Shown: positions 1 through 64,000 of the stretch, one piece after another
Numbering within the stretch: position 1 is the stretch's first letter
Layout: every line of letters begins with the position of its first letter
Source: an uncultured Gellertiella sp.
Lineage (GTDB): Bacteria; Pseudomonadota; Alphaproteobacteria; Rhizobiales; Rhizobiaceae
NCBI RefSeq assembly: GCF_963457605.1
Contig: NZ_OY735139.1
Coordinates: 2,820,001-2,884,000, forward strand
DNA length: 64,000 nt
Direction: 5' to 3'
Translations under genes and position numbers: made by a program
Notes under the pieces: generated by a model
The model's database searches: none
What the model saw: the letters and a program-made list of their open reading frames with translations, nothing else
What the model was told of the DNA's origin: nothing

Positions 1-318
1 CGTTTCCAGTCGCCCCATGCTGAACCGGGCCGGAAATCCCGACAGGTCCTGCCCCCTGCCGCAGTTCGCAGGGGATGATCCCTGGAACGGAGCTTCACGC
101 TTCCCGACAGCTGCGCCTTCCCGGGGCTTGACGTCAAACCCGGTGCGGAAACCTCGATTTCCGTCGCCGGAGAGCGGTATCGCCTGGTGGTGATCTGCAG
201 GGGCATGAACATTTTTCAGCTTTTGCCCCGAATCAGCAAACCTGCCAAATTCAGGTCTTGAGTGGCGAGGGCAGGCCGCATTCCTCCTGTCGGGCCTGCT
301 CCAGCGCCGGGAAACTCC
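1..318. other. left-edge region without a convincing gene
   Basis: No frame here shows a recognisable protein. One forward frame stays open for the first ~185 bases, but its translation has no family resemblance and the window edge hides its start. A GTG at 262 would extend the following reductase upstream, but those residues look untranslated. Probably the end of an upstream transcription unit plus the promoter of the next gene. Confidence 0.4.
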
Positions 319-1098
319 ATGTCTGCCGAACATCTCGTCATCCCCGATCTCTCGGGCAAGTCGGTCCTGATCACGGGGGCCTCCACCGGCATTGGTGCGG
401 CTCTTGCCCGTGCCTTTGCGGCGCAGGGGGCAACCGTCGGCCTGCATTTCAATGCCAGCATGGGGGCCGCCAATACGGTCATGGGCGAGATCACTGAAGG
501 CGGTGGCCGGGTGATGCTGTGCCATGCGGATGCGACAAATTCCGGTGACATGCGCCGGATGATCGCCGTGTTCGCTGAGGATGCGGGGGGCATGGACGGC
601 CTGATCAACAATGCCGGCGGCATGGTGGCACGCATGCCCTATGCGGAGATCACCGAGGCCTATTATGATGCCGTGATGGATCTGAACGCCCGGTCGGTGG
701 TCGTCGCCGCGCAGGCTGCGATTCCGCATCTGAAGCAACGCGGCGGCTTCATCATCAACACCACCTCGATTGCGGCACGCAACGGTGGCAGCAACGGTGC
801 CGGGCTCTACGGTTCGGCAAAGGCCTTCGTCTCGAATGTGACGCGGGGCATGGCCAGGGAACTGATCCCTTTCGGGATCCGGGTGAACGCCGTATCCCCC
901 GGCGTGATCGCCACGCCATTTCATGAGCGCTATTCGACCGCAGCCCAGCTGGAAGCGGCGCTCTCCACCATTCCACAGGGACGGCTGGGCGCGGCGGAAG
1001 ACTGTGTCGGAGCCTATCTCTTTCTCGCCTCACAGGCGCTCTCCGGCTATATCATCGGCCAGACCATCGAAGTGAATGGCGGCCAGTTGATGCCCTGA
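319..1098 (+). CDS. SDR family NAD(P)-dependent oxidoreductase
   Basis: Short-chain dehydrogenase/reductase of 259 residues, a normal length for the classical family. Visible family marks are the N-terminal Rossmann motif TGASTGIG, the NNAGG segment, the catalytic Tyr and Lys in YGSAK with the upstream Ser in NTTS, and a C-terminal IEVNGGQLMP typical of 3-oxoacyl-ACP-reductase-like members. The ATG chosen sits just before the conserved start of the fold; an in-frame GTG at 262 would add 19 unlikely residues. It lies 54 bases upstream of acetate kinase in the same direction, so the two are probably co-transcribed. In other rhizobia a reductase of this general type is found beside ackA and a phosphotransacetylase (from memory). 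The substrate cannot be read from the sequence. Confidence 0.85.
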   Translation: MSAEHLVIPDLSGKSVLITGASTGIGAALARAFAAQGATVGLHFNASMGAANTVMGEITEGGGRVMLCHADATNSGDMRRMIAVFAEDAGGMDGLINNAGGMVARMPYAEITEAYYDAVMDLNARSVVVAAQAAIPHLKQRGGFIINTTSIAARNGGSNGAGLYGSAKAFVSNVTRGMARELIPFGIRVNAVSPGVIATPFHERYSTAAQLEAALSTIPQGRLGAAEDCVGAYLFLASQALSGYIIGQTIEVNGGQLMP

Positions 1099-1152
1099 GA
1101 TCGCGCGGGCCGCAACCGGTCTTGACGTAGAGGCGACAGCGGAGACAGGCAA

Positions 1153-2388
1153 ATGGGACAGGCAGTATCAGGGGCAGGCTCAAGGGATGCGCAGTCGCTC
1201 GCCGTCAATTGCGGCTCGTCTTCCGTCAAGCTGGCGCTGTTTGACGCGGATCTGAACCGGATCGGCGAGGCGGAAGCTTCACGGATCGGCACGGCCCAAC
1301 CGGTCACGCTGCGTTTTTCCGGCCTCGAGGGACTGGGGGAGACGCATCTTCCCGAAGGAGCCAGCCACGAGCAGGCACTGTCCCATATGGCCCTGGCGAT
1401 TGCCGACCGCCATGCGACCCGGCTGTGCGGCATTGGCCATCGGGTGGTGCATGGCGGCAGCACTCTGCGTGCCCCGCACGTGATCGATGCCCGGCTGCTT
1501 CAGGATATCGAGGCCCTGACCCCGCTCGCACCGCTCCATCAGCCGCATTGCCTCACGGGCATCCATCTGCTTGGCCAGATGTTTGCCCACCTGCCGCAGG
1601 TCGCCTGTTTCGATACCGGCTTTCATCGCAGCATTCCCGAACAGCGGCAGCTCTATGGATTGCCGCTGGCCTTTGCCGATCAGGGCTTGCGGGCCTATGG
1701 GTTCCATGGGTTGTCCTGTGAGCATGTGGTCAGCCGATTTGCGGCCCTCACGGGCAGGACTCTGCCGTCGGCGCTGGTGATCTGCCATCTCGGCAACGGG
1801 GCGAGTGTCACCGGCCTGCGCGACGGGCAGTCCCGCTGCAATTCCATGGGCTTCACCCCGATTGACGGGCTGATCATGGGGCAGCGCTGCGGCCATCTGG
1901 ATCCCGGTGCCGTGCTCTGGCTGGTTGACGCGATGAAAGGTGACACCGCTGCCGTTTCCGATCTTCTCAACCGGCATTCCGGCCTGCTCGGCCTGTCGGG
2001 AGAAAGTTCGGACATGCGCGCCTTGCTGGCGATGAGATCGCCTGCGGCACACCTGGCACTCGACATGTTTGTCGACCGGATCGTCCGCGAAACCGCGTCA
2101 GCCGCCGGTGCCATCGGCGGGCTGGATGCGCTGGTCTTTACCGGTGGCATCGGCAGCGGCGCACCGGCCATTCGCCAAAGGGTGATCGACGGCCTTGCCT
2201 GGCTCGGTTTTGTCCTTGATCCCGAAGCCAACACGGCGCATGCCGCGACGATCACCAGCCCGCACTCGGCACGTTCGGCGCATGTGATCCTCGCCGACGA
2301 GGAGCGGGTGATCTGTCGGGCGGTCATGGATCTGGTCAGCGGCGGACCGGAGATTTCCGCACCGGCTTGCCTGGCGTTCCCGATATAG
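1153..2388 (+). CDS. ackA: acetate/propionate kinase
   Basis: Cytosolic kinase converting acetyl phosphate and ADP to acetate and ATP, and the reverse. The 411-residue product has the ASKHA-fold marks: LAVNCGSSSVKLALFD near the N terminus (phosphate 1), GHRVVHGGS, FDTGFHRSIPE, HLGNGASVTG (phosphate 2), and VFTGGIGSGAP near the C terminus. The ATG follows a purine-rich ribosome-binding site. Start choice is reasonable, although ~10 residues precede the conserved core. The usual partner, phosphotransacetylase, is not adjacent; a short Pta lies near 51.8 kb. An OsmC-type gene follows 12 bases downstream and is likely part of the same transcript. Choice between acetate, propionate or butyrate as substrate is not decidable here. 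Confidence 0.92.
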   Translation: MGQAVSGAGSRDAQSLAVNCGSSSVKLALFDADLNRIGEAEASRIGTAQPVTLRFSGLEGLGETHLPEGASHEQALSHMALAIADRHATRLCGIGHRVVHGGSTLRAPHVIDARLLQDIEALTPLAPLHQPHCLTGIHLLGQMFAHLPQVACFDTGFHRSIPEQRQLYGLPLAFADQGLRAYGFHGLSCEHVVSRFAALTGRTLPSALVICHLGNGASVTGLRDGQSRCNSMGFTPIDGLIMGQRCGHLDPGAVLWLVDAMKGDTAAVSDLLNRHSGLLGLSGESSDMRALLAMRSPAAHLALDMFVDRIVRETASAAGAIGGLDALVFTGGIGSGAPAIRQRVIDGLAWLGFVLDPEANTAHAATITSPHSARSAHVILADEERVICRAVMDLVSGGPEISAPACLAFPI

Positions 2389-2400
2389 CGAGGCTCAGAC

Positions 2401-2829
2401 ATGCAGAAATCCGGTTCTCTCAGGCACCGCATTACCGGGGCCACGGCAACGCTCGGTCGCCGTGGTTATCCGCATATCGTCTCGGCCACCGGGGGGGAGA
2501 TCGATATTGTCACCGGACCGTCGCAGGCAGGCTTCAACCCTGTAGATCTTCTCTGTGCCTCCCTGTCCGCCTGCCTCGCCATGAGTGCCCGCATTGCGGC
2601 GGGCGAGCTTGGCGTGCTGGCCGACATGGAAGAGATTGCGGTGACGGTGGAGGCCGACAAGAGCGAGGCGGAACCGTTTCGCATCCTGCGCTTCGTCATC
2701 GGCCTCACGATCAGGGGCGCGATCGACGATGAGCGCAAAACGGCGATCCTGCACCGGGCGGAAGCGCTTTGCACCGTATCCAATACGCTGGCGACGCGAC
2801 CCGAGCTGTTCCTGCGTCTTGATGACTGA
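2401..2829 (+). CDS. OsmC family peroxiredoxin-like protein
   Basis: OsmC/Ohr-fold protein of 142 residues. Members reduce organic hydroperoxides with two cysteines. Both are visible: one in LLCASLSACLAMSA on the central helix and one in ALCTVSNTL near the C terminus. The spacing and the FNPVDLLCASL segment favour the YhfA/OsmC-like branch over the Ohr branch. The gene is 12 bases behind ackA, suggesting joint transcription. A detoxification role is inferred from the family only. Confidence 0.82.
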   Translation: MQKSGSLRHRITGATATLGRRGYPHIVSATGGEIDIVTGPSQAGFNPVDLLCASLSACLAMSARIAAGELGVLADMEEIAVTVEADKSEAEPFRILRFVIGLTIRGAIDDERKTAILHRAEALCTVSNTLATRPELFLRLDD

Positions 2830-2994
2830 TGTCGCAGAGGAAGACTATTTCCATGAATGAAATAATGTCTTGAAAGGAATGCGGATAATCACGAGTTCTG
2901 AAATGGTATAGGTAGGAGCGTCTTCAGACCGGGGACGAAAGACGACGAGACGATCCGGATCCACCCGGTCACCGTCCGGGAAGGAAGCGCGAGC

Positions 2995-3624
2995 ATGACC
3001 GTAACTGACACTCTGCCGCCGACAAGCGATGTGGCCTTCACGCCTGCCGTCAAGGCGATCCAGACGCGCAAGGGCTCCCGCCGCACCTACCAGCGCCAGG
3101 AAGAGAATGGCAGCTGGAGCAACCTCATTGACGCGGGGCTGAAATCCTTTGTCGAGACCCAGACCAGCGTGTTTCTGGCCACGGCGACCGCGCAGGGCCA
3201 GCCCTATATCCAGCATCGCGGCGGTCCGGCTGGCTTCCTGCGGGTGATCGATGACAGGACCATCGGATTCGTCGATTTCGCCGGGAACCGGCAATTCATC
3301 ACCAGCGGCAATCTGTCCGAGAATGATCAGGCCTGTCTGTTTCTGATCGATTACACCACGCGCCAGCGTATCAAGATCTGGGGCAGGGCGCGTGTCGTCG
3401 AAGGGGATGATGCGCTGGTGGCAAGACTGATGCCCGGCAATTATCGTGCCCGCGCCGAGCAGGTCATCCTGTTTGCCGTCACGGCCTGGGACGCCAATTG
3501 TCCGCAGCATATTCCACACCGTATCGACCGGGAGGCGGTGGAGGCGGCGCTGAAAAGGCGGGACGACCGGATCGCGGAACTTGAGGCAGAACTGGCCGCA
3601 TGCCGTGACGTCGGGAAGGGTTGA
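2995..3624 (+). CDS. pyridoxamine 5'-phosphate oxidase family protein (flavin split-barrel)
   Basis: 209-residue protein of the PNPOx-like FMN split-barrel superfamily. The N-terminal third shows the usual pattern SVFLATATAQGQPYIQHRGG, followed by GFVDFAGNRQ and a hydrophobic strand ACLFLIDY. The C terminus ends in a short charged coiled stretch (AALKRRDDRIAELEAELAA). A GGAAG ribosome-binding site precedes the ATG by about eight bases. No catalytic partner is adjacent. The next gene is convergent, only 21 bases away, with no clear hairpin between. True PdxH activity is unlikely given the length and the coiled tail. A small FMN or heme-related oxidoreductase is the best guess. Confidence 0.8.
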   Translation: MTVTDTLPPTSDVAFTPAVKAIQTRKGSRRTYQRQEENGSWSNLIDAGLKSFVETQTSVFLATATAQGQPYIQHRGGPAGFLRVIDDRTIGFVDFAGNRQFITSGNLSENDQACLFLIDYTTRQRIKIWGRARVVEGDDALVARLMPGNYRARAEQVILFAVTAWDANCPQHIPHRIDREAVEAALKRRDDRIAELEAELAACRDVGKG

Positions 3625-3645
3625 CTGAACCCTTGGCAAAAGGCC

Positions 3646-5976
3646 TCAGGACGCGGTGGCAATGGCAAGGCAGGGCCGCAGGGATCTGCGCAACAGGCCG
3701 CGAAAATCCAGGGGATCGAGCGGTTTGCTGAACAGGAAACCCTGAATGTCGGTACAGCCGCATGCCCTCAGGAAGGCGGCCTGCGCCTCGGTTTCCACGC
3801 CTTCGGCTATCACCGCCAGCCCGAGCTTCTGCGCCAGCGACACGATGGCCGAGGTGATCGCCATGTCGTCCGCGTCATGGGGGATATCGGTGACAAAGGA
3901 ACGGTCGATCTTCAGCCTGGAGACGGGAAACCGTTTCAGCGCGCTGAGGCTGGAATAGCCGGTGCCGAAATCATCGATGGCGAGCTTGACGCCGAGAGCT
4001 GCAAGTTCGCCCATCCGGGCAATCGCGCCGGAGAGATCCTCCATGATCAGGCTCTCGGTCAGTTCAAGCTCCAGCCATTCGGCCTGAAGGCCGCTTTGCG
4101 CCAGCGCACTGGCGACGGTGCCCACCCAGGCCGCTTCGCGAAACTGGCGGGCGGAGACATTGACGCTGATCACGACGGGCGGCAGGCCCTCGTCCTGCCA
4201 GGCCTTCGCCTGTCGGCAGGCCTCACGCAACACCCAGTCGCCGAGCGGGACGACGAGTCCGGAATCCTCGGCAAGCGGAATGAAATGCGAAGGCGCAATC
4301 AGCCCGTCGGCCGGGTGCTGCCAGCGCACCAGCGCCTCTGCCCCGAACACCCTGCCGCTGCACTGGTTCATCTGCGGCTGATAATGCAGCACGAATTCGT
4401 TCTGGCGCAGCGCCCGCCTGAAATCCTCGATGCGGGCCAGCTTCTGCCGGGTCTTCTCCGCCATTTCGGCGGAAAACACCTGCAGCCTGTCGCGGCCGGT
4501 TTCCTTGGCGTGATACATCGCCGCATCCGCATTGGCGAGCAGGTCTGTTGGTGACGCGCCGTGCTGCGGATAGCAGGCAATCCCCATGCTGCAGCTGATC
4601 TGGATATCCATGCCTTCGAGCGTGATCGGTTCGGCAAGCGCCGTGCGGATCGCCTGAAGCCGGCTGAGGTAATAGGGACCTTCGGTTTCGCCGGCGCGCA
4701 GCAGCACGATGAATTCGTCGCCGCCGACCCGGATGACCATGCCGTCATCGTTGACCAGATGCGCGATGCGCCGCGCCGCGATTTTCAGCAGGTCGTCCCC
4801 TGCGGCATGGCCGAGACTGTCATTGACCAGCTTGAAATTGTCGAGGTCGAGGAAGGCGACGACCAGATGATCGCCGGACAGTTTTGCCTCTGCGACAAGA
4901 CGTGCCAGTTCCTCATCCATCAGCATCCGGTTCGGCAGCCCGGTGAGCGCATCATGGCTTGCCAGAAAGGTGATCCGCTCTTCCGCCTGCCGTCGCTCGA
5001 TGGCGATGCGGGCCAGATGCACGGCGATGGCGATCAGCTCGTGATGTTCTGCCGCCGGGGCCAGCGGGGTCGCGGCAAACAGGGTGAGCGTGCCGATTGC
5101 GGCACCGAGATAGGACTGGATCGGGATAGACCAGCAGGCCTGGAACCCCTCCTTGCGGGCGAGGTTGCGATGCCGTTCCCAGCGCGGATCGGTCTCGACA
5201 TCTTCGGCAATGACGGCCTCGCCGAAATAGGCGGCCTGACCGCAGGCCATGCCATCGGCGGCCACCTCCATGCGGGCGATTGTCTGGCGGAAGTCTGCCG
5301 ACAGCGAGGGGGCGGCAACCAGGTTCAGGTGCACACCATCCGCAGAGCGCACGGTCAGCGCGGATTTCAGGCCCGGCAAGCGGGCCTCGATCATCGTCGC
5401 CAACTGGCCGAGGAAATGGTTGAGGGCAATTCCCTGTGCGATCATCTCGAGCAGTTGCGCCTGCATCTGCATCAGGTGTTCGGCCGACTTGCGCGCGGTA
5501 ATGTCGCGCGAAATGCCGAGCACGCCGATGGTCTGGCCGGATCTGTCCTTCAGCGGAATGCGCGACATCATCAGCCAGCGGTCCCTTTGCAGACCGATGG
5601 ATTGTTCCTCGATGCCGAGATCCGGTAAACCGGCGGCGATCACGCGGCGCTCGGTTTCGGCAATGCTGGCGGCGATGTCGTATGGATGCAGGTCGAAATC
5701 GGTCTTGCCAACCAGTTCGCCCAGATGCGCAAGGCCGTTGTCATGGACCGTGACCCGGTTGGCAAAGAGAAAGCGCCCGTCGAGGTCCTTGGCAAAGATG
5801 TAGTCGGGGATCTGGTCGATCACCATTTCGAGCCAGCGGTGCCGCTCGGCCAGGTCCGCGTCAGACAGATCCGCTTCGGCCAGCCTCAACCTGTCTGCTG
5901 CAAGTGCCAGTCGGGTGCCATCTTCCACCATGGGCGGGCTCCAGTCCTCATTCCCCAAGAGACGTTTTTCGGTCAT
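3646..5976 (-). CDS. PAS-GAF-GGDEF-EAL protein, cyclic-di-GMP metabolism
   Basis: Bifunctional-type signalling protein, 776 residues. Order: PAS domain (about 45-165, with ISRDITARK at its end), GAF-like domain (about 170-335), GGDEF domain and EAL domain. The diguanylate cyclase motif is intact as RVGGDEF near residue 418, and the phosphodiesterase motif as GAEALVRWQHP near 547. Other EAL marks are present: NVSARQF, DDFGTGYSSL, EGVETEAQ and the final GCTDIQGFLFSKPL. No membrane segment is visible, so it should be cytosolic. The open frame extends 28 residues upstream, but MTEKRLLGNEDW is the likely start. Both catalytic motifs look usable; which activity dominates cannot be told. Confidence 0.9.
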   Translation of the reverse strand: MTEKRLLGNEDWSPPMVEDGTRLALAADRLRLAEADLSDADLAERHRWLEMVIDQIPDYIFAKDLDGRFLFANRVTVHDNGLAHLGELVGKTDFDLHPYDIAASIAETERRVIAAGLPDLGIEEQSIGLQRDRWLMMSRIPLKDRSGQTIGVLGISRDITARKSAEHLMQMQAQLLEMIAQGIALNHFLGQLATMIEARLPGLKSALTVRSADGVHLNLVAAPSLSADFRQTIARMEVAADGMACGQAAYFGEAVIAEDVETDPRWERHRNLARKEGFQACWSIPIQSYLGAAIGTLTLFAATPLAPAAEHHELIAIAVHLARIAIERRQAEERITFLASHDALTGLPNRMLMDEELARLVAEAKLSGDHLVVAFLDLDNFKLVNDSLGHAAGDDLLKIAARRIAHLVNDDGMVIRVGGDEFIVLLRAGETEGPYYLSRLQAIRTALAEPITLEGMDIQISCSMGIACYPQHGASPTDLLANADAAMYHAKETGRDRLQVFSAEMAEKTRQKLARIEDFRRALRQNEFVLHYQPQMNQCSGRVFGAEALVRWQHPADGLIAPSHFIPLAEDSGLVVPLGDWVLREACRQAKAWQDEGLPPVVISVNVSARQFREAAWVGTVASALAQSGLQAEWLELELTESLIMEDLSGAIARMGELAALGVKLAIDDFGTGYSSLSALKRFPVSRLKIDRSFVTDIPHDADDMAITSAIVSLAQKLGLAVIAEGVETEAQAAFLRACGCTDIQGFLFSKPLDPLDFRGLLRRSLRPCLAIATAS

Positions 5977-6059
5977 GCTAGGTCCCCGGTACGGCAAGGG
6001 CGGGCGTGCGCTGTCAGGAAATTGTGCGCCCGGTTTTTTTGACAGACCGCAACCTGGCA

Positions 6060-6268
6060 AGAAGGTATCCAGCCAAATCTAACTGAATATTTAATATCAA
6101 TCCGCTTTCAGGATCGTATTGCAAATAAAATATCTCAAATAAAACTACTATTATTTATAATTGAATGCTTTGCATCCAGTGGGTGCAGCGCGCGGAGAAC
6201 GCGCGCTGCCCATGGCTTCAGACCAGGCCTCATACCAGGGATCACCGGGCTGTCAGGTCAGTCCCGTG
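6060..6268. promoter_or_regulatory. AT-rich upstream region of the GGDEF-EAL gene
   Basis: A sharply AT-rich block (about 6075-6170, with TTTAATATCAATC and TATTATTTATAATTG) between two same-direction genes in an otherwise GC-rich sequence. It most likely holds the promoter of the downstream cyclic-di-GMP gene on the minus strand. No operator is assignable by eye. Confidence 0.4.
6185..6209 (-). terminator. hairpin downstream of the esterase gene
   Basis: Perfect 10-base inverted repeat GCAGCGCGCG / CGCGCGCTGC around the spacer GAGAA, about 60 bases past the esterase stop codon in its direction of transcription. There is no T-run, so it may be a weak terminator or an mRNA-stabilising hairpin. 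Confidence 0.5.
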
Positions 6269-7408
6269 TCAACGGACCAGTCCGGCGGCCCTCAGCGCGT
6301 CGTGAATGACCTTGTCGATTGTATCGGCAAGGCCGGTTTTGTCCTTCGCCTCTGCCTTGGTCGGGGGCCGTTTGGCGGCTTTTACGGAAAGTGGCGAAAC
6401 CATTTTGCCGAGGGCGCCCGCCAGCGGTGAGGCGTGCCTGACCGGTCCCGCCGCGCGTTTTGGCGGCGACGGGCCGTCCTCGAACCGTTCGAGATCGCCG
6501 TCTCCGATCAGGCCCCAGTTGCGGGCGATCCGGGCGGTCGAGGAAATGCCCGTTTCCAGCATGAAAGGTCCTGCCTGTCCGATGGAGGTGGACGCGGTGG
6601 TGGCAAGCGGAACGCCGTGACCCATGCCGTCGATCATGTAGAGTTCGACGACATCGCGGCCCTTGCCATCACGCCAGACCCGGCGGGAAGCGGATGGTTC
6701 ATCCAGGCTGTGATCTGCTGCATGGGCAAGACCATGGGCCGCGCGCCACTGATCGACGATCCTCTCGGCATTGACCGGCTTGACGGTATGGTCGTGGGTG
6801 CCGTGCCAGACGGAAAGGCGCGGCAAAGCGCGGGCCCTGGTCGTCGCGGAGGGGAGAAGTGCCTGCAGATCCGCCGTGTCCGGGAAGTTTCGCCCCTGCA
6901 TGCGCTCGAAGGCCTCGCCGACCGAGGTCGCTGTCCCATAGGGCAGGCCGCCGATGATGGCGCCGGCCTCAAACAGGTCCGGATAGGCGGCCAGCATGGC
7001 ATTGGCCATGGCACCGCCCGCCGACAGGCCGGTGATGAAAATCTTGCCCCTGTCGATCCCGTGGGCGACGACGACGTGGTCGATCATCTCGCGGATCGAC
7101 AGCAACTCGCCACGATCACGGGTGATGTCGTCCTTCTGAAACCAGTTGAAGCACAGATTGGCATTGTTGCTGCGCTGTTGCTCGGGGTAAAGCACCGGAA
7201 ACCCGCAGAAATCGGCAATCTGCGACCAGCCGCTGCCGTGCGCATAGGTGCCCGCATCCTGGGTGCAGCCATGGAGGGCCACCACCAGCGGTGCATCCGG
7301 TTTCATCAGGTCAGGGACATGCAGCCAGGCCCGGAGATGGCCGGGATTGATGCCGGATTTCTTTATCTCGACAAGATGGGTATCTCGCGACTGTCGATTG
7401 GGCAACAT
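6269..7408 (-). CDS. PHB depolymerase family esterase
   Basis: Alpha/beta hydrolase of 379 residues of the extracellular short-chain-length polyhydroxyalkanoate depolymerase / feruloyl-esterase-like family (PhaZ/LpqC type). It has the oxyanion segment VVALHGCTQDAGTYAHGSGW, the substrate-pocket segment NLCFNWFQ, and the lipase box GLSAG with the nucleophile Ser near residue 129. A later Asp/His pair lies in WHGTHDHTVKP and GMGHGVPL. The start is fixed by an AGGAG site seven bases upstream (CAAGGAGATC before ATG). No signal peptide is apparent, so the substrate may be intracellular despite the family name. The C-terminal ~70 residues are basic and proline-rich. Activity on PHB is inferred only. 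Confidence 0.85.
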   Translation of the reverse strand: MLPNRQSRDTHLVEIKKSGINPGHLRAWLHVPDLMKPDAPLVVALHGCTQDAGTYAHGSGWSQIADFCGFPVLYPEQQRSNNANLCFNWFQKDDITRDRGELLSIREMIDHVVVAHGIDRGKIFITGLSAGGAMANAMLAAYPDLFEAGAIIGGLPYGTATSVGEAFERMQGRNFPDTADLQALLPSATTRARALPRLSVWHGTHDHTVKPVNAERIVDQWRAAHGLAHAADHSLDEPSASRRVWRDGKGRDVVELYMIDGMGHGVPLATTASTSIGQAGPFMLETGISSTARIARNWGLIGDGDLERFEDGPSPPKRAAGPVRHASPLAGALGKMVSPLSVKAAKRPPTKAEAKDKTGLADTIDKVIHDALRAAGLVR

Positions 7409-7496
7409 GATCTCCTTGCACGGACGTTGAGCCCCCATAACGCACAGGCAGGCAGGTTTGCTGCATTGCACAAACATTTATTTGCGATGGCGGTTG

Positions 7497-8531
7497 TCAT
7501 GCCGTCCTCATCGCCGCTGTACCAGCGCTGTCCTGCGCCCGCAGATCGAGGGCCGTCGTACCGGTCTTGCGTTTGAGCATCCGGCTCAGATGCGAGGAAT
7601 CGCAAAAGCCGCATTCCGCCGCAATCGAGGCCACCGAGCGGGTGGTGGCGCGCAGCAGATGCAGGGCGTGGTCGAGCCGGAGACCGAGATAGGCATCAAG
7701 CGGGGAGAGGCCGAGGTCGGATCGAAAGCGGCGCTCAAGGGTCTTCTTGCTGGTGGCAAGCCGCCGTCCGAGTTCGGCAATCGACAGCGGCACATCCAGA
7801 TGGTCCTGCATCAGCAGCAGCGCGCGGCGTATCAGCGGATCCTTCGACTGGATTTCCTGGCTCGAGACCGGTTGCGGCGTGGTGCCGATCGCCGCCTCAT
7901 CGATCATCATGATGTGCAGGCTCTTGGTGGCAAGCGCCCGGCCAAGATGCCGCTCGACCAGAAAGGCTGCCAGATGCGCCGCGCTTGCCCCGCCGGAACA
8001 GGTCAGCCGGTCCCGGTCGACCACGAAGATCTGGTCCGAAACCGGTTTCAGCCCGTGGAACTGCGCGAGGAAATCATCGTGATGATACCAGCTGACGCAG
8101 CAGCGATAGCCGTCCATCAGGCCGGCGCGGTGGAGTGCGAGGGAGCCTGTACACAATCCGACCAGCGATATCCCATTTTTCGCCGCCGCCTTCAGATAGG
8201 CGTCGATGCTGTCATTGCGACGGGCAAGTGCGCCGATCAGCCCGCCGACCACGACGATATAGTCGAAATCCTCCGCCTGGCCGAAGCTGGCGGTGGGATG
8301 AATGTCGATGCCGCAACTTGACCGGATCGGCTGGTTGCGCGGGGCCAGAACCGACCATCGGCAATTGATCTGCCGGCTCCGGTCACCTTCGTCGGCAGCG
8401 AGCCGCAGCACGTCGATGAAATTGGCGAAGGCGCAGAGGGTGAAATTCGGCAGCAGGATGAAGCCTACCGACAGGCGCTGGGACCGTCGGCCACTGGCAG
8501 GGTTGGCCCGCAGGGAATTGGGAATCGTCAT
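7497..8531 (-). CDS. GlxA family transcriptional regulator (DJ-1/PfpI-like + AraC HTH)
   Basis: 344 residues. The N-terminal half is the DJ-1/PfpI-like domain (SVGFILLPNFTLCAFANFID, the elbow GLCTGSLALHRAGL). The C-terminal half is an AraC/XylS double helix-turn-helix (PLSIAELGRRLATSKKTLERRF and SVASIAAECGFCDSSHLSRM). Regulators of this layout (GbdR, CdhR and relatives) control quaternary-amine or amino-acid catabolism in other proteobacteria. The start MTIPNSL was chosen over a much longer open frame because that frame overlaps the divergent neighbour. The next regulator of the same family is transcribed away from it, 102 bases apart, so both share a short promoter region. Ligand unknown. 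Confidence 0.87.
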   Translation of the reverse strand: MTIPNSLRANPASGRRSQRLSVGFILLPNFTLCAFANFIDVLRLAADEGDRSRQINCRWSVLAPRNQPIRSSCGIDIHPTASFGQAEDFDYIVVVGGLIGALARRNDSIDAYLKAAAKNGISLVGLCTGSLALHRAGLMDGYRCCVSWYHHDDFLAQFHGLKPVSDQIFVVDRDRLTCSGGASAAHLAAFLVERHLGRALATKSLHIMMIDEAAIGTTPQPVSSQEIQSKDPLIRRALLLMQDHLDVPLSIAELGRRLATSKKTLERRFRSDLGLSPLDAYLGLRLDHALHLLRATTRSVASIAAECGFCDSSHLSRMLKRKTGTTALDLRAQDSAGTAAMRTA

Positions 8532-8633
8532 GTCTTGTCGCAATTCTTCGGTAAACCTGTCTCTTTCATTCTTTGCCGATCCCGCCGCCCCGTCAATACT
8601 GAAGGGCAGGAACCGCGTTGAAAGAGGCTTCTC

Positions 8634-9716
8634 ATGTCCGTCGGAATATCGTCGCCCCGCTCTTTCGTCTTCTACATCGTGCCCGATTTCACCATGCTTG
8701 CCTTCACCTCGGCCATCGAGGCGCTGCGGCTTGCCAATGCGGTGCTGGGCGAGGCGGTCTATTCCTGGCGGATTGCCTCTGCCGACGGGGCACCGGTGCG
8801 TGCCAGCTGCGGGCTGATGATCACGCCGGACCATGCCATCGCGGCGGAACGCGTCCTGCTTGCGGGTGACAGGCGTCCGTCGATGATCGTCGTCTGCTCC
8901 GGCTGGAATGTCGAGAACCATGTCAGCAAGACAGGGGCGGCCTGGTTGCGCGAGGCCCGCCAGCGGCAGGTGGAAATCGCCGGTGTCTGCACCGGTGCCT
9001 ATCTGCTGGCCGATGCCGGGCTGCTGGAAAATCGGCATTGCACCATCCACTGGGAAAATCTCCCGGTCTTTGAGGAGCGTTTCAGCCAGATTGCCGTCCA
9101 TACCGGCCTGATGGAAAGCGATGGCGGCATCCACAGCTGTGCGGGCGGTGCCGCCTGTTTCGACATGATGATGCATATCGTCGGCCGGGATTTCGGGCCC
9201 AGGGTAGTGTCTGCGGTGCTGGATCAGGCGATGGTCGACCGTATTCGCGCCCCCTCCGAGCGTCAGCGCATGCCCCTGACGGTAAAGCTCAGTTCACTCA
9301 ACCCGAAGATCCTGAAAGCCATCGAACTGATGGAAGAGCATCTGGCCGACCGGCTGCCGATGGAAGAGATCGCCTCTGCCGTCTGCCTGTCCCGCCGCCA
9401 GGTCGAGCGGCTGTTCCAGCTGGAACTCGAAACCTCACCCTCGCGCTATTACCTGCAATTGCGGCTGGAGCGGGCCCGCCTGCTGGTCACCCAGTCGGCC
9501 ATGCAGGTGGTCGAGATCGCGATTGCCTGCGGTTTCGTCTCGGCCTCGCATTTTTCGAAATGCTATCGGCATTTCCACGGCGTCTCGCCGCAGGAAACCC
9601 GTGATCAGCGGCAGACCAGCGTCCAGATGCCGGCGCTGCGCAAGGGCCTTGCCGGTGAGGCACTGCCGGCGGAAGCCGCCAACCAGGGCGATTTTGCCAT
9701 CGGCCGGGTGGCGTGA
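8634..9716 (+). CDS. GlxA family transcriptional regulator (DJ-1/PfpI-like + AraC HTH)
   Basis: 360-residue paralogue of the divergent neighbour. The N-terminal ligand domain reads FVFYIVPDFTMLAFTSAIEALRL with the elbow GVCTGAYLLADAGLL. It then has MESDGGIHSCAGGAACFDMM, typical of the family, and a C-terminal AraC HTH (PMEEIASAVCLSRRQVERLF; VVEIAIACGFVSASHFSKCYR). Members close to this sequence type include regulators of choline/glycine betaine and carnitine use; that is family knowledge, not proof. The ~30 residues after the HTH look unstructured. A mosaic repeat lies directly behind the stop and may act as its terminator. Confidence 0.88.
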   Translation: MSVGISSPRSFVFYIVPDFTMLAFTSAIEALRLANAVLGEAVYSWRIASADGAPVRASCGLMITPDHAIAAERVLLAGDRRPSMIVVCSGWNVENHVSKTGAAWLREARQRQVEIAGVCTGAYLLADAGLLENRHCTIHWENLPVFEERFSQIAVHTGLMESDGGIHSCAGGAACFDMMMHIVGRDFGPRVVSAVLDQAMVDRIRAPSERQRMPLTVKLSSLNPKILKAIELMEEHLADRLPMEEIASAVCLSRRQVERLFQLELETSPSRYYLQLRLERARLLVTQSAMQVVEIAIACGFVSASHFSKCYRHFHGVSPQETRDQRQTSVQMPALRKGLAGEALPAEAANQGDFAIGRVA

Positions 9717-9722
9717 CGACTC

Positions 9723-9885
9723 CAGAGTCTTTCAGCTTCATGCTGAACCAGGCAGCCTCTGGCGCACCCTGTTTTCGTTTGTCATTTCGCTCAAAGTCGT
9801 TTGAGCCCTCAAACTCGTTTGAGCGCTCAAACGAGATTCCATACGCAAAACGTCGTTTGCGTGTTTTCCCTGACAAACGATAGAG
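9723..9885. repeat. RIME-like mosaic palindromic repeat, expanded copy
   Basis: Longest copy of a repeat found five times in the window. It starts with a hairpin (CAGAGTCTTTCAGC ... GAACCAGGCAGCCTCTG), then TGTTTTCGTTTGTC, and ends TTTTCCCTGACAAACGATAGAG, matching the ends of the copies at 21.7 and 34.0 kb. The middle is replaced by a run of small palindromes built on CTCAAA-n-TTTGAG and a related CGCAAAACG-TCGTTTGCG pair. It fills most of the gap between a regulator and an oxidoreductase gene. The layout with two palindromes resembles the Rhizobium intergenic mosaic elements. Confidence 0.75.
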
Positions 9886-10093
9886 CATGTCGTGTTCAAT
9901 CGTCCTCGATTGAACGACAGCGTATTTGCGGAAAACAAGAGCGAAAGTGCGGCTCTGTTGAATCCGTTCAAGCGCGCCGCGCTTTGGCGTCTTGTCTGCA
10001 CGAAGCCGTCATAATGGGGTTGTGCCCTTGCTTCACCCGCCTGCTGCCTTAGGTTATCTGGACCTGTCGCAACTGCTCTTCCACGGAGATGTC

Positions 10094-11134
10094 ATGCCCC
10101 AATCCTCCTCGATCAATCGTCGCCTTGTTCTGGCCGAGCGTCCGGTCGGTGAGCCCACGGACCGGACGCTGCGGCTGGAAACCGACCCGGTCCCCGAGCC
10201 CGGTCCCGGCCAGATGCTGCTGCGCACCGAATATCTGTCGCTCGACCCCTATATGCGCGGCCGGATGAGCGATGCGCCCTCCTATGCCGCCCCGGTGGAG
10301 ATCGACGGCGTGATGGTCGGCGGCACCGTGGCAGAGGTGGTGACCTCCCGGATCGACCGGTTCAAGGCGGGCGATTACGTGCTGAGTTTCAGTGGCTGGC
10401 AGGATTATGCGCTGTCGGATGGCGAGGGCGTGCAACCCCTCGGCCCGAACCCCTCCCATCCGTCCCGGGCACTCGGGATCATGGGCATGCCGGGCTTTAC
10501 CGCCTGGGCAGGGCTCCGGGAAATCGGCAAGCCGAAGGCAGGCGAGACCATCGTGGTTGCGGGGGCGACCGGGCCTGTCGGCTCCACGGTCGGGCAGATC
10601 GGCAAGATCCTCGGCTGCCGGGTCGTCGGCGTTGCGGGCGGTCCGGAAAAATGCCGCCATGCGGTCTCCACCCTTGGCTTTGATGCCTGCGTCGACCACA
10701 AGGCGGCGGACTTTGCCGCTCAGCTGAAAGCCGCCGTTCCCGGCGGCATCGACATCTATTTCGAAAATGTCGGCGGCAAGGTGTTTGACGCGGTGGTGGG
10801 CCTGCTGAACCCGGCAGCCCGCATCCCGCTCTGCGGTCTGATCTCGCAATATAATGCCACGGCCCTGCCGGAAGGGCCGGACCGGATGAGCTGGCTGATG
10901 GGCCAGATGCTGCGCAAGCGCATCACCATGCGCGGCTTCATCATCTTCAACGATTTCGGCCATCTCTATCCGGATTTTGCGCGCGAAATGGGCGGCTGGA
11001 TCGAGGCAGGCAGGATTCATTACCGCGAGGAGATGATCGAAGGGCTGGAACAGGCACCCTCCGCCTTCATCGGCCTGTTGCGCGGCGAAGCCTTCGGCAA
11101 GCGGGTCGTGCATGTCGGCAATGCGTCGCGCTGA
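10094..11134 (+). CDS. NADP-dependent oxidoreductase, CurA / MDR family
   Basis: Zinc-independent medium-chain reductase of 346 residues related to curcumin/alkenal double-bond reductases. Visible marks: YLSLDPYMRGRM, the nucleotide-binding GATGPVGSTVGQIGK, AGGPEKC, and FENVGGKVFDAV with NPAARIPLCGLISQYN. These are near-diagnostic of the family. The ATG at MPQSSSINRRL was preferred over an in-frame upstream start because the extra 34 residues overlap the repeat-bearing intergenic region. It probably acts on alpha,beta-unsaturated carbonyls in the cytosol. The neighbour downstream is convergent and 7 bases away. Confidence 0.88.
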   Translation: MPQSSSINRRLVLAERPVGEPTDRTLRLETDPVPEPGPGQMLLRTEYLSLDPYMRGRMSDAPSYAAPVEIDGVMVGGTVAEVVTSRIDRFKAGDYVLSFSGWQDYALSDGEGVQPLGPNPSHPSRALGIMGMPGFTAWAGLREIGKPKAGETIVVAGATGPVGSTVGQIGKILGCRVVGVAGGPEKCRHAVSTLGFDACVDHKAADFAAQLKAAVPGGIDIYFENVGGKVFDAVVGLLNPAARIPLCGLISQYNATALPEGPDRMSWLMGQMLRKRITMRGFIIFNDFGHLYPDFAREMGGWIEAGRIHYREEMIEGLEQAPSAFIGLLRGEAFGKRVVHVGNASR

Positions 11135-11141
11135 GGCCGGT

Positions 11142-11834
11142 TCACGCTTCCCCGTCGGGCGGGGCCGTTTCCTCTCCCGGCCAGGCCGCCTGTGGCCATC
11201 GTTTCAAAGCTTCGGCACCGGCAGCACTCAGCCGGTAGAAGCCCTTGCCCTGCCGTTCGAACCAGCCATATACATTGTCCATCAGTATACGCCCGGCATT
11301 CGGCACGCGTCGACGGATATCCCGCGGCCGTTCGACGCCGTGGTTAAGTGCAGAGGCGCAGAGCAGCGCCTGCTGGCGATAGGCGGTCATGATCGGCGCC
11401 CTGGTGCTGCCGCCCGCCGCCGGATCGCCGCGCCGCTTCCGGTGCTCGCTGACAAGCCGCGATTTCCGCTTGGGATTGGTGCGCGGCATCGGCGACACCG
11501 AGGCGACGATCACGCTCACCTCGCCCTGGTCGGAGATGCCGAGCATGCCGATGCCGAGCCTGCGGCAGAGATCGCGGTAGCGCCGGTCGGATTCCCGCCC
11601 GCGTCCTTTCGATGACACACGCGCAGCAATCCACACTTCGTCGGCTGCCGCCGCCCGGTCGACCGCCTGCAGGATCAGTTCGAGATTGAAGGTGAGCTTC
11701 AGTTCGCAGACCACCACGACAGGCACTTCGCCCCCGATCACGCCCACGACATCGCAATTGCCGACTTCGCCCTTGACCTCGTAGCCCGCGGCCTCAAGGA
11801 AGGTTTTGACCGGCGTGTATAATGTGGTCTCCAT
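11142..11834 (-). CDS. DUF2161 family putative PD-(D/E)XK phosphodiesterase
   Basis: 230 residues. The N-terminal half fits a restriction-endonuclease-like core: NCDVVGVIGG followed by VVVVCELKLTFN, which supplies an Asp and an ExK pair. It then has an ISDQGEVSV segment, and the C-terminal half contains a winged-helix-like stretch ending in GFYRLSAAGAEALK. This matches the alphaproteobacterial DUF2161 family (annotated as a phosphodiesterase domain from fold prediction). Function is not established. It ends 7 bases from the convergent CurA gene. A small gene follows 12 bases behind it only if read on the same strand from further upstream, so the two minus-strand genes are closely packed. Confidence 0.72.
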   Translation of the reverse strand: METTLYTPVKTFLEAAGYEVKGEVGNCDVVGVIGGEVPVVVVCELKLTFNLELILQAVDRAAAADEVWIAARVSSKGRGRESDRRYRDLCRRLGIGMLGISDQGEVSVIVASVSPMPRTNPKRKSRLVSEHRKRRGDPAAGGSTRAPIMTAYRQQALLCASALNHGVERPRDIRRRVPNAGRILMDNVYGWFERQGKGFYRLSAAGAEALKRWPQAAWPGEETAPPDGEA

Positions 11835-11846
11835 GGAGCCGATCTA

Positions 11847-12086
11847 TCAGGCGGGGTTGAGATCGGCAATCTCGCCATGCCGGGCCAGCAGGCGCGGAGA
11901 CGTCATGTCGCCCGTCTCCTCGTCCACCATCACCGCATAGGCGGCAACGCCGACAAAGCGCTCCGCCATGGCGGCGGCAATCTTCTCGGCGCTGATCGCA
12001 TTCGATGCCTGCCGCATCTCGCCGGGCACGAGATTGCCCCGGTTCCGGCGATAGGGGAGGATGATGAATTTTTCGGCACTGGACAT
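11847..12086 (-). CDS. small conserved hypothetical protein
   Basis: 79 residues, beginning MSSAEKFIILPYRRNRGNLV and ending in ARHGEIADLNPA. It has charged and helical stretches, no membrane segment, and no recognised motif. It shares frame with a long opposite-sense open frame of the MFS gene, but its own composition is protein-like and it ends just before the DUF2161 gene start (13 bases), suggesting the order small gene then DUF2161. Function unknown. Confidence 0.6.
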   Translation of the reverse strand: MSSAEKFIILPYRRNRGNLVPGEMRQASNAISAEKIAAAMAERFVGVAAYAVMVDEETGDMTSPRLLARHGEIADLNPA

Positions 12087-12172
12087 TGGCGTCTTCCTTG
12101 AGTTTGTTCTATCTTTGTTCCTAAAATAGCCCGAAGTCAAGCCACTTCGCAAATACCGCCGGAGGGGAAGGC

Positions 12173-13387
12173 TCAGTCCGGTTTGCGGTCGAGCGCCCAG
12201 GAGGCGGCAAAGATGAAGAGGCCGAAGAAGGACAGCGCTGCCCCGACATAGCCGGTCGCCGCATAGCCATAGCCACAGGCAATCACCAGCCCGCCGAGCC
12301 AGGCGCCGAGCGCATTGGCGATGTTGAAGGCCGAATGCATGGAGGCGGCGGCCAGCGTCTGCCCGTCGGCGGCGACATCCATCAGCCTGGTCTGGACGGC
12401 GGGACCTGCGGCAAAGGTGCAGCCGATCAGGAACACCGAGATGCACAGCATCAGCGGACTTGCGGCGGTCAGGCCGAACAGCGTCATCACCACGATGTTG
12501 AAGAGCAGCATGCCGCCGATCGTGCCCATCAGCGAGATATCGGCAAGCTTGGACCCCACCATATTGCCGACATTCATGCCGATGCCGAACAGGATCATGA
12601 TGACGGGGATCATCGATACCGGCAGGCCGGCCACCTCGGTCGCGGTACCGGCGATATAGCTCAGGATCGAAAACATGCCGCCAAAGCCGGTTGCCGCCAG
12701 CGTCAGGGTCAGAAGCACCTGCGGATGGGTGAAGGCAATCAGCTCCTTCATCACGCTTGCCCCTTCCGGGCGGCCCTGGCGCGGCAGATGGACCCAGATC
12801 AGCGATACCGTCAGCAGGCCGATCAGGCCGACGGCGAGAAACATCATCCGCCAGCTGATGAACTGGCCGAACAAAGCCATGACCGGTGTTCCGGCAAGGG
12901 TTGCGACCGTCAGGCCGAGCATGACATAGCCGACCGCACGCGCCCGGCGGTCGGCTGGCACCAGCGACGCCGCCACCAGTGCCGAGACGCCGAAATAGGC
13001 GCCGTGCGGCAGGCCGGTGAGGAACCGCAGCACGGTGAAACTGACGAAACCCGGTGCAATGCTGCTCGCCAGATTGCCGACGGCAAAGATCCCCATCAGC
13101 ACCAGCAGCAGCGAGCGCCGCGACACCTTTGCCCCGGCAATCGCAATCAGCGGCGCGCCCACCACCACGCCCAGCGCATAGGCGGTGATCACATAGCCTG
13201 CCTGCGGAATGGTCACCGAAAAGGTCCGCGCCACATCCGGCAGCAGGCCCATGATGGCAAATTCGCCGGTGCCGATGCCAAAGCCGCCGCAGGCGAGCGC
13301 CAGGATGACCAGTGTCACCTGCAGGCGGGTGAGGGCAGGGGATGTGTCGGGCACGCACGAGGCGTTGTTGCAAACGGCATCGCTCAA
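12173..13387 (-). CDS. MFS transporter, AraJ/drug-efflux type
   Basis: 404-residue major-facilitator permease with about 12 hydrophobic segments. The first helix is LALACGGFGIGTGEFAIMG, and the loop after helix 2 has the family A-motif region (PDVARTFSVTIPQAGYVI). A second-half repeat follows after a charged central loop near residue 200 (LPRQGRPEGASVMKE). The GTGEF segment is typical of the AraJ/YdhP-type arabinose or drug efflux group. It is an inner-membrane proton-coupled exporter by family. The substrate is not predictable. Transcribed alone, with a regulator not adjacent. Confidence 0.87.
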   Translation of the reverse strand: MSDAVCNNASCVPDTSPALTRLQVTLVILALACGGFGIGTGEFAIMGLLPDVARTFSVTIPQAGYVITAYALGVVVGAPLIAIAGAKVSRRSLLLVLMGIFAVGNLASSIAPGFVSFTVLRFLTGLPHGAYFGVSALVAASLVPADRRARAVGYVMLGLTVATLAGTPVMALFGQFISWRMMFLAVGLIGLLTVSLIWVHLPRQGRPEGASVMKELIAFTHPQVLLTLTLAATGFGGMFSILSYIAGTATEVAGLPVSMIPVIMILFGIGMNVGNMVGSKLADISLMGTIGGMLLFNIVVMTLFGLTAASPLMLCISVFLIGCTFAAGPAVQTRLMDVAADGQTLAAASMHSAFNIANALGAWLGGLVIACGYGYAATGYVGAALSFFGLFIFAASWALDRKPD

Positions 13388-13548
13388 GGAAGAGATCCTT
13401 CAAAGGAAATTCGGCGGTTGTGGCCCGGGGAGGAAAGAATTCTCGCGCGTCACAGACCCGCGCAGCTGCCGACAGTCTACCGTATTTTGGCGGTGCGGCA
13501 AAGCCCCCATCGGGACGATGTGACCTTGAGGCAGAGATGCCTGAACGC

Positions 13549-13580
13549 AAAAGGACCGCCTCTCGCATGAGGGGCGGTCC
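13549..13580 (-). terminator. intrinsic terminator behind the cytochrome b561 gene
   Basis: Inverted repeat GGACCGCC / GGCGGTCC with a short loop, followed on the minus strand by TTTT. It sits 20 bases past the stop of the minus-strand cytochrome gene, the position and orientation expected of a rho-independent terminator. Confidence 0.75.
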
Positions 13581-13600
13581 GGGCGCATCGACAGGGGGCG

Positions 13601-14089
13601 TCAGTTGCTGGCAAGCATGCGGCGCAGCGTGCCGTCCTTCAGCACGAACTGGTGGAACAGGGCGGCGGTTGCATGCAGCGCAATGAAGGTGATGAACACC
13701 GGCTTGCCCAGCGCGTGGATGTCGCCGAAGGCATCGTTGACATAGAGCGCCAGCAGGCCGGTGACCGGAACGGCAAACAGCAGGGCGTAGAACAGCCAGT
13801 GCGTCGCCCGTGCGGCCAGCGCCATCAGGGTGTTGTCCGTCGGGGCAGCGGGGGCACCCGGCACCAGCCGGACGGTGAGGCGCAGCAGCACCAGAGCGAG
13901 AATGCTGATCCCGATCCAGAAATGCGCACTGGCCATCAGCTGGTCGAAGGCGGGTGCCGGATGTCCGTCAGCTGTGGCGTCGACGACGGTTGTCATGGAT
14001 TCACCGAACACCAGCTGAAACAGCACCAGCGCTGCCACAAGCCAGTGCAGGCCGATCTGGAGGGTGGAATAGCCGGTCCTGGCCTGCAT
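13601..14089 (-). CDS. cytochrome b561 family membrane protein
   Basis: 162 residues, four hydrophobic helices. It carries the histidines expected to hold b-type hemes: QIGLHWLVAA in helix 1, ASAHFWIGIS in helix 2, ATHWLFYALL in helix 3 and FIALHATAALFHQFVLKD in helix 4. It resembles the short bacterial b561 proteins (YceJ/CybB group), which oxidise quinol at the inner membrane or act with YceI-like partners. No YceI gene is adjacent. An AAGGAG site lies nine bases upstream of the ATG. A terminator follows directly. Confidence 0.87.
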   Translation of the reverse strand: MQARTGYSTLQIGLHWLVAALVLFQLVFGESMTTVVDATADGHPAPAFDQLMASAHFWIGISILALVLLRLTVRLVPGAPAAPTDNTLMALAARATHWLFYALLFAVPVTGLLALYVNDAFGDIHALGKPVFITFIALHATAALFHQFVLKDGTLRRMLASN

Positions 14090-14331
14090 CAGGCAGTCTC
14101 CTTCGGAAATGGTGGTTCAAGGGTTTTTCCCCTCGCGCGGTCACCGGCAGGTCTGGAGGGAGGGCCAGGTGCCGGTGTTCCCGTGCGTTGAGGCGAGACT
14201 TACGACAGGCAAGCTGACATTTACCTGACCGGGGGGGCGGCAGGCTGAATTCGGCCATTGTCACGGCGCACGACCTGTGGCTCTGTGCGGGCACGATTGC
14301 CGATATGCCTCACCGCTTCGAAGGAATGGAC

Positions 14332-15144
14332 ATGACTGATCAGACCAGGCTCGGGCCGCAAGACCTTTCCGCCCGCCTTGACATCGCCGAACAGGCGGCC
14401 CGTGCGGCGGGCCTGCTGCTGGTAGGTCATTATGGCACCCGCGACCAGCTTGCCATCGAGCAGAAGGGTCGCAATGATTTTGTCTCCAATGCCGACCGGG
14501 AAGCCGAAGCGGTGATCTCCGGGCTGATCCGCGCCGCCTTTCCGCAGGATGGCTTTCTCGGCGAGGAAACCGGCATGGCCGAGGCGGGCAATCCCGATGT
14601 GATCTGGTGCGTCGATCCGCTGGATGGCACGACGAATTTCCTGAAGGGCGCGCATAACTGGTGCGTGTCCATCGGCCTCTGGGCGCATGGCGTGCCGGTG
14701 CTGGGTGTCATCTATGATCCGGTCCGCGACGAGCTTTTTACCGGTTCGGATCACCATCCCGCCACCTGCAACGGCAAGCCGATCCGGGTGAGCGACATCG
14801 ACAGTTTCGACCGCACCGCGCTCGGGCTTGGCCGCAACCAGCGGGTCGGGCCGGAAGCGGTGCCTTCCGACATGCTGAAGCTGTTTCATGCCGGGGGAAG
14901 CTTCCGGCAGGTGGGGGCGGGCGCGCTGATGCTCGCCTATGTCGCCGCAGGCCGGGTCGACGGCTATTTCGAGCGTCACATGTGGGCCTGGGATGCGGTG
15001 GCGGGCCTCGCCCTGATCCGGGCTGCGGGCGGCGTCATTGAAGTCTATCCGGAGCCCGGCGGCTCGGTGGCGGCAGGCGCACTGACCCTTGCCAGCGGCC
15101 CCGGCCTGTTCGCCCAGCTGAAGACGCTTTTCGAGCTTGCCTGA
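14332..15144 (+). CDS. inositol monophosphatase family protein
   Basis: 270-residue Mg2+-dependent sugar-phosphate phosphatase family member. The metal-binding motif is complete: NDFVSNADREAE and GEETG in the first part, DPLDGTTNF in the centre, and the C-terminal WAWDAVAGLALIRAAGG. Members hydrolyse inositol-1-phosphate, histidinol phosphate or PAP; the sequence alone does not choose. The start is the ATG preceded by GAAGGAATGGAC, giving proper spacing; two upstream ATGs at 14305 and 14326 fit less well. Transcribed toward pntA, but a 333-base gap separates them. Confidence 0.87.
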   Translation: MTDQTRLGPQDLSARLDIAEQAARAAGLLLVGHYGTRDQLAIEQKGRNDFVSNADREAEAVISGLIRAAFPQDGFLGEETGMAEAGNPDVIWCVDPLDGTTNFLKGAHNWCVSIGLWAHGVPVLGVIYDPVRDELFTGSDHHPATCNGKPIRVSDIDSFDRTALGLGRNQRVGPEAVPSDMLKLFHAGGSFRQVGAGALMLAYVAAGRVDGYFERHMWAWDAVAGLALIRAAGGVIEVYPEPGGSVAAGALTLASGPGLFAQLKTLFELA

Positions 15145-15477
15145 TCCGGCACCGGATCTGCGGCGCTGCGGGTTCGCGCTGAAGGGAACCGGCCGAATTT
15201 GTTGTTTCGAATCATGTGTCCGGCCTGCGATCCAGCATCGTTGCACGATGATTCGGCGGGCATGCCTGTGGAAGAGCGGGCTGCTGGCCAACTATTTTTG
15301 TCGGTGTCTGTCTCTTTCAAACGATTCGCGTCGCGAAACGTCCAGTCAGGCGTTTTTGCGCTTTGCCATGTCGGGGTGGACATGGTTGATTGCCGTTCTT
15401 CGAATGGGTGGAGATTCCAGTCCCGGTTCTGTTTGCGCGTGCGCAGGCGAGCGGGTTGGCATTGGTGAGGATGTAAG
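15145..15477. promoter_or_regulatory. upstream region of pntAB with inverted repeats
   Basis: No gene. It contains an 8-base inverted repeat CGAATCAT (15208-15215) / ATGATTCG (15248-15255) and, nested inside, the palindrome CATCGT-TGC-ACGATG (15236-15250). These could be a regulator site or a structured leader. The strongest reading is the pntA promoter region. No -35/-10 pair is clear enough to mark. Confidence 0.4.
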
Positions 15478-17049
15478 ATGATCATAGGCGCTTTGCGAGA
15501 AATTGCGGAGAATGAAAACCGGGTGGCGATGACGCCGGACTCGGCGGCGCAGCTGCAAAAGCTCGGCCATGCCTGCGTGGTGGAGACGGGGGCTGGCGCA
15601 AGGGCCGGGATTTCGGATGCGGCCTACACGGCGGCAGGCGTCGAGGTTCTGGCCAATGCGGCAGCGGTTGTTGAACGCGCCGATGTGGTGGTCAAGGTAC
15701 GCGGCCCCGAAGAGGCCGAAGCCCGCAGCCTGAAACGCGACCAGACGCTGATCTCCTTCCTCTGGCCTGCCCAGAATCCCGAACTGCTCGAGATTTTCCG
15801 GCAGAATGGCGTCACCGCCGTTGCCATGGACATGGTGCCGCGCATTTCACGTGCCCAGAAAATGGACGCACTCTCCTCCATGGCCAATATCGCCGGTTAC
15901 CGCGCGGTGATCGAGGCGGGCAACCAGTTCGGCCGCTTCTTCACCGGCCAGGTGACGGCGGCGGGCAAGGTGCCCCCGGCCAAGGTGCTGATTGTCGGCG
16001 CCGGTGTGGCCGGTCTTGCCGCCATCGGCACGGCGGTCAGCCTCGGGGCCATCGTCCACGCCTTCGATGTCCGCCCGGAAGTGGCCGAACAGATCGAAAG
16101 CATGGGCGCAAGCTTCGTCTATCTCGAATTCGAGGCGAACCAGGATGGCGCGGCGACCGGCGGCTATGCCGCCCCGTCCTCGCCGGAATTCCGCGAGAAG
16201 CAGCTGGCGAAATTCCGCGAGCTTGCCCCGGAAATGGATATCGTCATCACCACGGCGCTGATCCCCGGCCGTCCGGCCCCCAAGCTGTGGACATCCGATA
16301 TGGTCGCGATCATGAAGCCGGGCTCGGTCATCATCGACCTTGCCGCCGAACGGGGCGGCAACTGCGACCTGACGGTACCGGACCAGCGGGTCGTCTCCGA
16401 CAATGGCGTCATCATCGTCGGCTATACGGATTTCCCGAGCCGCATGGCAGCCCAGGCCTCGACGCTCTATTCCACCAATATCCGCCACATGCTGTCGGAT
16501 CTGACGCCCGGCAAGGATGGCAAGATCGTCCACAACATGGAAGATGACGTCATCCGCGGCTCGACGGTGACGAAGGGCGGCGAGATCACCTATCCGCCCC
16601 CGCCGCCAAAGATCGCGGCGATTGCCGCCGCCAAGCCGAAGGAAAAGGCAAAGGAACTGACGCCGGAGGAAAAGCGGGCCGCCGAAACGGCCGCGTTCAG
16701 GCAGCAGACCACCACGCAGGTCGGGTTGCTGGTCGTCGGCGGGGCGCTGATGCTGCTGGCCGGTCTCTATGCTCCGGCGGCCTTCATGAGCCATTTCATC
16801 GTCTTCGTGCTTTCCTGCTTCGTCGGCTTCTCGGTCATCTGGAATGTCAGCCACTCGCTGCACACACCGCTGATGGCGGTCACCAACGCGATCTCGTCGA
16901 TCATCATTCTCGGCGCGCTGATGCAGATCGGCTCCGGCAGCTGGCTGGTGGCCGTCCTTGCAGCGCTTTCGGTCTTCATGGCCGGCATCAACATATTCGG
17001 CGGCTTCATGGTCACGCGGCGCATGCTGGCCATGTTCCAGAAGTCGTGA
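15478..17049 (+). CDS. pntA: NAD(P) transhydrogenase subunit alpha (proton-translocating)
   Basis: 523 residues, the fused alpha form as in E. coli, not the split PntAA/PntAB form common in many alphaproteobacteria. The N-terminal alanine-dehydrogenase-like domain has [17 protein letters not shown] and the NAD-binding loop [19 protein letters not shown]. It then has QASTLYSTN and a lysine/alanine-rich hinge near residue 390, followed by about four membrane helices. With PntB it forms the inner-membrane enzyme that uses the proton gradient to reduce NADP+ with NADH. pntB starts 13 bases downstream. Confidence 0.95.
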
Positions 17050-17062
17050 GGGGATAACGATC

Positions 17063-18538
17063 ATGGGTTTCACCACATCCGCTTACGTCGTTGCGGCGGT
17101 TCTGTTCATCCTGTCGCTGGGCGGTCTGTCGGGCCAGGAAAGCGCCAAGCGCGCCGTCTGGTACGGTATCGCGGGCATGGCGCTCGCCGTCATCGCCACC
17201 TTCATCGGCCAGACGGCCAACACCGCCTTCACCCCGTTCCTCAGCGGCCTGACGGTCGTCATGCTGATTGCCGGCGCTGCCCTCGGGGCGGTTGCGGCAA
17301 AGCGCGTGCAGATGACAGAGATGCCGCAGCTGGTCGCTGCCATGCATTCGCTGGTGGGTCTGGCCGCCGTGTTCATCGGCTATGACGCCCATATCGAGGC
17401 CGTGCGCGTTACCGCTCTCGATCCAGCTGCGCAGGCGGCGCTGGCTGCCCTTTCGGAGACGAGCTTTGCCTCCGTGCTGGCGCACAAGTTCGTCGACCCC
17501 CAGGCAGCCGCCCTGATCACCATCCTGCGCGTCGAAACCTTCCTCGGCATCTTCATCGGCGCCGTTACCTTCACCGGGTCGGTGGTTGCCTATGGCAAGC
17601 TTGCGGGCAAGGTGGACGGCAAGGCGAAGAAGCTGCCGGGTGGCCATGTGCTGAACGCAGCTGCAGCCCTGATTTCCATCGCGTTGCTGGTGGTCTACCT
17701 GCAGGGCGGCTCGTCGCTGGCGCTGATCGTCATGACACTCGCCGCCCTCTTCATCGGCTATCACCTGATCATGGGCATCGGCGGGGCCGACATGCCGGTG
17801 GTGGTCTCGATGCTGAACAGCTATTCCGGCTGGGCGGCGGCGGCCATCGGTTTCTCGCTGTCGAACGACCTTTTGATCGTCGTCGGCGCGCTGGTCGGCT
17901 CCTCCGGTGCCATCCTCTCCTACATCATGTGCAAGGCGATGAACCGCTCGTTCATCTCGGTCATTTTGGGCGGCTTCGGCGGCACGAGCGGCCCGGCGAT
18001 GGAAATCTCCGGCGAGCAGGTGGCAATCGATGCGGATGGCGTTGCAGCTGCCCTCAACGATGCCGACAGCATCATCATCATTCCGGGCTATGGCATGGCG
18101 GTGGCGCAGGCCCAGCAGGCGGTGTCGGAACTGACGCGCAAGCTGCGCGCCAGGGGCAAGAATGTCCGCTTCGCCATCCATCCGGTCGCAGGCCGTCTGC
18201 CCGGCCACATGAACGTGCTGCTGGCCGAAGCCAAGGTGCCCTATGACATCGTTCTGGAAATGGACGAGGTCAACCAGGATTTCCCCTCCACCGACGTTGC
18301 CATCGTCATCGGCTCGAACGACATCGTCAATCCGGCGGCACAGGAAGATCCGAACTCGCCGATTGCAGGCATGCCGGTTCTCGAATGCTGGAAGGCCAAG
18401 CTGGTCATCGTGTCCAAGCGCGGCCAGGGCACCGGCTATTCCGGCATCGAAAACCCGCTGTTCTACAAGGAGAACACCCGGATGTTCTATGGCGATGCCA
18501 AGGATTCGCTGGAAAAGCTGATCCGCATCATGGGGTAG
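17063..18538 (+). CDS. pntB: NAD(P) transhydrogenase subunit beta
   Basis: 491 residues. The N-terminal two thirds is a bundle of about nine membrane helices (proton channel). The C-terminal domain binds NADP(H): [59 protein letters not shown] and a final [18 protein letters not shown]. All are characteristic of PntB. The ATG chosen follows pntA by 13 bases; a longer frame upstream overlaps pntA. A bidirectional hairpin terminator lies between its stop and the convergent glutaryl-CoA dehydrogenase gene. Confidence 0.96.
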
Positions 18539-18561
18539 TGCCACCAAGGCGGCAGAACTGG

Positions 18562-18596
18562 AAACGGGGCCGGATGGATCACATCCGGCCCCGTTT
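18562..18596. terminator. bidirectional hairpin terminator between pntB and gcdH
   Basis: Perfect 14-base inverted repeat AAACGGGGCCGGAT / ATCCGGCCCCGTTT with a 7-base loop, located between two convergent genes. A-rich and T-rich ends give each strand a short T-tail, so it can stop both transcripts. Confidence 0.85.
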
Positions 18597-18619
18597 GGTA
18601 TTGTCAGTACGGCTCGCGA

Positions 18620-19834
18620 TCAGAAGAAGGCCTGCAGTCCGGTCTGGGCACGGCCGAGGATCAGCGCATGGACGTCATGCGTGCCCTCATAGGTGTTGAC
18701 CGTCTCGAGATTCTGGGCGTGGCGCATCACATGGTAGCCGATCTGGATGCCGTTGCCGCCATGCATGTCACGGGCGGTGCGGGCGATATCCAGCGCCTTG
18801 CCGCAATTGTTGCGCTTCATCATCGAGATCATTTCCGGCGCAAAGCGGTGCTCGTCCATCAGGCGTCCTACGCGCAGCGAGCCCTGCAGGCCAAGCGTGA
18901 TGTCGGTCTGCATGTCGGCGAGCTTCTTCTGGTAGAGCTGGGTGCCCGCCAGCGGCTTGCCGAACTGGTGGCGGTCGAGGCCGTACTGGCGGGCGCGCAA
19001 CCAGCAATCTTCCGCCGCCCCCATCACGCCCCAGGAAATGCCATAGCGGGCGCGGTTGAGGCAGCCGAACGGCCCGGCAAGGCCGGAGACCCCCGGGAGC
19101 AGCGCATCTTCGCCGACTTCGACGCCATCCAGCACGATTTCCCCGGTGATCGAGGCGCGCAGCGACAGCTTGCCGCCGATCTTCGGGGCCGACAGGCCCT
19201 TCATGCCCTTTTCCAGCACGAAGCCGCGGATCTTGCCATCATGGGCATCGGATTTCGCCCAGACGACGAAGACATCGGCAATCGGCGCGTTGGAGATCCA
19301 CATTTTCGAACCGCGCAGGCGGTAGCCACCGGCGATCTTCTCGGCGCGGGTCTTCATCCCGCCGGGATCGGAGCCCGCATCGGGCTCGGTCAGGCCGAAG
19401 CAGCCGATCAGTTCGCCGGAGACGAGACCAGGCAGATACTTGTCCTTCTGTTCTTCCGAGCCATAGGCATGGATCGGATAGATCACCAGCGACGATTGCA
19501 CGCTCATCATCGAGCGATAGCCGGAATCGATCCGCTCGACTTCCCGCGCCACAAGCCCGTAGGCAACATAATTGGCCCCCGCCGCCCCGTATTTCTCCGG
19601 CAGCGTCAGGCCCAGCAGTCCCGCCCGTCCCATCAGCCGGAACAGATCGGGATCGGTCTGTTCGTTGAGATAGGCTTCCTCGACGCGCGGCAGCAGTTCG
19701 CTTGCCGAAAAGGCGGCAGCGGAATCGCGGATCATCCGCTCTTCCTCGCTCAGCTGGTCTTCGAAGAGGAACGGATCGTTCCAGACAAAGGAGGGGCCTT
19801 TCGAGGCGGCGGCTTGGGAGGGATGATCGGACAC
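18620..19834 (-). CDS. gcdH: glutaryl-CoA dehydrogenase (acyl-CoA dehydrogenase family)
   Basis: FAD enzyme that oxidises and decarboxylates glutaryl-CoA to crotonyl-CoA in lysine, tryptophan and glutarate breakdown. The 404-residue product has the family order: [19 protein letters not shown], the FAD-binding [30 protein letters not shown], and the catalytic Glu in [16 protein letters not shown] near the C terminus, a context typical of GcdH. The start is a GTG preceded by TTGAGGAAC at good spacing; an ATG at 19876 would add 14 residues. It is divergent from a LysR gene, a pairing commonly seen for gcdH, so that regulator probably controls it. Confidence 0.88.
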
Positions 19835-20029
19835 GTTCGGGTTCCTCAAGGGTTTGGTCAGGGCGGATGATGGCAAGGGTGGGGGTAAATCTCGGGGGGT
19901 GACATTGCCTGTGACGCAACAGGCCCTCGTCTTCCCGCAATTGCCGTCTTGCCCAACCTTATAGCCGTTGCGGCCAAGTCATAAAAACTCTATTTTCCGA
20001 TGAGATCATGCATGGAATGAATAGTCACG

Positions 20030-20956
20030 ATGCGTCCGCGCCGGTTCTTGCCCTCGCTCAGCCTGCTCTCCGCCTTCGAAGCCGTGCTCAGAACCGGATC
20101 GACGGCGGCCGCCGCGCGTGAGCTTGACCTGACGCAGAGCACCGTCAGCCGCCTCGTCCAGACTTTGGAGAACCAGCTTGGCCGCAAACTGTTCGAGCGC
20201 CAGCGCCAGCGGCTGATTGCCACCGAGGCAGCGCTTTCCTACGGGCGCGATGTCACACGGGCGCTGGATCTCATCCAGCGAGCCAGCATGGAACTGACTG
20301 CCAATCCCGGCGGCGGCTCGCTGTCTCTGGCGATCCTGCCTGCCTTCGGCACCCGCTGGCTCGCCCCGCGCCTCGGCCGCTTCCTGGTCAGCCATCCCGG
20401 CATCACCGTCAATCTCTCGACCCGGCTGAAGCGCTTCAATTTCGCCACGGAGAGCTTCGATGCCGCGATCCATTTTGGCCGTGACGACTGGCGCGATGCC
20501 GGGCATATGAAACTCTTCGAGGAGCGGCTGACCGCCTGCATCGCGCCGGATCTGCTCGCCCGCCATCCCGTCCGCAAAGCCGGCGATCTCCATGGATTGC
20601 CGCTGCTGAAGCTCGAAACCAGACCCCGCGCCTGGGAGCTATGGTTTGCCGCACAGGGAGCGGAACCACCGGGGCGCGCCTGCATGGCACCCGGGGGCAC
20701 CAGCGTGGCACCCGGAGTTGCCGGCATGCTGGTCGACCAGTTCGCCACCATGACGCAGGCCGCGATTTCAGGCCTTGGTGTCGCCCTGCTGCCGGATTTT
20801 CTGGCGGAAATCGAATTCGAGGAAGGGCGGCTGGTGCCGCTGCTGCGGAAATCCGTGGCGGGCACCGGCACCTACTGGCTGGTCTGGCCGAACACGCGGG
20901 CCAATTACCCGCCGCTCGAGGCGTTCAGGACCTGGCTTGCCGGCGAACTGGCCTGA
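20030..20956 (+). CDS. LysR family transcriptional regulator (GcvA-like)
   Basis: 308 residues. The N-terminal winged HTH reads SLLSAFEAVLRTGSTAAAARELDLTQSTVSRLVQTLENQLG, and the substrate-binding domain follows (LAILPAFGTRWLAPRLGRFL; a terminal VWPNTRANYPPLEAFRTWL). The RWLAPRLGRF pattern places it in the GcvA/AmpR-like branch. It is divergent from the glutaryl-CoA dehydrogenase gene with about 195 bases between them, so regulation of that gene by glutarate or a related metabolite is a fair inference. Convergent with recX, 10 bases apart. Confidence 0.9.
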   Translation: MRPRRFLPSLSLLSAFEAVLRTGSTAAAARELDLTQSTVSRLVQTLENQLGRKLFERQRQRLIATEAALSYGRDVTRALDLIQRASMELTANPGGGSLSLAILPAFGTRWLAPRLGRFLVSHPGITVNLSTRLKRFNFATESFDAAIHFGRDDWRDAGHMKLFEERLTACIAPDLLARHPVRKAGDLHGLPLLKLETRPRAWELWFAAQGAEPPGRACMAPGGTSVAPGVAGMLVDQFATMTQAAISGLGVALLPDFLAEIEFEEGRLVPLLRKSVAGTGTYWLVWPNTRANYPPLEAFRTWLAGELA

Positions 20957-20966
20957 ACACGCGGTC

Positions 20967-21530
20967 TCAATCGAAAAGACCGGTTCCGGCTTCCAGCTCT
21001 TCCAGTTCTTCGGGCGTGAGGTTGAGGACCCGGCTGGCAATGGCCGCCGAATAGCCGTTTCGGGCGAAGGCGGAAAACTCCTTTGCCTTGCGCCTGTCAT
21101 CGAGTTCCACCTTCCGGTAGGGGCCAAAGCCGCGCTTTCGGGCATAGTTGATCGCCGAGGCGAGATCATCGACCTCTTCGATGCTTGTGGCAATCAGCGC
21201 GCGATCCACCCCCTTGGTGGAGAGGTCGCGGGCAATGCGGCGTTTCGAATGGCCGCTGCGCGCGCCCCTCCGGGTCTTGATCTCTGCATAATGGCGGTCG
21301 TCGAGAAATTTGTGCTCGTTGCAGAAATCGATGCCATGCCGGGCAATCGTGACGGCAAGTTCGGGCGATATGCCGTCGAATTTCGACAGCGCCTTCTTTC
21401 TCAGCGCCTCGAACAGCTCGCGCTCGCTCATCATCTTCTGGTTCAGGCGGTAGAGGCAGGAATTCCTCACCCAGGACAGCATGCGCGCCGTCGGCCCGGC
21501 GGCAACGGGCGCGTCAGGGTCATCACGCAT
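20967..21530 (-). CDS. recX: regulatory protein RecX
   Basis: 187 residues from the chosen ATG. RecX proteins bind RecA filaments and dampen recombination. Family marks: ALRKKALSKFDGISPELAVTIARHG, FLDDRHYAEIKTRRGARSGHSKRRIARDL, and KRGFGPYRKVELD, which form the three-helix repeats. The open frame continues upstream to 21761 but there it translates a mosaic palindromic repeat, so that extension is an artefact. A GTG at 21548 is an alternative. RecA is not adjacent here. The C terminus ends NLTPEELEELEAGTGLFD, acidic as in other RecX proteins. Confidence 0.85.
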   Translation of the reverse strand: MRDDPDAPVAAGPTARMLSWVRNSCLYRLNQKMMSERELFEALRKKALSKFDGISPELAVTIARHGIDFCNEHKFLDDRHYAEIKTRRGARSGHSKRRIARDLSTKGVDRALIATSIEEVDDLASAINYARKRGFGPYRKVELDDRRKAKEFSAFARNGYSAAIASRVLNLTPEELEELEAGTGLFD

Positions 21531-21664
21531 GAAATCGGGATCCGTCACGGCGGCGCAACTCGGTCTGCTGGTTGAAGACCGGGCGAAACTATCCGACAAA
21601 GCCTTGATCGGGAAGCCGGTTTCCGGGAGCCCGTGAGGGCTCCCGGTTCTGGAGCTGTCAGCCT

Positions 21665-21767
21665 TAGAGTCTGTCAGGTTCATATTGAACCAGACAGACT
21701 CTAAGGCCCTTTGTTTTCGTTTGTCTTTTCGGGAAAACCGGATTCCACTTTTCCCTGACAAACTCTA
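21665..21767. repeat. RIME-like mosaic palindromic repeat, full compact copy
   Basis: Two-palindrome repeat between recX and the MttB-type gene. The first hairpin pairs AGAGTCTGTC-AGGTTC with GAACCAGACAGACTCT. The second pairs GTTTGTC...GGGAAAA with TTTTCCCTGACAAAC. About 85 per cent identical by eye to the copy at 33949-34052 over its whole length. It abuts the stop of the minus-strand methyltransferase gene and may terminate it. Confidence 0.85.
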
Positions 21768-23327
21768 GCCGGCGCGCATCGCGGAGGCGGGCAGGCGGAC
21801 CGGATAGCGGGCGCGGATTTCGGCGTCGAGTTCCGCGGAGACATGGTCGGGATAGTGGGTCGAGAGAATGTCGTTCACCCGCTTTGCGGCGCGCTCCACC
21901 ACATTGTGGCGGCCCATCTCGTTCCATTCATTCGGGCTCTTGCGGTCGCCGATATCAGGATAGATATATTCCTTTTTCATCAGCTTCAGCGTCTGCTCGG
22001 CCCCGAGGAAATGGCCGGGGCCTTCGAGGCAGACGGAGCGGATGGTTTCGAGCGACAGGGAATCGGAGGTGACCTCGATGCCACGGATGGTGCGCTGCAC
22101 CGCGCCGATGATGTCATTGTCGATCACCACCTGTTCGAGGCTGAAGCCGAGCAGGCTTGCCATCATGCCTGCCGATTCATAGATCAGGTTTGCCCCGGCA
22201 TTGCCGACCAGCGCGTGGTTATAGGCCTTCTCATAGCCCGACTGGGCGTCCGGGATCTTTGAATCCGTCATGCCGGATGCGGTGCCGCAGGTCAGGTCAT
22301 AGAACTGCGCCATCTGGGCAGAGGCTGCCGACAGCAGCGCCTGTTCCGGGCTGCCGCCCGACATCGCGCCGGTGCGCAGATCCGAGATGAAGCAATAGGT
22401 GCCGAAGATCGCCGGCGCGCCCGGCTTGATGGCGTTGACATAGACGAGACCTGCGAGGCACTCTGCCACTTCGAGCGCCAGCGCACCGGCAAGGGCGGCA
22501 GGCGAGGTGGCCCCGGCCTGGCCGGCCGAAACCAGAAATACCGGCATGCCGGATTCGACTGCCAGTTCCAGGCAGTCGCAGGCATCGGCGGCAAAGCGCA
22601 GCGGCGGCACGACGAAGCAGTTCGACTGGCTGACAAACGGCCGCTCGCGCCATTTCTTCTCGCCGCCGGAAATCATGTGCAGCATGTCGAGGCTGGCCTT
22701 CATCTGGGCGCGGTCGACCCAGCTGGTGCCGACATGCTTTGTGGTGCCGGTGACGGAGGCGTAGCAGGTGTTGAAATCCATTTCGAAGGGATCGGTGAGA
22801 TCGCGGCAGACGACGGTGCGCTGGAAGAAATGCACGTGTTCCATCGCATCGACCAGACGCGCGGTATCATAGAGGTCGCGGGTGGTGGATTCCCGGTAGG
22901 CACCCGTCACCGCGTCGACCATGTTGACCGCCGCACCGGCGGTGCCGAAATAGACCTTGTCGCCCCAGGGCTCCATGTCATGCCGGGGGTCCTGGCCATG
23001 CAGGACGAAATGCCGCGCGGCCTTGGCGAGGGTGTCCTCGACCAGCGCCCGCGGATAGAGCAGGCGGCCTTCGCTGGTGAGCTTTGCCCCGGCGCGGGTC
23101 ATGATCTCAATGCCGCTCGGGGTGGCCTGCGCCATACCGATCTGCTCGAGAATGTCGAGCGCGGTTTCATGGACCTGCAGCACCTGGGCCTGGGTGAGAG
23201 GCTTGTAAAGCCCGCCGCTCATGCCGGGCGAAACCGGGCCTTCGCCCGAGGGCATGCGCACCCCATGCTTGGCGCGGCGCGCATCGCGTCCGCTGCGGCG
23301 CGGCTGTTCCATGATGATCTGATCCAT
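21765..23327 (-). CDS. trimethylamine methyltransferase family protein (MttB-like, non-pyrrolysine)
   Basis: 520 residues of the MttB superfamily (PF06253). The frame has no internal amber codon, so it is the non-pyrrolysine branch, whose characterised members demethylate glycine betaine or other quaternary amines onto a corrinoid protein. Visible features: LTQAQVLQVHETALDILEQIG near the N terminus, KVYFGTAGAAVNMVD, a glycine/alanine-rich barrel middle, and the C-terminal IIGAVQRTIRG. The start at MDQIIMEQPRR is preferred; upstream in-frame residues look untranslated. No corrinoid protein or methyl-carrier gene lies in the window. The substrate is unknown. Confidence 0.85.
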   Translation of the reverse strand: MDQIIMEQPRRSGRDARRAKHGVRMPSGEGPVSPGMSGGLYKPLTQAQVLQVHETALDILEQIGMAQATPSGIEIMTRAGAKLTSEGRLLYPRALVEDTLAKAARHFVLHGQDPRHDMEPWGDKVYFGTAGAAVNMVDAVTGAYRESTTRDLYDTARLVDAMEHVHFFQRTVVCRDLTDPFEMDFNTCYASVTGTTKHVGTSWVDRAQMKASLDMLHMISGGEKKWRERPFVSQSNCFVVPPLRFAADACDCLELAVESGMPVFLVSAGQAGATSPAALAGALALEVAECLAGLVYVNAIKPGAPAIFGTYCFISDLRTGAMSGGSPEQALLSAASAQMAQFYDLTCGTASGMTDSKIPDAQSGYEKAYNHALVGNAGANLIYESAGMMASLLGFSLEQVVIDNDIIGAVQRTIRGIEVTSDSLSLETIRSVCLEGPGHFLGAEQTLKLMKKEYIYPDIGDRKSPNEWNEMGRHNVVERAAKRVNDILSTHYPDHVSAELDAEIRARYPVRLPASAMRAG

Positions 23328-23916
23328 TTTCTTCTTGTCCCGTGTTCCCAGTAAAATGATCGGGCACCTGCCGCCGCTGCTGCTCACCGATACCGGAAGA
23401 ATCCGCACCATCGCCGGACAGGAAAGCCTTGGACATCTCGCCACGACATGCAGCGTATCAGCGTTCAACACTGCTTACAATTTTCAACAGACATGAATTC
23501 AAGTAATTGAAATAAATAGAGTGCTTCATAAAATCGGTTACAATGCTTGACAGTTTTACAGCTGCGTCAGGCGCGGCGAAGACGGGCAGGCGTGACCTGC
23601 CGTGGCCAGGAAAGCACGGCCAGCGTGGATACTGCCCTCGAAGACCTGCTCTTGGCGGCAGATGATGACGCGCATGCTTGTTGGCGTACTATGCGTCGAT
23701 AGTGTCTGAACATGCGCTATGAAACCAACGACAGCGGTCGGGCTTCTGGAGTTTGTCAGGGAAAAGTGGAATCCGGTTTTCCCGCGCAAACTCGTTTGCG
23801 CGAAAAGACAAACGAAAACAAAGAAAATCAGAGTGTGTCAGGTTCAATGGGCACCAGGTCAATATCCCGACAACGATCCCCTGCCTGCGCGTGGCGGCAG
23901 GGGAACTGGCGATCCG
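23328..23916. other. 589-base stretch without a gene
   Basis: Holds the promoter region of the MttB-type gene (AT-rich, about 23480-23530, with ATTCAAGTAATTGAAATAAAT, which contains an inverted ATTCAA/TTGAAT-like pair) and, toward the other end, an inverted mosaic repeat. No protein-like frame is seen. Confidence 0.45.
23746..23848. repeat. RIME-like mosaic repeat, inverted copy with extra palindrome
   Basis: Reads the repeat backwards relative to the copies at 21.7 and 34.0 kb: GGAGTTTGTCAGGGAAAAG, TGGAATCCGGTTTTCCC, then AAAGACAAACGAAAACAAAG and a degraded end (GAGTGTGTCAGGTTCAATG). The spacer contains an added palindrome GCGCAAAC-TC-GTTTGCGC not present in the compact copies. It lies downstream of the copper chaperone gene. 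Confidence 0.75.
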
Positions 23917-24423
23917 TCAGTTGCCGGTTGCGTGATGCTGGTGGGCGCTGTCGTCGTCGCCTCCCTTGCCATCCGGGGAGTCCACATGGAACTCCACCTC
24001 AACCGCGCCTGCCGTTTCAAAATGCAGGGTGGCGTCAAAGGTTTCGCCTTCCACAAAGGGATCGGCGACGGATTTGAACATCACATGCGCCCCGCCATGG
24101 CTGAGTTTGACGGTCTTTCCGGCAGGCAGCGGAATGCCGTCTTTTAGCGCCCGCATCTTCATCACGTCGTTTTCCATCGACATCTGGTGCAGTTCCACTT
24201 TCCCGGAGCGGTCGGTGGTGACTGACAGCAGCCGGTCGTCCGCCGTGCCGTGGTTGATGATGGTCATGAACCCGCCGCCCACTGCCGCTCCCGGCAGCAT
24301 GGCCGGGGCGTGCGGGTGGACGATTTCGAGCGAGCCCGCCTTGATTTCATGGGCAAGGGCCGGGCTGAACAGCAGGCAGGGCAGGCTCAGGGCGAGGGTA
24401 ATGAGAAAGATCAGGTTTTTCAT
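23917..24423 (-). CDS. copper chaperone PCu(A)C
   Basis: 168-residue secreted protein with a clear signal peptide (MKNLIFLITLALSLPCLLFSPALAH). PCu(A)C proteins bind Cu(I) in the periplasm and help load the CuA site of cytochrome oxidase. The binding ligands fit the family: H in VHPHAPAML, M in GGGFMTIINHG, H/M in VELHQMSMENDVMKMR, and H/M in LSHGGAHVMF. The C terminus carries an extra His-rich tail (DDDSAHQHHATGN). An AGGAAC site precedes the ATG. It ends the copper-linked set with the PepSY protein 39 bases upstream. Confidence 0.9.
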   Translation of the reverse strand: MKNLIFLITLALSLPCLLFSPALAHEIKAGSLEIVHPHAPAMLPGAAVGGGFMTIINHGTADDRLLSVTTDRSGKVELHQMSMENDVMKMRALKDGIPLPAGKTVKLSHGGAHVMFKSVADPFVEGETFDATLHFETAGAVEVEFHVDSPDGKGGDDDSAHQHHATGN

Positions 24424-24462
24424 GGCCGTTCCTTTCAGGAATGGGTGCGAAGGGCGCAAGCG

Positions 24463-25893
24463 TCAGCGAACCAGGTTCTTCAGTGCGGAAATGCGCGAGA
24501 TGACGAGGACGTCAAGGGTGAGTATGGCGACCAGTGTCAGGCCGGTCAGCGGCAGGAACAGCGACAGGCCGACGATCAGCAGCACCAGCCCGTTCATCAG
24601 CGGTGCCGAAGACGGCAGGGGCGGCGGTGCCAGGCGGAAAGCCAGCTTCGGACGGCGCAGCCACCACATCGCCACGCCGGAGAGGCAGAGCGCGATCACG
24701 CTGGTGCAGTAGAGCGTGTTGAGCGCGATGTTCCACCAGCCAAGCTGGCCTTCATGCAGCGCAATGCTGACGGCCATCGCCTTGCCCGGCAGCGAATAGT
24801 CGGCAAAGGCGGCGGAGGCGAGGATCTTGCCGCTGTACTGGTCGACATGCACGGTGCGGTCGGCGGTCGGGCTGGAACTGTCATAGCTCATGGAATCCTG
24901 CGACAGGGTCCACACGCCGGTGGCATCGGCGGGATAGGCGACCTGGAACCGCCCGGCAAAGCCGATGGCGCGCCCAAGCGCCACGACGGATTCCAGATTG
25001 ACGCGCATGCCCTCGGGAAGCCCGGCAATGCCTGCCTGGGAGCCGGATTTCGGCATCAGCGTCTGTTCGAGCGCCCAGGGTACTTCCTTCAGGTTGCCGC
25101 TGTTGAGGCTGGCATGGGTCTTGTCGGACAGCGGGACATTGTCCCATTTCTGCGCCGGAAATGTGCTCCAGGCCTGAACCAGCTTGCCGCCCCAGACCGG
25201 GGTCCAGGCAAGGCCGGAGAGGAGGAAGAACAGCAGCACGACGGACAGCCAGATGCCGGTGAACTGGTGCAGCGATTTCCAGAAGGCCCGGCCGGTTTCG
25301 GCAAGGTTGAGGCTGAGAGCGCGGCCAAGGCTGGTGCCGTTGCGCGGCCACCAGAGATAAAGGCCGGTGACGAGCAGGATGATGCCGAAACCGGCAGCAA
25401 TTTCGATCAATGTGTCGCCCGGACCATTGTTGGCACCCCACAGCAGCTTGCCATGGATGCTGGTGGCAAAATCGTTCCAGGTCCCCTCGCGGGCCCGGTC
25501 CTGAAGCAGGCTGCCGGTATAGGGGTCCATCGCCAGCATCCGGTCGCCATTGCCGGTGCCGACGGCAAAGAGGGCAGGCGTGCTGTTGTCATAGGGCGCC
25601 ACATATTTCTGGATGACGCCCTCGGGATAGAGCCGGTGGACCGCGGCGCCGAGATCGGTCAGGCGCAGCGCCTCTGCCTGCGGCGTGACATGCAGCCGGT
25701 CGCCATATTCGGGCGCAATGGCGGTGAACCACAGGATGATCAGGCCGGTAACCGACAGCATCAGCAGAAAGGGGATGACGAACAGGCCGGCATAGAAATG
25801 CCAGCGCCAGACGGCGAAATAGAGGCTGCGCGCCAGGGGCTGTGGGGCAGCCGGCGGAGCGGCCATGGAAAAAGAAGATGCAGATTCAGGCAT
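24463..25893 (-). CDS. PepSY-associated TM helix domain protein
   Basis: 476-residue inner-membrane protein of the PiuB/PepSY family. The N-terminal helix follows SLYFAVWRWHFYAGLFVIPF, the family's opening signature. Large periplasmic PepSY regions are next (with HVDQYSGKILASAAF in the second), then helices IALHEGQLGWWNIALN and a C-terminal pair of helices. These proteins accompany iron or copper uptake systems and may reduce metal ions. The start MPESASSFSM was chosen over an earlier in-frame ATG (25980) because the earlier residues are Cys/Pro-rich and lack a ribosome site. It lies between a DUF2946-like gene and PCu(A)C, a common copper-acquisition grouping. Confidence 0.85.
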   Translation of the reverse strand: MPESASSFSMAAPPAAPQPLARSLYFAVWRWHFYAGLFVIPFLLMLSVTGLIILWFTAIAPEYGDRLHVTPQAEALRLTDLGAAVHRLYPEGVIQKYVAPYDNSTPALFAVGTGNGDRMLAMDPYTGSLLQDRAREGTWNDFATSIHGKLLWGANNGPGDTLIEIAAGFGIILLVTGLYLWWPRNGTSLGRALSLNLAETGRAFWKSLHQFTGIWLSVVLLFFLLSGLAWTPVWGGKLVQAWSTFPAQKWDNVPLSDKTHASLNSGNLKEVPWALEQTLMPKSGSQAGIAGLPEGMRVNLESVVALGRAIGFAGRFQVAYPADATGVWTLSQDSMSYDSSSPTADRTVHVDQYSGKILASAAFADYSLPGKAMAVSIALHEGQLGWWNIALNTLYCTSVIALCLSGVAMWWLRRPKLAFRLAPPPLPSSAPLMNGLVLLIVGLSLFLPLTGLTLVAILTLDVLVISRISALKNLVR

Positions 25894-26041
25894 GTCAAAA
25901 GGTCCGTTTTCGGACCGGGTCCTGCCATCAGGGGTGCATGCAGCACATCCGGGGCCTGCACAGGCACGCAGGCGAGTCATCGCAGGCAGTGAAACCGGTC
26001 AACACTCAGAACACGTCATGGCCCAGAGACCAGACGCAGGC

Positions 26042-26449
26042 TCAGGCGGTGACGGCAGATGCAGGCGGGGCGCGGGGTTGCGCATTGGGGGGGAAGAGCA
26101 GGCGGCGGAAGGCTTCCGGCGTCCATGGCCGCATCGCAACCACCACGACCGGCAGGTTCGGGGGCGTCGTTTCGGCAGGCGTGTGCAGCAGGACGGAGGC
26201 GCTGATCCTGCACGCCTCGCAGGACTTGTCGGCGACCGTCTTGTCCTTGTGGGTATCACCGGTGCTGCCGGGAAGGCAGAGCACCGGCAGGGTTCCGTCC
26301 GGCAGGCCAAAGGCGGCCATTTCGTAGGGCGTGTCCGCCTGCGGCATCGGCATCCGGTGGGCAAAGCCGACGGACAGGAGGGCGAGTGCGCAGACAAGGC
26401 GCACCAGCATTCCCCCCAGCATCCCGCAATGCCCGTCTCCGGCTTTCAT
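26042..26449 (-). CDS. DUF2946-like small secreted or membrane protein
   Basis: About 135 residues. It begins with a hydrophobic segment (MLVRLVCALALLSVGFAH) that acts as signal peptide or membrane anchor. It then has two cysteine features (LPVLCLPGS and CEACRIS) and a proline-rich end with RAPPASA. Layout and position (first in a set with PepSY and PCu(A)C proteins) match the DUF2946 group often found in copper-related loci. Start uncertain: 26503, 26449 and 26422 are all in frame; 26449 places the helix at a usual distance. Confidence 0.55.
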   Translation of the reverse strand: MKAGDGHCGMLGGMLVRLVCALALLSVGFAHRMPMPQADTPYEMAAFGLPDGTLPVLCLPGSTGDTHKDKTVADKSCEACRISASVLLHTPAETTPPNLPVVVVAMRPWTPEAFRRLLFPPNAQPRAPPASAVTA

Positions 26450-26522
26450 CCGCCACCCAATCCGCAGTCCTTGCCATCCCTGATGGCTTTCTGCCGCAGA
26501 CACAATGCGGCATCCTGCCTCA

Positions 26523-27392
26523 TCAGGCTTTCGAGCGCCAGGGCACCAGCCAGGTTTCGAGCCTGCGCATCCCGTAGGAGAACAGGAAGGCGCAGAAGGC
26601 GATGATGATGATGCCGACGAAGACCACGTCGGTGGCGAGAAAATGCGAGGCGGACATGGTCATGAAGCCGATGCCCTTGGTCGAGGCGATCAGTTCGGCA
26701 GCGACAAGCGTGCCCCAGCCGACGCCGAGCGCGATGCGGATTCCGGTGAGGATTTCCGGCAGGGCCGAGGGCAGCACGATATCGGTGAACAGCTGCCAGC
26801 GCGAGGCCCCGAGCGTCAGAGCGGCATGGACCCGTTCCACCGGCAGTGCCCGCACGCCCGCCTGCGCCGACAGGCAGATCGGCGCGAACATCGCCAGCAC
26901 CAGCAGCGTGATCTTCGAGGTCTCGCCGATCCCCAGCCAGATGATCATCAGCGGCAGATAGGCGAGTGGCGGCAGCGGCCAGTAGAATTCGATGGGTGTG
27001 TCGAGGATGCCCTTGACCCAGCGGTTCAGCCCCATCAGCAAGCCGAGCGGCACGCCGAGGGCGGCAGCAATCAGCGCTGCGGTGAGGATGCGAAACAGGC
27101 TGGCCCCCAGATGCTCGCCGAAGCTCGCACCCGCATAGCCGTTTTCATAGACGAGGCGTGCCTGGGTCCAGACTTCGGCGGGCGAGGGCAGGAACAGGTG
27201 ATTGACCCAATGGAAGCGGCTCGCCGCCTGCCAGAGCAGGAGCAGGGCGGCACCGGTGACAAGGCTGATCACCAATGTGGAGGATTGCCCGGTGCCAAAA
27301 CCGCGCGGCTTGACCAGGCGGGGTGTCTTCGCCGGAGCGGGCAGGGGGCGGGTGGATTGCACCGCGTCATAGGTGGCGTTTTCGATGGTCAC
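26523..27392 (-). CDS. tauC: ABC transporter permease, taurine/sulfonate type
   Basis: Inner-membrane permease, 289 residues, of the TauC/SsuC family with six predicted helices. The signature loop is EAA-like: GASRWQLFTDIVLPSALPEILTGIRIALGVGWGTLVAAELI, characteristic of sulfonate and nitrate permeases. The start is a GTG with a CAGGAGAAC site at proper spacing, which removes 82 artefactual residues from the open frame. It is last in the order tauA, tauB, tauC on the minus strand. Confidence 0.88.
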   Translation of the reverse strand: MTIENATYDAVQSTRPLPAPAKTPRLVKPRGFGTGQSSTLVISLVTGAALLLLWQAASRFHWVNHLFLPSPAEVWTQARLVYENGYAGASFGEHLGASLFRILTAALIAAALGVPLGLLMGLNRWVKGILDTPIEFYWPLPPLAYLPLMIIWLGIGETSKITLLVLAMFAPICLSAQAGVRALPVERVHAALTLGASRWQLFTDIVLPSALPEILTGIRIALGVGWGTLVAAELIASTKGIGFMTMSASHFLATDVVFVGIIIIAFCAFLFSYGMRRLETWLVPWRSKA

Positions 27393-27471
27393 GGGGTTCT
27401 CCTGACGGGAAAAGCGTGAAGCGCTGCAGGCTCTGGCAGGTCGCTCCGGCATGGTTTTGCAAACTCCGGCT

Positions 27472-28278
27472 TCAGCGCGACAGCGCCTGGCGGACGGACG
27501 CCTCGGGCCGCGTCTGGCTGTGGATGATGCTGCGGATTTCTTCGCGCAGCCGGGCGAAGTCCGGATCGGACTTGACGGCGGCAGCGCTTGTGCCCCCGGC
27601 AAAGCGGTGGACGAAGCCGGTCTCGAAACGGGCGGCAATCCGGCCCGGCCGCGGCGACATCACGATGACCTCGGTGCCGAGAAACAGCGCCTCCTCGATG
27701 GAATGGGTGATGAAGAAGATCCGCTTGCCGGTCTTCTGCCAGATCGACACCAGCAATTCCTGCATGTGTTCGCGGGTCATGCTGTCCAGCGCGCCAAAGG
27801 GCTCGTCCATCAGCAGGATGTCGGGATCGGGGGCGAGCGCCCGGGCAATTCCCACCCGCTGGCGCATGCCGCCCGAGAGTTCGTAGGGCATGGCGCGGGC
27901 AAACTCTTCAAGGCCCACCAGGTGGAGGATTTCGGTGGCCCGCCGGGTGCGCTCGGCTTTGCCGATGCCGGCAAATTTCAGGCCGAGGGCGACATTGTCG
28001 ACCACGGATTTCCACGGCAGCAGCGTGTCGCGCTGGAACACCACGCCCCGGTCGGGACCGGGCTCGGTGACCGCGCGGCCGTCGAGCGTGATGCTGCCTT
28101 CCGACAGGGGCAGGAAACCGGCTATCGCATTCAGCAGGGTGGATTTGCCGCAGCCGGAGGCGCCAAGCGCCACCACGAAGCCGCGGTCGGGGATGGTGAA
28201 GGACACCCGGTCGAGGGCATGCACGGTGCGGCCATCCCCGGCGGCGAAATGGACGCTGGCATTGTCAACTTTCAGCAT
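27472..28278 (-). CDS. tauB: ABC transporter ATP-binding protein, taurine/sulfonate type
   Basis: 268-residue ATPase subunit. It has Walker [16 protein letters not shown]-loop [14 protein letters not shown], signature [15 protein letters not shown], Walker [14 protein letters not shown] and the H-loop [13 protein letters not shown]. The sequence is of the nitrate/sulfonate/taurine branch. The C-terminal tail is longer than the core. It lies between the binding protein and the permease gene, giving a complete importer. Confidence 0.9.
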
Positions 28279-28353
28279 GGCAATCTCTCCGGTTCAAGAA
28301 GCATTGCGCGCGGCCAGGGGAGGCGGCGCGCAGGCAAAAGCGAAAGGCCATGC

Positions 28354-29370
28354 TCAGTTGGTGGTCGCCAGCGCATCCGGGGTGACGAAAGCCGCATAGC
28401 TTGGCAGTACGTCGGAGATCTTGCCCTGATCCTTCAGGAATTCAGCCGTGGCCTTGAGGATTCCGGCTGCACCGGAGGCTTCGCCGCCACCGAGCCATTT
28501 GGCGGAAGCCTGGACTTCGGGGGTCAGAAGGTTGAGGTTCTTCAGGGCTGCGGCCTGCTGGTCCGCCGTGCCGCCAAGCAGCTTGGCCAGTGCCTTGGCA
28601 TTGTCGCTGTCGGGGCCCCATGCCGCCGGTTCCTTGGCGAAGGAGGCGTAGTACTTGTTGATCGTGCCGGCGAAGGTCTTGATGAATTCAGGATTGTTCT
28701 TGGCAAAATCCGACGTGGCGACCCAGGCGCTGAAGGTCGGGCTGCCCTTTTCGGCCACATCCTTTGAAGTGACGAGAACCTTGCCGTTCTTCTTCAGCTC
28801 GCTCAGTGCCGGGTCCCAGACAAAGCCGCCATCGATATCGCCGCGCTGGTAGGCGGCGACGATTTCCGGCTGCGGAATGGCAAAGACCTGCACATCCTTT
28901 TCCGTCAGCCCGAGCGACTTGATCAGCGCCAGCAACTGGTAATGGTCGGTGGAGACCGGGGCGGCGGCGAGCTTCCTGCCCTTCAGGTCCTCGAGCTTGT
29001 CGATGCCCGATCCGTTGCGCACCACCAGCGCCTCGTCGATGCCGGAAATGCTGCTGAGATAGAAGGCCTTCACATCAGGCCCGCGCGAGGTGGCGGCGGC
29101 AAAGGGACTGGAGCCGACATAGCCGACCTGCACATCGCCGGATGCAATGGCGGCAAAGATTTCCGCGCCGGAGTTGAACTTGCGGAAATCGATTTCGTAG
29201 CCCGTCGCCTTGGCGAAGTCGCCATTGGCAATCGCCACAGACGAGGGAAGCGCGTCGGTCTGATAGGCGACCACCACCTTCTTGTCGCCTGCAAAGGAGG
29301 CGGATACGGTGAGAACCAGCGCTGCGGTCGCAGTCGCCAGGGCTTTGATAAAGTTGGATTTGAGGGTCAT
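28354..29370 (-). CDS. tauA: taurine-type ABC transporter substrate-binding protein
   Basis: 338 residues with a signal peptide (FIKALATATAALVLTVSASFAG). The mature part matches TauA in layout: VVVAYQTDALPSSVAIANGD, FRKFNSGAEIFAAIASGDVQ, VGSSPFAAATSRG, STDHYQLLALIKSLG and QRGDIDGGFVWDPAL. Periplasmic capture of taurine or another sulfonate is the family role. The start is fixed by the signal peptide; the open frame extends 41 residues upstream without meaning. No tauD dioxygenase is adjacent; an SsuD-type monooxygenase gene lies 2.6 kb away. Confidence 0.88.
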   Translation of the reverse strand: MTLKSNFIKALATATAALVLTVSASFAGDKKVVVAYQTDALPSSVAIANGDFAKATGYEIDFRKFNSGAEIFAAIASGDVQVGYVGSSPFAAATSRGPDVKAFYLSSISGIDEALVVRNGSGIDKLEDLKGRKLAAAPVSTDHYQLLALIKSLGLTEKDVQVFAIPQPEIVAAYQRGDIDGGFVWDPALSELKKNGKVLVTSKDVAEKGSPTFSAWVATSDFAKNNPEFIKTFAGTINKYYASFAKEPAAWGPDSDNAKALAKLLGGTADQQAAALKNLNLLTPEVQASAKWLGGGEASGAAGILKATAEFLKDQGKISDVLPSYAAFVTPDALATTN

Positions 29371-29761
29371 ATCTCGCTCTTTTCCGCGCGTCTTTGCGCT
29401 TGTCTGGTCATTCAGTCTGTCGCCCGGCCCCCGTGGCCCTCGACAATGAACAAAGCCTAGCGGGCCTGGAATTAAGCAGCAAAGAAAATACACCCAAATT
29501 ATAGACTAAATAGAAAAAATGGTTTTAATTTGCGCCGCTTCCCTGCGTGTGCCCGCAGACACCGATTCCATTGAACAGGACGGATTGCCGACGAAAATCC
29601 GGAATGGGGTGATGCATCCGCAAGCGCAGCGAACGGACATTCCGGTGCGATGCCGCAAAATGAAAATTATTTCTATCTATTCTATGGAAATTAATTTCCG
29701 TGTAGGTTTAAAATCACGACTATTTCAGTAGTCTTATATCCATCAACAACGGAGCAGGACC
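29371..29761. promoter_or_regulatory. AT-rich divergent promoter region, tauA / sulfate-binding gene
   Basis: No gene. The right half is clearly AT-rich with repeated TTCTAT-type words (ATTTCTATCTATTCTATGG near 29668 on the plus strand; TTCTATTTAGTCTAT near 29505 on the minus strand) and an inverted pair GACTA/TAGTC at 29718-29733. A shared sulfur-responsive regulator could act here, but which one cannot be read from the sequence. Confidence 0.45.
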
Positions 29762-30793
29762 ATGAAATTCACTTCCCTCATTCGTATCACCGCCCTTGGC
29801 CTCGGCCTCGGTGTCGCCGCCCTGCAGGGCCAGGCGCTGCCCGCCCGGGCGGACCAGACGCTTCTGAATGTCAGCTACGACCCGACCCGCGAATTCTACA
29901 AGGATTTCAACGCTGCCTTTGCGGAGAAATGGAAGAAGGACCATAACGAGACGGTCACCATCGAGACCTCGCATGGCGGTTCGGGCAAGCAGGCGCGCGC
30001 CGTGATCGACGGCCTGGCCGCCGATGTCGTGACGCTGGCGCTCGAGGCCGATATCGACCAGATCGCCAAGGCCACGGGCAAGATCCCGAAGGACTGGAAG
30101 AAGCGGCTCGCCAACAACAGCGCCCCCTATACCTCGACCATCGTCTTCCTGGTGCGCAAGGGCAATCCGAAGGGCATCAAGGACTGGGGCGACCTGGTCA
30201 AGGACGATGTCGCGGTGATCACCCCGAACCCGAAGACCTCGGGCGGCGCGCGCTGGAACTTCCTCGCTGCCTGGGCCTGGGCCCGGCAGGCCAATGGCGG
30301 CGATGATGCCAAGGCGCAGGATTTCGTCACCAGTCTCTACAAGCATGTGCCGATCCTCGACACCGGCGCACGGGCAGCGACCACCACCTTTGTCCAGCGC
30401 GAACAGGGCGATGTACTGCTGACCTGGGAGAACGAGGCCTATCTGGCGCTGAACGAACTCGGCGAAGGCAATTATGAAATCGTCACCCCGTCGGTGTCGA
30501 TCAAGGCCGAACCCTCGGTATCGCTGGTCGATGGCAATGCCGACCAGAAGGGCACCCGCAAGGTGGCCGAAGCCTATCTCGACTACCTCTATTCGGATGT
30601 CGGCCAGAAGCTTGCCGCCAAGCACTATTATCGCCCTTCAAATCCGGAATTTGCCGACAAGGCTGATCTTGCCCGCTTTGCCAAGCTCAAGCTGGCCACC
30701 ATCGCCGACTTCGGCGGCTGGAAGGTTGCCCAGCCGAAGTTCTTTGCCGATGGCGGCGTGTTCGACAAGATCTACGTGCCTGCCGCGAAGTAA
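29762..30793 (+). CDS. sulfate ABC transporter substrate-binding protein
   Basis: 343 residues with a signal peptide ending near ALPARA. The mature protein has the sulfate-binding family marks: [51 protein letters not shown] and [18 protein letters not shown], which line the sulfate site. Similar to Sbp/CysP. No cysTWA genes are adjacent, so this is an orphan binding protein in the window; the permease is presumably elsewhere. It is divergent from tauA across an AT-rich region, so shared regulation by sulfur status is likely. Followed by a perfect hairpin. Confidence 0.9.
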
Positions 30794-30803
30794 GTCGTGA
30801 GCA

Positions 30804-30836
30804 CCCGGAACCAGATGCAGGCCATCTGGTTCCGGG
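30804..30836 (+). terminator. strong hairpin behind the sulfate-binding gene
   Basis: Perfect 14-base inverted repeat CCCGGAACCAGATG / CATCTGGTTCCGGG with a 5-base loop, 11 bases past the stop codon. There is no T-run; it may terminate or protect the abundant binding-protein mRNA. Confidence 0.65.
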
Positions 30837-30989
30837 CGCGTCAATACCTTTCCCGGGGCAAGGGGACCAGTCCCCGGGGAGCGATCCCGTTTGCGGAACG
30901 GCAGCCGCCGCACGCACCGCACTCAACCAACAAAATGAACATGAAAATGAAGGACAGCGCCTGAACGCGCCGTTCACCTGGAGGCATCA

Positions 30990-31742
30990 ATGACACCGAA
31001 ACTCACCCTCGCCACGCTCGCCCTGCTGGTATCCGCCCCGGCCTTTGCGGCCGATCTCTCGGCTCCGGAAGCCGCTCCCGAGGCACCGGCTGCGGCTGCA
31101 CCCGCCGTCACCCATCCCTGGACCTTCAGCATCGAAGGCAGCCCGGAATTCTTCGCCATCGACCAGAAGCCCGGCACGCAAGCCAAGGAACAGGGCGCAC
31201 TCGCCGATTTCTACGGCAAGCTCGGCCTCTCCTACACCTTCGACAACCACGTCGTGGTCGGCACCTCCTACCAGCTGACCGACAAGAAGAACCGCGCCGA
31301 CGACGGCAGCTCCAAGGATGATACCTACGGCGACCAGATCGAGGCGACGCTCGGCTACAAGTACAAGATCGACACCTTCACCCTGACCCCCTCGGTCGGT
31401 CTCGGCTATGCCTTTGGCGCAACCGGCATTTATGGCGATGAAGCCACCCCGTCGAAGGACAATAATGCGGCTTACTACACCGTGTCGCTGGCCGGCGACT
31501 GGAAGCTCAACAAGCAGTGGACCTGGAACGTCTTCAACGCCCGCTGGCGCGATGCCTTCGGCTACACCTGGCAGACGCCGAAACTGTCGACCGGTATCAC
31601 CTACAATGTCGACGACACCACCGCGCTCTACACCAATGTCGGCTATGCCTGGAAGAAGGTGAACTCGGGCACCGACCCGAACTTCTCCGACCTCGACGGC
31701 GACAAGTGGAATGTGGCTGTCGGCCTGAAGAAGTCGTTCTGA
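30990..31742 (+). CDS. outer-membrane beta-barrel protein, putative
   Basis: 250 residues. A cleavable signal peptide (MTPKLTLATLALLVSAPAFAA) is followed by an Ala/Pro-rich linker (about residues 22-45). Then come repeated amphipathic strands with aromatic belts (FYGKLGLSYTFDNHVVVGTSY, IEATLGYKYKIDTFTLTPSV, WNVFNARWRDAFGYTWQ) and a final Phe (WNVAVGLKKSF), the usual outer-membrane insertion signal. It is not one of the common rhizobial porins by eye. The setting between sulfate-binding and sulfonate-oxidation genes suggests a channel for sulfur compounds, which is inference. Confidence 0.7.
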   Translation: MTPKLTLATLALLVSAPAFAADLSAPEAAPEAPAAAAPAVTHPWTFSIEGSPEFFAIDQKPGTQAKEQGALADFYGKLGLSYTFDNHVVVGTSYQLTDKKNRADDGSSKDDTYGDQIEATLGYKYKIDTFTLTPSVGLGYAFGATGIYGDEATPSKDNNAAYYTVSLAGDWKLNKQWTWNVFNARWRDAFGYTWQTPKLSTGITYNVDDTTALYTNVGYAWKKVNSGTDPNFSDLDGDKWNVAVGLKKSF

Positions 31743-31764
31743 TCCGGACAAGACCGGACAGCAA

Positions 31765-31796
31765 GGCGCGGCGGCCCCAGAACAGGCCGTCGCGCT
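31765..31796 (+). terminator. hairpin behind the barrel gene
   Basis: Imperfect inverted repeat GGCGCGGCGGCC / GGCCGTCGCGCT with an 8-base loop followed by GTTTCGTTTCC. Position (22 bases after the stop) and the T-rich tail suit an intrinsic terminator. Confidence 0.55.
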
Positions 31797-31878
31797 GTTT
31801 CGTTTCCGGCAGCAGCCAGTCCGCGCCGGCGCAGGACATTTCTCCCATCGCCGGCAAATTGGAAAAATATACTTTGAT

Positions 31879-31901
31879 ATGTCCACAGGTTTTATAGACA
31901 T
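31879..31901. promoter_or_regulatory. inverted repeat upstream of the ssuD-like gene
   Basis: ATGTC (31879-31883) and GACAT (31897-31901) face each other across 13 AT-rich bases, about 80 bases before the start codon. It could be a site for the nearby Rrf2 regulator or a CysB-type protein; only the symmetry is seen. Confidence 0.25.
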
Positions 31902-31982
31902 TATTATCATTGAAGGCAGTGAGCGCCGCAGGGCAGGAAAAGCCCGCCCAGGCGACCGGAATGACAACAAGGATCCCGCACG

Positions 31983-33152
31983 ATGAGCACGACCGAAACG
32001 CCGCTTGATTTCCTCTGGTTCATCCCTTCCTCGGGCGATGGCCGCTATCTCGGTTCGGATGACCAGAGCCGCGCCGCCGATCCCGCCTATCTCAAGGAAA
32101 TCGCCATTGCTTCGGACCGGCTCGGCTATTCCGGCGTCCTGATCCCGACGGGGGCGGCCTGCGAGGAAAGCTTCGTGCTCGCCGCCCATCTCGCCGCGCA
32201 TACGGAAAGGCTCAAATTCCTGGTTGCCATCCGCCCGGGCACCGCCACGCCTGCCTATTATGCCCGGCTTGCCGCAACGCTCGACCGCGTCTCGAATGGT
32301 CGCCTGCTGCTCAATATCGTGGTCGGCGGCAGCGCGCAGGAACTGGCCGGCGACGGCATTTTCCTGCCGCATGACGAGCGCTACGATCATGCCGGCGAAT
32401 TCTTCCAGGTGTTCAACGAACTGCTGGCCACCGGCTCTGCCCATCTCGACGGCAAATATATCAAGGCGCACAATGCGCAGATCGGCTTTCCGCCGGTGCA
32501 GCAACCCAATCCGCCGATCTATTTCGGCGGGTCCTCGGATGCGGCCATCGCCTTTTCCACCGGCCTCGTCGACAAATACCTGACCTGGGGCGAGCCGCCC
32601 GCACAGGTGGCTGAGAAAATTGCCGCCGTGCGCAAGGCTGCCGCCGGCCATGGCCGCACCGTCACCTTCGGCATAAGGCTGCATTTCATCGTGCGGGAAA
32701 CCGACGAGGCAGCCTGGGCGGCCGCCGACGAGCTGATTTCGCGGCTGTCGGACAAGACCATTGCCGCAGCCCAGGAAGGGTTCAACAAGAATTCCGATTC
32801 CGTCGGTCAGGCGCGGATGGTGGCGCTGCATGGCGGCAGGCGCGACAGGCTGGAAGTCTCGCCCAATCTCTGGGCTGGCATCGGGCTGGTGCGGTCCGGG
32901 GCGGGCACGGCGCTGGTCGGCTCGCCGAAGACGGTGGCGGCCCGGCTCCGGGAATATCAGGCGCTCGGCATCGATACCGTGATCGCCTCCGGCTATCCGC
33001 ATCTGGAAGAGGCCTACCGGGTCTCCGAACTGCTGTTTCCCGAACTCGGCATCGCCGGACCGCGCCTGGCGCTCCGGTCATCCTTCGGCGAGAGGCAGGT
33101 TTTCGGCGGTGGCGGCCACAGCGGCAATGTCAGGGTGAAGACCTGGGCGTGA
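31983..33152 (+). CDS. ssuD: alkanesulfonate monooxygenase-type LLM flavin oxidoreductase
   Basis: 389 residues of the luciferase-like monooxygenase family, SsuD branch, which uses FMNH2 and O2 to release sulfite from alkanesulfonates. Visible marks: [17 protein letters not shown] at the N terminus, [77 protein letters not shown] and [17 protein letters not shown]. No SsuE-type flavin reductase is adjacent. The ATG is 240 bases beyond the barrel gene in an AT-rich promoter-bearing gap. Pairing with a taurine-type transporter is noted under findings. Confidence 0.9.
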
Positions 33153-33183
33153 GCGCGGGGCGTGATACAGAAGGGACCGCCGC

Positions 33184-34289
33184 ATGGGGACCATTTCGCA
33201 TCTGCCACGCCGGGATCGCCCGCCGCCGGCCAGTCTCAAGAGCGAAGCCGAAGCGGAGGCTGTTCTGGCAGACCTTGCCGGGCAGTGGAGAACAGACCCG
33301 GCGCTCAAGGATGAGAAGCGGCGTGACGCATTGCGGATGACCGGTCTGCTGTCGATCAGCCTGAGTGGCGATATCGGCGGGCTTGACTGTCAGAACGGGC
33401 TGCTGGTCAAGGTGATCAACACGCTCTCGCCGCTTTCGCAGGCCGCTGCCCAGGCGCTGCAACTGCATTACGCGCTGCTCGAAGCGTTTCGAACCGCTGG
33501 TGACACGCATTTTTACGAGCAGCTTGCCGAGCGGGTCAGTGGCGGCGACCTGATCGCCTCCGTTCTGGAAACCGCCGAGGTCCCCCTTGACGTCGAAGAG
33601 GGTGACTTCGTGCCACTGGCCCATGGCCGCCTGGACCTGTCGGCCTTTTCCATGTTTGCCGATTGGGTTCTGGCCCCGGCGCGGGCGACAAGGATGCCGC
33701 AGGGTGCAGTTCTGGTGCCGTTGCGGTCGGCAGTTCTGGAGGTGAGGCCGAGCGACAGCGGGGATCGTCATGTCTGGACGTTCGCCGGGGCCAGCGTGGT
33801 CCATGCGGTCTGGGGCGAGGCCAACGGGCTTACCAGAAGCGACACGGCGGCGGCCCTGGCCTGTTTGCTCACCGCCGCGGGGATCAGCGGTCGCCTGAGC
33901 GACCGGCATGCCGGTGGATACCGGATGCCGGACGCCGGTTTCGACCCTCTAGAGTCTGTCTGGTTCAAATTGAACCAGACAGACTCTGGCTCCCCTTGTT
34001 GTCGTTTGTCTATTCGGGAAAACCGGATTCCACTTTTCCCTGACAAACTCTAACCCTGCAGCAAATGGTTGCCAGCGAGGCCCTCCTGGCGCTGGTGGAT
34101 CGGGCGGCCATGGACATCGACCAGGCCCAGGTCACGAGTTCGGCAGCCGTTGTCGGCACAGCCCGGCTCACCAGCCTGAAGGCCGCGCTGTTTGCCGCGC
34201 ATCTCGATGGCGATGCCGCGCTGTTTTGCCGTTCAGGCGAGGATCTGCAGGCGCTGCTGCGCAGGCAGGTCAGCCCGTCAGCGCATTGA
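33184..34289 (+). pseudogene. acyl-CoA-dehydrogenase-like (SfnB/DszC type) gene interrupted by a mosaic repeat
   Basis: The first frame (33184 to about 33948) encodes a divergent acyl-CoA-dehydrogenase-fold protein: LRMTGLLSISLSGDIGGLDC, a helix pattern around AAAQALQLHYALLEAF, and the strand HVWTFAGASVVHAVWGEANG. It then runs into a RIME-like repeat and stops inside it at 34053. After the repeat another frame resumes with LQQMVASEALLALVDRAAM and continues DIDQAQVTSSAAVVGTARL to a stop at 34289, which fits the C-terminal helices of the same family. The halves are in different frames, separated by ~109 bases. The product of the first frame would be ~255 residues of gene plus ~35 of repeat. Position behind an SsuD-type gene suggests a flavin-dependent sulfur-acquisition role before the break. 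Confidence 0.65.
33949..34052. repeat. RIME-like mosaic palindromic repeat inside a gene
   Basis: Compact two-palindrome copy: TAGAGTCTGTCTGGTTCAA pairs with TTGAACCAGACAGACTCT, then GTTTGTC...GGGAAAA pairs with TTTTCCCTGACAAAC. Nearly the same as the copy at 21665-21767. CCCT occurs on both sides (33945-33948, 34054-34057), a possible short target duplication. It splits an acyl-CoA-dehydrogenase-like reading frame. Confidence 0.85.
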
Positions 34290-34713
34290 CCCGCGCGGGA
34301 TCATTGCGGCAAAACTGTTCCAGCGTCATGTGATCGAGAATATCGGAAATCGCGTCGCGCACCTCGGTCATCGACAGCCGGACCTGGCAGGTTTCCGGAT
34401 CGGCACAATCCTCGCAGGGCTGATAGGCGGTGCGGCTGGCGCAGAGAATCGGCGCCAGCGGTCCGTCCAGCGCCCGGATCGCCTGGCCGATGCGGATCTC
34501 CGAGGCCGGCCGCGCCAGACTGTAGCCGCCACCCGCTCCCTTCTTCGAGCGCAGGATGCCATTGTTGCGCAGCTCAAGCAGGATCGTGTCGAGAAACTTC
34601 TTCGGAATCTGGTTGGTCGTGGCAATCTCGGTGACGACAACACTCTCCCCCGGCTTCAACCCGGCCAGATGCACCAGCGCCTTCAATCCATATTTGCCTT
34701 TTTTCGTCAGCAT
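34270..34713 (-). CDS. Rrf2 family transcriptional regulator with cysteine cluster
   Basis: 147 residues. The N-terminal winged helix MLTKKGKYGLKALVHLAGL and IPKKFLDTILLELRNNGIL then GAGGGYSLARP are standard Rrf2 marks. Downstream it carries four cysteines, C-x8-CxxC-x5-C, in ILCASRTAYQPCEDCADPETC. Rrf2 proteins of this kind (IscR, NsrR, RsrR) hold an Fe-S cluster; CymR-type members control cysteine/sulfur genes without one. The position next to sulfonate genes supports sulfur or redox control. Its 3' end overlaps by 20 bases the end of the broken acyl-CoA-dehydrogenase-like gene. Confidence 0.88.
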   Translation of the reverse strand: MLTKKGKYGLKALVHLAGLKPGESVVVTEIATTNQIPKKFLDTILLELRNNGILRSKKGAGGGYSLARPASEIRIGQAIRALDGPLAPILCASRTAYQPCEDCADPETCQVRLSMTEVRDAISDILDHMTLEQFCRNDPARVNALTG

Positions 34714-34876
34714 GTTCCAGGTCCTGATCTCTGATCGTTGCAGTTAGTACATAAATTCTATCTGCCTGATAAGTCCGCTTGAGCCCGGTTTCCGTTTTTT
34801 TTCGGAAGGGTTGGCTTGCATCCGGACACCCCCGTTCCGTCGTCGTGACCTGGCGACAGGCTACCCCTTTCGCCCT

Positions 34877-35665
34877 CTATCCCAGGCGCGGCAGCAACTC
34901 CGCCACCAGGGGATTCGGAAAACGGCGCCGGACAGTCACGGCGTAGAAGTTTTCTTCGACGCCGGCGAGTGTATCGAGCTCGGTCAAAAGGCCCGCCTCC
35001 AGTTCGCCTTTGACGACAATCGGCGGCAGTACGGCAAGGCCGAGGCCCTCGCGCACCAGCAGGCGCATCATTGCCATGTCGTCGACCTCGGCGGCAATCT
35101 GCGGCACTACGCCCAGCCGTGCGGCAAGGGAATCGAATTTCTGCCTTACACCGCTTTCCGCCGTCGGCAATATCAGGGGATGGCGGGCAAGGCGGCTGGC
35201 GAGATCGCCTTGCCCATGGAAGGCTGGACGCCCCACCAGGCTGACAGCCTGCGTGGCCACCAGATGGGAGACGAAAGGCGTCGTCGCATCGCCCGGAGGG
35301 GCCTGATTGAGCAGCACGACATCAAGGTTATGCGCCTCCAGCCCGGCCAGCAATTCGGCCGTTCTCCCGGACCTGAGGATAATCTCGACATCGGCACGTC
35401 CGATGACCGGCTTCAGGAATTCCATCTGGAAATTGCGCGACAAGGTGGCGAGAGCGCCGATGCGAATCGGTCGTCGCACCATTCCCGTCCGCTTCAGCGT
35501 ATCGACCAGTTCCTGACCAACGGAAAAGATCCGGTCGGCATGGTCCAGTGCAATCCGCCCCGCCTCCGTCAGGTGAAGCTGCCTCCCCCGCCGCTCGAAT
35601 AGCGGATGGCCGATCCTGTCCTCCAGGTTCTTGATCTGGATCGACAGGGCGGACTGGGAGACCGC
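34877..35665 (-). pseudogene. LysR regulator, 3' part, cut off by an integrative element
   Basis: Encodes all of a LysR protein except its first ~31 residues. The hybrid frame starts in element DNA at 35719 and joins the true sequence at SQSALSIQIKNLEDRIGHPL, the second half of the HTH. The ligand-binding domain follows (RPIRIGALATLSRNFQMEFL and GLGLAVLPPIVVKGELE). The missing N-terminal piece lies 4.75 kb away at 40406-40507 on the same strand. The two halves align at the shared sequence S-x-S-A. Before the insertion the gene was divergent from dabB, so it was probably the transcriptional regulator of the dab bicarbonate transporter, in the manner of CcmR/CbbR-type proteins. The product lacks helices 1 and 2 of the HTH and should not bind DNA normally. 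Confidence 0.8.
35648..35661. other. left attachment-site repeat (attL core)
   Basis: GGCGGACTGGGAGA, direct partner of 40406-40419 with one mismatch. On the minus strand it encodes SQSA of the LysR HTH. This copy carries the Gln codon conserved in LysR proteins, so it is the more native of the two. Confidence 0.7.
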
Positions 35666-35780
35666 CAAACCTATGTTCGGTCGCGTCTGCTGGCGTTCTA
35701 AAAAATCAAAGGTAATCAAAGAACTGATGGTCTTTCCAACTGTTAATGTCCACTAAAGTCCGCTACTATCCGGCAAATGG

Positions 35781-35802
35781 GTTAGGGATAAAGTTAGGGA
35801 CA
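35781..35802. repeat. left GTTAGGGA tandem repeat (probable integrase arm site)
   Basis: 22 bases, GTTAGGGATAAAGTTAGGGA followed by CA: two copies of GTTAGGGA 12 bases apart. A 20-of-22 match occurs at 40330-40351 near the other end in the same orientation. It ends four bases before the integrase start codon, so binding there could also repress the integrase gene. Confidence 0.65.
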
Positions 35803-35806
35803 TTCG

Positions 35807-37000
35807 ATGGCGCGGGCATTAAACAAGCTGACAGATGCAACTTGCAAAGCGGCTTCAATCGCGGGTCGCCTTGGCGACGGCGGCGGGCTTTACCTGCATG
35901 TGAAGCCTTCCGGCTCGAAATCCTGGGCCTTCATCTGGAAACAGGAGGGAAACCGCTTCGAAATGGGGCTTGGTGCCTATCCAACGGTCAAGCTTGCCAA
36001 GGCTCGCGAACTGGCGACCTCGCACCGGCAGGCGATTTCCGAGGGCAGAAACCCCATTGCCGAAAAGCAGAAAACTGAAATCCCTTCCTTCCTCGATTGT
36101 GCCGATACCTTCCTGAAGTCGATGGAAGGGCAATGGCGCAATGAGAAGCACCGGGCGCAATGGCGCATGACGGTGACGGAATACACGAAAGCGATGCATC
36201 ATAAGTCGGTTGCCGAGATTGGCACCGATGATGTTTTGAAAGTGCTATCGCCGATGTGGCAAGAGAAGCCGGAAACCGCCTCTCGGCTTCGCGGACGGCT
36301 CGAGCGGATACTGGATTTCGCCAAGGTGCGCGGCTGGCGAACGGGAGAAAATCCGGCTTTATGGCGCGGCCATCTGAAATCCATTCTTCCTGCCCGGCAA
36401 AAGCTGACACGCGGCCACCACGCGGCCATGCCGTACTCTGCCGTTCCTGCGTTCATGCGGGAGCTTTCCAGTCGTGAGGCGATGGCAGCACGCGGGCTCG
36501 AGTTTCTCATTCTCACGGCTGCGCGGTCCGGCGAAGTGCTTGGCGCAACGTGGTCTGAAATCGATCTGGATAACGCGATATGGACGGTTCCTGCCAATCG
36601 GATGAAGGCAGGCAAAGAACATCGTGTGCCACTGACACCTCGCGCGCTTGCTATTGCCAAAGCGCTGCACGAAACCCGGTTTTCTGATTGGGTCTTTCCC
36701 GGTCAAAGGCTAAATCGGCCTCTTTCCGGCATGTCCTTTGACAAGCTCATGGAACGCGTTGGCGTTGATCAATATACCGTGCACGGCTTCCGCTCCGCTT
36801 TCCGCGACTGGGTTGGCGATGAAACCCATTTCCCGCGCGAGGTTGCTGAACAAGCCTTGGCGCATCGCGTCGGCGATGCCACCGAGCGCGCTTACCGTCG
36901 GGCTGACGCGCTGGAAAAGAGACGTAAGCTAATGGAAGCTTGGGAGACATTTATTGGGGGATTAAGGCCGGGAAACGTAGTGAGGTTGGCTTCCAATTAG
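35807..37000 (+). CDS. tyrosine-type site-specific integrase, P4-like (DUF4102)
   Basis: 397 residues. The N-terminal arm-binding domain is of the P4/DUF4102 type (DGGGLYLHVKPSGSKSWAF, MGLGAYPTVKLAKARELA). The SAM-like core-binding domain and a complete catalytic domain follow: Arg240 in TAARSGEVLGATW, His326 and Arg329 in HGFRSAFRDW, His353 in LAHRVGD, and the nucleophile Tyr363 in AYRRADAL. All active-site residues are present, so the enzyme should be competent. P4-type integrases usually target tRNA genes; here the target is a lysR coding sequence. It is the first gene at the left end, reading inward. Confidence 0.94.
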   Translation: MARALNKLTDATCKAASIAGRLGDGGGLYLHVKPSGSKSWAFIWKQEGNRFEMGLGAYPTVKLAKARELATSHRQAISEGRNPIAEKQKTEIPSFLDCADTFLKSMEGQWRNEKHRAQWRMTVTEYTKAMHHKSVAEIGTDDVLKVLSPMWQEKPETASRLRGRLERILDFAKVRGWRTGENPALWRGHLKSILPARQKLTRGHHAAMPYSAVPAFMRELSSREAMAARGLEFLILTAARSGEVLGATWSEIDLDNAIWTVPANRMKAGKEHRVPLTPRALAIAKALHETRFSDWVFPGQRLNRPLSGMSFDKLMERVGVDQYTVHGFRSAFRDWVGDETHFPREVAEQALAHRVGDATERAYRRADALEKRRKLMEAWETFIGGLRPGNVVRLASN

Positions 37001-37125
37001 ATTTCAGCATTTGAGGGCTCAGTCGAAATCAACTACGGTAGCCATAGGGATAGGACGGCCATCCGATAAGCCGGAATAGCACCCCCGGTTTCCCTGACTT
37101 TCCTCGCGGTGCCATCGGGTGCACG

Positions 37126-37908
37126 ATGCCGAACTTCGAACACGCAATCAGTTGGGCCTCGCATAGTGGCGACGTTGAATTTGAACTTTCAGCAACCGAT
37201 TGGGAGGGCCTTGAAAGTGCGTACGAGCGAGTGATTAGTCATGAGCAAAGGGAAGAATTTCTCAACATCTGCCAAGTTTACTTGAATGCCCGGCATTCCG
37301 AATTAAACGCGGCGAAACCGAGTGAAATCCGAGAAATTGCTGAAAAAATTTATGGTTCGATTAAGCCGTTTATCAACTTCGCTCAAACCGGTTCAATTAG
37401 CGGCGGTAGCGTGGATCGAACGGATGCTCGTATGCTATTCACTAATCTGCTTGAGAGAGAGCTTTCACAGAGGCCTCTCAACATCACATGTGAGAACCCA
37501 TGTGCCCGCACGGAAGATGGCGGTGACAATATGCCATCTCTTGAGATGGAGGCCACACTAACCACTTTTCTGCTTGGCATGGTTGCCAAGCGCTTGCAAT
37601 CTTCATTTGATGCAATATTGGGCCAACAAGCGCTCTCGGCTCTTTCGCAGAATGGGTTCAGGAACGGCGATGCTATTTCTAATTTCCTTGCAGCAGCAAA
37701 GGAGTGGGCGACAAAGCACAGATTGCCCAAAGCGTCGCATAGTTCGAAAGCTCGAAAATGCGACAATGCGGGTGAGCTTGCACATTTCTTAAAGTTGGCC
37801 CTAGGCCAATTTCCTACTCCCTACAATTATAAACTTAACGCTACCGCAATAGCAGATCGGCTCAAAAAAGTGACGACTGCCCTAAACAGGCGAAATCGGG
37901 GTTCATAG
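37126..37908 (+). CDS. hypothetical protein of the element
   Basis: 260 residues with no recognised domain. Composition is mostly helical, with acidic N-terminal parts and a basic C terminus (ADRLKKVTTALNRRNRGS). Its base composition is clearly poorer in GC than the chromosome around it, marking it as foreign cargo. It stands alone between the integrase and the HTH gene with its own short upstream gap (125 bases). Because the rest of the element is compact and regulatory, this gene is the best candidate for variable cargo such as a defence function, but no motif supports that. Confidence 0.65.
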   Translation: MPNFEHAISWASHSGDVEFELSATDWEGLESAYERVISHEQREEFLNICQVYLNARHSELNAAKPSEIREIAEKIYGSIKPFINFAQTGSISGGSVDRTDARMLFTNLLERELSQRPLNITCENPCARTEDGGDNMPSLEMEATLTTFLLGMVAKRLQSSFDAILGQQALSALSQNGFRNGDAISNFLAAAKEWATKHRLPKASHSSKARKCDNAGELAHFLKLALGQFPTPYNYKLNATAIADRLKKVTTALNRRNRGS

Positions 37909-37976
37909 CCTCTGATGGCGGGGCTTGCATTTGCCCTCATTATTCTCGTTTCCGGATGTGATTGATAGACAGACCC

Positions 37977-38225
37977 ATGACGAACTCGCAAGGGTACGCG
38001 CCGGACGTTGAACTCTCCGGCTGGAATGACTTTATGCAAAAAGTCGCAGTCACCATTCCCGAAGCCACGGCAATGTCCGGCCTCGGTAGAACTTTCCTCT
38101 ACAAGCTTTTCAATGAGGGCAAGCTCACGCCGCGCAAGGCGGGGAAGCGAACGCTCATCCTTGTGAGCGAGCTTGAGGCATATCTGAACAATCTCCCCAA
38201 GGGAGGTGCGTTCAATGCAGCTTGA
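37977..38225 (+). CDS. AlpA/excisionase-type helix-turn-helix protein
   Basis: 82 residues. The centre reads VAVTIPEATAMSGLGRTFLYKLFNEGKLTPRKAGKRTLIL, a MerR-like single HTH with wing as in AlpA and Xis-like proteins (HTH_17 group): the strand-turn at GRTFLYKL then VSELEAYLN. Such proteins activate the integrase or direct excision in P4-type elements. An in-frame TTG at 37962 would add five residues. The 3' end overlaps the next gene by 11 bases, starting a run of coupled genes. Confidence 0.8.
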   Translation: MTNSQGYAPDVELSGWNDFMQKVAVTIPEATAMSGLGRTFLYKLFNEGKLTPRKAGKRTLILVSELEAYLNNLPKGGAFNAA

Positions 38226-38424
38226 AAATGAAAACCCGGCAGCGCTTGCAGGCGCTAGCCGGGTCGAGGATACCACGTCCCTCCACGGAACCGGTCTCAT
38301 AACCTACAGTATCGCTGACGCTATGAGCTTTCAAGCGACATATGTGTCAACTCGCTACCGGCTTTCGCCATGTATGGCCCGGCTTGTCTGCCAACTGGCA
38401 GAAATCGGCGGGAGGCTCGCATGA
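38215..38424 (+). CDS. small protein of the element
   Basis: 69 residues, starting MQLENENPAALAGASRV. The C-terminal half (STRYRLSPCMARLVCQLAEIGG) has the look of a short helix pair seen in many rhizobial prophage or element proteins. Starts inside the end of the HTH gene and ends in an ATGA overlap with the next gene, so translation is coupled on both sides. Function unknown. Confidence 0.6.
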   Translation: MQLENENPAALAGASRVEDTTSLHGTGLITYSIADAMSFQATYVSTRYRLSPCMARLVCQLAEIGGRLA

Positions 38425-38762
38425 TGGCTTTCCAGCTAGATAGTTCCGAACCGATCATGAATGCGTCTCTACCGTGGGTCTCTGCCGATTTCTCGCTACG
38501 GGAAGAAGCCGACGCCTATCGGGCAGTTGTCGCGGTCCTTAATCCATCGTGGCGGGTCATAGTGTGCCGCGATGCAATCCAATGGATCGTGCAGCGGCGG
38601 GCCGGTCAAAGGCACGGCAGGGCGCGATGGGAAGCCAAGTCCTTCCATCGTCTGAAGACCGGACTATTGCGCCGGGTCCGGCAGCGGGCAGGCGAATGTG
38701 ATGCAACTGCGCTCAATATCCTGATGGCGCTACCGGCAGTGATGGGGGGCGCTCATGAGTAA
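38421..38762 (+). CDS. small basic protein of the element
   Basis: 113 residues, starting at the ATGA shared with the previous stop. The centre is Trp/Arg-rich (LNPSWRVIVCRDAIQWIVQRRAGQRHG), followed by a basic helix (LKTGLLRRVRQRAGECDATAL), which suggests nucleic-acid binding. The last eight bases overlap the following start. No named family recognised; similar genes are common in rhizobial integrated elements. Confidence 0.62.
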   Translation: MMAFQLDSSEPIMNASLPWVSADFSLREEADAYRAVVAVLNPSWRVIVCRDAIQWIVQRRAGQRHGRARWEAKSFHRLKTGLLRRVRQRAGECDATALNILMALPAVMGGAHE

Positions 38763-39048
38763 ACGCTTCTCGATTGTCTACCGCGTAGAGCCGGACGGAT
38801 CAGCAACGCGGCTCATAGGTCGCAATGCGTGGGCCTTGCTGGAGCTGCATCGGATGGGGAGATGCGGTTGCACGCCGATCACCACGCCGGGGCCGCGCTG
38901 GAGTGCATATGTGCTTAATCTGCGCAATCTTGGCCTTAGTATCAGCACTATATATGAAAACCACGAGGGCAAGTTTCCCGGCTCTCATGCGCGCTATGTG
39001 CTGAATTCCAGCGTCTCCATCCTGGAGGTAGTGGATGGCAAGGCATAA
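38755..39048 (+). CDS. winged-helix domain protein of the element
   Basis: 97 residues. The core ALLELHRMGRCGCTPITTPGPRWSAYVLNLRNLGLSI is a winged-helix type sequence often annotated in alphaproteobacterial phages and elements: helix, recognition turn at TPGPRWSAYV, then a wing leading to HEGKFPGSHARYVL. A small regulator or structural DNA-binding protein is likely. It overlaps both neighbours (8 and 14 bases). Confidence 0.68.
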   Translation: MSKRFSIVYRVEPDGSATRLIGRNAWALLELHRMGRCGCTPITTPGPRWSAYVLNLRNLGLSISTIYENHEGKFPGSHARYVLNSSVSILEVVDGKA

Positions 39049-39481
39049 TGCCAAGGGCCGGTCAAAGGTGGAGGCGCGCCATGTGCGCCTCTACCATTCC
39101 ATGCTGGTCTGCCCTGCATGGCTTGCACTCTCACCGAACGAGCGATGCGTATACATTGAAATCGCGCAGAGATACAACGGGGCGAACAATGGGTTTATCG
39201 CCTATGCGGTCCGGGAAGGTGCGGATGCCCTGAGGCTATCTAAAAACACGGTTGCGCGATGCATTGAGCAGCTAATTACGCTGGGGTTTCTAGAAATCGT
39301 GGTGAAAGGCAGCTTCAATATGAAGAAAGGCCACGCAACTGAATACCGCCTCACGGATTTTGCGTGCAACCGAACCAATCAACTGCCGTCCAAAGCGTTC
39401 ATGAGATGGGGCCGCGAACGGCGAAAAGAAAAAAACACGGTGTCACCCGGGACCGCAACAGTACCTGACATGACACCGTGA
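39035..39481 (+). CDS. HTH protein of the element, possibly replication-linked
   Basis: 148 residues. After a short basic start (MARHNAKGRSKVEARHVRL) it shows LSPNERCVYIEIAQRYNGANN and then a GntR/MarR-like winged helix (EGADALRLSKNTVARCIEQL ... LGFLEIV). This pattern occurs in phage and plasmid replication or partner proteins. Its last 45 bases overlap the first of the CACGGTGTCA repeats that run on downstream, as many replication initiators sit next to their own iterons; that link is an inference. Overlaps the previous gene by 14 bases. Confidence 0.65.
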   Translation: MARHNAKGRSKVEARHVRLYHSMLVCPAWLALSPNERCVYIEIAQRYNGANNGFIAYAVREGADALRLSKNTVARCIEQLITLGFLEIVVKGSFNMKKGHATEYRLTDFACNRTNQLPSKAFMRWGRERRKEKNTVSPGTATVPDMTP

Positions 39482-39565
39482 CCATGAAACAAGCATGAAA
39501 TTTGGGCTTCACAGTCTCTCTGATGACACTGTGAAGCCTCTTTGCGACGGTCGCACGGTGTCACC
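39436..39565. repeat. cluster of direct and inverted repeats inside the element
   Basis: CACGGTGTCA at 39436-39445 is mirrored by TGACACCGTG at 39471-39480 and repeated directly at 39554-39563 (with CC following as at the first copy). Between them lies a hairpin with arms GCTTCACAGT (39506-39515) and ACTGTGAAGC (39528-39537). The cluster straddles the end of one gene and a non-coding gap of about 200 bases, a pattern fitting iterons, an origin or a regulatory array. Confidence 0.65.
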
Positions 39566-39682
39566 ACAGGTACACTTATAGTTACCATGGGAGGGGCCAC
39601 CCAACAGTGAGACAACACGACAGAAGCAGCTTTGCACGATCAGCACCTTCCACATGATTTCGGTTAAATGGAGAAGCGCAAA

Positions 39683-40282
39683 ATGGGTGGACCGGGTTCC
39701 GGAAATCCTTGGAGAGCATCGCGCGACAATTGCGAAGCCTATACCCGCGTCGATATTCGGTATCTGCGAAAGCGTGGGATGCTCGCGCCGGGATGTTCCG
39801 GCTCGCTGTCATGGAACCGAGGTGGTGAGCCTGCCGGTTATATCCGCTTCAAGACCCACTTCCACGAAATCGAGCTGATCTATCGGTATCGTCAATCCGG
39901 CGATGAAGACTGGCAGGACGTGAACGAGCGCATTCCGCTGGTGACTACCGATCAGTATCTTGGCGGGCGTCGCCGCTGGCTTGTGTGTCTGTCATGCCGA
40001 CGGCGTTGCGCCGTCCTTTACGGCGGCACGCATTACCGTTGCCGCAAGTGCTGGAACCTTGCTTACAAATCCCAACACGAGCCGCCGCACGAGCGGGCAT
40101 ACAGCCAAGCGCAAAAACTTCGGCAGCGCCTTGGCGGGTCTCAATGCCTTGACGATCCATTTCCGGAAAAGCCCAAAGGGATGCATCGCCGAACCTATGA
40201 CCGCCTATGGCAGAAGGGGGAGGCGCTGGAGGACGCGGCAGATGCGCAATTTGCAATGATGGTCGCGGCGTATCTTCGGTGA
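39683..40282 (+). CDS. Zn-ribbon protein at the right end of the element
   Basis: 199 residues. It opens GGPGSGNPWRASRD, a start shared with many rhizobial phage or element proteins. Two CxxC-type pairs (CLSCRRRC and CRKCW), about 20 residues apart, form a probable zinc ribbon around residues 105-130. The C-terminal half is helical and charged. Start chosen by GGAG nine bases upstream; ATG 39668 is in frame too. No catalytic residues seen; nucleic-acid binding is likely. Confidence 0.68.
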   Translation: MGGPGSGNPWRASRDNCEAYTRVDIRYLRKRGMLAPGCSGSLSWNRGGEPAGYIRFKTHFHEIELIYRYRQSGDEDWQDVNERIPLVTTDQYLGGRRRWLVCLSCRRRCAVLYGGTHYRCRKCWNLAYKSQHEPPHERAYSQAQKLRQRLGGSQCLDDPFPEKPKGMHRRTYDRLWQKGEALEDAADAQFAMMVAAYLR

Positions 40283-40329
40283 CGCCAAAGGGCTTTTGCC
40301 GCCCCAAAGCGCTATCAACAACGAGCCAA

Positions 40330-40351
40330 GTTAGGGATTAGGTTAGGGACA
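40330..40351. repeat. right GTTAGGGA tandem repeat (probable integrase arm site)
   Basis: GTTAGGGATTAGGTTAGGGA plus CA: same spacing and orientation as the left copy, two mismatches in 22. Lies between the last element gene and the right attachment repeat. Confidence 0.65.
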
Positions 40352-40390
40352 GAAAACTTCCCAATTAGAAAACCCATTAAATTCAAATAT

Positions 40391-40507
40391 TTAGAGGAAT
40401 TTAATGGCGGACAGGGAGAGATGCAGCCGCTCGGCCGTGCGGGTGAGGTTGCCGTCATGGGCAACCGCATGGAAATAACGCAGGTGATGATAGTTCAGCT
40501 CGCTCAT
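40391..40507 (-). pseudogene. LysR regulator, 5' part, severed by the element
   Basis: Begins MSELNYHHLRYFHAVAHDGN, a classical LysR N terminus, and continues TRTAERLHLS, the first two helices of the HTH. It then crosses into element DNA (LSAIKFL) and stops. The remainder of the gene lies at 34877-35665. It is divergent from dabB with 98 bases between start codons, so the native promoter of the regulator is intact but yields only a 38-residue peptide. Confidence 0.82.
40406..40419. other. right attachment-site repeat (attR core)
   Basis: GGCGGACAGGGAGA, one mismatch to the left core. On the minus strand it reads SLSA where the LysR family has SQSA, so the altered base belongs to the element side of the recombination. 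Confidence 0.7.
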
Positions 40508-40515
40508 TCGTTCGT

Positions 40516-40533
40516 TTTTATAGAACGATAAAA
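40516..40533. promoter_or_regulatory. inverted repeat in the lysR-dabB intergenic region
   Basis: TTTTAT-AGAACG-ATAAAA, a 6+6 inverted repeat with a 6-base spacer in an AT-rich part of the 98-base divergent promoter region. Size and place suit a LysR-type operator controlling dabBA. Confidence 0.4.
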
Positions 40534-40605
40534 CAAAGACAATGAATTTTTTATCGAAATCCCCGACTGTTACGAGAAGGTCCTCTTCACCATTCGAGGC
40601 CCGAC

Positions 40606-42174
40606 ATGGCACATCTGTTACCTCTTCTCGTCCCGCTCTGCTTTTTTTCCGCCGCCCTGCTGGCAGCCAGTGCGCCGTCGTTTCGCCCGCGCCGAATGCT
40701 CGGATTTGTCGAACGGCTGGCTCTCCTGGCCGTCCTCGCCGCCCTTGCGGCAGCCTTTCTCCTTGTCCTGTCCCCACCGGGCACAAGTCCCGCCGTCGGG
40801 TTCGGCTTGCTTGCCGTCTCCCTGCGCCATGATCTCGTCAGCACCACGATGCTGGTTCTGGTGAGCTTCCTCGGCTGGATCATCATCCGCTTCAGTTCAA
40901 CCTATCTCGACGGCGAGGCGCGGCAGGGGGCTTTCGCAGCCTGGCTCGCCGCCACCCTGGCATCGGTTTCACTCTTCGCCGTCGCAGGAACATTGCTGCT
41001 GCTGGTTGCAAGTTTCGTGGCGACAAGCCTTTGCCTGCATCAGCTCCTGCTGTTTTATGGGCAGAGGCCGGGTGCGCGGCGGGCAGCGCGCAAGAAGTTC
41101 ATTCTGTCGCGCCTGGCGGATCTGAGCCTTGCCGGTGCCGCCCTGCTTCTGGCCCTCGGCTATGGGACAGGCGACATCGCCACCATTCTCGAAAGCGCCC
41201 GCGCGGGCAATGCGCCTGTGGGTGCAGGTGCGGCAGCGACGCTGATCGCCATTGCGGCCCTGTTGAAGTCCGCCCAGTTCCCGACCCATGGCTGGCTGAC
41301 CGAGGTCATGGAGTGCCCGACGCCGGTCTCTGCCCTGCTGCATGCCGGCATCGTCAATGCCGGGGGCTTCCTGCTGATCCGTTTCGCCGACATCCTGCTT
41401 CTGTCCCCCGCCACGCTCGGGGCGCTTGTGGTGACCGGTGGCTTTACCGCCCTGTTCGGCGGTCTGGTCATGCTGACACAGAGCGCGGTGAAGACCTCGC
41501 TTGCCTGGTCGACCGTGTCGCAGATGGGGTTCATGATCTTCCAGTGCGGGCTCGGCCTGTTTCCGGTCGCGCTTCTGCATATCGTCGCCCATTCCCTGTA
41601 CAAGGCTCATGCCTTTCTCTCCTCGGGACGTGCCGTGGAACAGGTCGTGGCCCTTCGCAGGCCGGGACCGGTGGCCATTCCCGACATCCAGGCGGTGGCA
41701 AGGGCGTTTCTGCTGGCAATCCTCATCTATGGCATTGCCGGTCTCGCCTTCGGCTTCTGGCACAAGCCGCCGCAGGCGATCGCGCTGGGTGCCATCCTGA
41801 TCTTCGGCGTGGCCTATCTCATTGCCCAGGGCCTGGCCGATGCCGCGCCACGGGAACTGACCTGGCGGATTTGCCTGCAGGCCAGTGTCGCGGCCACCGG
41901 CTATTTTGCCCTTCAGGCCGCAGCCTATGCCCTGCTGGCGAAAACCCTTCCCGCACCGCCACCCCCGGGGCCGCTGGAATGGGCGCTGATCGTGCTTGCC
42001 GTCGGCACCTTCGGCATCGTGGCCATCGCGCAATCCCTCTTCCCGCTCTGGGCCAGCCACCCGGCAACGGCAGGCCTGCGCGTCCATCTTCAGAATGGCC
42101 TTTATGTCAACGCCCTCTTCGACCGGCTGCTGAACCACACCGCCGCCCTCTCGCCTGTTTCCGGAAAGGACTGA
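40606..42174 (+). CDS. dabB: DabB, membrane subunit of a DAB-type inorganic carbon transporter
   Basis: 522 residues with ~13-14 hydrophobic helices, of the NuoL/MrpA proton-pumping antiporter superfamily. Landmarks: PTHGWLTEVMECPTPVSALL (trans-membrane helix 7-8 region with the essential Lys before it in LLKSAQFPTHGW) and HAGIVNAGGFLLIRF. TLAWSTVSQMGFM-type residues appear as SLAWSTVSQMGFMIF, and SLYKAHAFLSSG supplies the second Lys. Paired with DabA, such proteins use the proton gradient to drive CO2 hydration and bicarbonate accumulation. It is followed after two bases by the dabA start. The former regulator gene lies divergently upstream in broken form. Confidence 0.9.
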   Translation: MAHLLPLLVPLCFFSAALLAASAPSFRPRRMLGFVERLALLAVLAALAAAFLLVLSPPGTSPAVGFGLLAVSLRHDLVSTTMLVLVSFLGWIIIRFSSTYLDGEARQGAFAAWLAATLASVSLFAVAGTLLLLVASFVATSLCLHQLLLFYGQRPGARRAARKKFILSRLADLSLAGAALLLALGYGTGDIATILESARAGNAPVGAGAAATLIAIAALLKSAQFPTHGWLTEVMECPTPVSALLHAGIVNAGGFLLIRFADILLLSPATLGALVVTGGFTALFGGLVMLTQSAVKTSLAWSTVSQMGFMIFQCGLGLFPVALLHIVAHSLYKAHAFLSSGRAVEQVVALRRPGPVAIPDIQAVARAFLLAILIYGIAGLAFGFWHKPPQAIALGAILIFGVAYLIAQGLADAAPRELTWRICLQASVAATGYFALQAAAYALLAKTLPAPPPPGPLEWALIVLAVGTFGIVAIAQSLFPLWASHPATAGLRVHLQNGLYVNALFDRLLNHTAALSPVSGKD

Positions 42175-42176
42175 TC

Positions 42177-44600
42177 ATGAACCAGATGACCCACACCGAC
42201 ATCACCACTGCCGCAAGCCTGCGGGAGGCCGCTGCACGCGCCGCACGGGCGATACCGCCGGCATGGCCGCTGAATGCGACCGTTGCCGTCAACCCTTTTG
42301 CCGGACAGTCCCATCTGTCGATCACCCGGACGGCCGGCCTGCTGGAACGGCTGACGGGCGAACGCCTGTTCATGCCGCGGCAATGGTATCTGGACCGGAT
42401 CCGCAATGGCACGGTCGCGCCGGAAGATCTGGCCGAAGCCCTGGAAAGGGGCGATGCCCTCAGCCTCTGGCACGGCACCGGGCAGGCCGGGGAGACAGGC
42501 GGGCAGGCAACAGCGCCGCAAGGCCTTCCCGACATGGCCACACTGGCGCGCGATGCCAGCGGAACCGATTGGCCGCGACTTGTCCTCGATTGGATATCGG
42601 GCTTTGCGGCCGGCTATTTCGACGAGGGGCAGGCCCTCTGGGCGGCTCCCCGCGGAAAGAGCCTCTTTGCCGCCTGGCGGCTGCATGCCGTGCATGACCT
42701 GTCTCCCGAGATTGCCGGTTTGACCGGCTTCTGCGCCGATGTCGCCGACCTGCCGCTGACGGCCAGCGACGTCCTCACCCATGCCGGCACCTGCCTTGGC
42801 CTGGACGGTGATCCCGGCACCTATTTCCACAAGCTGCTTCTCGAGTTGGGCGGATACGCCCAATATGCGCGCCAGCTGATGTTTTCGGCGGCGCGGGACG
42901 GGTCGGTGGACGAAACGCTGCTGGATCTGCTGGCGGTTCGGCTTGTCCATGAACTGTGCCTGTTCAAACGATATGAGGGCGTGGTCTCGAAACCGTGGAC
43001 AGAGGCGCTGGCCGCCCACAGGGCGGATCCCTGTCCCGGTCCGGACCTGCGGCTGGACGCCGCGCTGCAGGAGGCTGTCGAAAATGCCGCCGCACGCACC
43101 CTTCTCACCGGTCTGGAATGGTCGGCCCTGTCGCACAGCCTGAACAGGGACGCGGCGAGCCAGGGGCCAGATCTACAGGCGGCCTTCTGCATTGATGTGC
43201 GCTCGGAAGTCTTTCGCAGGGCGCTGGAGACGACCGACACCGGCATTGCGACGATCGGATTTGCAGGGTTCTTCGGTCTTGGTGTGGCGCATTGCGGCCC
43301 GGGTTCCGATGTCGTCGAACATCGTCTGCCGGTGCTCTTGCCGGCCGGGCGTTTTTCCTGCGCCGAAGTCAGCAAGCAGGACGACCGTTCCATCCGCCTG
43401 AGGTCCCGGGCGGTGCGGGCCTTCGGGCGGTTCCGGCAGGCAGCCGTGTCCTGCTTCGCCTTTGTCGAGGCGATGGGACCTGTCTATGCCGGAAAGCTTT
43501 TGGCTGGAAGCTTCGGCCTCGCGGGAAGCACGTCCCCCGGCCCAAGGCCAGTGTTCCGGGTGGAGCTTCCTCCTGAAGAGCGCGTCGCCGCCGCAGAGGC
43601 CGTGCTTCGCGCGATGTCGCTGACCGAAGGCTTTGCCCGATTGGTGCTTCTCGCCGGGCATGGTGCCACCAGCGCAAACAACCCCTTCCTCAGCGCCTTG
43701 CAATGCGGTGCCTGTGGAGGGCATGCCGGGGATGTCAATGCCCGCCTGCTTGCCAGCCTGCTGAACGATCCGCAGACCCGGCAGGGACTTGCCGAACGCG
43801 GCATCCTCATCCCACGTGACACCCTGTTCCTCGCCGGCCTGCATGATACCACCACGGACCATGTGGAACTGTTCAGCGGGGACGTGCAGGGGGCGGCGCA
43901 TGAGGCGGAGATTACCCGTCTGCGGGGGCATCTTGAGGCCGCAGGGCGGCTTGCGCGCGCGGAAAGGGCAAAACGCCTTCCTCGCGGCAGCGAGGGCAAG
44001 CTGGCATCCCGCAGTCGCGACTGGGCCGAAATCCGGCCGGAATGGGCTCTTGCGGGATGCAACTCCTTTATCGCCGCACCCCGGTCGCTGACTGTCGGCA
44101 AATCGCTGGAGGGCCGCAGCTTCCTGCATGATTATGTCTGGCAGAAGGACGAGGCCTTCAAGGTGCTGGAACTGATACTGACCGCCCCCGTCGTGGTGGC
44201 AAGCTGGATCAATCTGCAGTATTTCGGGTCCACGACGATGCCCCGCCTGTTCGGATCGGGCAACAAGCTGCTCCACAATGTGGTGGGCGGAATCGGTGTG
44301 GTGGAAGGCAATGGCGGTGTTCTGCGGACCGGTCTTGCCTGGCAATCGGTGCATGATGGCAAAAGCCTGCGGCACGAACCCTTGCGGCTGACGGTCATCA
44401 TCGCGGCCCCCGAATGGGCCATCACCGACATCCTGGCCCGGCACCCCGACATAAAGGCCCTGTTCGACAACGACTGGCTCAGACTCTGTGCCCTCGGCGA
44501 GAACGGCACCCCAAGCCGACGCTATATGGGTGACCTGCGGTGGAAGGACGTCAACACCGACCTCGCAAAAGACCTGCGGCCCCATCGGGAGGCAGCATGA
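42177..44600 (+). CDS. dabA: DabA, zinc subunit of the DAB inorganic carbon transporter (DUF2309)
   Basis: 807-residue DUF2309 protein, resembling a beta-carbonic anhydrase active site. Zinc and acid residues known from Halothiobacillus DabA have clear partners here: Cys338 and Asp340 in AAFCIDVRSE, His495 in LAGHGATSANNP and Cys510 in LQCGACGG. The 15-residue His-Cys spacing matches the published protein. Other family marks are WPLNATVAVNPFAGQ and FVIWQKDEAFKVLELILTAP-like segments (LHDYVWQKDEAFKVLE). The ATG is preceded by AAGGA, and dabB ends two bases before, so translation is coupled. DAB systems are best known from autotrophs and some heterotrophs that need extra CO2. The earlier open frame upstream is an overlap with dabB and is not used. 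Confidence 0.93.
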   Translation: MNQMTHTDITTAASLREAAARAARAIPPAWPLNATVAVNPFAGQSHLSITRTAGLLERLTGERLFMPRQWYLDRIRNGTVAPEDLAEALERGDALSLWHGTGQAGETGGQATAPQGLPDMATLARDASGTDWPRLVLDWISGFAAGYFDEGQALWAAPRGKSLFAAWRLHAVHDLSPEIAGLTGFCADVADLPLTASDVLTHAGTCLGLDGDPGTYFHKLLLELGGYAQYARQLMFSAARDGSVDETLLDLLAVRLVHELCLFKRYEGVVSKPWTEALAAHRADPCPGPDLRLDAALQEAVENAAARTLLTGLEWSALSHSLNRDAASQGPDLQAAFCIDVRSEVFRRALETTDTGIATIGFAGFFGLGVAHCGPGSDVVEHRLPVLLPAGRFSCAEVSKQDDRSIRLRSRAVRAFGRFRQAAVSCFAFVEAMGPVYAGKLLAGSFGLAGSTSPGPRPVFRVELPPEERVAAAEAVLRAMSLTEGFARLVLLAGHGATSANNPFLSALQCGACGGHAGDVNARLLASLLNDPQTRQGLAERGILIPRDTLFLAGLHDTTTDHVELFSGDVQGAAHEAEITRLRGHLEAAGRLARAERAKRLPRGSEGKLASRSRDWAEIRPEWALAGCNSFIAAPRSLTVGKSLEGRSFLHDYVWQKDEAFKVLELILTAPVVVASWINLQYFGSTTMPRLFGSGNKLLHNVVGGIGVVEGNGGVLRTGLAWQSVHDGKSLRHEPLRLTVIIAAPEWAITDILARHPDIKALFDNDWLRLCALGENGTPSRRYMGDLRWKDVNTDLAKDLRPHREAA

Positions 44601-45009
44601 CACAGCAGGAAAGGCAACCCTCAAGTGACCTGCCGGCAACCATACATGATGCTGATATATGCTGGAGATCGAGAGCAAAAGCAGTAAACACCTGAACCAG
44701 CCAGGCGCACTGGGCAGAATAAGCCACCCTGGCCCAAGCCAAAGCTGCTCTGCGCGAACTCGGCTTCAAGGATGGCGAGTTCGCCAGCCTGCACGACTGG
44801 ATCAACCAGCGCCCGGGGGAAGTGCCCACAGCGCTGGAGACAGACGACCCCTTCCATGCAAAATTCCGGGATGCCCTGTCAGGGAAAAGCATGTCCACGT
44901 CCTGCCGCTCTCAAGGTAATCGCGCGGCAGGCGTTCGACAGGTGCGACGCGGCAGCGTTTTGTCCGGCGGACGCCCAACACAGAAGAATAAAAAAATACA
45001 AAGGGTTGA
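44601..45009. other. 409-base region behind dabA with a possible gene remnant
   Basis: No intact gene. From about 44723 to 44900 a forward frame without a start codon encodes ATLAQAKAALRELGFKDGE and WINQRPGEVPTALETDDPF, which reads like real protein. A second frame upstream (MLEIESKSSKHLNQ from 44659) could be its lost start after a frameshift. A tiny 32-codon frame also opens at the dabA stop (ATGA). The rest is non-coding up to the tRNA. Treat it as a probable decayed small gene. Confidence 0.3.
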
Positions 45010-45084
45010 TGGTGCTGCGAGAGAGGATTGAACTCTCGACCTCACCCTTACCAAGGGTGTGCTCTACCACTGAGCTACCGCAGC
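45010..45084 (-). tRNA. tRNA-Thr (GGT)
   Basis: 75 bases including an encoded CCA end. Acceptor arm GCTGCGG pairs with the 3' part CGCAGC. The D-arm is AGCTCAGTGGTAGAGC. The anticodon stem CACCC/GGGTG holds the loop TTGGTAA, so the anticodon is GGT, reading threonine codons ACC/ACT. The T-arm ends GAGAGTTCAATCCTCTC, as in tRNAs. All arms fold. Reads toward dabA. Confidence 0.93.
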
Positions 45085-45310
45085 ATTCGTCCGGGGCCGG
45101 GCTGGATTTGACAGCCGTGCCTCAGCGAGCGAGGCGGCTAATGCCACAGGATTCGGGGGAGTGCAAGCCGCAATTTCATCTTCTTTGGTCTGCCCCGTGA
45201 AAAGACGCTTCGGGTGGCTGCGAAAATCGGGTAACGAGGGGGCTTGAGGTCAGGGCTGGCGCTGTTGCGTGGCAAGGCCTTGCGGGCAAATCGGATCGAG
45301 GCAGGCGGAC

Positions 45311-45550
45311 ATGAGCGAGCGACAGGACGAGAAGCCGGAAAAATCCGCGGGCACGGCAAGCCAGGCCCCGCGCGGCCCGACACCGACGGAGTACCGGCTG
45401 GCGCGGGCGGCGGAAAAGCTGCGGGAAAATCTCGGACGCCGCAAGGCGCAGACCCGGGCGCGGCGCAAGGGCGAGGCGGAAACCGGCATCGGCCTTCCCG
45501 CCGCCCGCGTTGCCGGCGAGACCTCGGGCGAAGAGGGCGTGGACGACTGA
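45311..45550 (+). CDS. small charged conserved hypothetical protein
   Basis: 79 residues, highly charged (RLARAAEKLRENLGRRKAQT then RARRKGEAETG) with an acidic end (ETSGEEGVDD). No signal, no membrane segment, no named domain. It is typical of short rhizobial proteins near murA. The ATG follows a plausible site in an upstream gap; an earlier in-frame ATG at 45269 adds 14 residues. Function unknown. Confidence 0.55.
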   Translation: MSERQDEKPEKSAGTASQAPRGPTPTEYRLARAAEKLRENLGRRKAQTRARRKGEAETGIGLPAARVAGETSGEEGVDD

Positions 45551-45912
45551 TGCCCGTTTGTCCGTTCTGTGTGCCGGGTCCTGAAGGCATCGCCCTTGAA
45601 AAGCAGCATTTGGCGGCAAAGAGCGGCATCCTGAGCATGCCGCGCAAGAGCGTAAAGCCGGGGGATCTGAAAGATCGCGATACGGCTGAACAATAAGCGC
45701 GGCCGCGAATTGAAGGCTTTTCGATTCTCGTCTAAAGCATGACGCGCGAAAAGGGCTCGAACGGCCCTGCATGCCCCCTGGCTTGCAGGGCTTGCGGGAC
45801 CGGATCGCGGCAAAAGTGGATTATTCAACGCGTGGGCGGGCAAGTGCCGCCCATTCAGGCCCGGCCCTTGCGCCCGGGATCACGAACGGGCCGTCAGGCC
45901 CTGGGGAACAAC
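45551..45912. other. 362-base region upstream of murA
   Basis: Mostly non-coding. A 48-codon frame from 45550 with a CPFC motif overlaps the previous stop, but is not convincing as a gene. Around 45735-45760 the words AAGCATGACGCGCGAAAAG resemble a common rhizobial intergenic repeat. The rest likely holds the murA promoter. Confidence 0.35.
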
Positions 45913-47205
45913 ATGGATCGTATCAGAATCATCGGCGGCAACGAACTCAATGGCACCATCCCGATTTCCGGTGCCAAGAATGCTGCCCTGCCGCTGATGA
46001 TCGCCTCGCTTCTGACCAGCGATACGCTGACGCTGGAAAATGTGCCGCATCTTGCCGATGTCGAGCAGCTGATCCGCATCCTCGGCAATCACGGCGTCGA
46101 TATCTCCGTCAATGGCCGGCGCGAACGGCAGGGCGAAAGCTATTCGCGCACCGTGCATTTCACCTGCCGCACCATCGTCGATACCACCGCGCCCTATGAA
46201 CTGGTGTCGAAGATGCGGGCGAGCTTCTGGGTAATCGGTCCGCTGCTGGCGCGTGAGGGCCGGGCCCGGGTGTCGCTGCCGGGCGGCTGCGCCATCGGCA
46301 CGCGGCCGGTCGACCTGTTCATCGAGGGCCTGGCGGCGCTCGGGGCCACCATGGAAATCGATGGCGGCTATATCAATGCCACCGCGCCGAAGGGCGGGCT
46401 GGTCGGGGCGCGCTACACCTTCCCGAAGGTTTCGGTCGGGGCCACCCATGTCATGCTGATGGCGGCCTCGCTGGCGCGCGGCACGACGGTAATCGGCAAT
46501 GCGGCGCGCGAACCGGAAGTGGTCGATCTTGCCGATTGCCTGAATGCCATGGGCGCAAGGATCTCCGGCGCCGGCACCAGCACCATCACCATCGAAGGTG
46601 TTGCCACGCTGTCGGGTGCCCGCCACCGGGTGTTGCCGGATCGCATCGAGACCGGCACTTATGCCATGGCGGTTGCCATGACCGGCGGCGACGTGACGCT
46701 CGAGGGCACCCGCGCCGATCTTCTCGAAACCGCGCTGGAGGCCATCCGCCGCGCCGGTGCCGAGGTGACATCGACAGCCACGGGCATCCGCATCGTCCGC
46801 CATGGCGGCGTCATCAAGCCGGTGGATGTGGTGACCGACCCGTTCCCGGGCTTCCCGACCGACCTGCAGGCGCAATTCATGGCGCTGATGACCCGCTCGG
46901 CAGGGGTCTCCCACATTACTGAAACCATCTTTGAAAACCGCTTCATGCATGTGCAGGAACTGGCGCGGCTGGGGGCGCGGATCTCGCTGTCCGGCCAGAC
47001 GGCCAAGATCGAGGGCGTCGAACGGTTGCGCGGTGCGCCGGTGATGGCGACCGATCTGCGCGCTTCGGTGTCGCTTGTTATCGCCGGGCTGGTGGCTGAA
47101 GGCGAAACCATGGTGTCGCGCGTCTACCATCTGGACCGCGGTTTCGAACGGCTGGAGGAAAAGCTCACCCGCTGCGGCGCACATGTCGAGCGTGTCAGCG
47201 ACTGA
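45913..47205 (+). CDS. murA: UDP-N-acetylglucosamine 1-carboxyvinyltransferase
   Basis: 430 residues, the first committed enzyme of peptidoglycan synthesis, transferring enolpyruvate from PEP to UDP-GlcNAc in the cytosol. The start [20 protein letters not shown] and the catalytic Cys126 in [11 protein letters not shown] (fosfomycin target) are visible. Domain repeats include [18 protein letters not shown] and [17 protein letters not shown], and the end [16 protein letters not shown] fits. The conserved core begins at the chosen ATG. murA heads the conserved block that continues with DUF2948 and hisD. Confidence 0.96.
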
Positions 47206-47358
47206 GGAGGCGGGCCTGCTTCCTGGTACTGCGCTCCCGCCATGCCCGGAAGATTGGACAGTTGGCTGCCGCGGCACTGGTTTTTTGCGCTGCAACATCC
47301 TATGTCGGGGTGGACGAGCGGACTTGATGTCCCGCCCCTGCAACCGGAACGAAGCTGA

Positions 47359-47799
47359 ATGAGCGGATTGAAGCTGCTGGCCCTTGATACCGATGATCTT
47401 GCGATCCTGTCTGCCCATGTGCAGGACGGGGTGCTGAAGGTCGGCGACCTCGAATTTGCGGCACGCACCGGTGTTTTCACCATGGTCCTGAACCGCTTCG
47501 TCTGGGAAGAGGCGAAGGAACGGGCCGCAGCCTTTGAGCGCCGCCGGGCAGTGCTGATCTTCAAGCGGGTGCGCGCGGTGCGCAGCATCGGCTTTTCGCG
47601 GTCGAACCGGGCGTCGGTTCTGGCACTGCTGGCGTTGAAATTCACCCCGGCGGGCGAGGGGCCGGAAGGGCAGCTGGAATTGCTGCTGGCCGGCGGCGCC
47701 ACGATAGTACTCGATGTGGAATGTATTGAAGGACAGCTTGCGGATACCGGCGGCGCGTGGGAAACCACAAGCAGGCCCCGGCATCCGCTGGATGGCTGA
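47359..47799 (+). CDS. DUF2948 family protein
   Basis: 146 residues. Opening SGLKLLALDTDDLAILSAHVQDGVLKVGDL and NRFVWEEAKER are characteristic of the alphaproteobacterial DUF2948 family, whose members sit between murA and hisD. No catalytic residues known. The gene ends 50 bases before a half-copy of the mosaic repeat. Function unknown; conserved genomic position suggests a housekeeping link. Confidence 0.8.
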   Translation: MSGLKLLALDTDDLAILSAHVQDGVLKVGDLEFAARTGVFTMVLNRFVWEEAKERAAAFERRRAVLIFKRVRAVRSIGFSRSNRASVLALLALKFTPAGEGPEGQLELLLAGGATIVLDVECIEGQLADTGGAWETTSRPRHPLDG

Positions 47800-47847
47800 T
47801 TCAGGGGCAAAAGGGTCCCTCCGGCCTGTCCGGAGGATTGGAGCTGG

Positions 47848-47880
47848 AGCCTGTCCGGTTCGATGTGAACCAGACAGGCT
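47848..47880. repeat. partial RIME-like repeat (first palindrome only)
   Basis: Hairpin AGCCTGTCCGGTTC / GAACCAGACAGGCT with a short loop; the core CTGTC-GGTTC...GAACCAGACAG equals the first palindrome of the full copies. The second palindrome is absent. Lies between DUF2948 and hisD. Confidence 0.7.
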
Positions 47881-47908
47881 ATGACGGGTAAGCGGGGACG
47901 AGTGCGAC

Positions 47909-49207
47909 GTGGCGATCTGGCTTGATCAGGCAGCGGGTGATTTCGAGGCGCGGTTTGCGGCATTCCTGACGACGAAACGGGAAGTTTCGCAGGACGTGAA
48001 CGCGACGGTCAAGGCAATCATCGACGATGTGCGCGAACGGGGCGACAGAGCCCTTGCCGATTATACGCTGCGGTTCGATGCGCTGGATTTTGGCCAGGTG
48101 CCGATGCGTGTCACGGCAGCCGAGCTTGATGCCGCCTATGCCTCGGTCGATCCCGACATCATCGCGGCGCTGGAACTTGCCGCAAAGCGCATCGAGAGCC
48201 ACCACGCCCGGCAAATGCCGAAGGATGATCTCTACGAGGATGCGCTGGGCGTCGTCCTTGGCTCGCGCTGGAGCGCGATTGATGCCGTTGGCATCTATGT
48301 GCCCGGGGGCACGGCAAGCTATCCAAGCTCGGTGCTGATGAATGCGGTCCCGGCCCGTGTCGCGGGCGTGCCGCGCATCGTCATGGTGGTTCCGGCGCTG
48401 AAAGGCGCGATCAACCCGGCGGTGCTGGCGGCGGCAAGGATTGCCGGTGTCACGGAAATCTACCGGATCGGCGGCGCGCAGGCGGTGGCAGCGCTCGCCT
48501 ATGGCACCGAGACCATCAGGCCCGTCTACAAGATCACCGGCCCCGGCAATGCCTATGTGGCCGCCGCCAAGCGCCAGGTGTTCGGCATCGTCGGCATCGA
48601 CATGATCGCCGGGCCCTCGGAAGTGCTCGTCATCGCCGATGGCAACAATGACCCGGACTGGATTGCCGCCGACCTGCTTGCCCAGGCTGAGCATGACGAG
48701 GGCGCACAGGCGATCCTGCTCACCGATGACGCGGATTTCGGCAAGGCGGTGGAACAGGCCGTCGAACGGCAATTGCAGACCCTGTCGCGCAGCGACACCG
48801 CCCGGGCAAGCTGGCGCGATTTCGGCGCAATCATCAAGGTGCGCGATCTCAAGGACGGCATGCCGCTTGCCAACCGCATCGCCGCCGAACATCTGGAACT
48901 GGCGATGGAAGATCCCGAACCCTTCATCGCCGGCATCCGCAATGCCGGGGCGATCTTCGTCGGCCGCCATACGCCGGAAGTGATCGGCGATTATGTCGGC
49001 GGTTCCAACCATGTGCTGCCGACGGCCCGCTCGGCGCGCTTTTCCTCCGGCCTGTCGGTGCTGGATTTCGTCAAGCGCACCTCGATCCTGCGGCTCGGGG
49101 CCGAACAGCTGAAGGCACTGGCCCCCGCCGCCATCACGCTTGCCCGCTGCGAGGGGCTGGATGCGCATGCGCGATCCGTCTCCATCCGCGTCAACCGGGA
49201 GGATTGA
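47909..49207 (+). CDS. hisD: histidinol dehydrogenase
   Basis: 432 residues, the last two oxidation steps of histidine synthesis (histidinol to histidine), zinc-dependent, NAD+-using. Visible: GWSAIDAVGIYVPGGTASYPSSVLMN-type segment (reads SRWSAIDAVGIYVPGG), YRIGGAQAVAALAYG, DMIAGPSEVLVIAD, AQAEHDEGAQAILLT and YVGGSNHVLPTA. The start codon is GTG. It overlaps in transcription with the UPF0262 gene 3 bases downstream; the two are surely co-transcribed. Confidence 0.95.
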   Translation: MAIWLDQAAGDFEARFAAFLTTKREVSQDVNATVKAIIDDVRERGDRALADYTLRFDALDFGQVPMRVTAAELDAAYASVDPDIIAALELAAKRIESHHARQMPKDDLYEDALGVVLGSRWSAIDAVGIYVPGGTASYPSSVLMNAVPARVAGVPRIVMVVPALKGAINPAVLAAARIAGVTEIYRIGGAQAVAALAYGTETIRPVYKITGPGNAYVAAAKRQVFGIVGIDMIAGPSEVLVIADGNNDPDWIAADLLAQAEHDEGAQAILLTDDADFGKAVEQAVERQLQTLSRSDTARASWRDFGAIIKVRDLKDGMPLANRIAAEHLELAMEDPEPFIAGIRNAGAIFVGRHTPEVIGDYVGGSNHVLPTARSARFSSGLSVLDFVKRTSILRLGAEQLKALAPAAITLARCEGLDAHARSVSIRVNRED

Positions 49208-49210
49208 ACC

Positions 49211-49687
49211 ATGAGCGCAAAGGGTGTCCATCGGCTGTGCGATGTCATCCTCGACGAGACCATCGGTCGCTCGACGCCCGACGTGGAGCATGAGCGGGCG
49301 GTCGCGATCTTCGACCTGATCGAGGAAAACAGTTTCGAGCCGCAGGGTCATCCCGGCGGCCCCTACCGGCTGTCGCTGTCGCTGGTCGATTCCAGGCTGG
49401 TCTTCGGCATCAAGACCGAGGCGGGCGAGGATGTCGCGACCCATATCCTGTCGCTGACGCCGTTTCGCCGGATCATCAAGGACTATTTCATGATCTGCGA
49501 GAGCTATTACGAGGCGATCCGCTCTTCGACGCCAAGCCAGATCGAGGCGATCGACATGGGCAGGCGCGGCATCCACAACGAGGGTTCGCAGACGCTGATG
49601 GACCGGCTGGAGGGCAAGATCCGAATCGATTTCGACACCGCCCGGCGACTGTTCACGCTGGTCTGCGTGCTCTACTGGCGCGGTTAG
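49211..49687 (+). CDS. UPF0262 family protein
   Basis: 158 residues. [19 protein letters not shown] and [20 protein letters not shown] match the rhizobial UPF0262 family, found directly behind hisD. No catalytic motif known. Starts 3 bases behind hisD and ends 7 bases before the phosphatase gene, so part of the same operon. Confidence 0.82.
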
Positions 49688-49694
49688 AGACCCC

Positions 49695-50183
49695 ATGGAA
49701 AACCCGGTGCCCGGCGCGCCTTTTTCGCCCGAGGCCGCAAGGAGGCCGGGGGCGGTGCTGTTCATGTGCGCCATGAACGTAATCCGCTCGCCGATGGCCG
49801 AGGCCATTGCCCGCTCGCTGCTGCCGGGCGTCTATATCGCGTCAGCCGGGGTCCGGCGGGGGGAGAGGGATGCCTTTGTCGACGTGGTGCTGGAGGAAAT
49901 CGGCCTGTCGCTCGGCAAGCGCCAGCCGCAGGTGCTGGACGAACTCGAGGACGACTATTTCGACCTCGTCGTGACGCTCTCGCCGGAAGCCCATCACCAG
50001 GCGCTGGAACTCACCCGCTCCAGTGCGGTCGAGGTGATCTACTGGCCGGTTCAGGACCCGACCGTGGTGCAGGGAACGCGCGAGCAGATGCTCGACGCCT
50101 ACCGCGAGGTGCGCGACTATCTCGCCCGCATGATCCGGCAGCGCTTTCAACTGGCGGCACCAGCGCCACAGGGGCCGGGCTAA
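49695..50183 (+). CDS. low-molecular-weight protein-tyrosine-phosphatase-like protein
   Basis: 162 residues. The phosphate loop is intact: CAMNVIRSP supplies Cys-x5-Arg, and a later DP pair (PVQDPTVVQG) supplies the general acid region, as in LMW-PTP and arsenate-reductase-like enzymes. Cytosolic by absence of a signal. Its place between UPF0262 and infA is typical of Rhizobiales. Target unknown. Confidence 0.85.
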   Translation: MENPVPGAPFSPEAARRPGAVLFMCAMNVIRSPMAEAIARSLLPGVYIASAGVRRGERDAFVDVVLEEIGLSLGKRQPQVLDELEDDYFDLVVTLSPEAHHQALELTRSSAVEVIYWPVQDPTVVQGTREQMLDAYREVRDYLARMIRQRFQLAAPAPQGPG

Positions 50184-50310
50184 TCCGTCGATTCATCTCA
50201 AGAAAGGCAATCTGCAAGGTTCACAAACCCCTGCCGATTGTGTAGTTTCCGCAAAATTTTTATGTGCTGCGCCCCGGAGCGCCGCTACTCCAAAGGAAGA
50301 CATCGTCTAA

Positions 50311-50529
50311 ATGGCAAAAGAAGAAGTTCTCGAATTCCCCGGTATCGTCACCGAATTGCTGCCGAATGCGACCTTTCGCGTCAAGCTTGAAAATGAGCAT
50401 GAGATCATTGCCCATACCGCTGGCCGCATGCGCAAGAACCGCATCCGGGTTCTCGCCGGCGACAAGGTTCTGGTGGAAATGACCCCCTACGACCTCACCA
50501 AGGGCCGCATCACCTACCGCTTCAAGTAA
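50311..50529 (+). CDS. infA: translation initiation factor IF-1
   Basis: 72 residues, a single S1/OB domain: [39 protein letters not shown] and [10 protein letters not shown]. Binds the 30S A site during initiation. Preceded by its own 127-base gap, probably with a promoter. Confidence 0.96.
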
Positions 50530-50557
50530 GCGTGCTCCGACATCTGGATCAAAGCCC

Positions 50558-51175
50558 GTGCTGAAACAGAAGCTCATCCTGGCCTCAGGGTCGCCGCGCC
50601 GCCTCGACCTCCTGAAGCAGATCGGGATCGAGCCCGCGCGGCTGATGCCGATGGATCTCGATGAAACGCCCAAAAAGGCCGAGCATCCCCGTTCGCTGGC
50701 GCGCCGGCTGAGCGGCGAAAAGGCGGAAGCGGCGATGTCGGCGCTGAAGGGCGATCCGGCCTGGCGCGATTGTTTCGTGCTGGCTGCCGATACGGTGGTG
50801 GCCGTCGGTCGCCGCATTCTCGGCAAGGCCGAATTTGCCGACGAGGCCCGCGCCGCCCTGCATCTGCTCTCCGGCCGCAGCCACTGGGTCTATACCGGCG
50901 TCTGCGTCATCACCCCTTCCGGGCTGGCACGCCAGAAGGTGGTGGAAACCAAGGTTCGTTTCAAGCGCCTGTCGCGCAAGGAAATCGACACCTATGTCGC
51001 CTCCAGCCAGTGGCACGGCAAGGCGGGTGCCTACGGCATCCAGGGCATCGCCGGGGTCTTCGTGCAGAAACTCTCGGGCTCCTATACCAATGTCGTCGGC
51101 CTGCCGCTGTTTGAAACCGCCCAGATGCTCGGCGGCGAGGGCTTTGACGTGATGGCCGGCTGGATGGAAGCCTGA
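50558..51175 (+). CDS. maf: Maf family nucleotide pyrophosphatase
   Basis: 205 residues, hydrolysing non-canonical nucleoside triphosphates (house-cleaning). Core motifs: ASGSPRRLDLLKQIG, SGEKAEAA, LAADTVVAVGRRIL and GKAGAYGIQGIAGVFV. The start is GTG, 29 bases behind infA. YacG follows 4 bases downstream, a conserved rhizobial order. Confidence 0.93.
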   Translation: MLKQKLILASGSPRRLDLLKQIGIEPARLMPMDLDETPKKAEHPRSLARRLSGEKAEAAMSALKGDPAWRDCFVLAADTVVAVGRRILGKAEFADEARAALHLLSGRSHWVYTGVCVITPSGLARQKVVETKVRFKRLSRKEIDTYVASSQWHGKAGAYGIQGIAGVFVQKLSGSYTNVVGLPLFETAQMLGGEGFDVMAGWMEA

Positions 51176-51179
51176 AGCG

Positions 51180-51389
51180 ATGACGAAACCGACCTCTTCC
51201 AGCGCGAAAGTCGAGCCGCTGCGCAAACCCATGCCCTGCCCGGAATGCAAGCGGCCCTCGCAGCGTGATCACTATCCCTTCTGTTCGGAGCGCTGCCGAA
51301 ACCTCGACCTGTCGCGCTGGCTGTCCGGTGCCTATGCCATTCCCGTTGCCGAAGACGAGAGCCGGGCCGAGCCTGACGACGGGCTTTGA
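51180..51389 (+). CDS. yacG: DNA gyrase inhibitor YacG
   Basis: 69 residues with one zinc-binding site: MPCPECKRPSQRD and FCSERCRNLDLSRWLSG supply Cys20, Cys23, Cys35 and Cys39, the YacG fingerprint. Binds the GyrB C-terminal region in E. coli. Tightly behind maf. Confidence 0.9.
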   Translation: MTKPTSSSAKVEPLRKPMPCPECKRPSQRDHYPFCSERCRNLDLSRWLSGAYAIPVAEDESRAEPDDGL

Positions 51390-51632
51390 CGGCTTTTCCT
51401 ACAAAAATGCCGGTCCCGTGCCGTTCGTGTCCGCGTCAGGATTTTGTCGTTTCCGACCAAGGGCATAGACTTTTGCAAGGCGGCGGACGGAAGAATAATT
51501 TTCTTTGAAAAAAGTCTTCCGGGGTGCTGGACATGCCCGAACAAGATGTTATAACCCCGCTCGCTCCGGGGGAAACAAACCCCCGAGGTCATCACCAAAA
51601 TGACCGCACGGCTTTCACATGAAAGCCCGGAT

Positions 51633-51708
51633 GCCCGGATAGCTCAGTTGGTAGAGCAGCGGATTGAAAATCCGCGTGTCGGTGGTTCAAATCCGCCTCC
51701 GGGCACCA
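51633..51708 (+). tRNA. tRNA-Phe (GAA)
   Basis: 76 bases with encoded CCA. Acceptor arm GCCCGGA/TCCGGGC pairs. The D-arm is AGCTCAGTTGGTAGAGC. The anticodon stem GCGGA/TCCGC holds loop TTGAAAA, so the anticodon is GAA. The T-arm is GGTGGTTCAAATCCGCC. Stands alone between yacG and a phosphotransacetylase gene. Confidence 0.97.
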
Positions 51709-51841
51709 TTCATGTCCCCGACATCCGATGTTCCTATCAATGATTTTTGGTATTCCCCATCCTTGACGCCGATCAAGGCAGTGCGGCTGCTCATGGTCCA
51801 TCATTACCGGGTGGATAGTCTTGCGCGGCGGGAGAATGGTC

Positions 51842-52816
51842 ATGAAGATCCGGTTTGATACGGTGCGGGTGGCCACCGAGCTGATGGCGCGGGCCCGAGC
51901 GTTGGCGACCATTCGCACCGCCGTTGTGCATCCCTGCAGTCCGGATGCGCTGGCAGGCGCGGTGGAGGCGGCGGCACTCGGGCTGATCGAGCCGGTTCTG
52001 GTCGGGCCGCTGGCGCGGATCAGGGCGGTCGCGGCAGAAGCGGGGCTGGACATTTCCCGGTTCGAGATGGTCGATGCCCCCTTCAGTCATGCCTCGGCAG
52101 CGCTGGCGGTCGGGCTTGCCAGGGATGGCCGGGTTCAGGCGCTGATGAAGGGCAGCCTGCATACGGATGAACTGATCGGCGAAGTGGTGAAGCGGGAAAA
52201 CGGGCTTCGCACTGAGCGGCGGATCAGCCATGTCTTTGCCATGGCCGACGACAGCTATCACAAGCCCTTCCTGATCACCGATGGCGCGATCAACATCGCG
52301 CCCGATCTGCTGACCAAGCGCGACATCCTGCAAAATGCGGTGGATTTTCTGGTCGGCATCAGCGAGGTGGCGATGGTGCCGAAGGTCGCGGTCCTCTCGG
52401 CGGTCGAAACGGTCAATCCGGCGATGCAGTCGACGGTCGATGCCGCCTGCCTGTCGAAAATGGCCGAGCGCGGCCAGATCCTTGGCGCACTCGTCGATGG
52501 ACCGCTGGCCTTCGACAATGCCATCAGCCGCACCGCCGCCGAGACCAAGGGCATCATCTCGAAGGTCGCGGGAGATGCGGATATCCTGCTGGTGCCGGAT
52601 CTGGAATCCGGCAACATGCTGGCCAAGCAGCTGGTCTTTCTGGGCGGAGCCGTCTCGGCAGGGCTCGTGCTCGGTGCCCGGCTGCCGATCATCCTCACCA
52701 GCCGTTCCGACGATATTGCCTCGCGCATGGGGTCGGCGGCGCTGGCCGTGCTGATGGCAGATGCGCAGGCAAGGGGACGGCTGGGTTTCCAGTCAGGGGT
52801 CAAACCGGGCACCTGA
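51842..52816 (+). CDS. pta: phosphate acetyl/butyryltransferase (short Pta)
   Basis: 324 residues, a stand-alone Pta domain: exchange between acetyl-CoA and acetyl phosphate. Visible: VQALMKGSLHTDELI, ADDSYHKPFLITDGAINIAP, KVAVLSAVETVNPAMQSTVDA, GALVDGPLAFDNAISRTAAETK and GLVLGARLPIILTSRSD, matching the phosphotransacetylase family. GGGAGA lies eight bases upstream of the chosen ATG; an in-frame ATG at 51836 is less well placed. No kinase gene is adjacent; ackA is at the other end of the window. Confidence 0.9.
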   Translation: MKIRFDTVRVATELMARARALATIRTAVVHPCSPDALAGAVEAAALGLIEPVLVGPLARIRAVAAEAGLDISRFEMVDAPFSHASAALAVGLARDGRVQALMKGSLHTDELIGEVVKRENGLRTERRISHVFAMADDSYHKPFLITDGAINIAPDLLTKRDILQNAVDFLVGISEVAMVPKVAVLSAVETVNPAMQSTVDAACLSKMAERGQILGALVDGPLAFDNAISRTAAETKGIISKVAGDADILLVPDLESGNMLAKQLVFLGGAVSAGLVLGARLPIILTSRSDDIASRMGSAALAVLMADAQARGRLGFQSGVKPGT

Positions 52817-53772
52817 GGGTGATCAGGGCTTCGGCCTGCGCGGTGTCCGTCTCTGTGCCATCGCATGAGTTTCTATCAAGGAACCCTGATATAAATGGTC
52901 CCGACATCCCGAGTTTGTCGACGCAGGATAAATTCTGTGGTGACCGAAGATGTTGTCGTGTGTCGCGCAAGGGCCCGGTCCCGATCTTCGCGGTGCTGCG
53001 TCTTGCCGTCGATGCCGGCCTTTGCAGGTGGCGGGAACTGGATGCCGCTGCAGGGTTCGCCAAGGGCAGAGATGAACCGGGGCGCAAAAACCAAAAGAGT
53101 GCGCCGGTTGCCCGGCACACCCCTTTCGCAACATATCATTTCCGCCGAATGATCGGGCTGCGTCCGCAGACTGTCTGGCGACACCCCCTGTGGAGCGAGG
53201 CCACCCCTATGCGTCATCGGTGTCCTGATGGATCCCGTCCGCCGACAGGATTTCTCAGTCTTTGCTCCGCCCCGACCGCTCCGTCAGAAAATGCGGATCT
53301 TGGCAGTCTTGCATTCCCATTGAATATTCAGCAGCAGCGACAGGGCCACAAGTGTGAGGGTGGTGATCAGCGCAACGCTCATTCCCAGAACAATCATTGT
53401 TCATGCCCTTTCCTGGACTTCATCTCCATCTGCCCGGTCAGGAATAGAGCTTGATGCTTGTCTCAAGCTTGCGCGAATTGGAATTCAATCCCCGGTGGAG
53501 TGTTTTGGGCGTTTCAGGTTGCATTCCGGCAGAATTGTTTCATTTAAATCGCAAGTGAGATAATCTTAACCTTCAGGCAAGGAATTAACCATAAACATTT
53601 AAGCAGACGTCGGAATGGGGTGTTGCGCCAATATCCCAGAGGGCATGAAGCCGCTCCGTCGTACCGGTTTCGATCCGGTATTCCTCCACACAGTATCGCA
53701 AATCCCGGATTGATCCTGGAGCACGCGCCCTCTCGCGACACGGCATTCGTCTGACGAATTGCGGTGCGCCCG
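52817..53772. other. 955-base gene-poor stretch
   Basis: No conserved protein seen apart from one possible short membrane peptide. The right part (53530-53600) is AT-rich, with TTTAAATCGCAAGTGAGA and TTAACCATAAACATTTAAG, and probably carries the promoter of the chemotaxis operon. The left part has several overlapping short frames on both strands without family likeness. Confidence 0.4.
53284..53397 (-). CDS. possible 37-residue single-helix membrane peptide
   Basis: Too short for most gene finders. It begins MIVLGMSVALITTLTLVALS, a good trans-membrane helix of ~22 residues, and ends LNIQWECKTAKIRIF, a basic cytosolic tail. AGGAAAGG lies nine bases upstream of the ATG, a decent ribosome site. 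No homologue is known to me. It could be a small membrane protein or chance; the combination of site and helix is the evidence. Confidence 0.35.
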   Translation of the reverse strand: MIVLGMSVALITTLTLVALSLLLNIQWECKTAKIRIF

Positions 53773-55506
53773 ATGCGCATACCCGACCGATCCGGCTTTC
53801 AGTTGAATTTAGCCGCCCGAAATCCGGGCGGGAACGGGGAACGGGGATCTGTCTTGGGGCACGAAACGGCATCCGATCAGGCGAGACGGGTACAGGCTGG
53901 CAGCCTGCGCGACCGCCTGCGCTTCGCGGGGCTTGATGCCGGGGCCTGCGAGCTGGTGCGCCACCATCGCCCCCTGTTGCAGCCGCTTGTCGAGGCAGGC
54001 CTGCGCGACCTCTTCCACCGTTTCCAGTCGCAGCCCGACGCGTCGGAAAACTTTGCCAGCGAACGCCAGATCGAGCGCCTGCATGATCTGATGTCCTCCC
54101 ATTGGGACGTGCTGACGGACGCAAGGTTCGACAGTCTCTATGCCGAGCGCATCAAGGTGCTTGCCGATGCGGAAAGCAAGATGGGGCTGGACCCGCGCTG
54201 GCACATGGCCGGCCATGCGGTGGTGCTGGAACATCTCGTCACCGGCCTGCTTGGTGCGGCCGGCGGCCGGGGTTGGTTCGGCGCGGCGCGCAAGAGGGCC
54301 GCCGAAATGCGCGAGGTCATTCAGGTGGTCACCCGCCTTGCGATGGTGGATGCCGAAATTGCGGTGTCGTTGCGCTTCAACGACTTGCGCCGCGCCCATC
54401 GCGAAGACCTGACATCTGCCCATCAAAACGAGCAGGCGGAAGTCCACCGGTTGTTTGCCGATGTGTTTGCAGCCCTCAACGGTGGCGACCTCGCTGCCGG
54501 CATGCCGCATGATGTGCCCGAGGCCTATGGTGGCCTTGCCAGCGACCTCACCGGTTCACTCGAGGCGCTTTGCCAGACTTTCCAGACCCTGTCCGATACG
54601 ACCATTGCGGCCGAGAGTGGCATCCGGGGCATCGCCGAACAGGCACGCAGCCTGTCGCGCAACACGGTTGCCGATGGACAGGCGCTGGAAGGAACGCTCG
54701 CAACGCTTGCCGAAATCGCCGCCAAGGTGCGCGAAAACGTCCAGTCCACCAGGGCGGCGGAAAGCGTTTCGGCAGAGACCCGCCGCGCCGCCGAGGAAAG
54801 TGGCGAGATTGTCGGACGCGCCCGCGAAGCGATGGCCGATATCGAAAGTTCGGCGGAACAGATCGGCCGGATCATCGGCGTGATCGACGAAATTGCCTTC
54901 CAGACCAACCTTCTCGCCCTGAATGCCGGCATCGAGGCGGCGCGGGCCGGTGACAGCGGTCGCGGCTTTGCGGTCGTGGCGCAGGAAGTGCGGGCGCTCG
55001 CCCAGCGCTCCGCCGATGCGGCCCGCGAAATCAAGACACTGGTTACCGGCACCAAGGCGCAGGTGGATGAAGGCGTGCAGATGGTTGCCCGCACCCAGGA
55101 TGCCATCGGTTCGATCGTCTCGCAGGTTACCCTGATCAACGGCGCGATTGCCGACATTGCCCGGGAAACCGGTGAGCAGGCAATGGGCCTTGGCCTTGTC
55201 ACCCGCACCATCGGCGATATCGGTGGCAGGCTGTCCGGCCACGGACAGGATGCGATCCGGACCGGGGACGAGGCCGACCGGCTGCACACCGTCATCCTGG
55301 AGCTCGGCAAGACCGTGCGGGCGTTTCGCATCGAGCGGCAGGCGGCGCAGGCGCGGCCAGCGGCTGTGAGATCCCTTTACCATGAACCGAAGGCGCAACC
55401 AAATGCGGTTCAGCGCGACCGGCACGACGCCGCCAGCTTGCCGGATGACGGCATCGAGGGCGGTTCATTCCAGTTACCAGCCTACCTCTCGGCACTCGGG
55501 AGATGA
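53773..55506 (+). CDS. soluble globin-coupled chemoreceptor (IcpA-like methyl-accepting protein)
   Basis: About 577 residues, without membrane helices, first gene of the chemotaxis operon, as icpA is in Sinorhizobium and Rhizobium. The N-terminal ~170 residues form a protoglobin-type sensor ([13 protein letters not shown] region, [18 protein letters not shown], the His-bearing [19 protein letters not shown] and [17 protein letters not shown]). Then comes a linker, then the signalling domain with the tip [20 protein letters not shown] and the conserved EAARAG. No C-terminal CheR-docking pentapeptide (ends YLSALGR). Start uncertain: GTG 53764, ATG 53773, or TTG 53854 after GGGGATCTGTC. Confidence 0.88.
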
Positions 55507-55549
55507 ACCATGCATTACACACCGAACCAAACAGGCAAGGATTGATCTG

Positions 55550-55840
55550 ATGGCGGCAAATGGCAGTGCCCAAAATCTCAAACTGAACCCGGTGCTCGAC
55601 CTCAACGAGGCCGTGGGACTGCATGGCCAGCTCTCGGCCCTCAGGGGCCATGATCTTCTGGTCGATGCCACGGGTGTAGAGCGTTGCGGCACCCAGTGCA
55701 TCCAGGTGCTGATGTCGGCGGCCCGTACCTGGGACGAAGACCGCAAGTCCTATCATTTTGCCGGCGTTTCCGACGCCTTCGAAAAAACCGCGCAGCTCAT
55801 CGGCATCAATTTTGACCATCTGCTTGCCAAGGAGATTTAA
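55550..55840 (+). CDS. cheS: CheS-like STAS-domain protein
   Basis: 96 residues. The pattern LNPVLDLNEAVGLHGQLSAL, DLLVDATGVERCGTQCIQVL and FAGVSDAFEKTAQLIGI is that of a STAS fold. Second gene in the operon, the position of cheS in S. meliloti, whose product binds CheA and speeds CheY1 dephosphorylation (family knowledge). Four bases separate it from cheY1. Confidence 0.85.
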   Translation: MAANGSAQNLKLNPVLDLNEAVGLHGQLSALRGHDLLVDATGVERCGTQCIQVLMSAARTWDEDRKSYHFAGVSDAFEKTAQLIGINFDHLLAKEI

Positions 55841-55844
55841 TCAA

Positions 55845-56210
55845 ATGAAGAAAAAAGTCCTCACCGTGGATGATTCAAGGACCATCCGCAACATGCTGCT
55901 CGTCACCCTCAACAATGCGGGTTTCGAGACCATTCAGGCCGAAGACGGCATCGAAGGGCTCGAGGTTCTCGAGGAAGCCAATCCCGATGTCATCGTCACC
56001 GATATCAACATGCCGCGCCTTGATGGTTTCGGCTTCATCGAGGGCGTGCGCCGCAACGAGAAGTATCGCGCCATCCCGATCCTGGTGCTGACCACGGAAA
56101 GCGATGCGGAAAAGAAGAACCGCGCCCGCCAGGCCGGTGCGACCGGCTGGATCGTCAAGCCCTTTGATCCGACCAAACTGATCGATGCCATCGAGCGTGT
56201 AACCGCCTAA
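55845..56210 (+). CDS. cheY1: chemotaxis response regulator CheY1
   Basis: 121-residue single receiver domain. Acidic pocket Asp9/Asp10, phosphorylation site Asp53 in IVTDINMPRLDG, Thr in LTTES, and Lys in IVKPFDP complete the active site. In S. meliloti CheY1 acts as a phosphate sink for CheA, with CheY2 the flagellar controller. Immediately before cheA. Confidence 0.94.
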   Translation: MKKKVLTVDDSRTIRNMLLVTLNNAGFETIQAEDGIEGLEVLEEANPDVIVTDINMPRLDGFGFIEGVRRNEKYRAIPILVLTTESDAEKKNRARQAGATGWIVKPFDPTKLIDAIERVTA

Positions 56211-56224
56211 CGGGATTTACTCCT

Positions 56225-58510
56225 ATGGATATGAACGAAATCAAAGAGATCTTCTTTCAGGAATGCGAGGAACAGCTCGCCGAACTGGAATCCGGTCTTC
56301 TGAAGCTGAATGACGGTGATCGTGATCCTGAAACGGTCAATGCCGTTTTTCGCGCCGTTCACTCCATCAAGGGCGGGGCCGGCGCCTTCGGTCTCGATGA
56401 CCTGGTCGCCTTTGCCCACGTGTTCGAAACCACACTCGATTGCGTTCGATCCAACAAGCTGGAACCCAATCAGGACGTCCTGAAGGTGATGCTGAAATCG
56501 GCGGACGTGCTGGCCGACCTCACCAATGCCGCCCGCGATGGCGGCACTGTCGACGAATCCCGCAGCCGGGCACTGGTCAAGGAACTGGAGGCACTGGCCA
56601 ATGGTCAGCCATTGCCCTCCTCTGCCCATGGCGAGGCTCCGGCCCCGGCGGTGGTCCCCGCCAAGGCTGCGCCGCCACCTGCGGCACCTGCCGCAACGGA
56701 TGCGAGCGGTTTCCAGCCGATCCCGTTTTCCTTCGACGATTTCGGCGGGGAAGAGCCGGTCAAGGAAATCCCGGCCTTCGAGGTGATCTTCAAGCCCCGT
56801 TCGGACCTCTATGCCAAGGGCAATGACGCCACCCTGCTCTTGCGGGATCTCTCCCGTATCGGCGAGATGACGATCTTCTGCAACACCGATACGCTGCCGA
56901 CCCTCGACCGTCTCGATCCGGAAGCCGCCTATTTCCACTGGGTCATCTCGATTGCCACGGAAAAGGGCGAGGAAGGCATTCGCACCGTCTTCGAATTTGC
57001 CGAATGGGACTGCGACCTGCAGGTCAAGCCGCTGGCCGAAGCGGTCGTCAACGACGACCAGCCGATGGTGCCGATCCCCTTCGATCTGTCGATCCTCGAT
57101 GACGAGGCCTCCGCTGGCCCGGCGCAGGAAACCGAAGCCGCACCGTCGATCGCCGCCGAGACGGTCGCTGCCGCCGAAGCCGCAAGTGCCGTCGTCGAAG
57201 CGGTCAACTCCGCCGTTTCGGCCCGGGCCGAAAAGAAGGAAACGCCCGCCGCTGCCGCCGCTGCGGCTGCCGCCGCCAACAATGCCAGCAATGCCGCGGG
57301 CATTGCCCAGACGATCCGCGTCGATCTCGATCGCGTCGACCGGCTGATCAACCTTGTCGGCGAACTGGTGATCAACCAGGCGATGCTGTCGCAGAGCGTC
57401 ATCGAGAATGACAATAACGGGGCTTCCTCGATCAACATGGGGCTCGAGGAACTCCAGCAGCTGACCCGGGAAATCCAGGACAGCGTGATGGCGATCCGCG
57501 CCCAGCCGGTCAAGCCGGTGTTCCAGCGCATGTCGCGCATCGTCCGCGAAATCGCCGACATGACCGGCAAGTCGATCCGGCTGATCACCGAGGGTGAAAA
57601 TACCGAGGTGGACAAGACGGTGATCGACAAGCTCGCCGAGCCGCTGACCCACATGATCCGCAACGCCGTCGACCATGGTGTCGAGACGCCGGAAAAGCGC
57701 ATCTCCATCGGCAAGAATCCCGAAGGCACCGTGCGCCTGACGGCAAAGCACCGCTCGGGCCGCATCCTGATCGAACTTGCCGACGATGGCGCCGGCATCA
57801 ATCGCGAGCGGGTTCGCCAGAAGGCCATCGACAACGACCTGATCAGCGCCGATGCCAACCTGTCGGACGAGGAAATCGACAACCTGATCTTCCTGCCGGG
57901 CTTCTCCACGGCGGAAAAACTGTCCGACATTTCCGGTCGCGGCGTCGGCATGGATGTGGTCAAGCGCTCGATCCAGGCACTCGGCGGCCGCATCAACATC
58001 TCGTCGAAGCCCGGCCAGGGGTCGGTCTTCACCATGAGCCTGCCGCTGACGCTTGCCGTACTGGATGGCATGGTGGTGACAGTTGCCGGCCAGACGCTGG
58101 TGGTGCCGCTGACGGCCATCGTCGAGACGTTGCAGCCCGAAGCCGCGGCGATCCATTCCTTCGGTGCCAACCAGCGGCTGATCTCGATCCGCAACAGCTT
58201 CTGCCCGCTGGTGGATGTCGGCCGTATCCTGAATTTCCGCGCCACCCAGGCCAATCCCGTCGACGGGGTGGCGCTGCTGGTGGAATCGGAAGGCGGCGGC
58301 CAGCGCGCCCTGATGGTCGATGCGATCCAGGGCCAGCGCCAGGTCGTCATCAAGAGCCTTGAAGCCAACTATACCCACGTGCCAGGCATTGCCGCGGCCA
58401 CCATTCTGGGAGATGGCCGCGTGGCCCTCATCCTCGATGTGGATGCTGTCGTCGCTGCCTCGCGCGGCCAGTCCCTCCGACCCGAAATGACCTTTGCATC
58501 TGCTGGATAA
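56225..58510 (+). CDS. cheA: chemotaxis histidine kinase CheA
   Basis: 761 residues. P1 HPt domain with phosphorylatable His46 in FRAVHSIKGGAGAF. A long Ala/Pro-rich and acidic region with P2-like parts lies between about 130 and 350. P3 dimer helices are near VDRVDRLINLVGELVINQ. P4 ATPase has N-box HMIRNAVDHGVETPEKR, then ADDGAGINRERV and GRGVGMDVVKRSIQALGG. P5 is the CheW-like end (VTVAGQTLVVPLTAIVETL). All catalytic parts are present. Confidence 0.96.
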   Translation: MDMNEIKEIFFQECEEQLAELESGLLKLNDGDRDPETVNAVFRAVHSIKGGAGAFGLDDLVAFAHVFETTLDCVRSNKLEPNQDVLKVMLKSADVLADLTNAARDGGTVDESRSRALVKELEALANGQPLPSSAHGEAPAPAVVPAKAAPPPAAPAATDASGFQPIPFSFDDFGGEEPVKEIPAFEVIFKPRSDLYAKGNDATLLLRDLSRIGEMTIFCNTDTLPTLDRLDPEAAYFHWVISIATEKGEEGIRTVFEFAEWDCDLQVKPLAEAVVNDDQPMVPIPFDLSILDDEASAGPAQETEAAPSIAAETVAAAEAASAVVEAVNSAVSARAEKKETPAAAAAAAAAANNASNAAGIAQTIRVDLDRVDRLINLVGELVINQAMLSQSVIENDNNGASSINMGLEELQQLTREIQDSVMAIRAQPVKPVFQRMSRIVREIADMTGKSIRLITEGENTEVDKTVIDKLAEPLTHMIRNAVDHGVETPEKRISIGKNPEGTVRLTAKHRSGRILIELADDGAGINRERVRQKAIDNDLISADANLSDEEIDNLIFLPGFSTAEKLSDISGRGVGMDVVKRSIQALGGRINISSKPGQGSVFTMSLPLTLAVLDGMVVTVAGQTLVVPLTAIVETLQPEAAAIHSFGANQRLISIRNSFCPLVDVGRILNFRATQANPVDGVALLVESEGGGQRALMVDAIQGQRQVVIKSLEANYTHVPGIAAATILGDGRVALILDVDAVVAASRGQSLRPEMTFASAG

Positions 58511-58513
58511 GTC

Positions 58514-58981
58514 ATGTCGTACATCGCCAAAAATCTGCATCAGGGAAGCCGCGAACTGATCGCGTTCCGCATTGGAGACCAGGAGTTCTCGGTAAATATC
58601 ATGTCGGTCCGGGAGATCCGTGGATGGACGCCCGCAACCGCACTGCCGCATTCGCCGCCCTACATGCTGGGCGTCATCAATCTGCGCGGTGCCGTGCTGC
58701 CCATCCTCGATCTCTCTGCCCGGCTCGGCATGAAGCCTGCGGAGCCGACCGCGCGCCACGTCATCATCGTTGCCCAGGTCAAGACCAGAATAGTCGGTCT
58801 GCTGGTGGATGCGGTTTCCGACATCCTGACCGTGACCGACGAGACGATCCAGCCGACACCGGAAGTGTCGTCTGAACTGGAACGACAATTCGCCAGGGGC
58901 ATCCTGGCAATCGACAGGCGGATGATCTGCCTGCTCGAACTGGAAGCCCTGTTTGCCGATACCGAAAGTGAAGCTGCATGA
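58514..58981 (+). CDS. cheW: chemotaxis adaptor CheW
   Basis: 155 residues: [43 protein letters not shown] and [12 protein letters not shown], the two SH3-like lobes of CheW. Couples receptors to CheA. Overlaps the cheR start by four bases. Its place inside the operon fits Sinorhizobium/Rhizobium rather than Agrobacterium order. Confidence 0.95.
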
Positions 58982-59880
58982 GCGCCTTGAGTACAAGTGA
59001 TCTGAGACAGAACCCGGACGAGGTCATGGCCAGCGGGGAATATCCGCTGACGCGCCGCGATCTCGCGCAGATCGCGTCGATGATCTATTCGGATGCGGGT
59101 ATCTTCCTCAACGATTCCAAGGCGTCGCTGGTCTATTCCCGGCTGTCGAAGCATATCAGGCAGCTGGGCTTGCGGGGGTTCCGCGACTATTGCGATCTCG
59201 TCAGTTCGCCGGCAGGTGCTGCGGAACGCAAGGAAATGCTGTCGTTCCTCACCACCAATTTCACCCGCTTCTTCCGGGAAAACCACCATTTCGAACATCT
59301 GAAGAACGAGGTACTGCCCGATCTGATCGCCAAGGCCAAGAGCGGTGGACGCGTGCGCATCTGGTCTGCGGCCTGTTCCGACGGACAGGAGCCCTATTCG
59401 ATCGCGCTGACGCTGCTGTCGGCCCTGCCCAATGTCGCCGAGTACGACATCAAGATCCTGGCGACCGATATCGATCCGAAGATCCTGGCGCTGGCGCGCG
59501 CCGGTGCCTATGACGAAACCGCGCTTGAAACCGTCTCCCAGCCGATGCGCAAGCAGTGGTTTTCCGAGACCACCATCCAGGGGCGCCGCAAGTGGCAGGT
59601 GGATGACAAGGTCAAGCGGCTGATCACCTTCAACGAGCTCAACCTTCTCGCGGCATGGCCCTTCAAGGGACCGTTCGACGCGATCTTCTGCCGCAACGTG
59701 GTGATCTATTTCGATGAGCCGACCCAGATCAAGATCTGGTCGCGCTTTGCCGAAAACCTGCCGGTCGGCGGACATCTCTATATCGGTCATTCCGAGCGGG
59801 TTGCGGGGGACGCAAAGGACCTCTTCGACAATATCGGCATCACCACCTACCGCTATATCGGCAAGGGAGGCAAACGCTGA
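58978..59880 (+). CDS. cheR: chemotaxis methyltransferase CheR
   Basis: 300 residues. N-terminal helical domain ([20 protein letters not shown]) and SAM-binding domain ([56 protein letters not shown]). Methylates glutamates on receptors using S-adenosylmethionine. The receptor in this operon lacks a tethering pentapeptide. ATG overlaps cheW stop. Confidence 0.95.
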
Positions 59881-60917
59881 TGGCACCTGCAAGGGTTCTG
59901 GTTGTCGATGATTCCCCCACCATGCGCGGCCTGATCACCGCCGTGCTGCGCTCCGATCCTGACGTGAACGTCATCGGCCAGGCGGGCGATGCGCTGGAAG
60001 CGCGCGAGGCGATCAAGCAGCTCAATCCCGATGTCGTCACCCTCGACATCGAAATGCCGAACATGAACGGCCTCGATTTTCTCGAGCGCATCATGCGGCT
60101 TCGTCCTATGCCTGTGATCATGGTGTCGAGCCTCACCCATCGCGGTGCGGAAGCAACCCTGGCGGCGCTTGAAATCGGCGCCTTCGACTGCGTCAGCAAG
60201 CCGGGCCCGGGCGAACCCCGTCCCTTCTTCGATCTCGCCGAGAAGGTAAAGGCCGCCGCCAGGTCCAGCCGCCAGCACGTGCGCGGCGCAGCCGTGGCGG
60301 CGCCTGCCAAGGCTGCGGACTATCGCGTCGGACGCAAGATCGTCGCCATCGGGTCTTCGACCGGTGGCGTCGAGGCGCTGATCACGGTGCTGCAGAATTT
60401 CCCGGCCAATTGTCCGCCGACAGTCATCACCCAGCATATGCCGCCAACCTTTACCCGCAGCTTCGCCGAGCGCCTGAACCGCCTGTGCCAGCCGGTGGTC
60501 CAGGAGGCCACCGACGGCGCGCGGCTCGAGATCGGCAGGGTCTACCTTGCCCCGGGCGGCGAACGGCATTTGCAAATCACCAATTCCTCCGCGCCCTGCT
60601 GCCGCCTTGTCGAGCGGGATCCCGTCAATGGTCACCGGCCATCGGTAGATGTGCTGTTTGATTCGGTGGCGGAACTCGCCGGCCGCAATGCGGTGGGCGT
60701 CATCCTGACCGGCATGGGACGGGACGGTGCGGCGGGATTGCTCAAGATGCGGCACGCGGGTGCCCGCACGCTTGGGCAGAACGAGAAGACCTGCGTTGTC
60801 TACGGGATGCCAAGGGTTGCCCATGAACTCGGTGCCGTGGAGCAGCAACTCCCGCTTGGATCCATCGGGGAAGAAATCTTAAAACTGACAGCCGCCCGAA
60901 AAGAAGGGAGCGAATAA
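59880..60917 (+). CDS. cheB: chemotaxis methylesterase CheB
   Basis: 345 residues. Receiver domain with Asp56 in [15 protein letters not shown], linker, and catalytic esterase domain: Ser in [11 protein letters not shown], His in [17 protein letters not shown] and Asp in [13 protein letters not shown]. Start overlaps the cheR stop (TGATG). Demethylates/deamidates receptors. Confidence 0.95.
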
Positions 60918-61307
60918 ATGTCTCTGGCCGAGAAAATCAAGGTCCTGATCGTTGACGATCAGGTGACCAGCCGACTGCTTCTCAGCGATGCGCTGACGCA
61001 GCTGGGCTTCAAGCAGATCACCGCCGCCGGTGATGGCGAGCAGGGAATGAAGATCATGGAGCAGCAGCCCCATCATCTCGTCATCTCCGACTTCAACATG
61101 CCGAAGATGGATGGCATCGGGTTGTTGCAGGCGGTGCGCGCCAATCCGGCCACCAAGAAGGCCGCCTTCATCATCCTGACCGCCCAGGGCGACCGGGCGC
61201 TGGTGACCAAGGCCGCCCAGCTCGGTGCCAACAATGTTCTGGCCAAGCCCTTCACCATCGAAAAGATGAAGGCGGCCATCGAAGCCGTATTCGGAGCGTT
61301 GAAATGA
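60918..61307 (+). CDS. cheY2: chemotaxis response regulator CheY2
   Basis: 129-residue receiver. Asp13/Asp14 pair, phospho-site Asp58 in [11 protein letters not shown], Thr in LTAQGDR and Lys in LAKPFTI are present. Starts right after the cheB stop and ends in an ATGA overlap with cheD. By analogy with S. meliloti this is the main motor-acting CheY. Confidence 0.94.
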
Positions 61308-61858
61308 CAGTCGAAGCAGCATCCAAAAGGGTCAATATCATTCAGGGCGAGTACAAGGTCATCACTGACCCGAATGTGGTCCTGACGACCATTCTTGGAT
61401 CCTGCGTGGCTGCCTGCATGCGCGATCCCGTCGCCGGTGTCGGCGGGATGAACCATTTTCTGCTGCCTGGGTCCGCTTCCGCAATGGCTGGAGGGGGAGA
61501 TGCGACCCGCTATGGCGTGCATCTGATGGAGCTTCTGATCAACGGTCTCCTGAAGCAGGGTGCGCGTCGCGACCGGCTGGAGGCCAAGATCTTCGGCGGC
61601 GCAAAGACGATTGCCACCTTCTCCAATGTCGGCGAGCAGAATGCCCAGTTTGCCACGCAGTTCCTGCGGGATGAAGGCATTCCGATTGTCGGCTCGAGCA
61701 CCGGTGGCGAATTCGGGCGCAAGCTGGAATTCTGGCCGATCAGTGGCAGGGCCCGGCAATATCCGCTGACCGGCGCGGAAACCCAGAAGACGGTGGCCCA
61801 GGAACAGCGCCCGGCACCGGTCGCAAAGCCGGTCGACAACACGATCGAATTCTTCTGA
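61304..61858 (+). CDS. cheD: chemoreceptor glutamine deamidase CheD
   Basis: 184 residues. Catalytic Cys34 in [13 protein letters not shown], His in [10 protein letters not shown], and Thr in [13 protein letters not shown] fit the CheD family. Overlaps cheY2 by four bases. Deamidates receptor glutamines. Confidence 0.93.
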
Positions 61859-61891
61859 AATACCGGTTTCGCGGATTTCAAAGAGTGTTAA

Positions 61892-62260
61892 ATGGAGCAG
61901 GACATGGATGAGGCATTGCCTGAAGTACTAATGCGCATTGTCTCGGAATTGCACGATGTTGCCTATCTGATCGAGCGCATCGAGCCGCAGCTCCTCGACC
62001 TTGTCGATGAGACGGCCGGCCAGTCCCCCGACTGCATGAAGGTCCTGCAAGGCATCGACCTTGCCGTGCAGAAGACGCGGGGGCTCGCCGAATTCATCGA
62101 TACCGTGACCGCCAATATCTCGGATGACTGGGTGGTGGACGTCAGCACGGCGGTCAATCTGGTCAAGCTTGCCGATATGCAAAAGGCACTGGCCGGGGCC
62201 ATGCGGCACGGCCATTCACAACCTTTGAGCAAGGCTGCGGGGGATTTCGACTTCTTTTGA
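61892..62260 (+). CDS. cheT: CheT-like protein
   Basis: 122 residues, all helical, last gene of the che operon, where S. meliloti has cheT. A DxxxQ motif (IDLAVQKTRGLAEF), the catalytic pattern of CheZ-type CheY phosphatases, is visible around residues 57-61. The C terminus ends in AAGDFDFF, reminiscent of the CheZ tail that binds CheY. Role in CheY dephosphorylation follows from the published family and the motif; not proven here. Confidence 0.8.
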   Translation: MEQDMDEALPEVLMRIVSELHDVAYLIERIEPQLLDLVDETAGQSPDCMKVLQGIDLAVQKTRGLAEFIDTVTANISDDWVVDVSTAVNLVKLADMQKALAGAMRHGHSQPLSKAAGDFDFF

Positions 62261-62298
62261 GAGGTGTCGGCGCTCCCGCGCGAATCATGGGTGCAAGC

Positions 62299-62338
62299 AA
62301 GGACGCAAGGGGCAGGGCTCCCGGCGTCCTTTTTGTTT
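62299..62338 (+). terminator. intrinsic terminator behind cheT
   Basis: AAGGACGC / GCGTCCTT stem (8 pairs, with extra G-C pairs toward the loop) followed by TTTTTGTTT, 38 bases past the cheT stop. A good rho-independent terminator, ending the che transcript before fliF. Confidence 0.85.
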
Positions 62339-62533
62339 CTGGCAATAGCCGACGTGCCGGCGGACCATCGCCAAATCCCACCAAGTTCTTGAAAGATATC
62401 AGATACACGCAAGTGCAGTCAGCAGATTTGGGCGGCGCATACGGGGATGCGCGAAACGTTCGCGCAAGCTTCGGTTTCTATGGTCGCCCTCAGTGTCACA
62501 GGACCTTTCTCTGACTGACGGTGCGAGAACAGA

Positions 62534-64000
62534 ATGAATCTGTTAAATCAATTAATCCAGGTTGCCAAAAACCTAGCGGGTCTGGGCCAGGCAAAGCTCT
62601 TGACGCTGATCGGCGTCGGTGTGCTGTCGATTGGCCTTATCCTCTTCGCCGCGGTCTATGTGAATAAACCCGCTTACGAGACCCTGTATGTGGGGCTTGA
62701 GACCACTGACCTCAACCAGATCAGTGTTGCCCTGGCCGAAGCCAACATGGATTTCGAGGTGGGAACCGATGGAACCAGCATCAAGGTTGCCGCCGGTACC
62801 ACGGGCAAGGCCCGCCTGCTGCTGGCCGAGCGTGGCCTGCCCAACAGTTCCAATGCGGGTTATGAGCTTTTCGACAATGTCGGCTCGCTCGGTCTGACCT
62901 CCTTCATGCAGGAAGTGACCCGGGTCCGGGCACTCGAAGGCGAAGTTGCCCGCACCATCCAGACCATCCAGGGCATATCTTCGGCGCGGGTGCATATCGT
63001 GCTGCCCGATGTCGGAAACTTCCGCAAGGGTGAACAGAAACCGACGGCCTCGGTCATGATCCGGGCCAGCAGCACGGTCGGACGCAAATCCGCCTCGCCG
63101 ATCCGCCATCTCGTCGCCTCGTCGGTGCCGGGGTTGATGGCCGATGATGTCACGGTTCTCGATTCCACCGGCCAGTTGCTCGCGTCAGGCGACGAGGGTG
63201 GCAACAGCATGGCCGGCAAGAATCTCGGCGTCGTCCAGCAAGTGCAGGAAGAGGCGGAGACCAATATCGACAAGGCGCTTGCCCCCTTCCTCGGCATGGA
63301 CAATTTCCGCTCCAGCGTCACGGCCGACATCAATACGGATACCCAGCAGATCCAGGAAACCACCTACGATCCGGAATCCCGCGTCGAACGGTCGGTGCGG
63401 GTCACCAAGGAAGCGCAGAAATCCCAGTCCAAACAGGCCGACAGTGCTGCAACCGTGGAGCAGAATGTGCCCCAGGGTGCGCCAAGCGGCACATCAGGTG
63501 GTCCTGAATCATCCGACCAGAACGACAAGAAGGAAGAGCAGACCAACTACGAAATCAACAGCAAGACCGTTGCCACCACCCGCAACAGCTACAAGCTGGA
63601 GAAACTGTCGGTCGCCGTCGTGGTCAACAAGGGTCGGCTTGCCAAGATGATCGGCGACCCGCCGGATCAGGCCAAGATCGATGCCTATCTTGCCGAAATG
63701 CAGAAGATCGTCTCTTCTGCTGCCGGGATCGACAAGGCGCGCGGCGACGTCGTCACCGTCACGGCCATGGATTTCCTCGACGACCAGCTTCTGAGCGATA
63801 CGGCGACCGGTCCTGGCATCCTCGACATGCTGAGCAGCAATCTCGCCGGTATCATCAATTCGCTTGCCTTCGTCGGCGTCGCCTTCATCATCATCTGGAT
63901 GGGCGTGCGGCCAATCGTCAAGGCGGTCGGGGCCTCCGCACCGGTCACCGTCGGTGCCGAAGGCGAGGAGAGCACGCTCGAACTGCCCGACTTCACGCCC
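62534..64000 (+). CDS. fliF: flagellar MS-ring protein FliF, 5' part (runs off the window)
   Basis: 489 codons visible of a usual ~550-560. First trans-membrane segment near residues 20-42 (LLTLIGVGVLSIGLILFAAV). Periplasmic domain marks: YETLYVGLETTDLNQI, LLLAERGLPNSSNAGYELFD, SLGLTSFMQEVTRVRALEGE, ARVHIVLPDVG. The second trans-membrane segment near 435-455 (GIINSLAFVGVAFIIIWMGV). Forms the MS ring of the flagellum. It has its own upstream gap after a terminator, so it probably starts a flagellar operon. Confidence 0.95.
   Translation, partial: MNLLNQLIQVAKNLAGLGQAKLLTLIGVGVLSIGLILFAAVYVNKPAYETLYVGLETTDLNQISVALAEANMDFEVGTDGTSIKVAAGTTGKARLLLAERGLPNSSNAGYELFDNVGSLGLTSFMQEVTRVRALEGEVARTIQTIQGISSARVHIVLPDVGNFRKGEQKPTASVMIRASSTVGRKSASPIRHLVASSVPGLMADDVTVLDSTGQLLASGDEGGNSMAGKNLGVVQQVQEEAETNIDKALAPFLGMDNFRSSVTADINTDTQQIQETTYDPESRVERSVRVTKEAQKSQSKQADSAATVEQNVPQGAPSGTSGGPESSDQNDKKEEQTNYEINSKTVATTRNSYKLEKLSVAVVVNKGRLAKMIGDPPDQAKIDAYLAEMQKIVSSAAGIDKARGDVVTVTAMDFLDDQLLSDTATGPGILDMLSSNLAGIINSLAFVGVAFIIIWMGVRPIVKAVGASAPVTVGAEGEESTLELPDFTP

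Follow-up and report, generated by a model that had tools for sequence, protein, structure and literature searches.

The window (the whole stretch analysed, 64,000 nucleotides of the chromosome of an uncultured Gellertiella sp.) carries a LysR-type gene on the minus strand that starts at 40507, ends at 34877 and is broken within codon 30, among the codons of its helix-turn-helix (HTH). The 5' part (40419..40507, minus strand), assigned by its in-frame join to the remainder, comprises the ATG, the first 29 codons and two bases; the 3' part (34877..35660, minus strand), assigned by Pfam and by the joined frame, runs from codon 30 on, and its inner end is the native core CTCCCAGTCCGCC. Between the two parts lies an integrative element (35661..40405, plus strand; 4,758 bp including one core). 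On the other side of the 5' part follow dabB (40606..42174, plus strand; Proton_antipo_M, 4.8e-37) and a translated stretch of dabA (42120..44600, plus strand; DabA, 9.7e-232). The gap between lysR and dabB measures 98 bp, and both the gap and dabBA are intact. The two lysR parts, their common direction, the integrase-bearing block and the divergent dabB are all as described in the initial annotation of this DNA.

Regarding the regulator, Pfam analysis of positions 34877-35665 yielded LysR_substrate (1.7e-25) and HTH_1 (2.5e-12, from profile position 25 on), i.e., the effector domain and HTH of the LysR family in the 3' part. The best NCBIfam model for this part was NhaR, with 78.6 bits against a cut-off of 219, and the protein is not assigned to NhaR. 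Joining the flanks at the core restores a single LysR frame of 290 aa without interruption, in which residues 1-37 match their own locus. Because this frame is uninterrupted and 77-79% identical to the LysR proteins of four congeners (alignments of 287-289 residues), it is considered more than a chance product, and the proposal that both pieces once formed one lysR, with S-Q-S-A codons at the join, holds. A close paralogue was not found in the host genome, the nearest other match to the effector part being 25% identical. The insertion would leave the start of the HTH on one side and the recognition helix with the effector domain on the other, so that LysR function would be lost; the inactivation predicted at the outset is supported by one gene split within its HTH codons, and loss of the regulator is well supported.

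Seven genes, all on the plus strand, are taken as belonging to the element. A tyrosine integrase of 397 aa (35807..37000), recognized by Pfam and PHROGs, carries arm-binding, core-binding and catalytic domains (Arm-DNA-bind_3, 3e-20; Phage_int_M, 4.1e-25; Phage_integrase, 1.9e-15; phrog_1 integrase, 2.6e-52), as does the integrase of a tRNA-targeting element. It is followed by a protein of 260 aa (37126..37908) without a match in Pfam, PHROGs, PADLOC or NCBIfam, for which relatives were found at none of 45 related loci and no match in the plasmid collection, and which is probably cargo. An excisionase-like HTH_17 protein (37962..38225; HTH_17, 3.9e-09; phrog_66 excisionase and regulator, 2.7e-07) precedes a 130-aa protein (38370..38762) that lacks a match in the same four collections and occurs at three of the 45 related loci. 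Next come a winged-helix HTH_91 protein (38755..39048; 6.1e-33) and an HTH_36 protein (39035..39481) that weakly resembles replication initiators (0.00015 and 21.9 bits, under the Pfam cut-off of 25; phrog_8102 replication initiation, 3.3e-05). The last gene, which points to dabB, encodes a 204-aa protein (39668..40282) with CxxC pairs, noted by eye, and no family match; a relative 64.5% identical is present at a Hoeflea alexandrii locus (L055). No relaxase or transfer genes were detected among the seven proteins with Pfam, PHROGs and NCBIfam, and the sole PADLOC match was a weak HTH hit (mad1) on the excisionase-like protein. The plasmid collection yielded five weak records for the element, none with 80% coverage, and IMG/VR five relatives of at most 49% identity; the two closest named relatives of the integrase are both in Hoeflea. 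Copies of a 22-base repeat (family D3) lie on the plus strand near the left end (35781..35802, GTTAGGGATAAAGTTAGGGACA) and near the right end (40330..40351), are 91% identical, and are candidate arm sites of the integrase.

The ends of the element are fixed because of a second copy in the same genome. A search of the host genome with the integrase gave two identical matches and one distant match (29%). Window positions 35648-40422 align with positions 5056-9830 of the second locus (L004) as one alignment of 4,775 bases with two differences, at 35655 (within the left core) and at 40419 (just past the right core); the interiors show zero differences, and the unit measures 4,758 bp from core to core in both copies. 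The second copy (G000:C2:2403055 onward; L004 5056-9826 with both cores) has the same orientation as the window copy, the left cores lying at chromosome positions 2403055 and 2855648, 452,593 bp apart. ARAGORN places a tRNA-Ser with anticodon GGA at L004 9813-9902, and a core of the second copy falls within its 3' end. A 16-base repeat of the tRNA end (CTCCCTGTCCGCCATT) recurs approximately 160 bp upstream of the integrase, i.e., the second copy sits at a tRNA 3' end and repeats this end at its far side.

Comparison of the cores shows how the two sites differ. Both cores of the second copy are GGCGGACAGGGAG, with the tRNA-type base in each; read outward from the integrase, the core is GGCGGT-CTCCCTG-TCCGCC. 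In the window the left core (GGCGGACTGGGAG, 35648-35660, minus strand) has the native lysR base at 35655 and reads outward GGCGGT-CTCCCAG-TCCGCC, whereas the right core (GGCGGACAGGGAG, 40406-40418, minus strand) has the base of the element, which is of the tRNA type, and reads CTCCCTGTCCGCC. A 14-base repeat reported earlier on both sides of the block is therefore present but imperfect, with 13 of 14 bases the same (12 of 13 within the core), and its source is the tRNA-Ser 3' end, CTCCCTGTCCGCC. The S-Q-S-A codons of lysR (CTCCCAGTCCGCC) differ from this tRNA end by one mismatch, a spacer base within the Gln codon; the lysR site and the 16-base repeat of the second copy differ at three positions.

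A total of 78 integrase loci (74 non-own matches listed for 297 genomes of the family, two from Hoeflea and the two own copies) were examined for the core pattern GGCGG[AT]-N7-TCCGCC with up to 3 mismatches. The core was found at 45 loci, 36 of them with at most one mismatch, and at 44 of the 78 (including the own second copy) it continues as TCCGCCA, as at the tRNA-Ser end. Relatives thus use the same kind of site; among the 45 loci with a core, the window copy alone lacks the trailing A. The remaining 33 of 78 loci have no such core by the filter used. At five of the coreless loci (L119, L121, L130, L225 and L227) a tRNA-Ser lies within 290 bp upstream, and two (L095, L126) have the right arm ACCGCC; two others among the coreless loci (L122, L123) have a repeat in common with tRNA-Asn or tRNA-Arg, and one (L106) adjoins a tRNA-Ala. 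A repeat of 14-16 bases is common to a tRNA-Ser gene and a stretch upstream of the integrase at four loci (L113, L118, L128, L132). Judged by these sequences, the integrase family apparently targets tRNA-Ser, though not exclusively.

Sites resembling the 13-mer with at most one mismatch number 16 in the host genome versus 18 for the reversed control. Four of the 16 are the cores of the two copies, 11 are other one-mismatch sites, and one is an exact match, at window positions 2559-2571, which is empty. Judged on its sequence, the lysR site does not stand out from other sites in the genome; its use or retention may reflect selection favoring loss of the regulator. The idea that LysR recognition-helix codons form a general hot spot for tRNA-Ser elements was rejected for the host genome, where inspection by eye placed just one of 21 TCNCAGTCNGCN sites within a LysR gene, namely that next to dabBA, and the reversed control gave 39 sites.

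Regarding the neighborhood of dabBA in relatives, a dabB match was present in 43 of the 297 family genomes, and the best 30 loci, the own locus included, were compared. A full-length divergent LysR match accompanies dabB at 28 of the 29 non-own loci (no LysR match was found at the other in the stretch examined), and the own gene alone is split. None of the 28 matches contains an internal stop, and one of them includes the natural end. The back-to-back order of lysR and dabB assumed initially is thus the native one, and a check of relatives for the uninterrupted lysR-dabBA locus found it, with the two pieces corresponding to one gene. In four congeners the genes are likewise divergent, with gaps of 96-102 bp. 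An alignment of five species, inspected by eye and without a statistical test, contains in this gap a dyad CGTTC-N9-GAACG (40509..40527 in the window), exact in three of the five and with one deviating base in each of the remaining two, which is a candidate LysR binding site. Because of the intact divergent LysR across relatives and the conserved dyad, the pairing of LysR with dabBA looks functional. A search for other split lysR genes, in which 394 family genomes were scanned for the junction pattern with up to one mismatch, matched at least 139 genomes, with 0-3 matches per strand for the pattern and the reversed control alike; among the matches listed, three were exact, of which the own one is LysR and the other two are not. 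With the LysR match unbroken at 28 of the 29 non-own dabB loci, lysR is not a regular target.

The host genome yielded no match to the RuBisCO large subunit and one match to beta-carbonic anhydrase; the bicarbonate supplied by dabBA is therefore presumably used in ordinary biosynthesis. LysR proteins include many activators, for which reason the loss of this one may leave dabBA uninduced rather than derepressed; the earlier wording, by which dabBA would be left "uncontrolled", is accordingly uncertain. Altered expression of dabBA would be expected, most likely in the uninduced direction.

Taken together, these observations make it highly probable that a small tyrosine-integrase element whose usual site is the 3' end of tRNA-Ser genes is present twice in the chromosome, in its proper place at tRNA-Ser(GGA) and off target in the lysR beside dabBA. 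Since a single base distinguishes the tRNA end from the S-Q-S-A codons, the integrase would have accepted the regulator gene as a secondary site. That tRNA-Ser is the primary and lysR the secondary site is indicated by the integrase survey and by the second copy, each core of which carries the tRNA-type base. Strand exchange catalyzed by the integrase would have occurred in the 7-bp spacer. The left end in the window retains the base of the regulator, and the right end holds that of the element. The sequence agrees with what a secondary site should look like: the target resembles the primary one in 12 of 13 core bases, and the junctions differ at exactly that position. Parallels exist in ICEBs1, which has a 7-bp spacer between inverted arms and secondary sites with 2-12 mismatches, and in which replication converts a mismatched crossover into two ends that do not have the same spacer (PMC3715440). 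Of seven such sites, four showed excision at 4-15% of the normal level, and at three none could be detected (PMC3715440). Excision from the lysR site would likewise be reduced. Because the ICEBs1 sites carry 2-12 mismatches, this comparison may overstate the handicap at lysR, where the core has one mismatch and excision could exceed that at the ICEBs1 secondary sites. Any site-specific excision would be expected to leave a Gln or a Leu codon at the mismatch.

A variant of this explanation is that the two copies were acquired separately rather than by movement within the lineage. Two arrivals in one transfer episode would also yield identical copies, and SGI1 was reported in both of its sites in transconjugants (PMC2297512), but movement within the lineage requires one acquisition only, and separate acquisition is considered possible though less likely. 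As to consequences, dabBA expression might be altered chiefly by transcription reading out of the right end of the element instead of by loss of LysR: all seven ORFs point to dabB, and the plus strand has no listed terminator-like site at 39979-41000. We regard this as unlikely, as a scan with a sigma-70-type consensus listed no promoter-like site on the plus strand at 34400-41000 either. That lysR was a pseudogene before the element arrived, and the insertion thus without consequence, is scarcely credible given the intact joined frame, its 77-79% identity to congeners and the preserved dyad in the gap.

The initial annotation had also suggested a switch based on precise excision. In a reversible switch the element would exit lysR precisely in some cells and re-enter, turning control of dabBA on and off. 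The insertion does hit a conserved neighbor of dabB, the element has an excisionase-like gene, the absence of divergence between the copies indicates recent movement, the single core mismatch is fewer than in ICEBs1 secondary sites, and switches of this kind are known, as for SpyCI in mutL (PMC4129442). On the other hand, tRNA-Ser is the usual target, the insertion in lysR occurs in one genome only among 30 dabB loci, a spacer mismatch was tied in ICEBs1 to poor recovery of the excised circle (PMC3715440), the mismatch predicts a mixture of Gln and Leu at the empty site, and the single assembly shows no empty site in lysR. Given an imperfect site, an expected reduction in excision and a gene that is not regularly targeted, a switch is very unlikely, and the off-target position, the single genome and the mismatch in the crossover region leave that suggestion unsupported. 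Still more speculatively, the tRNA-Ser copy could be a lasting source of integrase while the lysR copy behaves as a leaky, low-frequency phase variant, so that a single population would contain three regulatory states of dabBA owing to one element; this is most improbable. Were it true, rare excision would give, owing to the spacer mismatch, either a restored regulator (Gln) or one with a variant recognition helix (Leu).

The preferred reading, insertion at a secondary site, makes this chromosome a natural record of unusual clarity, in which a tRNA-targeting element occupies its primary site as well as a secondary one and the mismatch at the crossover is still visible. It illustrates that a regulator next to a bicarbonate-supply system can be knocked out by an accident of this kind, and the natural lysR-minus strain offers a way to learn the role of the LysR that accompanies dabBA across the family. 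The kind of event is already known; as far as our searches show, it is new at this place. In the literature searched (most subscription papers lay outside its scope), no instance of LysR control of DAB was found among the papers listed; nor did a paper emerge on an integrative element interrupting a LysR gene, or one combining tRNA-Ser and a genomic island with an integrase and a secondary site. LysR is absent from the main texts of PMC10880623 and PMC12628692.

Several known systems can be compared. The genes next to the insertion resemble the DAB/MpsAB inorganic-carbon systems (PMC13144422, PMC8567241) in having dabB and dabA by Pfam, and differ in that the host has no RuBisCO match and does have a beta-carbonic anhydrase match. 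Like the tRNA-borne genomic islands cataloged by Islander (PMC4383910), the element combines an integrase of the tyrosine type with a site at a tRNA 3' end; unlike these islands, the window copy lies outside a tRNA gene, and the integrase of the second copy is at the end far from the tRNA. As with SpyCI in mutL of Streptococcus pyogenes (PMC4129442), a small element breaks a chromosomal gene, which may affect regulation, but mutL is a regular target from which cyclic excision has been reported, whereas lysR is not a regular target. ICEBs1 of Bacillus subtilis (PMC3715440) likewise resides in a tRNA gene, crosses over within 7 bp flanked by inverted repeats, can use protein genes as secondary sites, and has ends that differ where the crossover differs. 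It is conjugative and has a Gram-positive host, whereas the present element measures 4.76 kb and has no recognized transfer genes; here, moreover, both sites are occupied in one genome, the insertion is natural, and the core mismatches are fewer. SGI1 (PMC2297512) provides a precedent for one element that occupies both its primary and its secondary site on a single chromosome. Its primary site is the 3' end of thdF, its secondary site is intergenic, and it forms tandem arrays, whereas in the present case the insertion has broken a gene.

The two identical copies of the 4.76-kb integrase element form direct repeats in the window's own genome (G000:C2:2403055 and 2855648, the latter being window position 35648) with a spacing of 452.6 kb, and we infer that the segment between them could be looped out through homologous recombination. 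The 13-base core from the 3' end of tRNA-Ser, CTCCCTGTCCGCC, is also present exactly at window 2559-2571 (+), where no element was found; judged from this match within the same genome, the position would be an equally good site for the element, yet it is unused. By eye, this empty match falls within an apparent OsmC-like gene.

As regards the flanking dabBA locus, dabB was found in all five genomes of the genus (G000-G004), that of the window included. Matches to the RuBisCO-large family occurred in three of the five, two of them strong, whereas the window's genome yielded none.

Between its integrase and excisionase genes the element encodes a 260-aa protein (window 37126-37908), which was unmatched in Pfam, PHROGs, PADLOC and NCBIfam, absent from the 45 related loci (0/45) and without a match in the plasmid collection, and which is probably variable cargo.

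Integrases that are different, 34-38% identical, adjoin GGCGGACTCTCTGTCCGCCA core sites at loci L193 (G001), L194 (G003) and L197 (G061), so this type of site holds different elements in two congeners and one other genome of the family. Among the 45 related loci compared, the closest named relative of the element was that of Hoeflea alexandrii (L055), with protein identities of 75% (integrase), 73% (excisionase-like), 61% (HTH_91) and 64.5% (last ORF).
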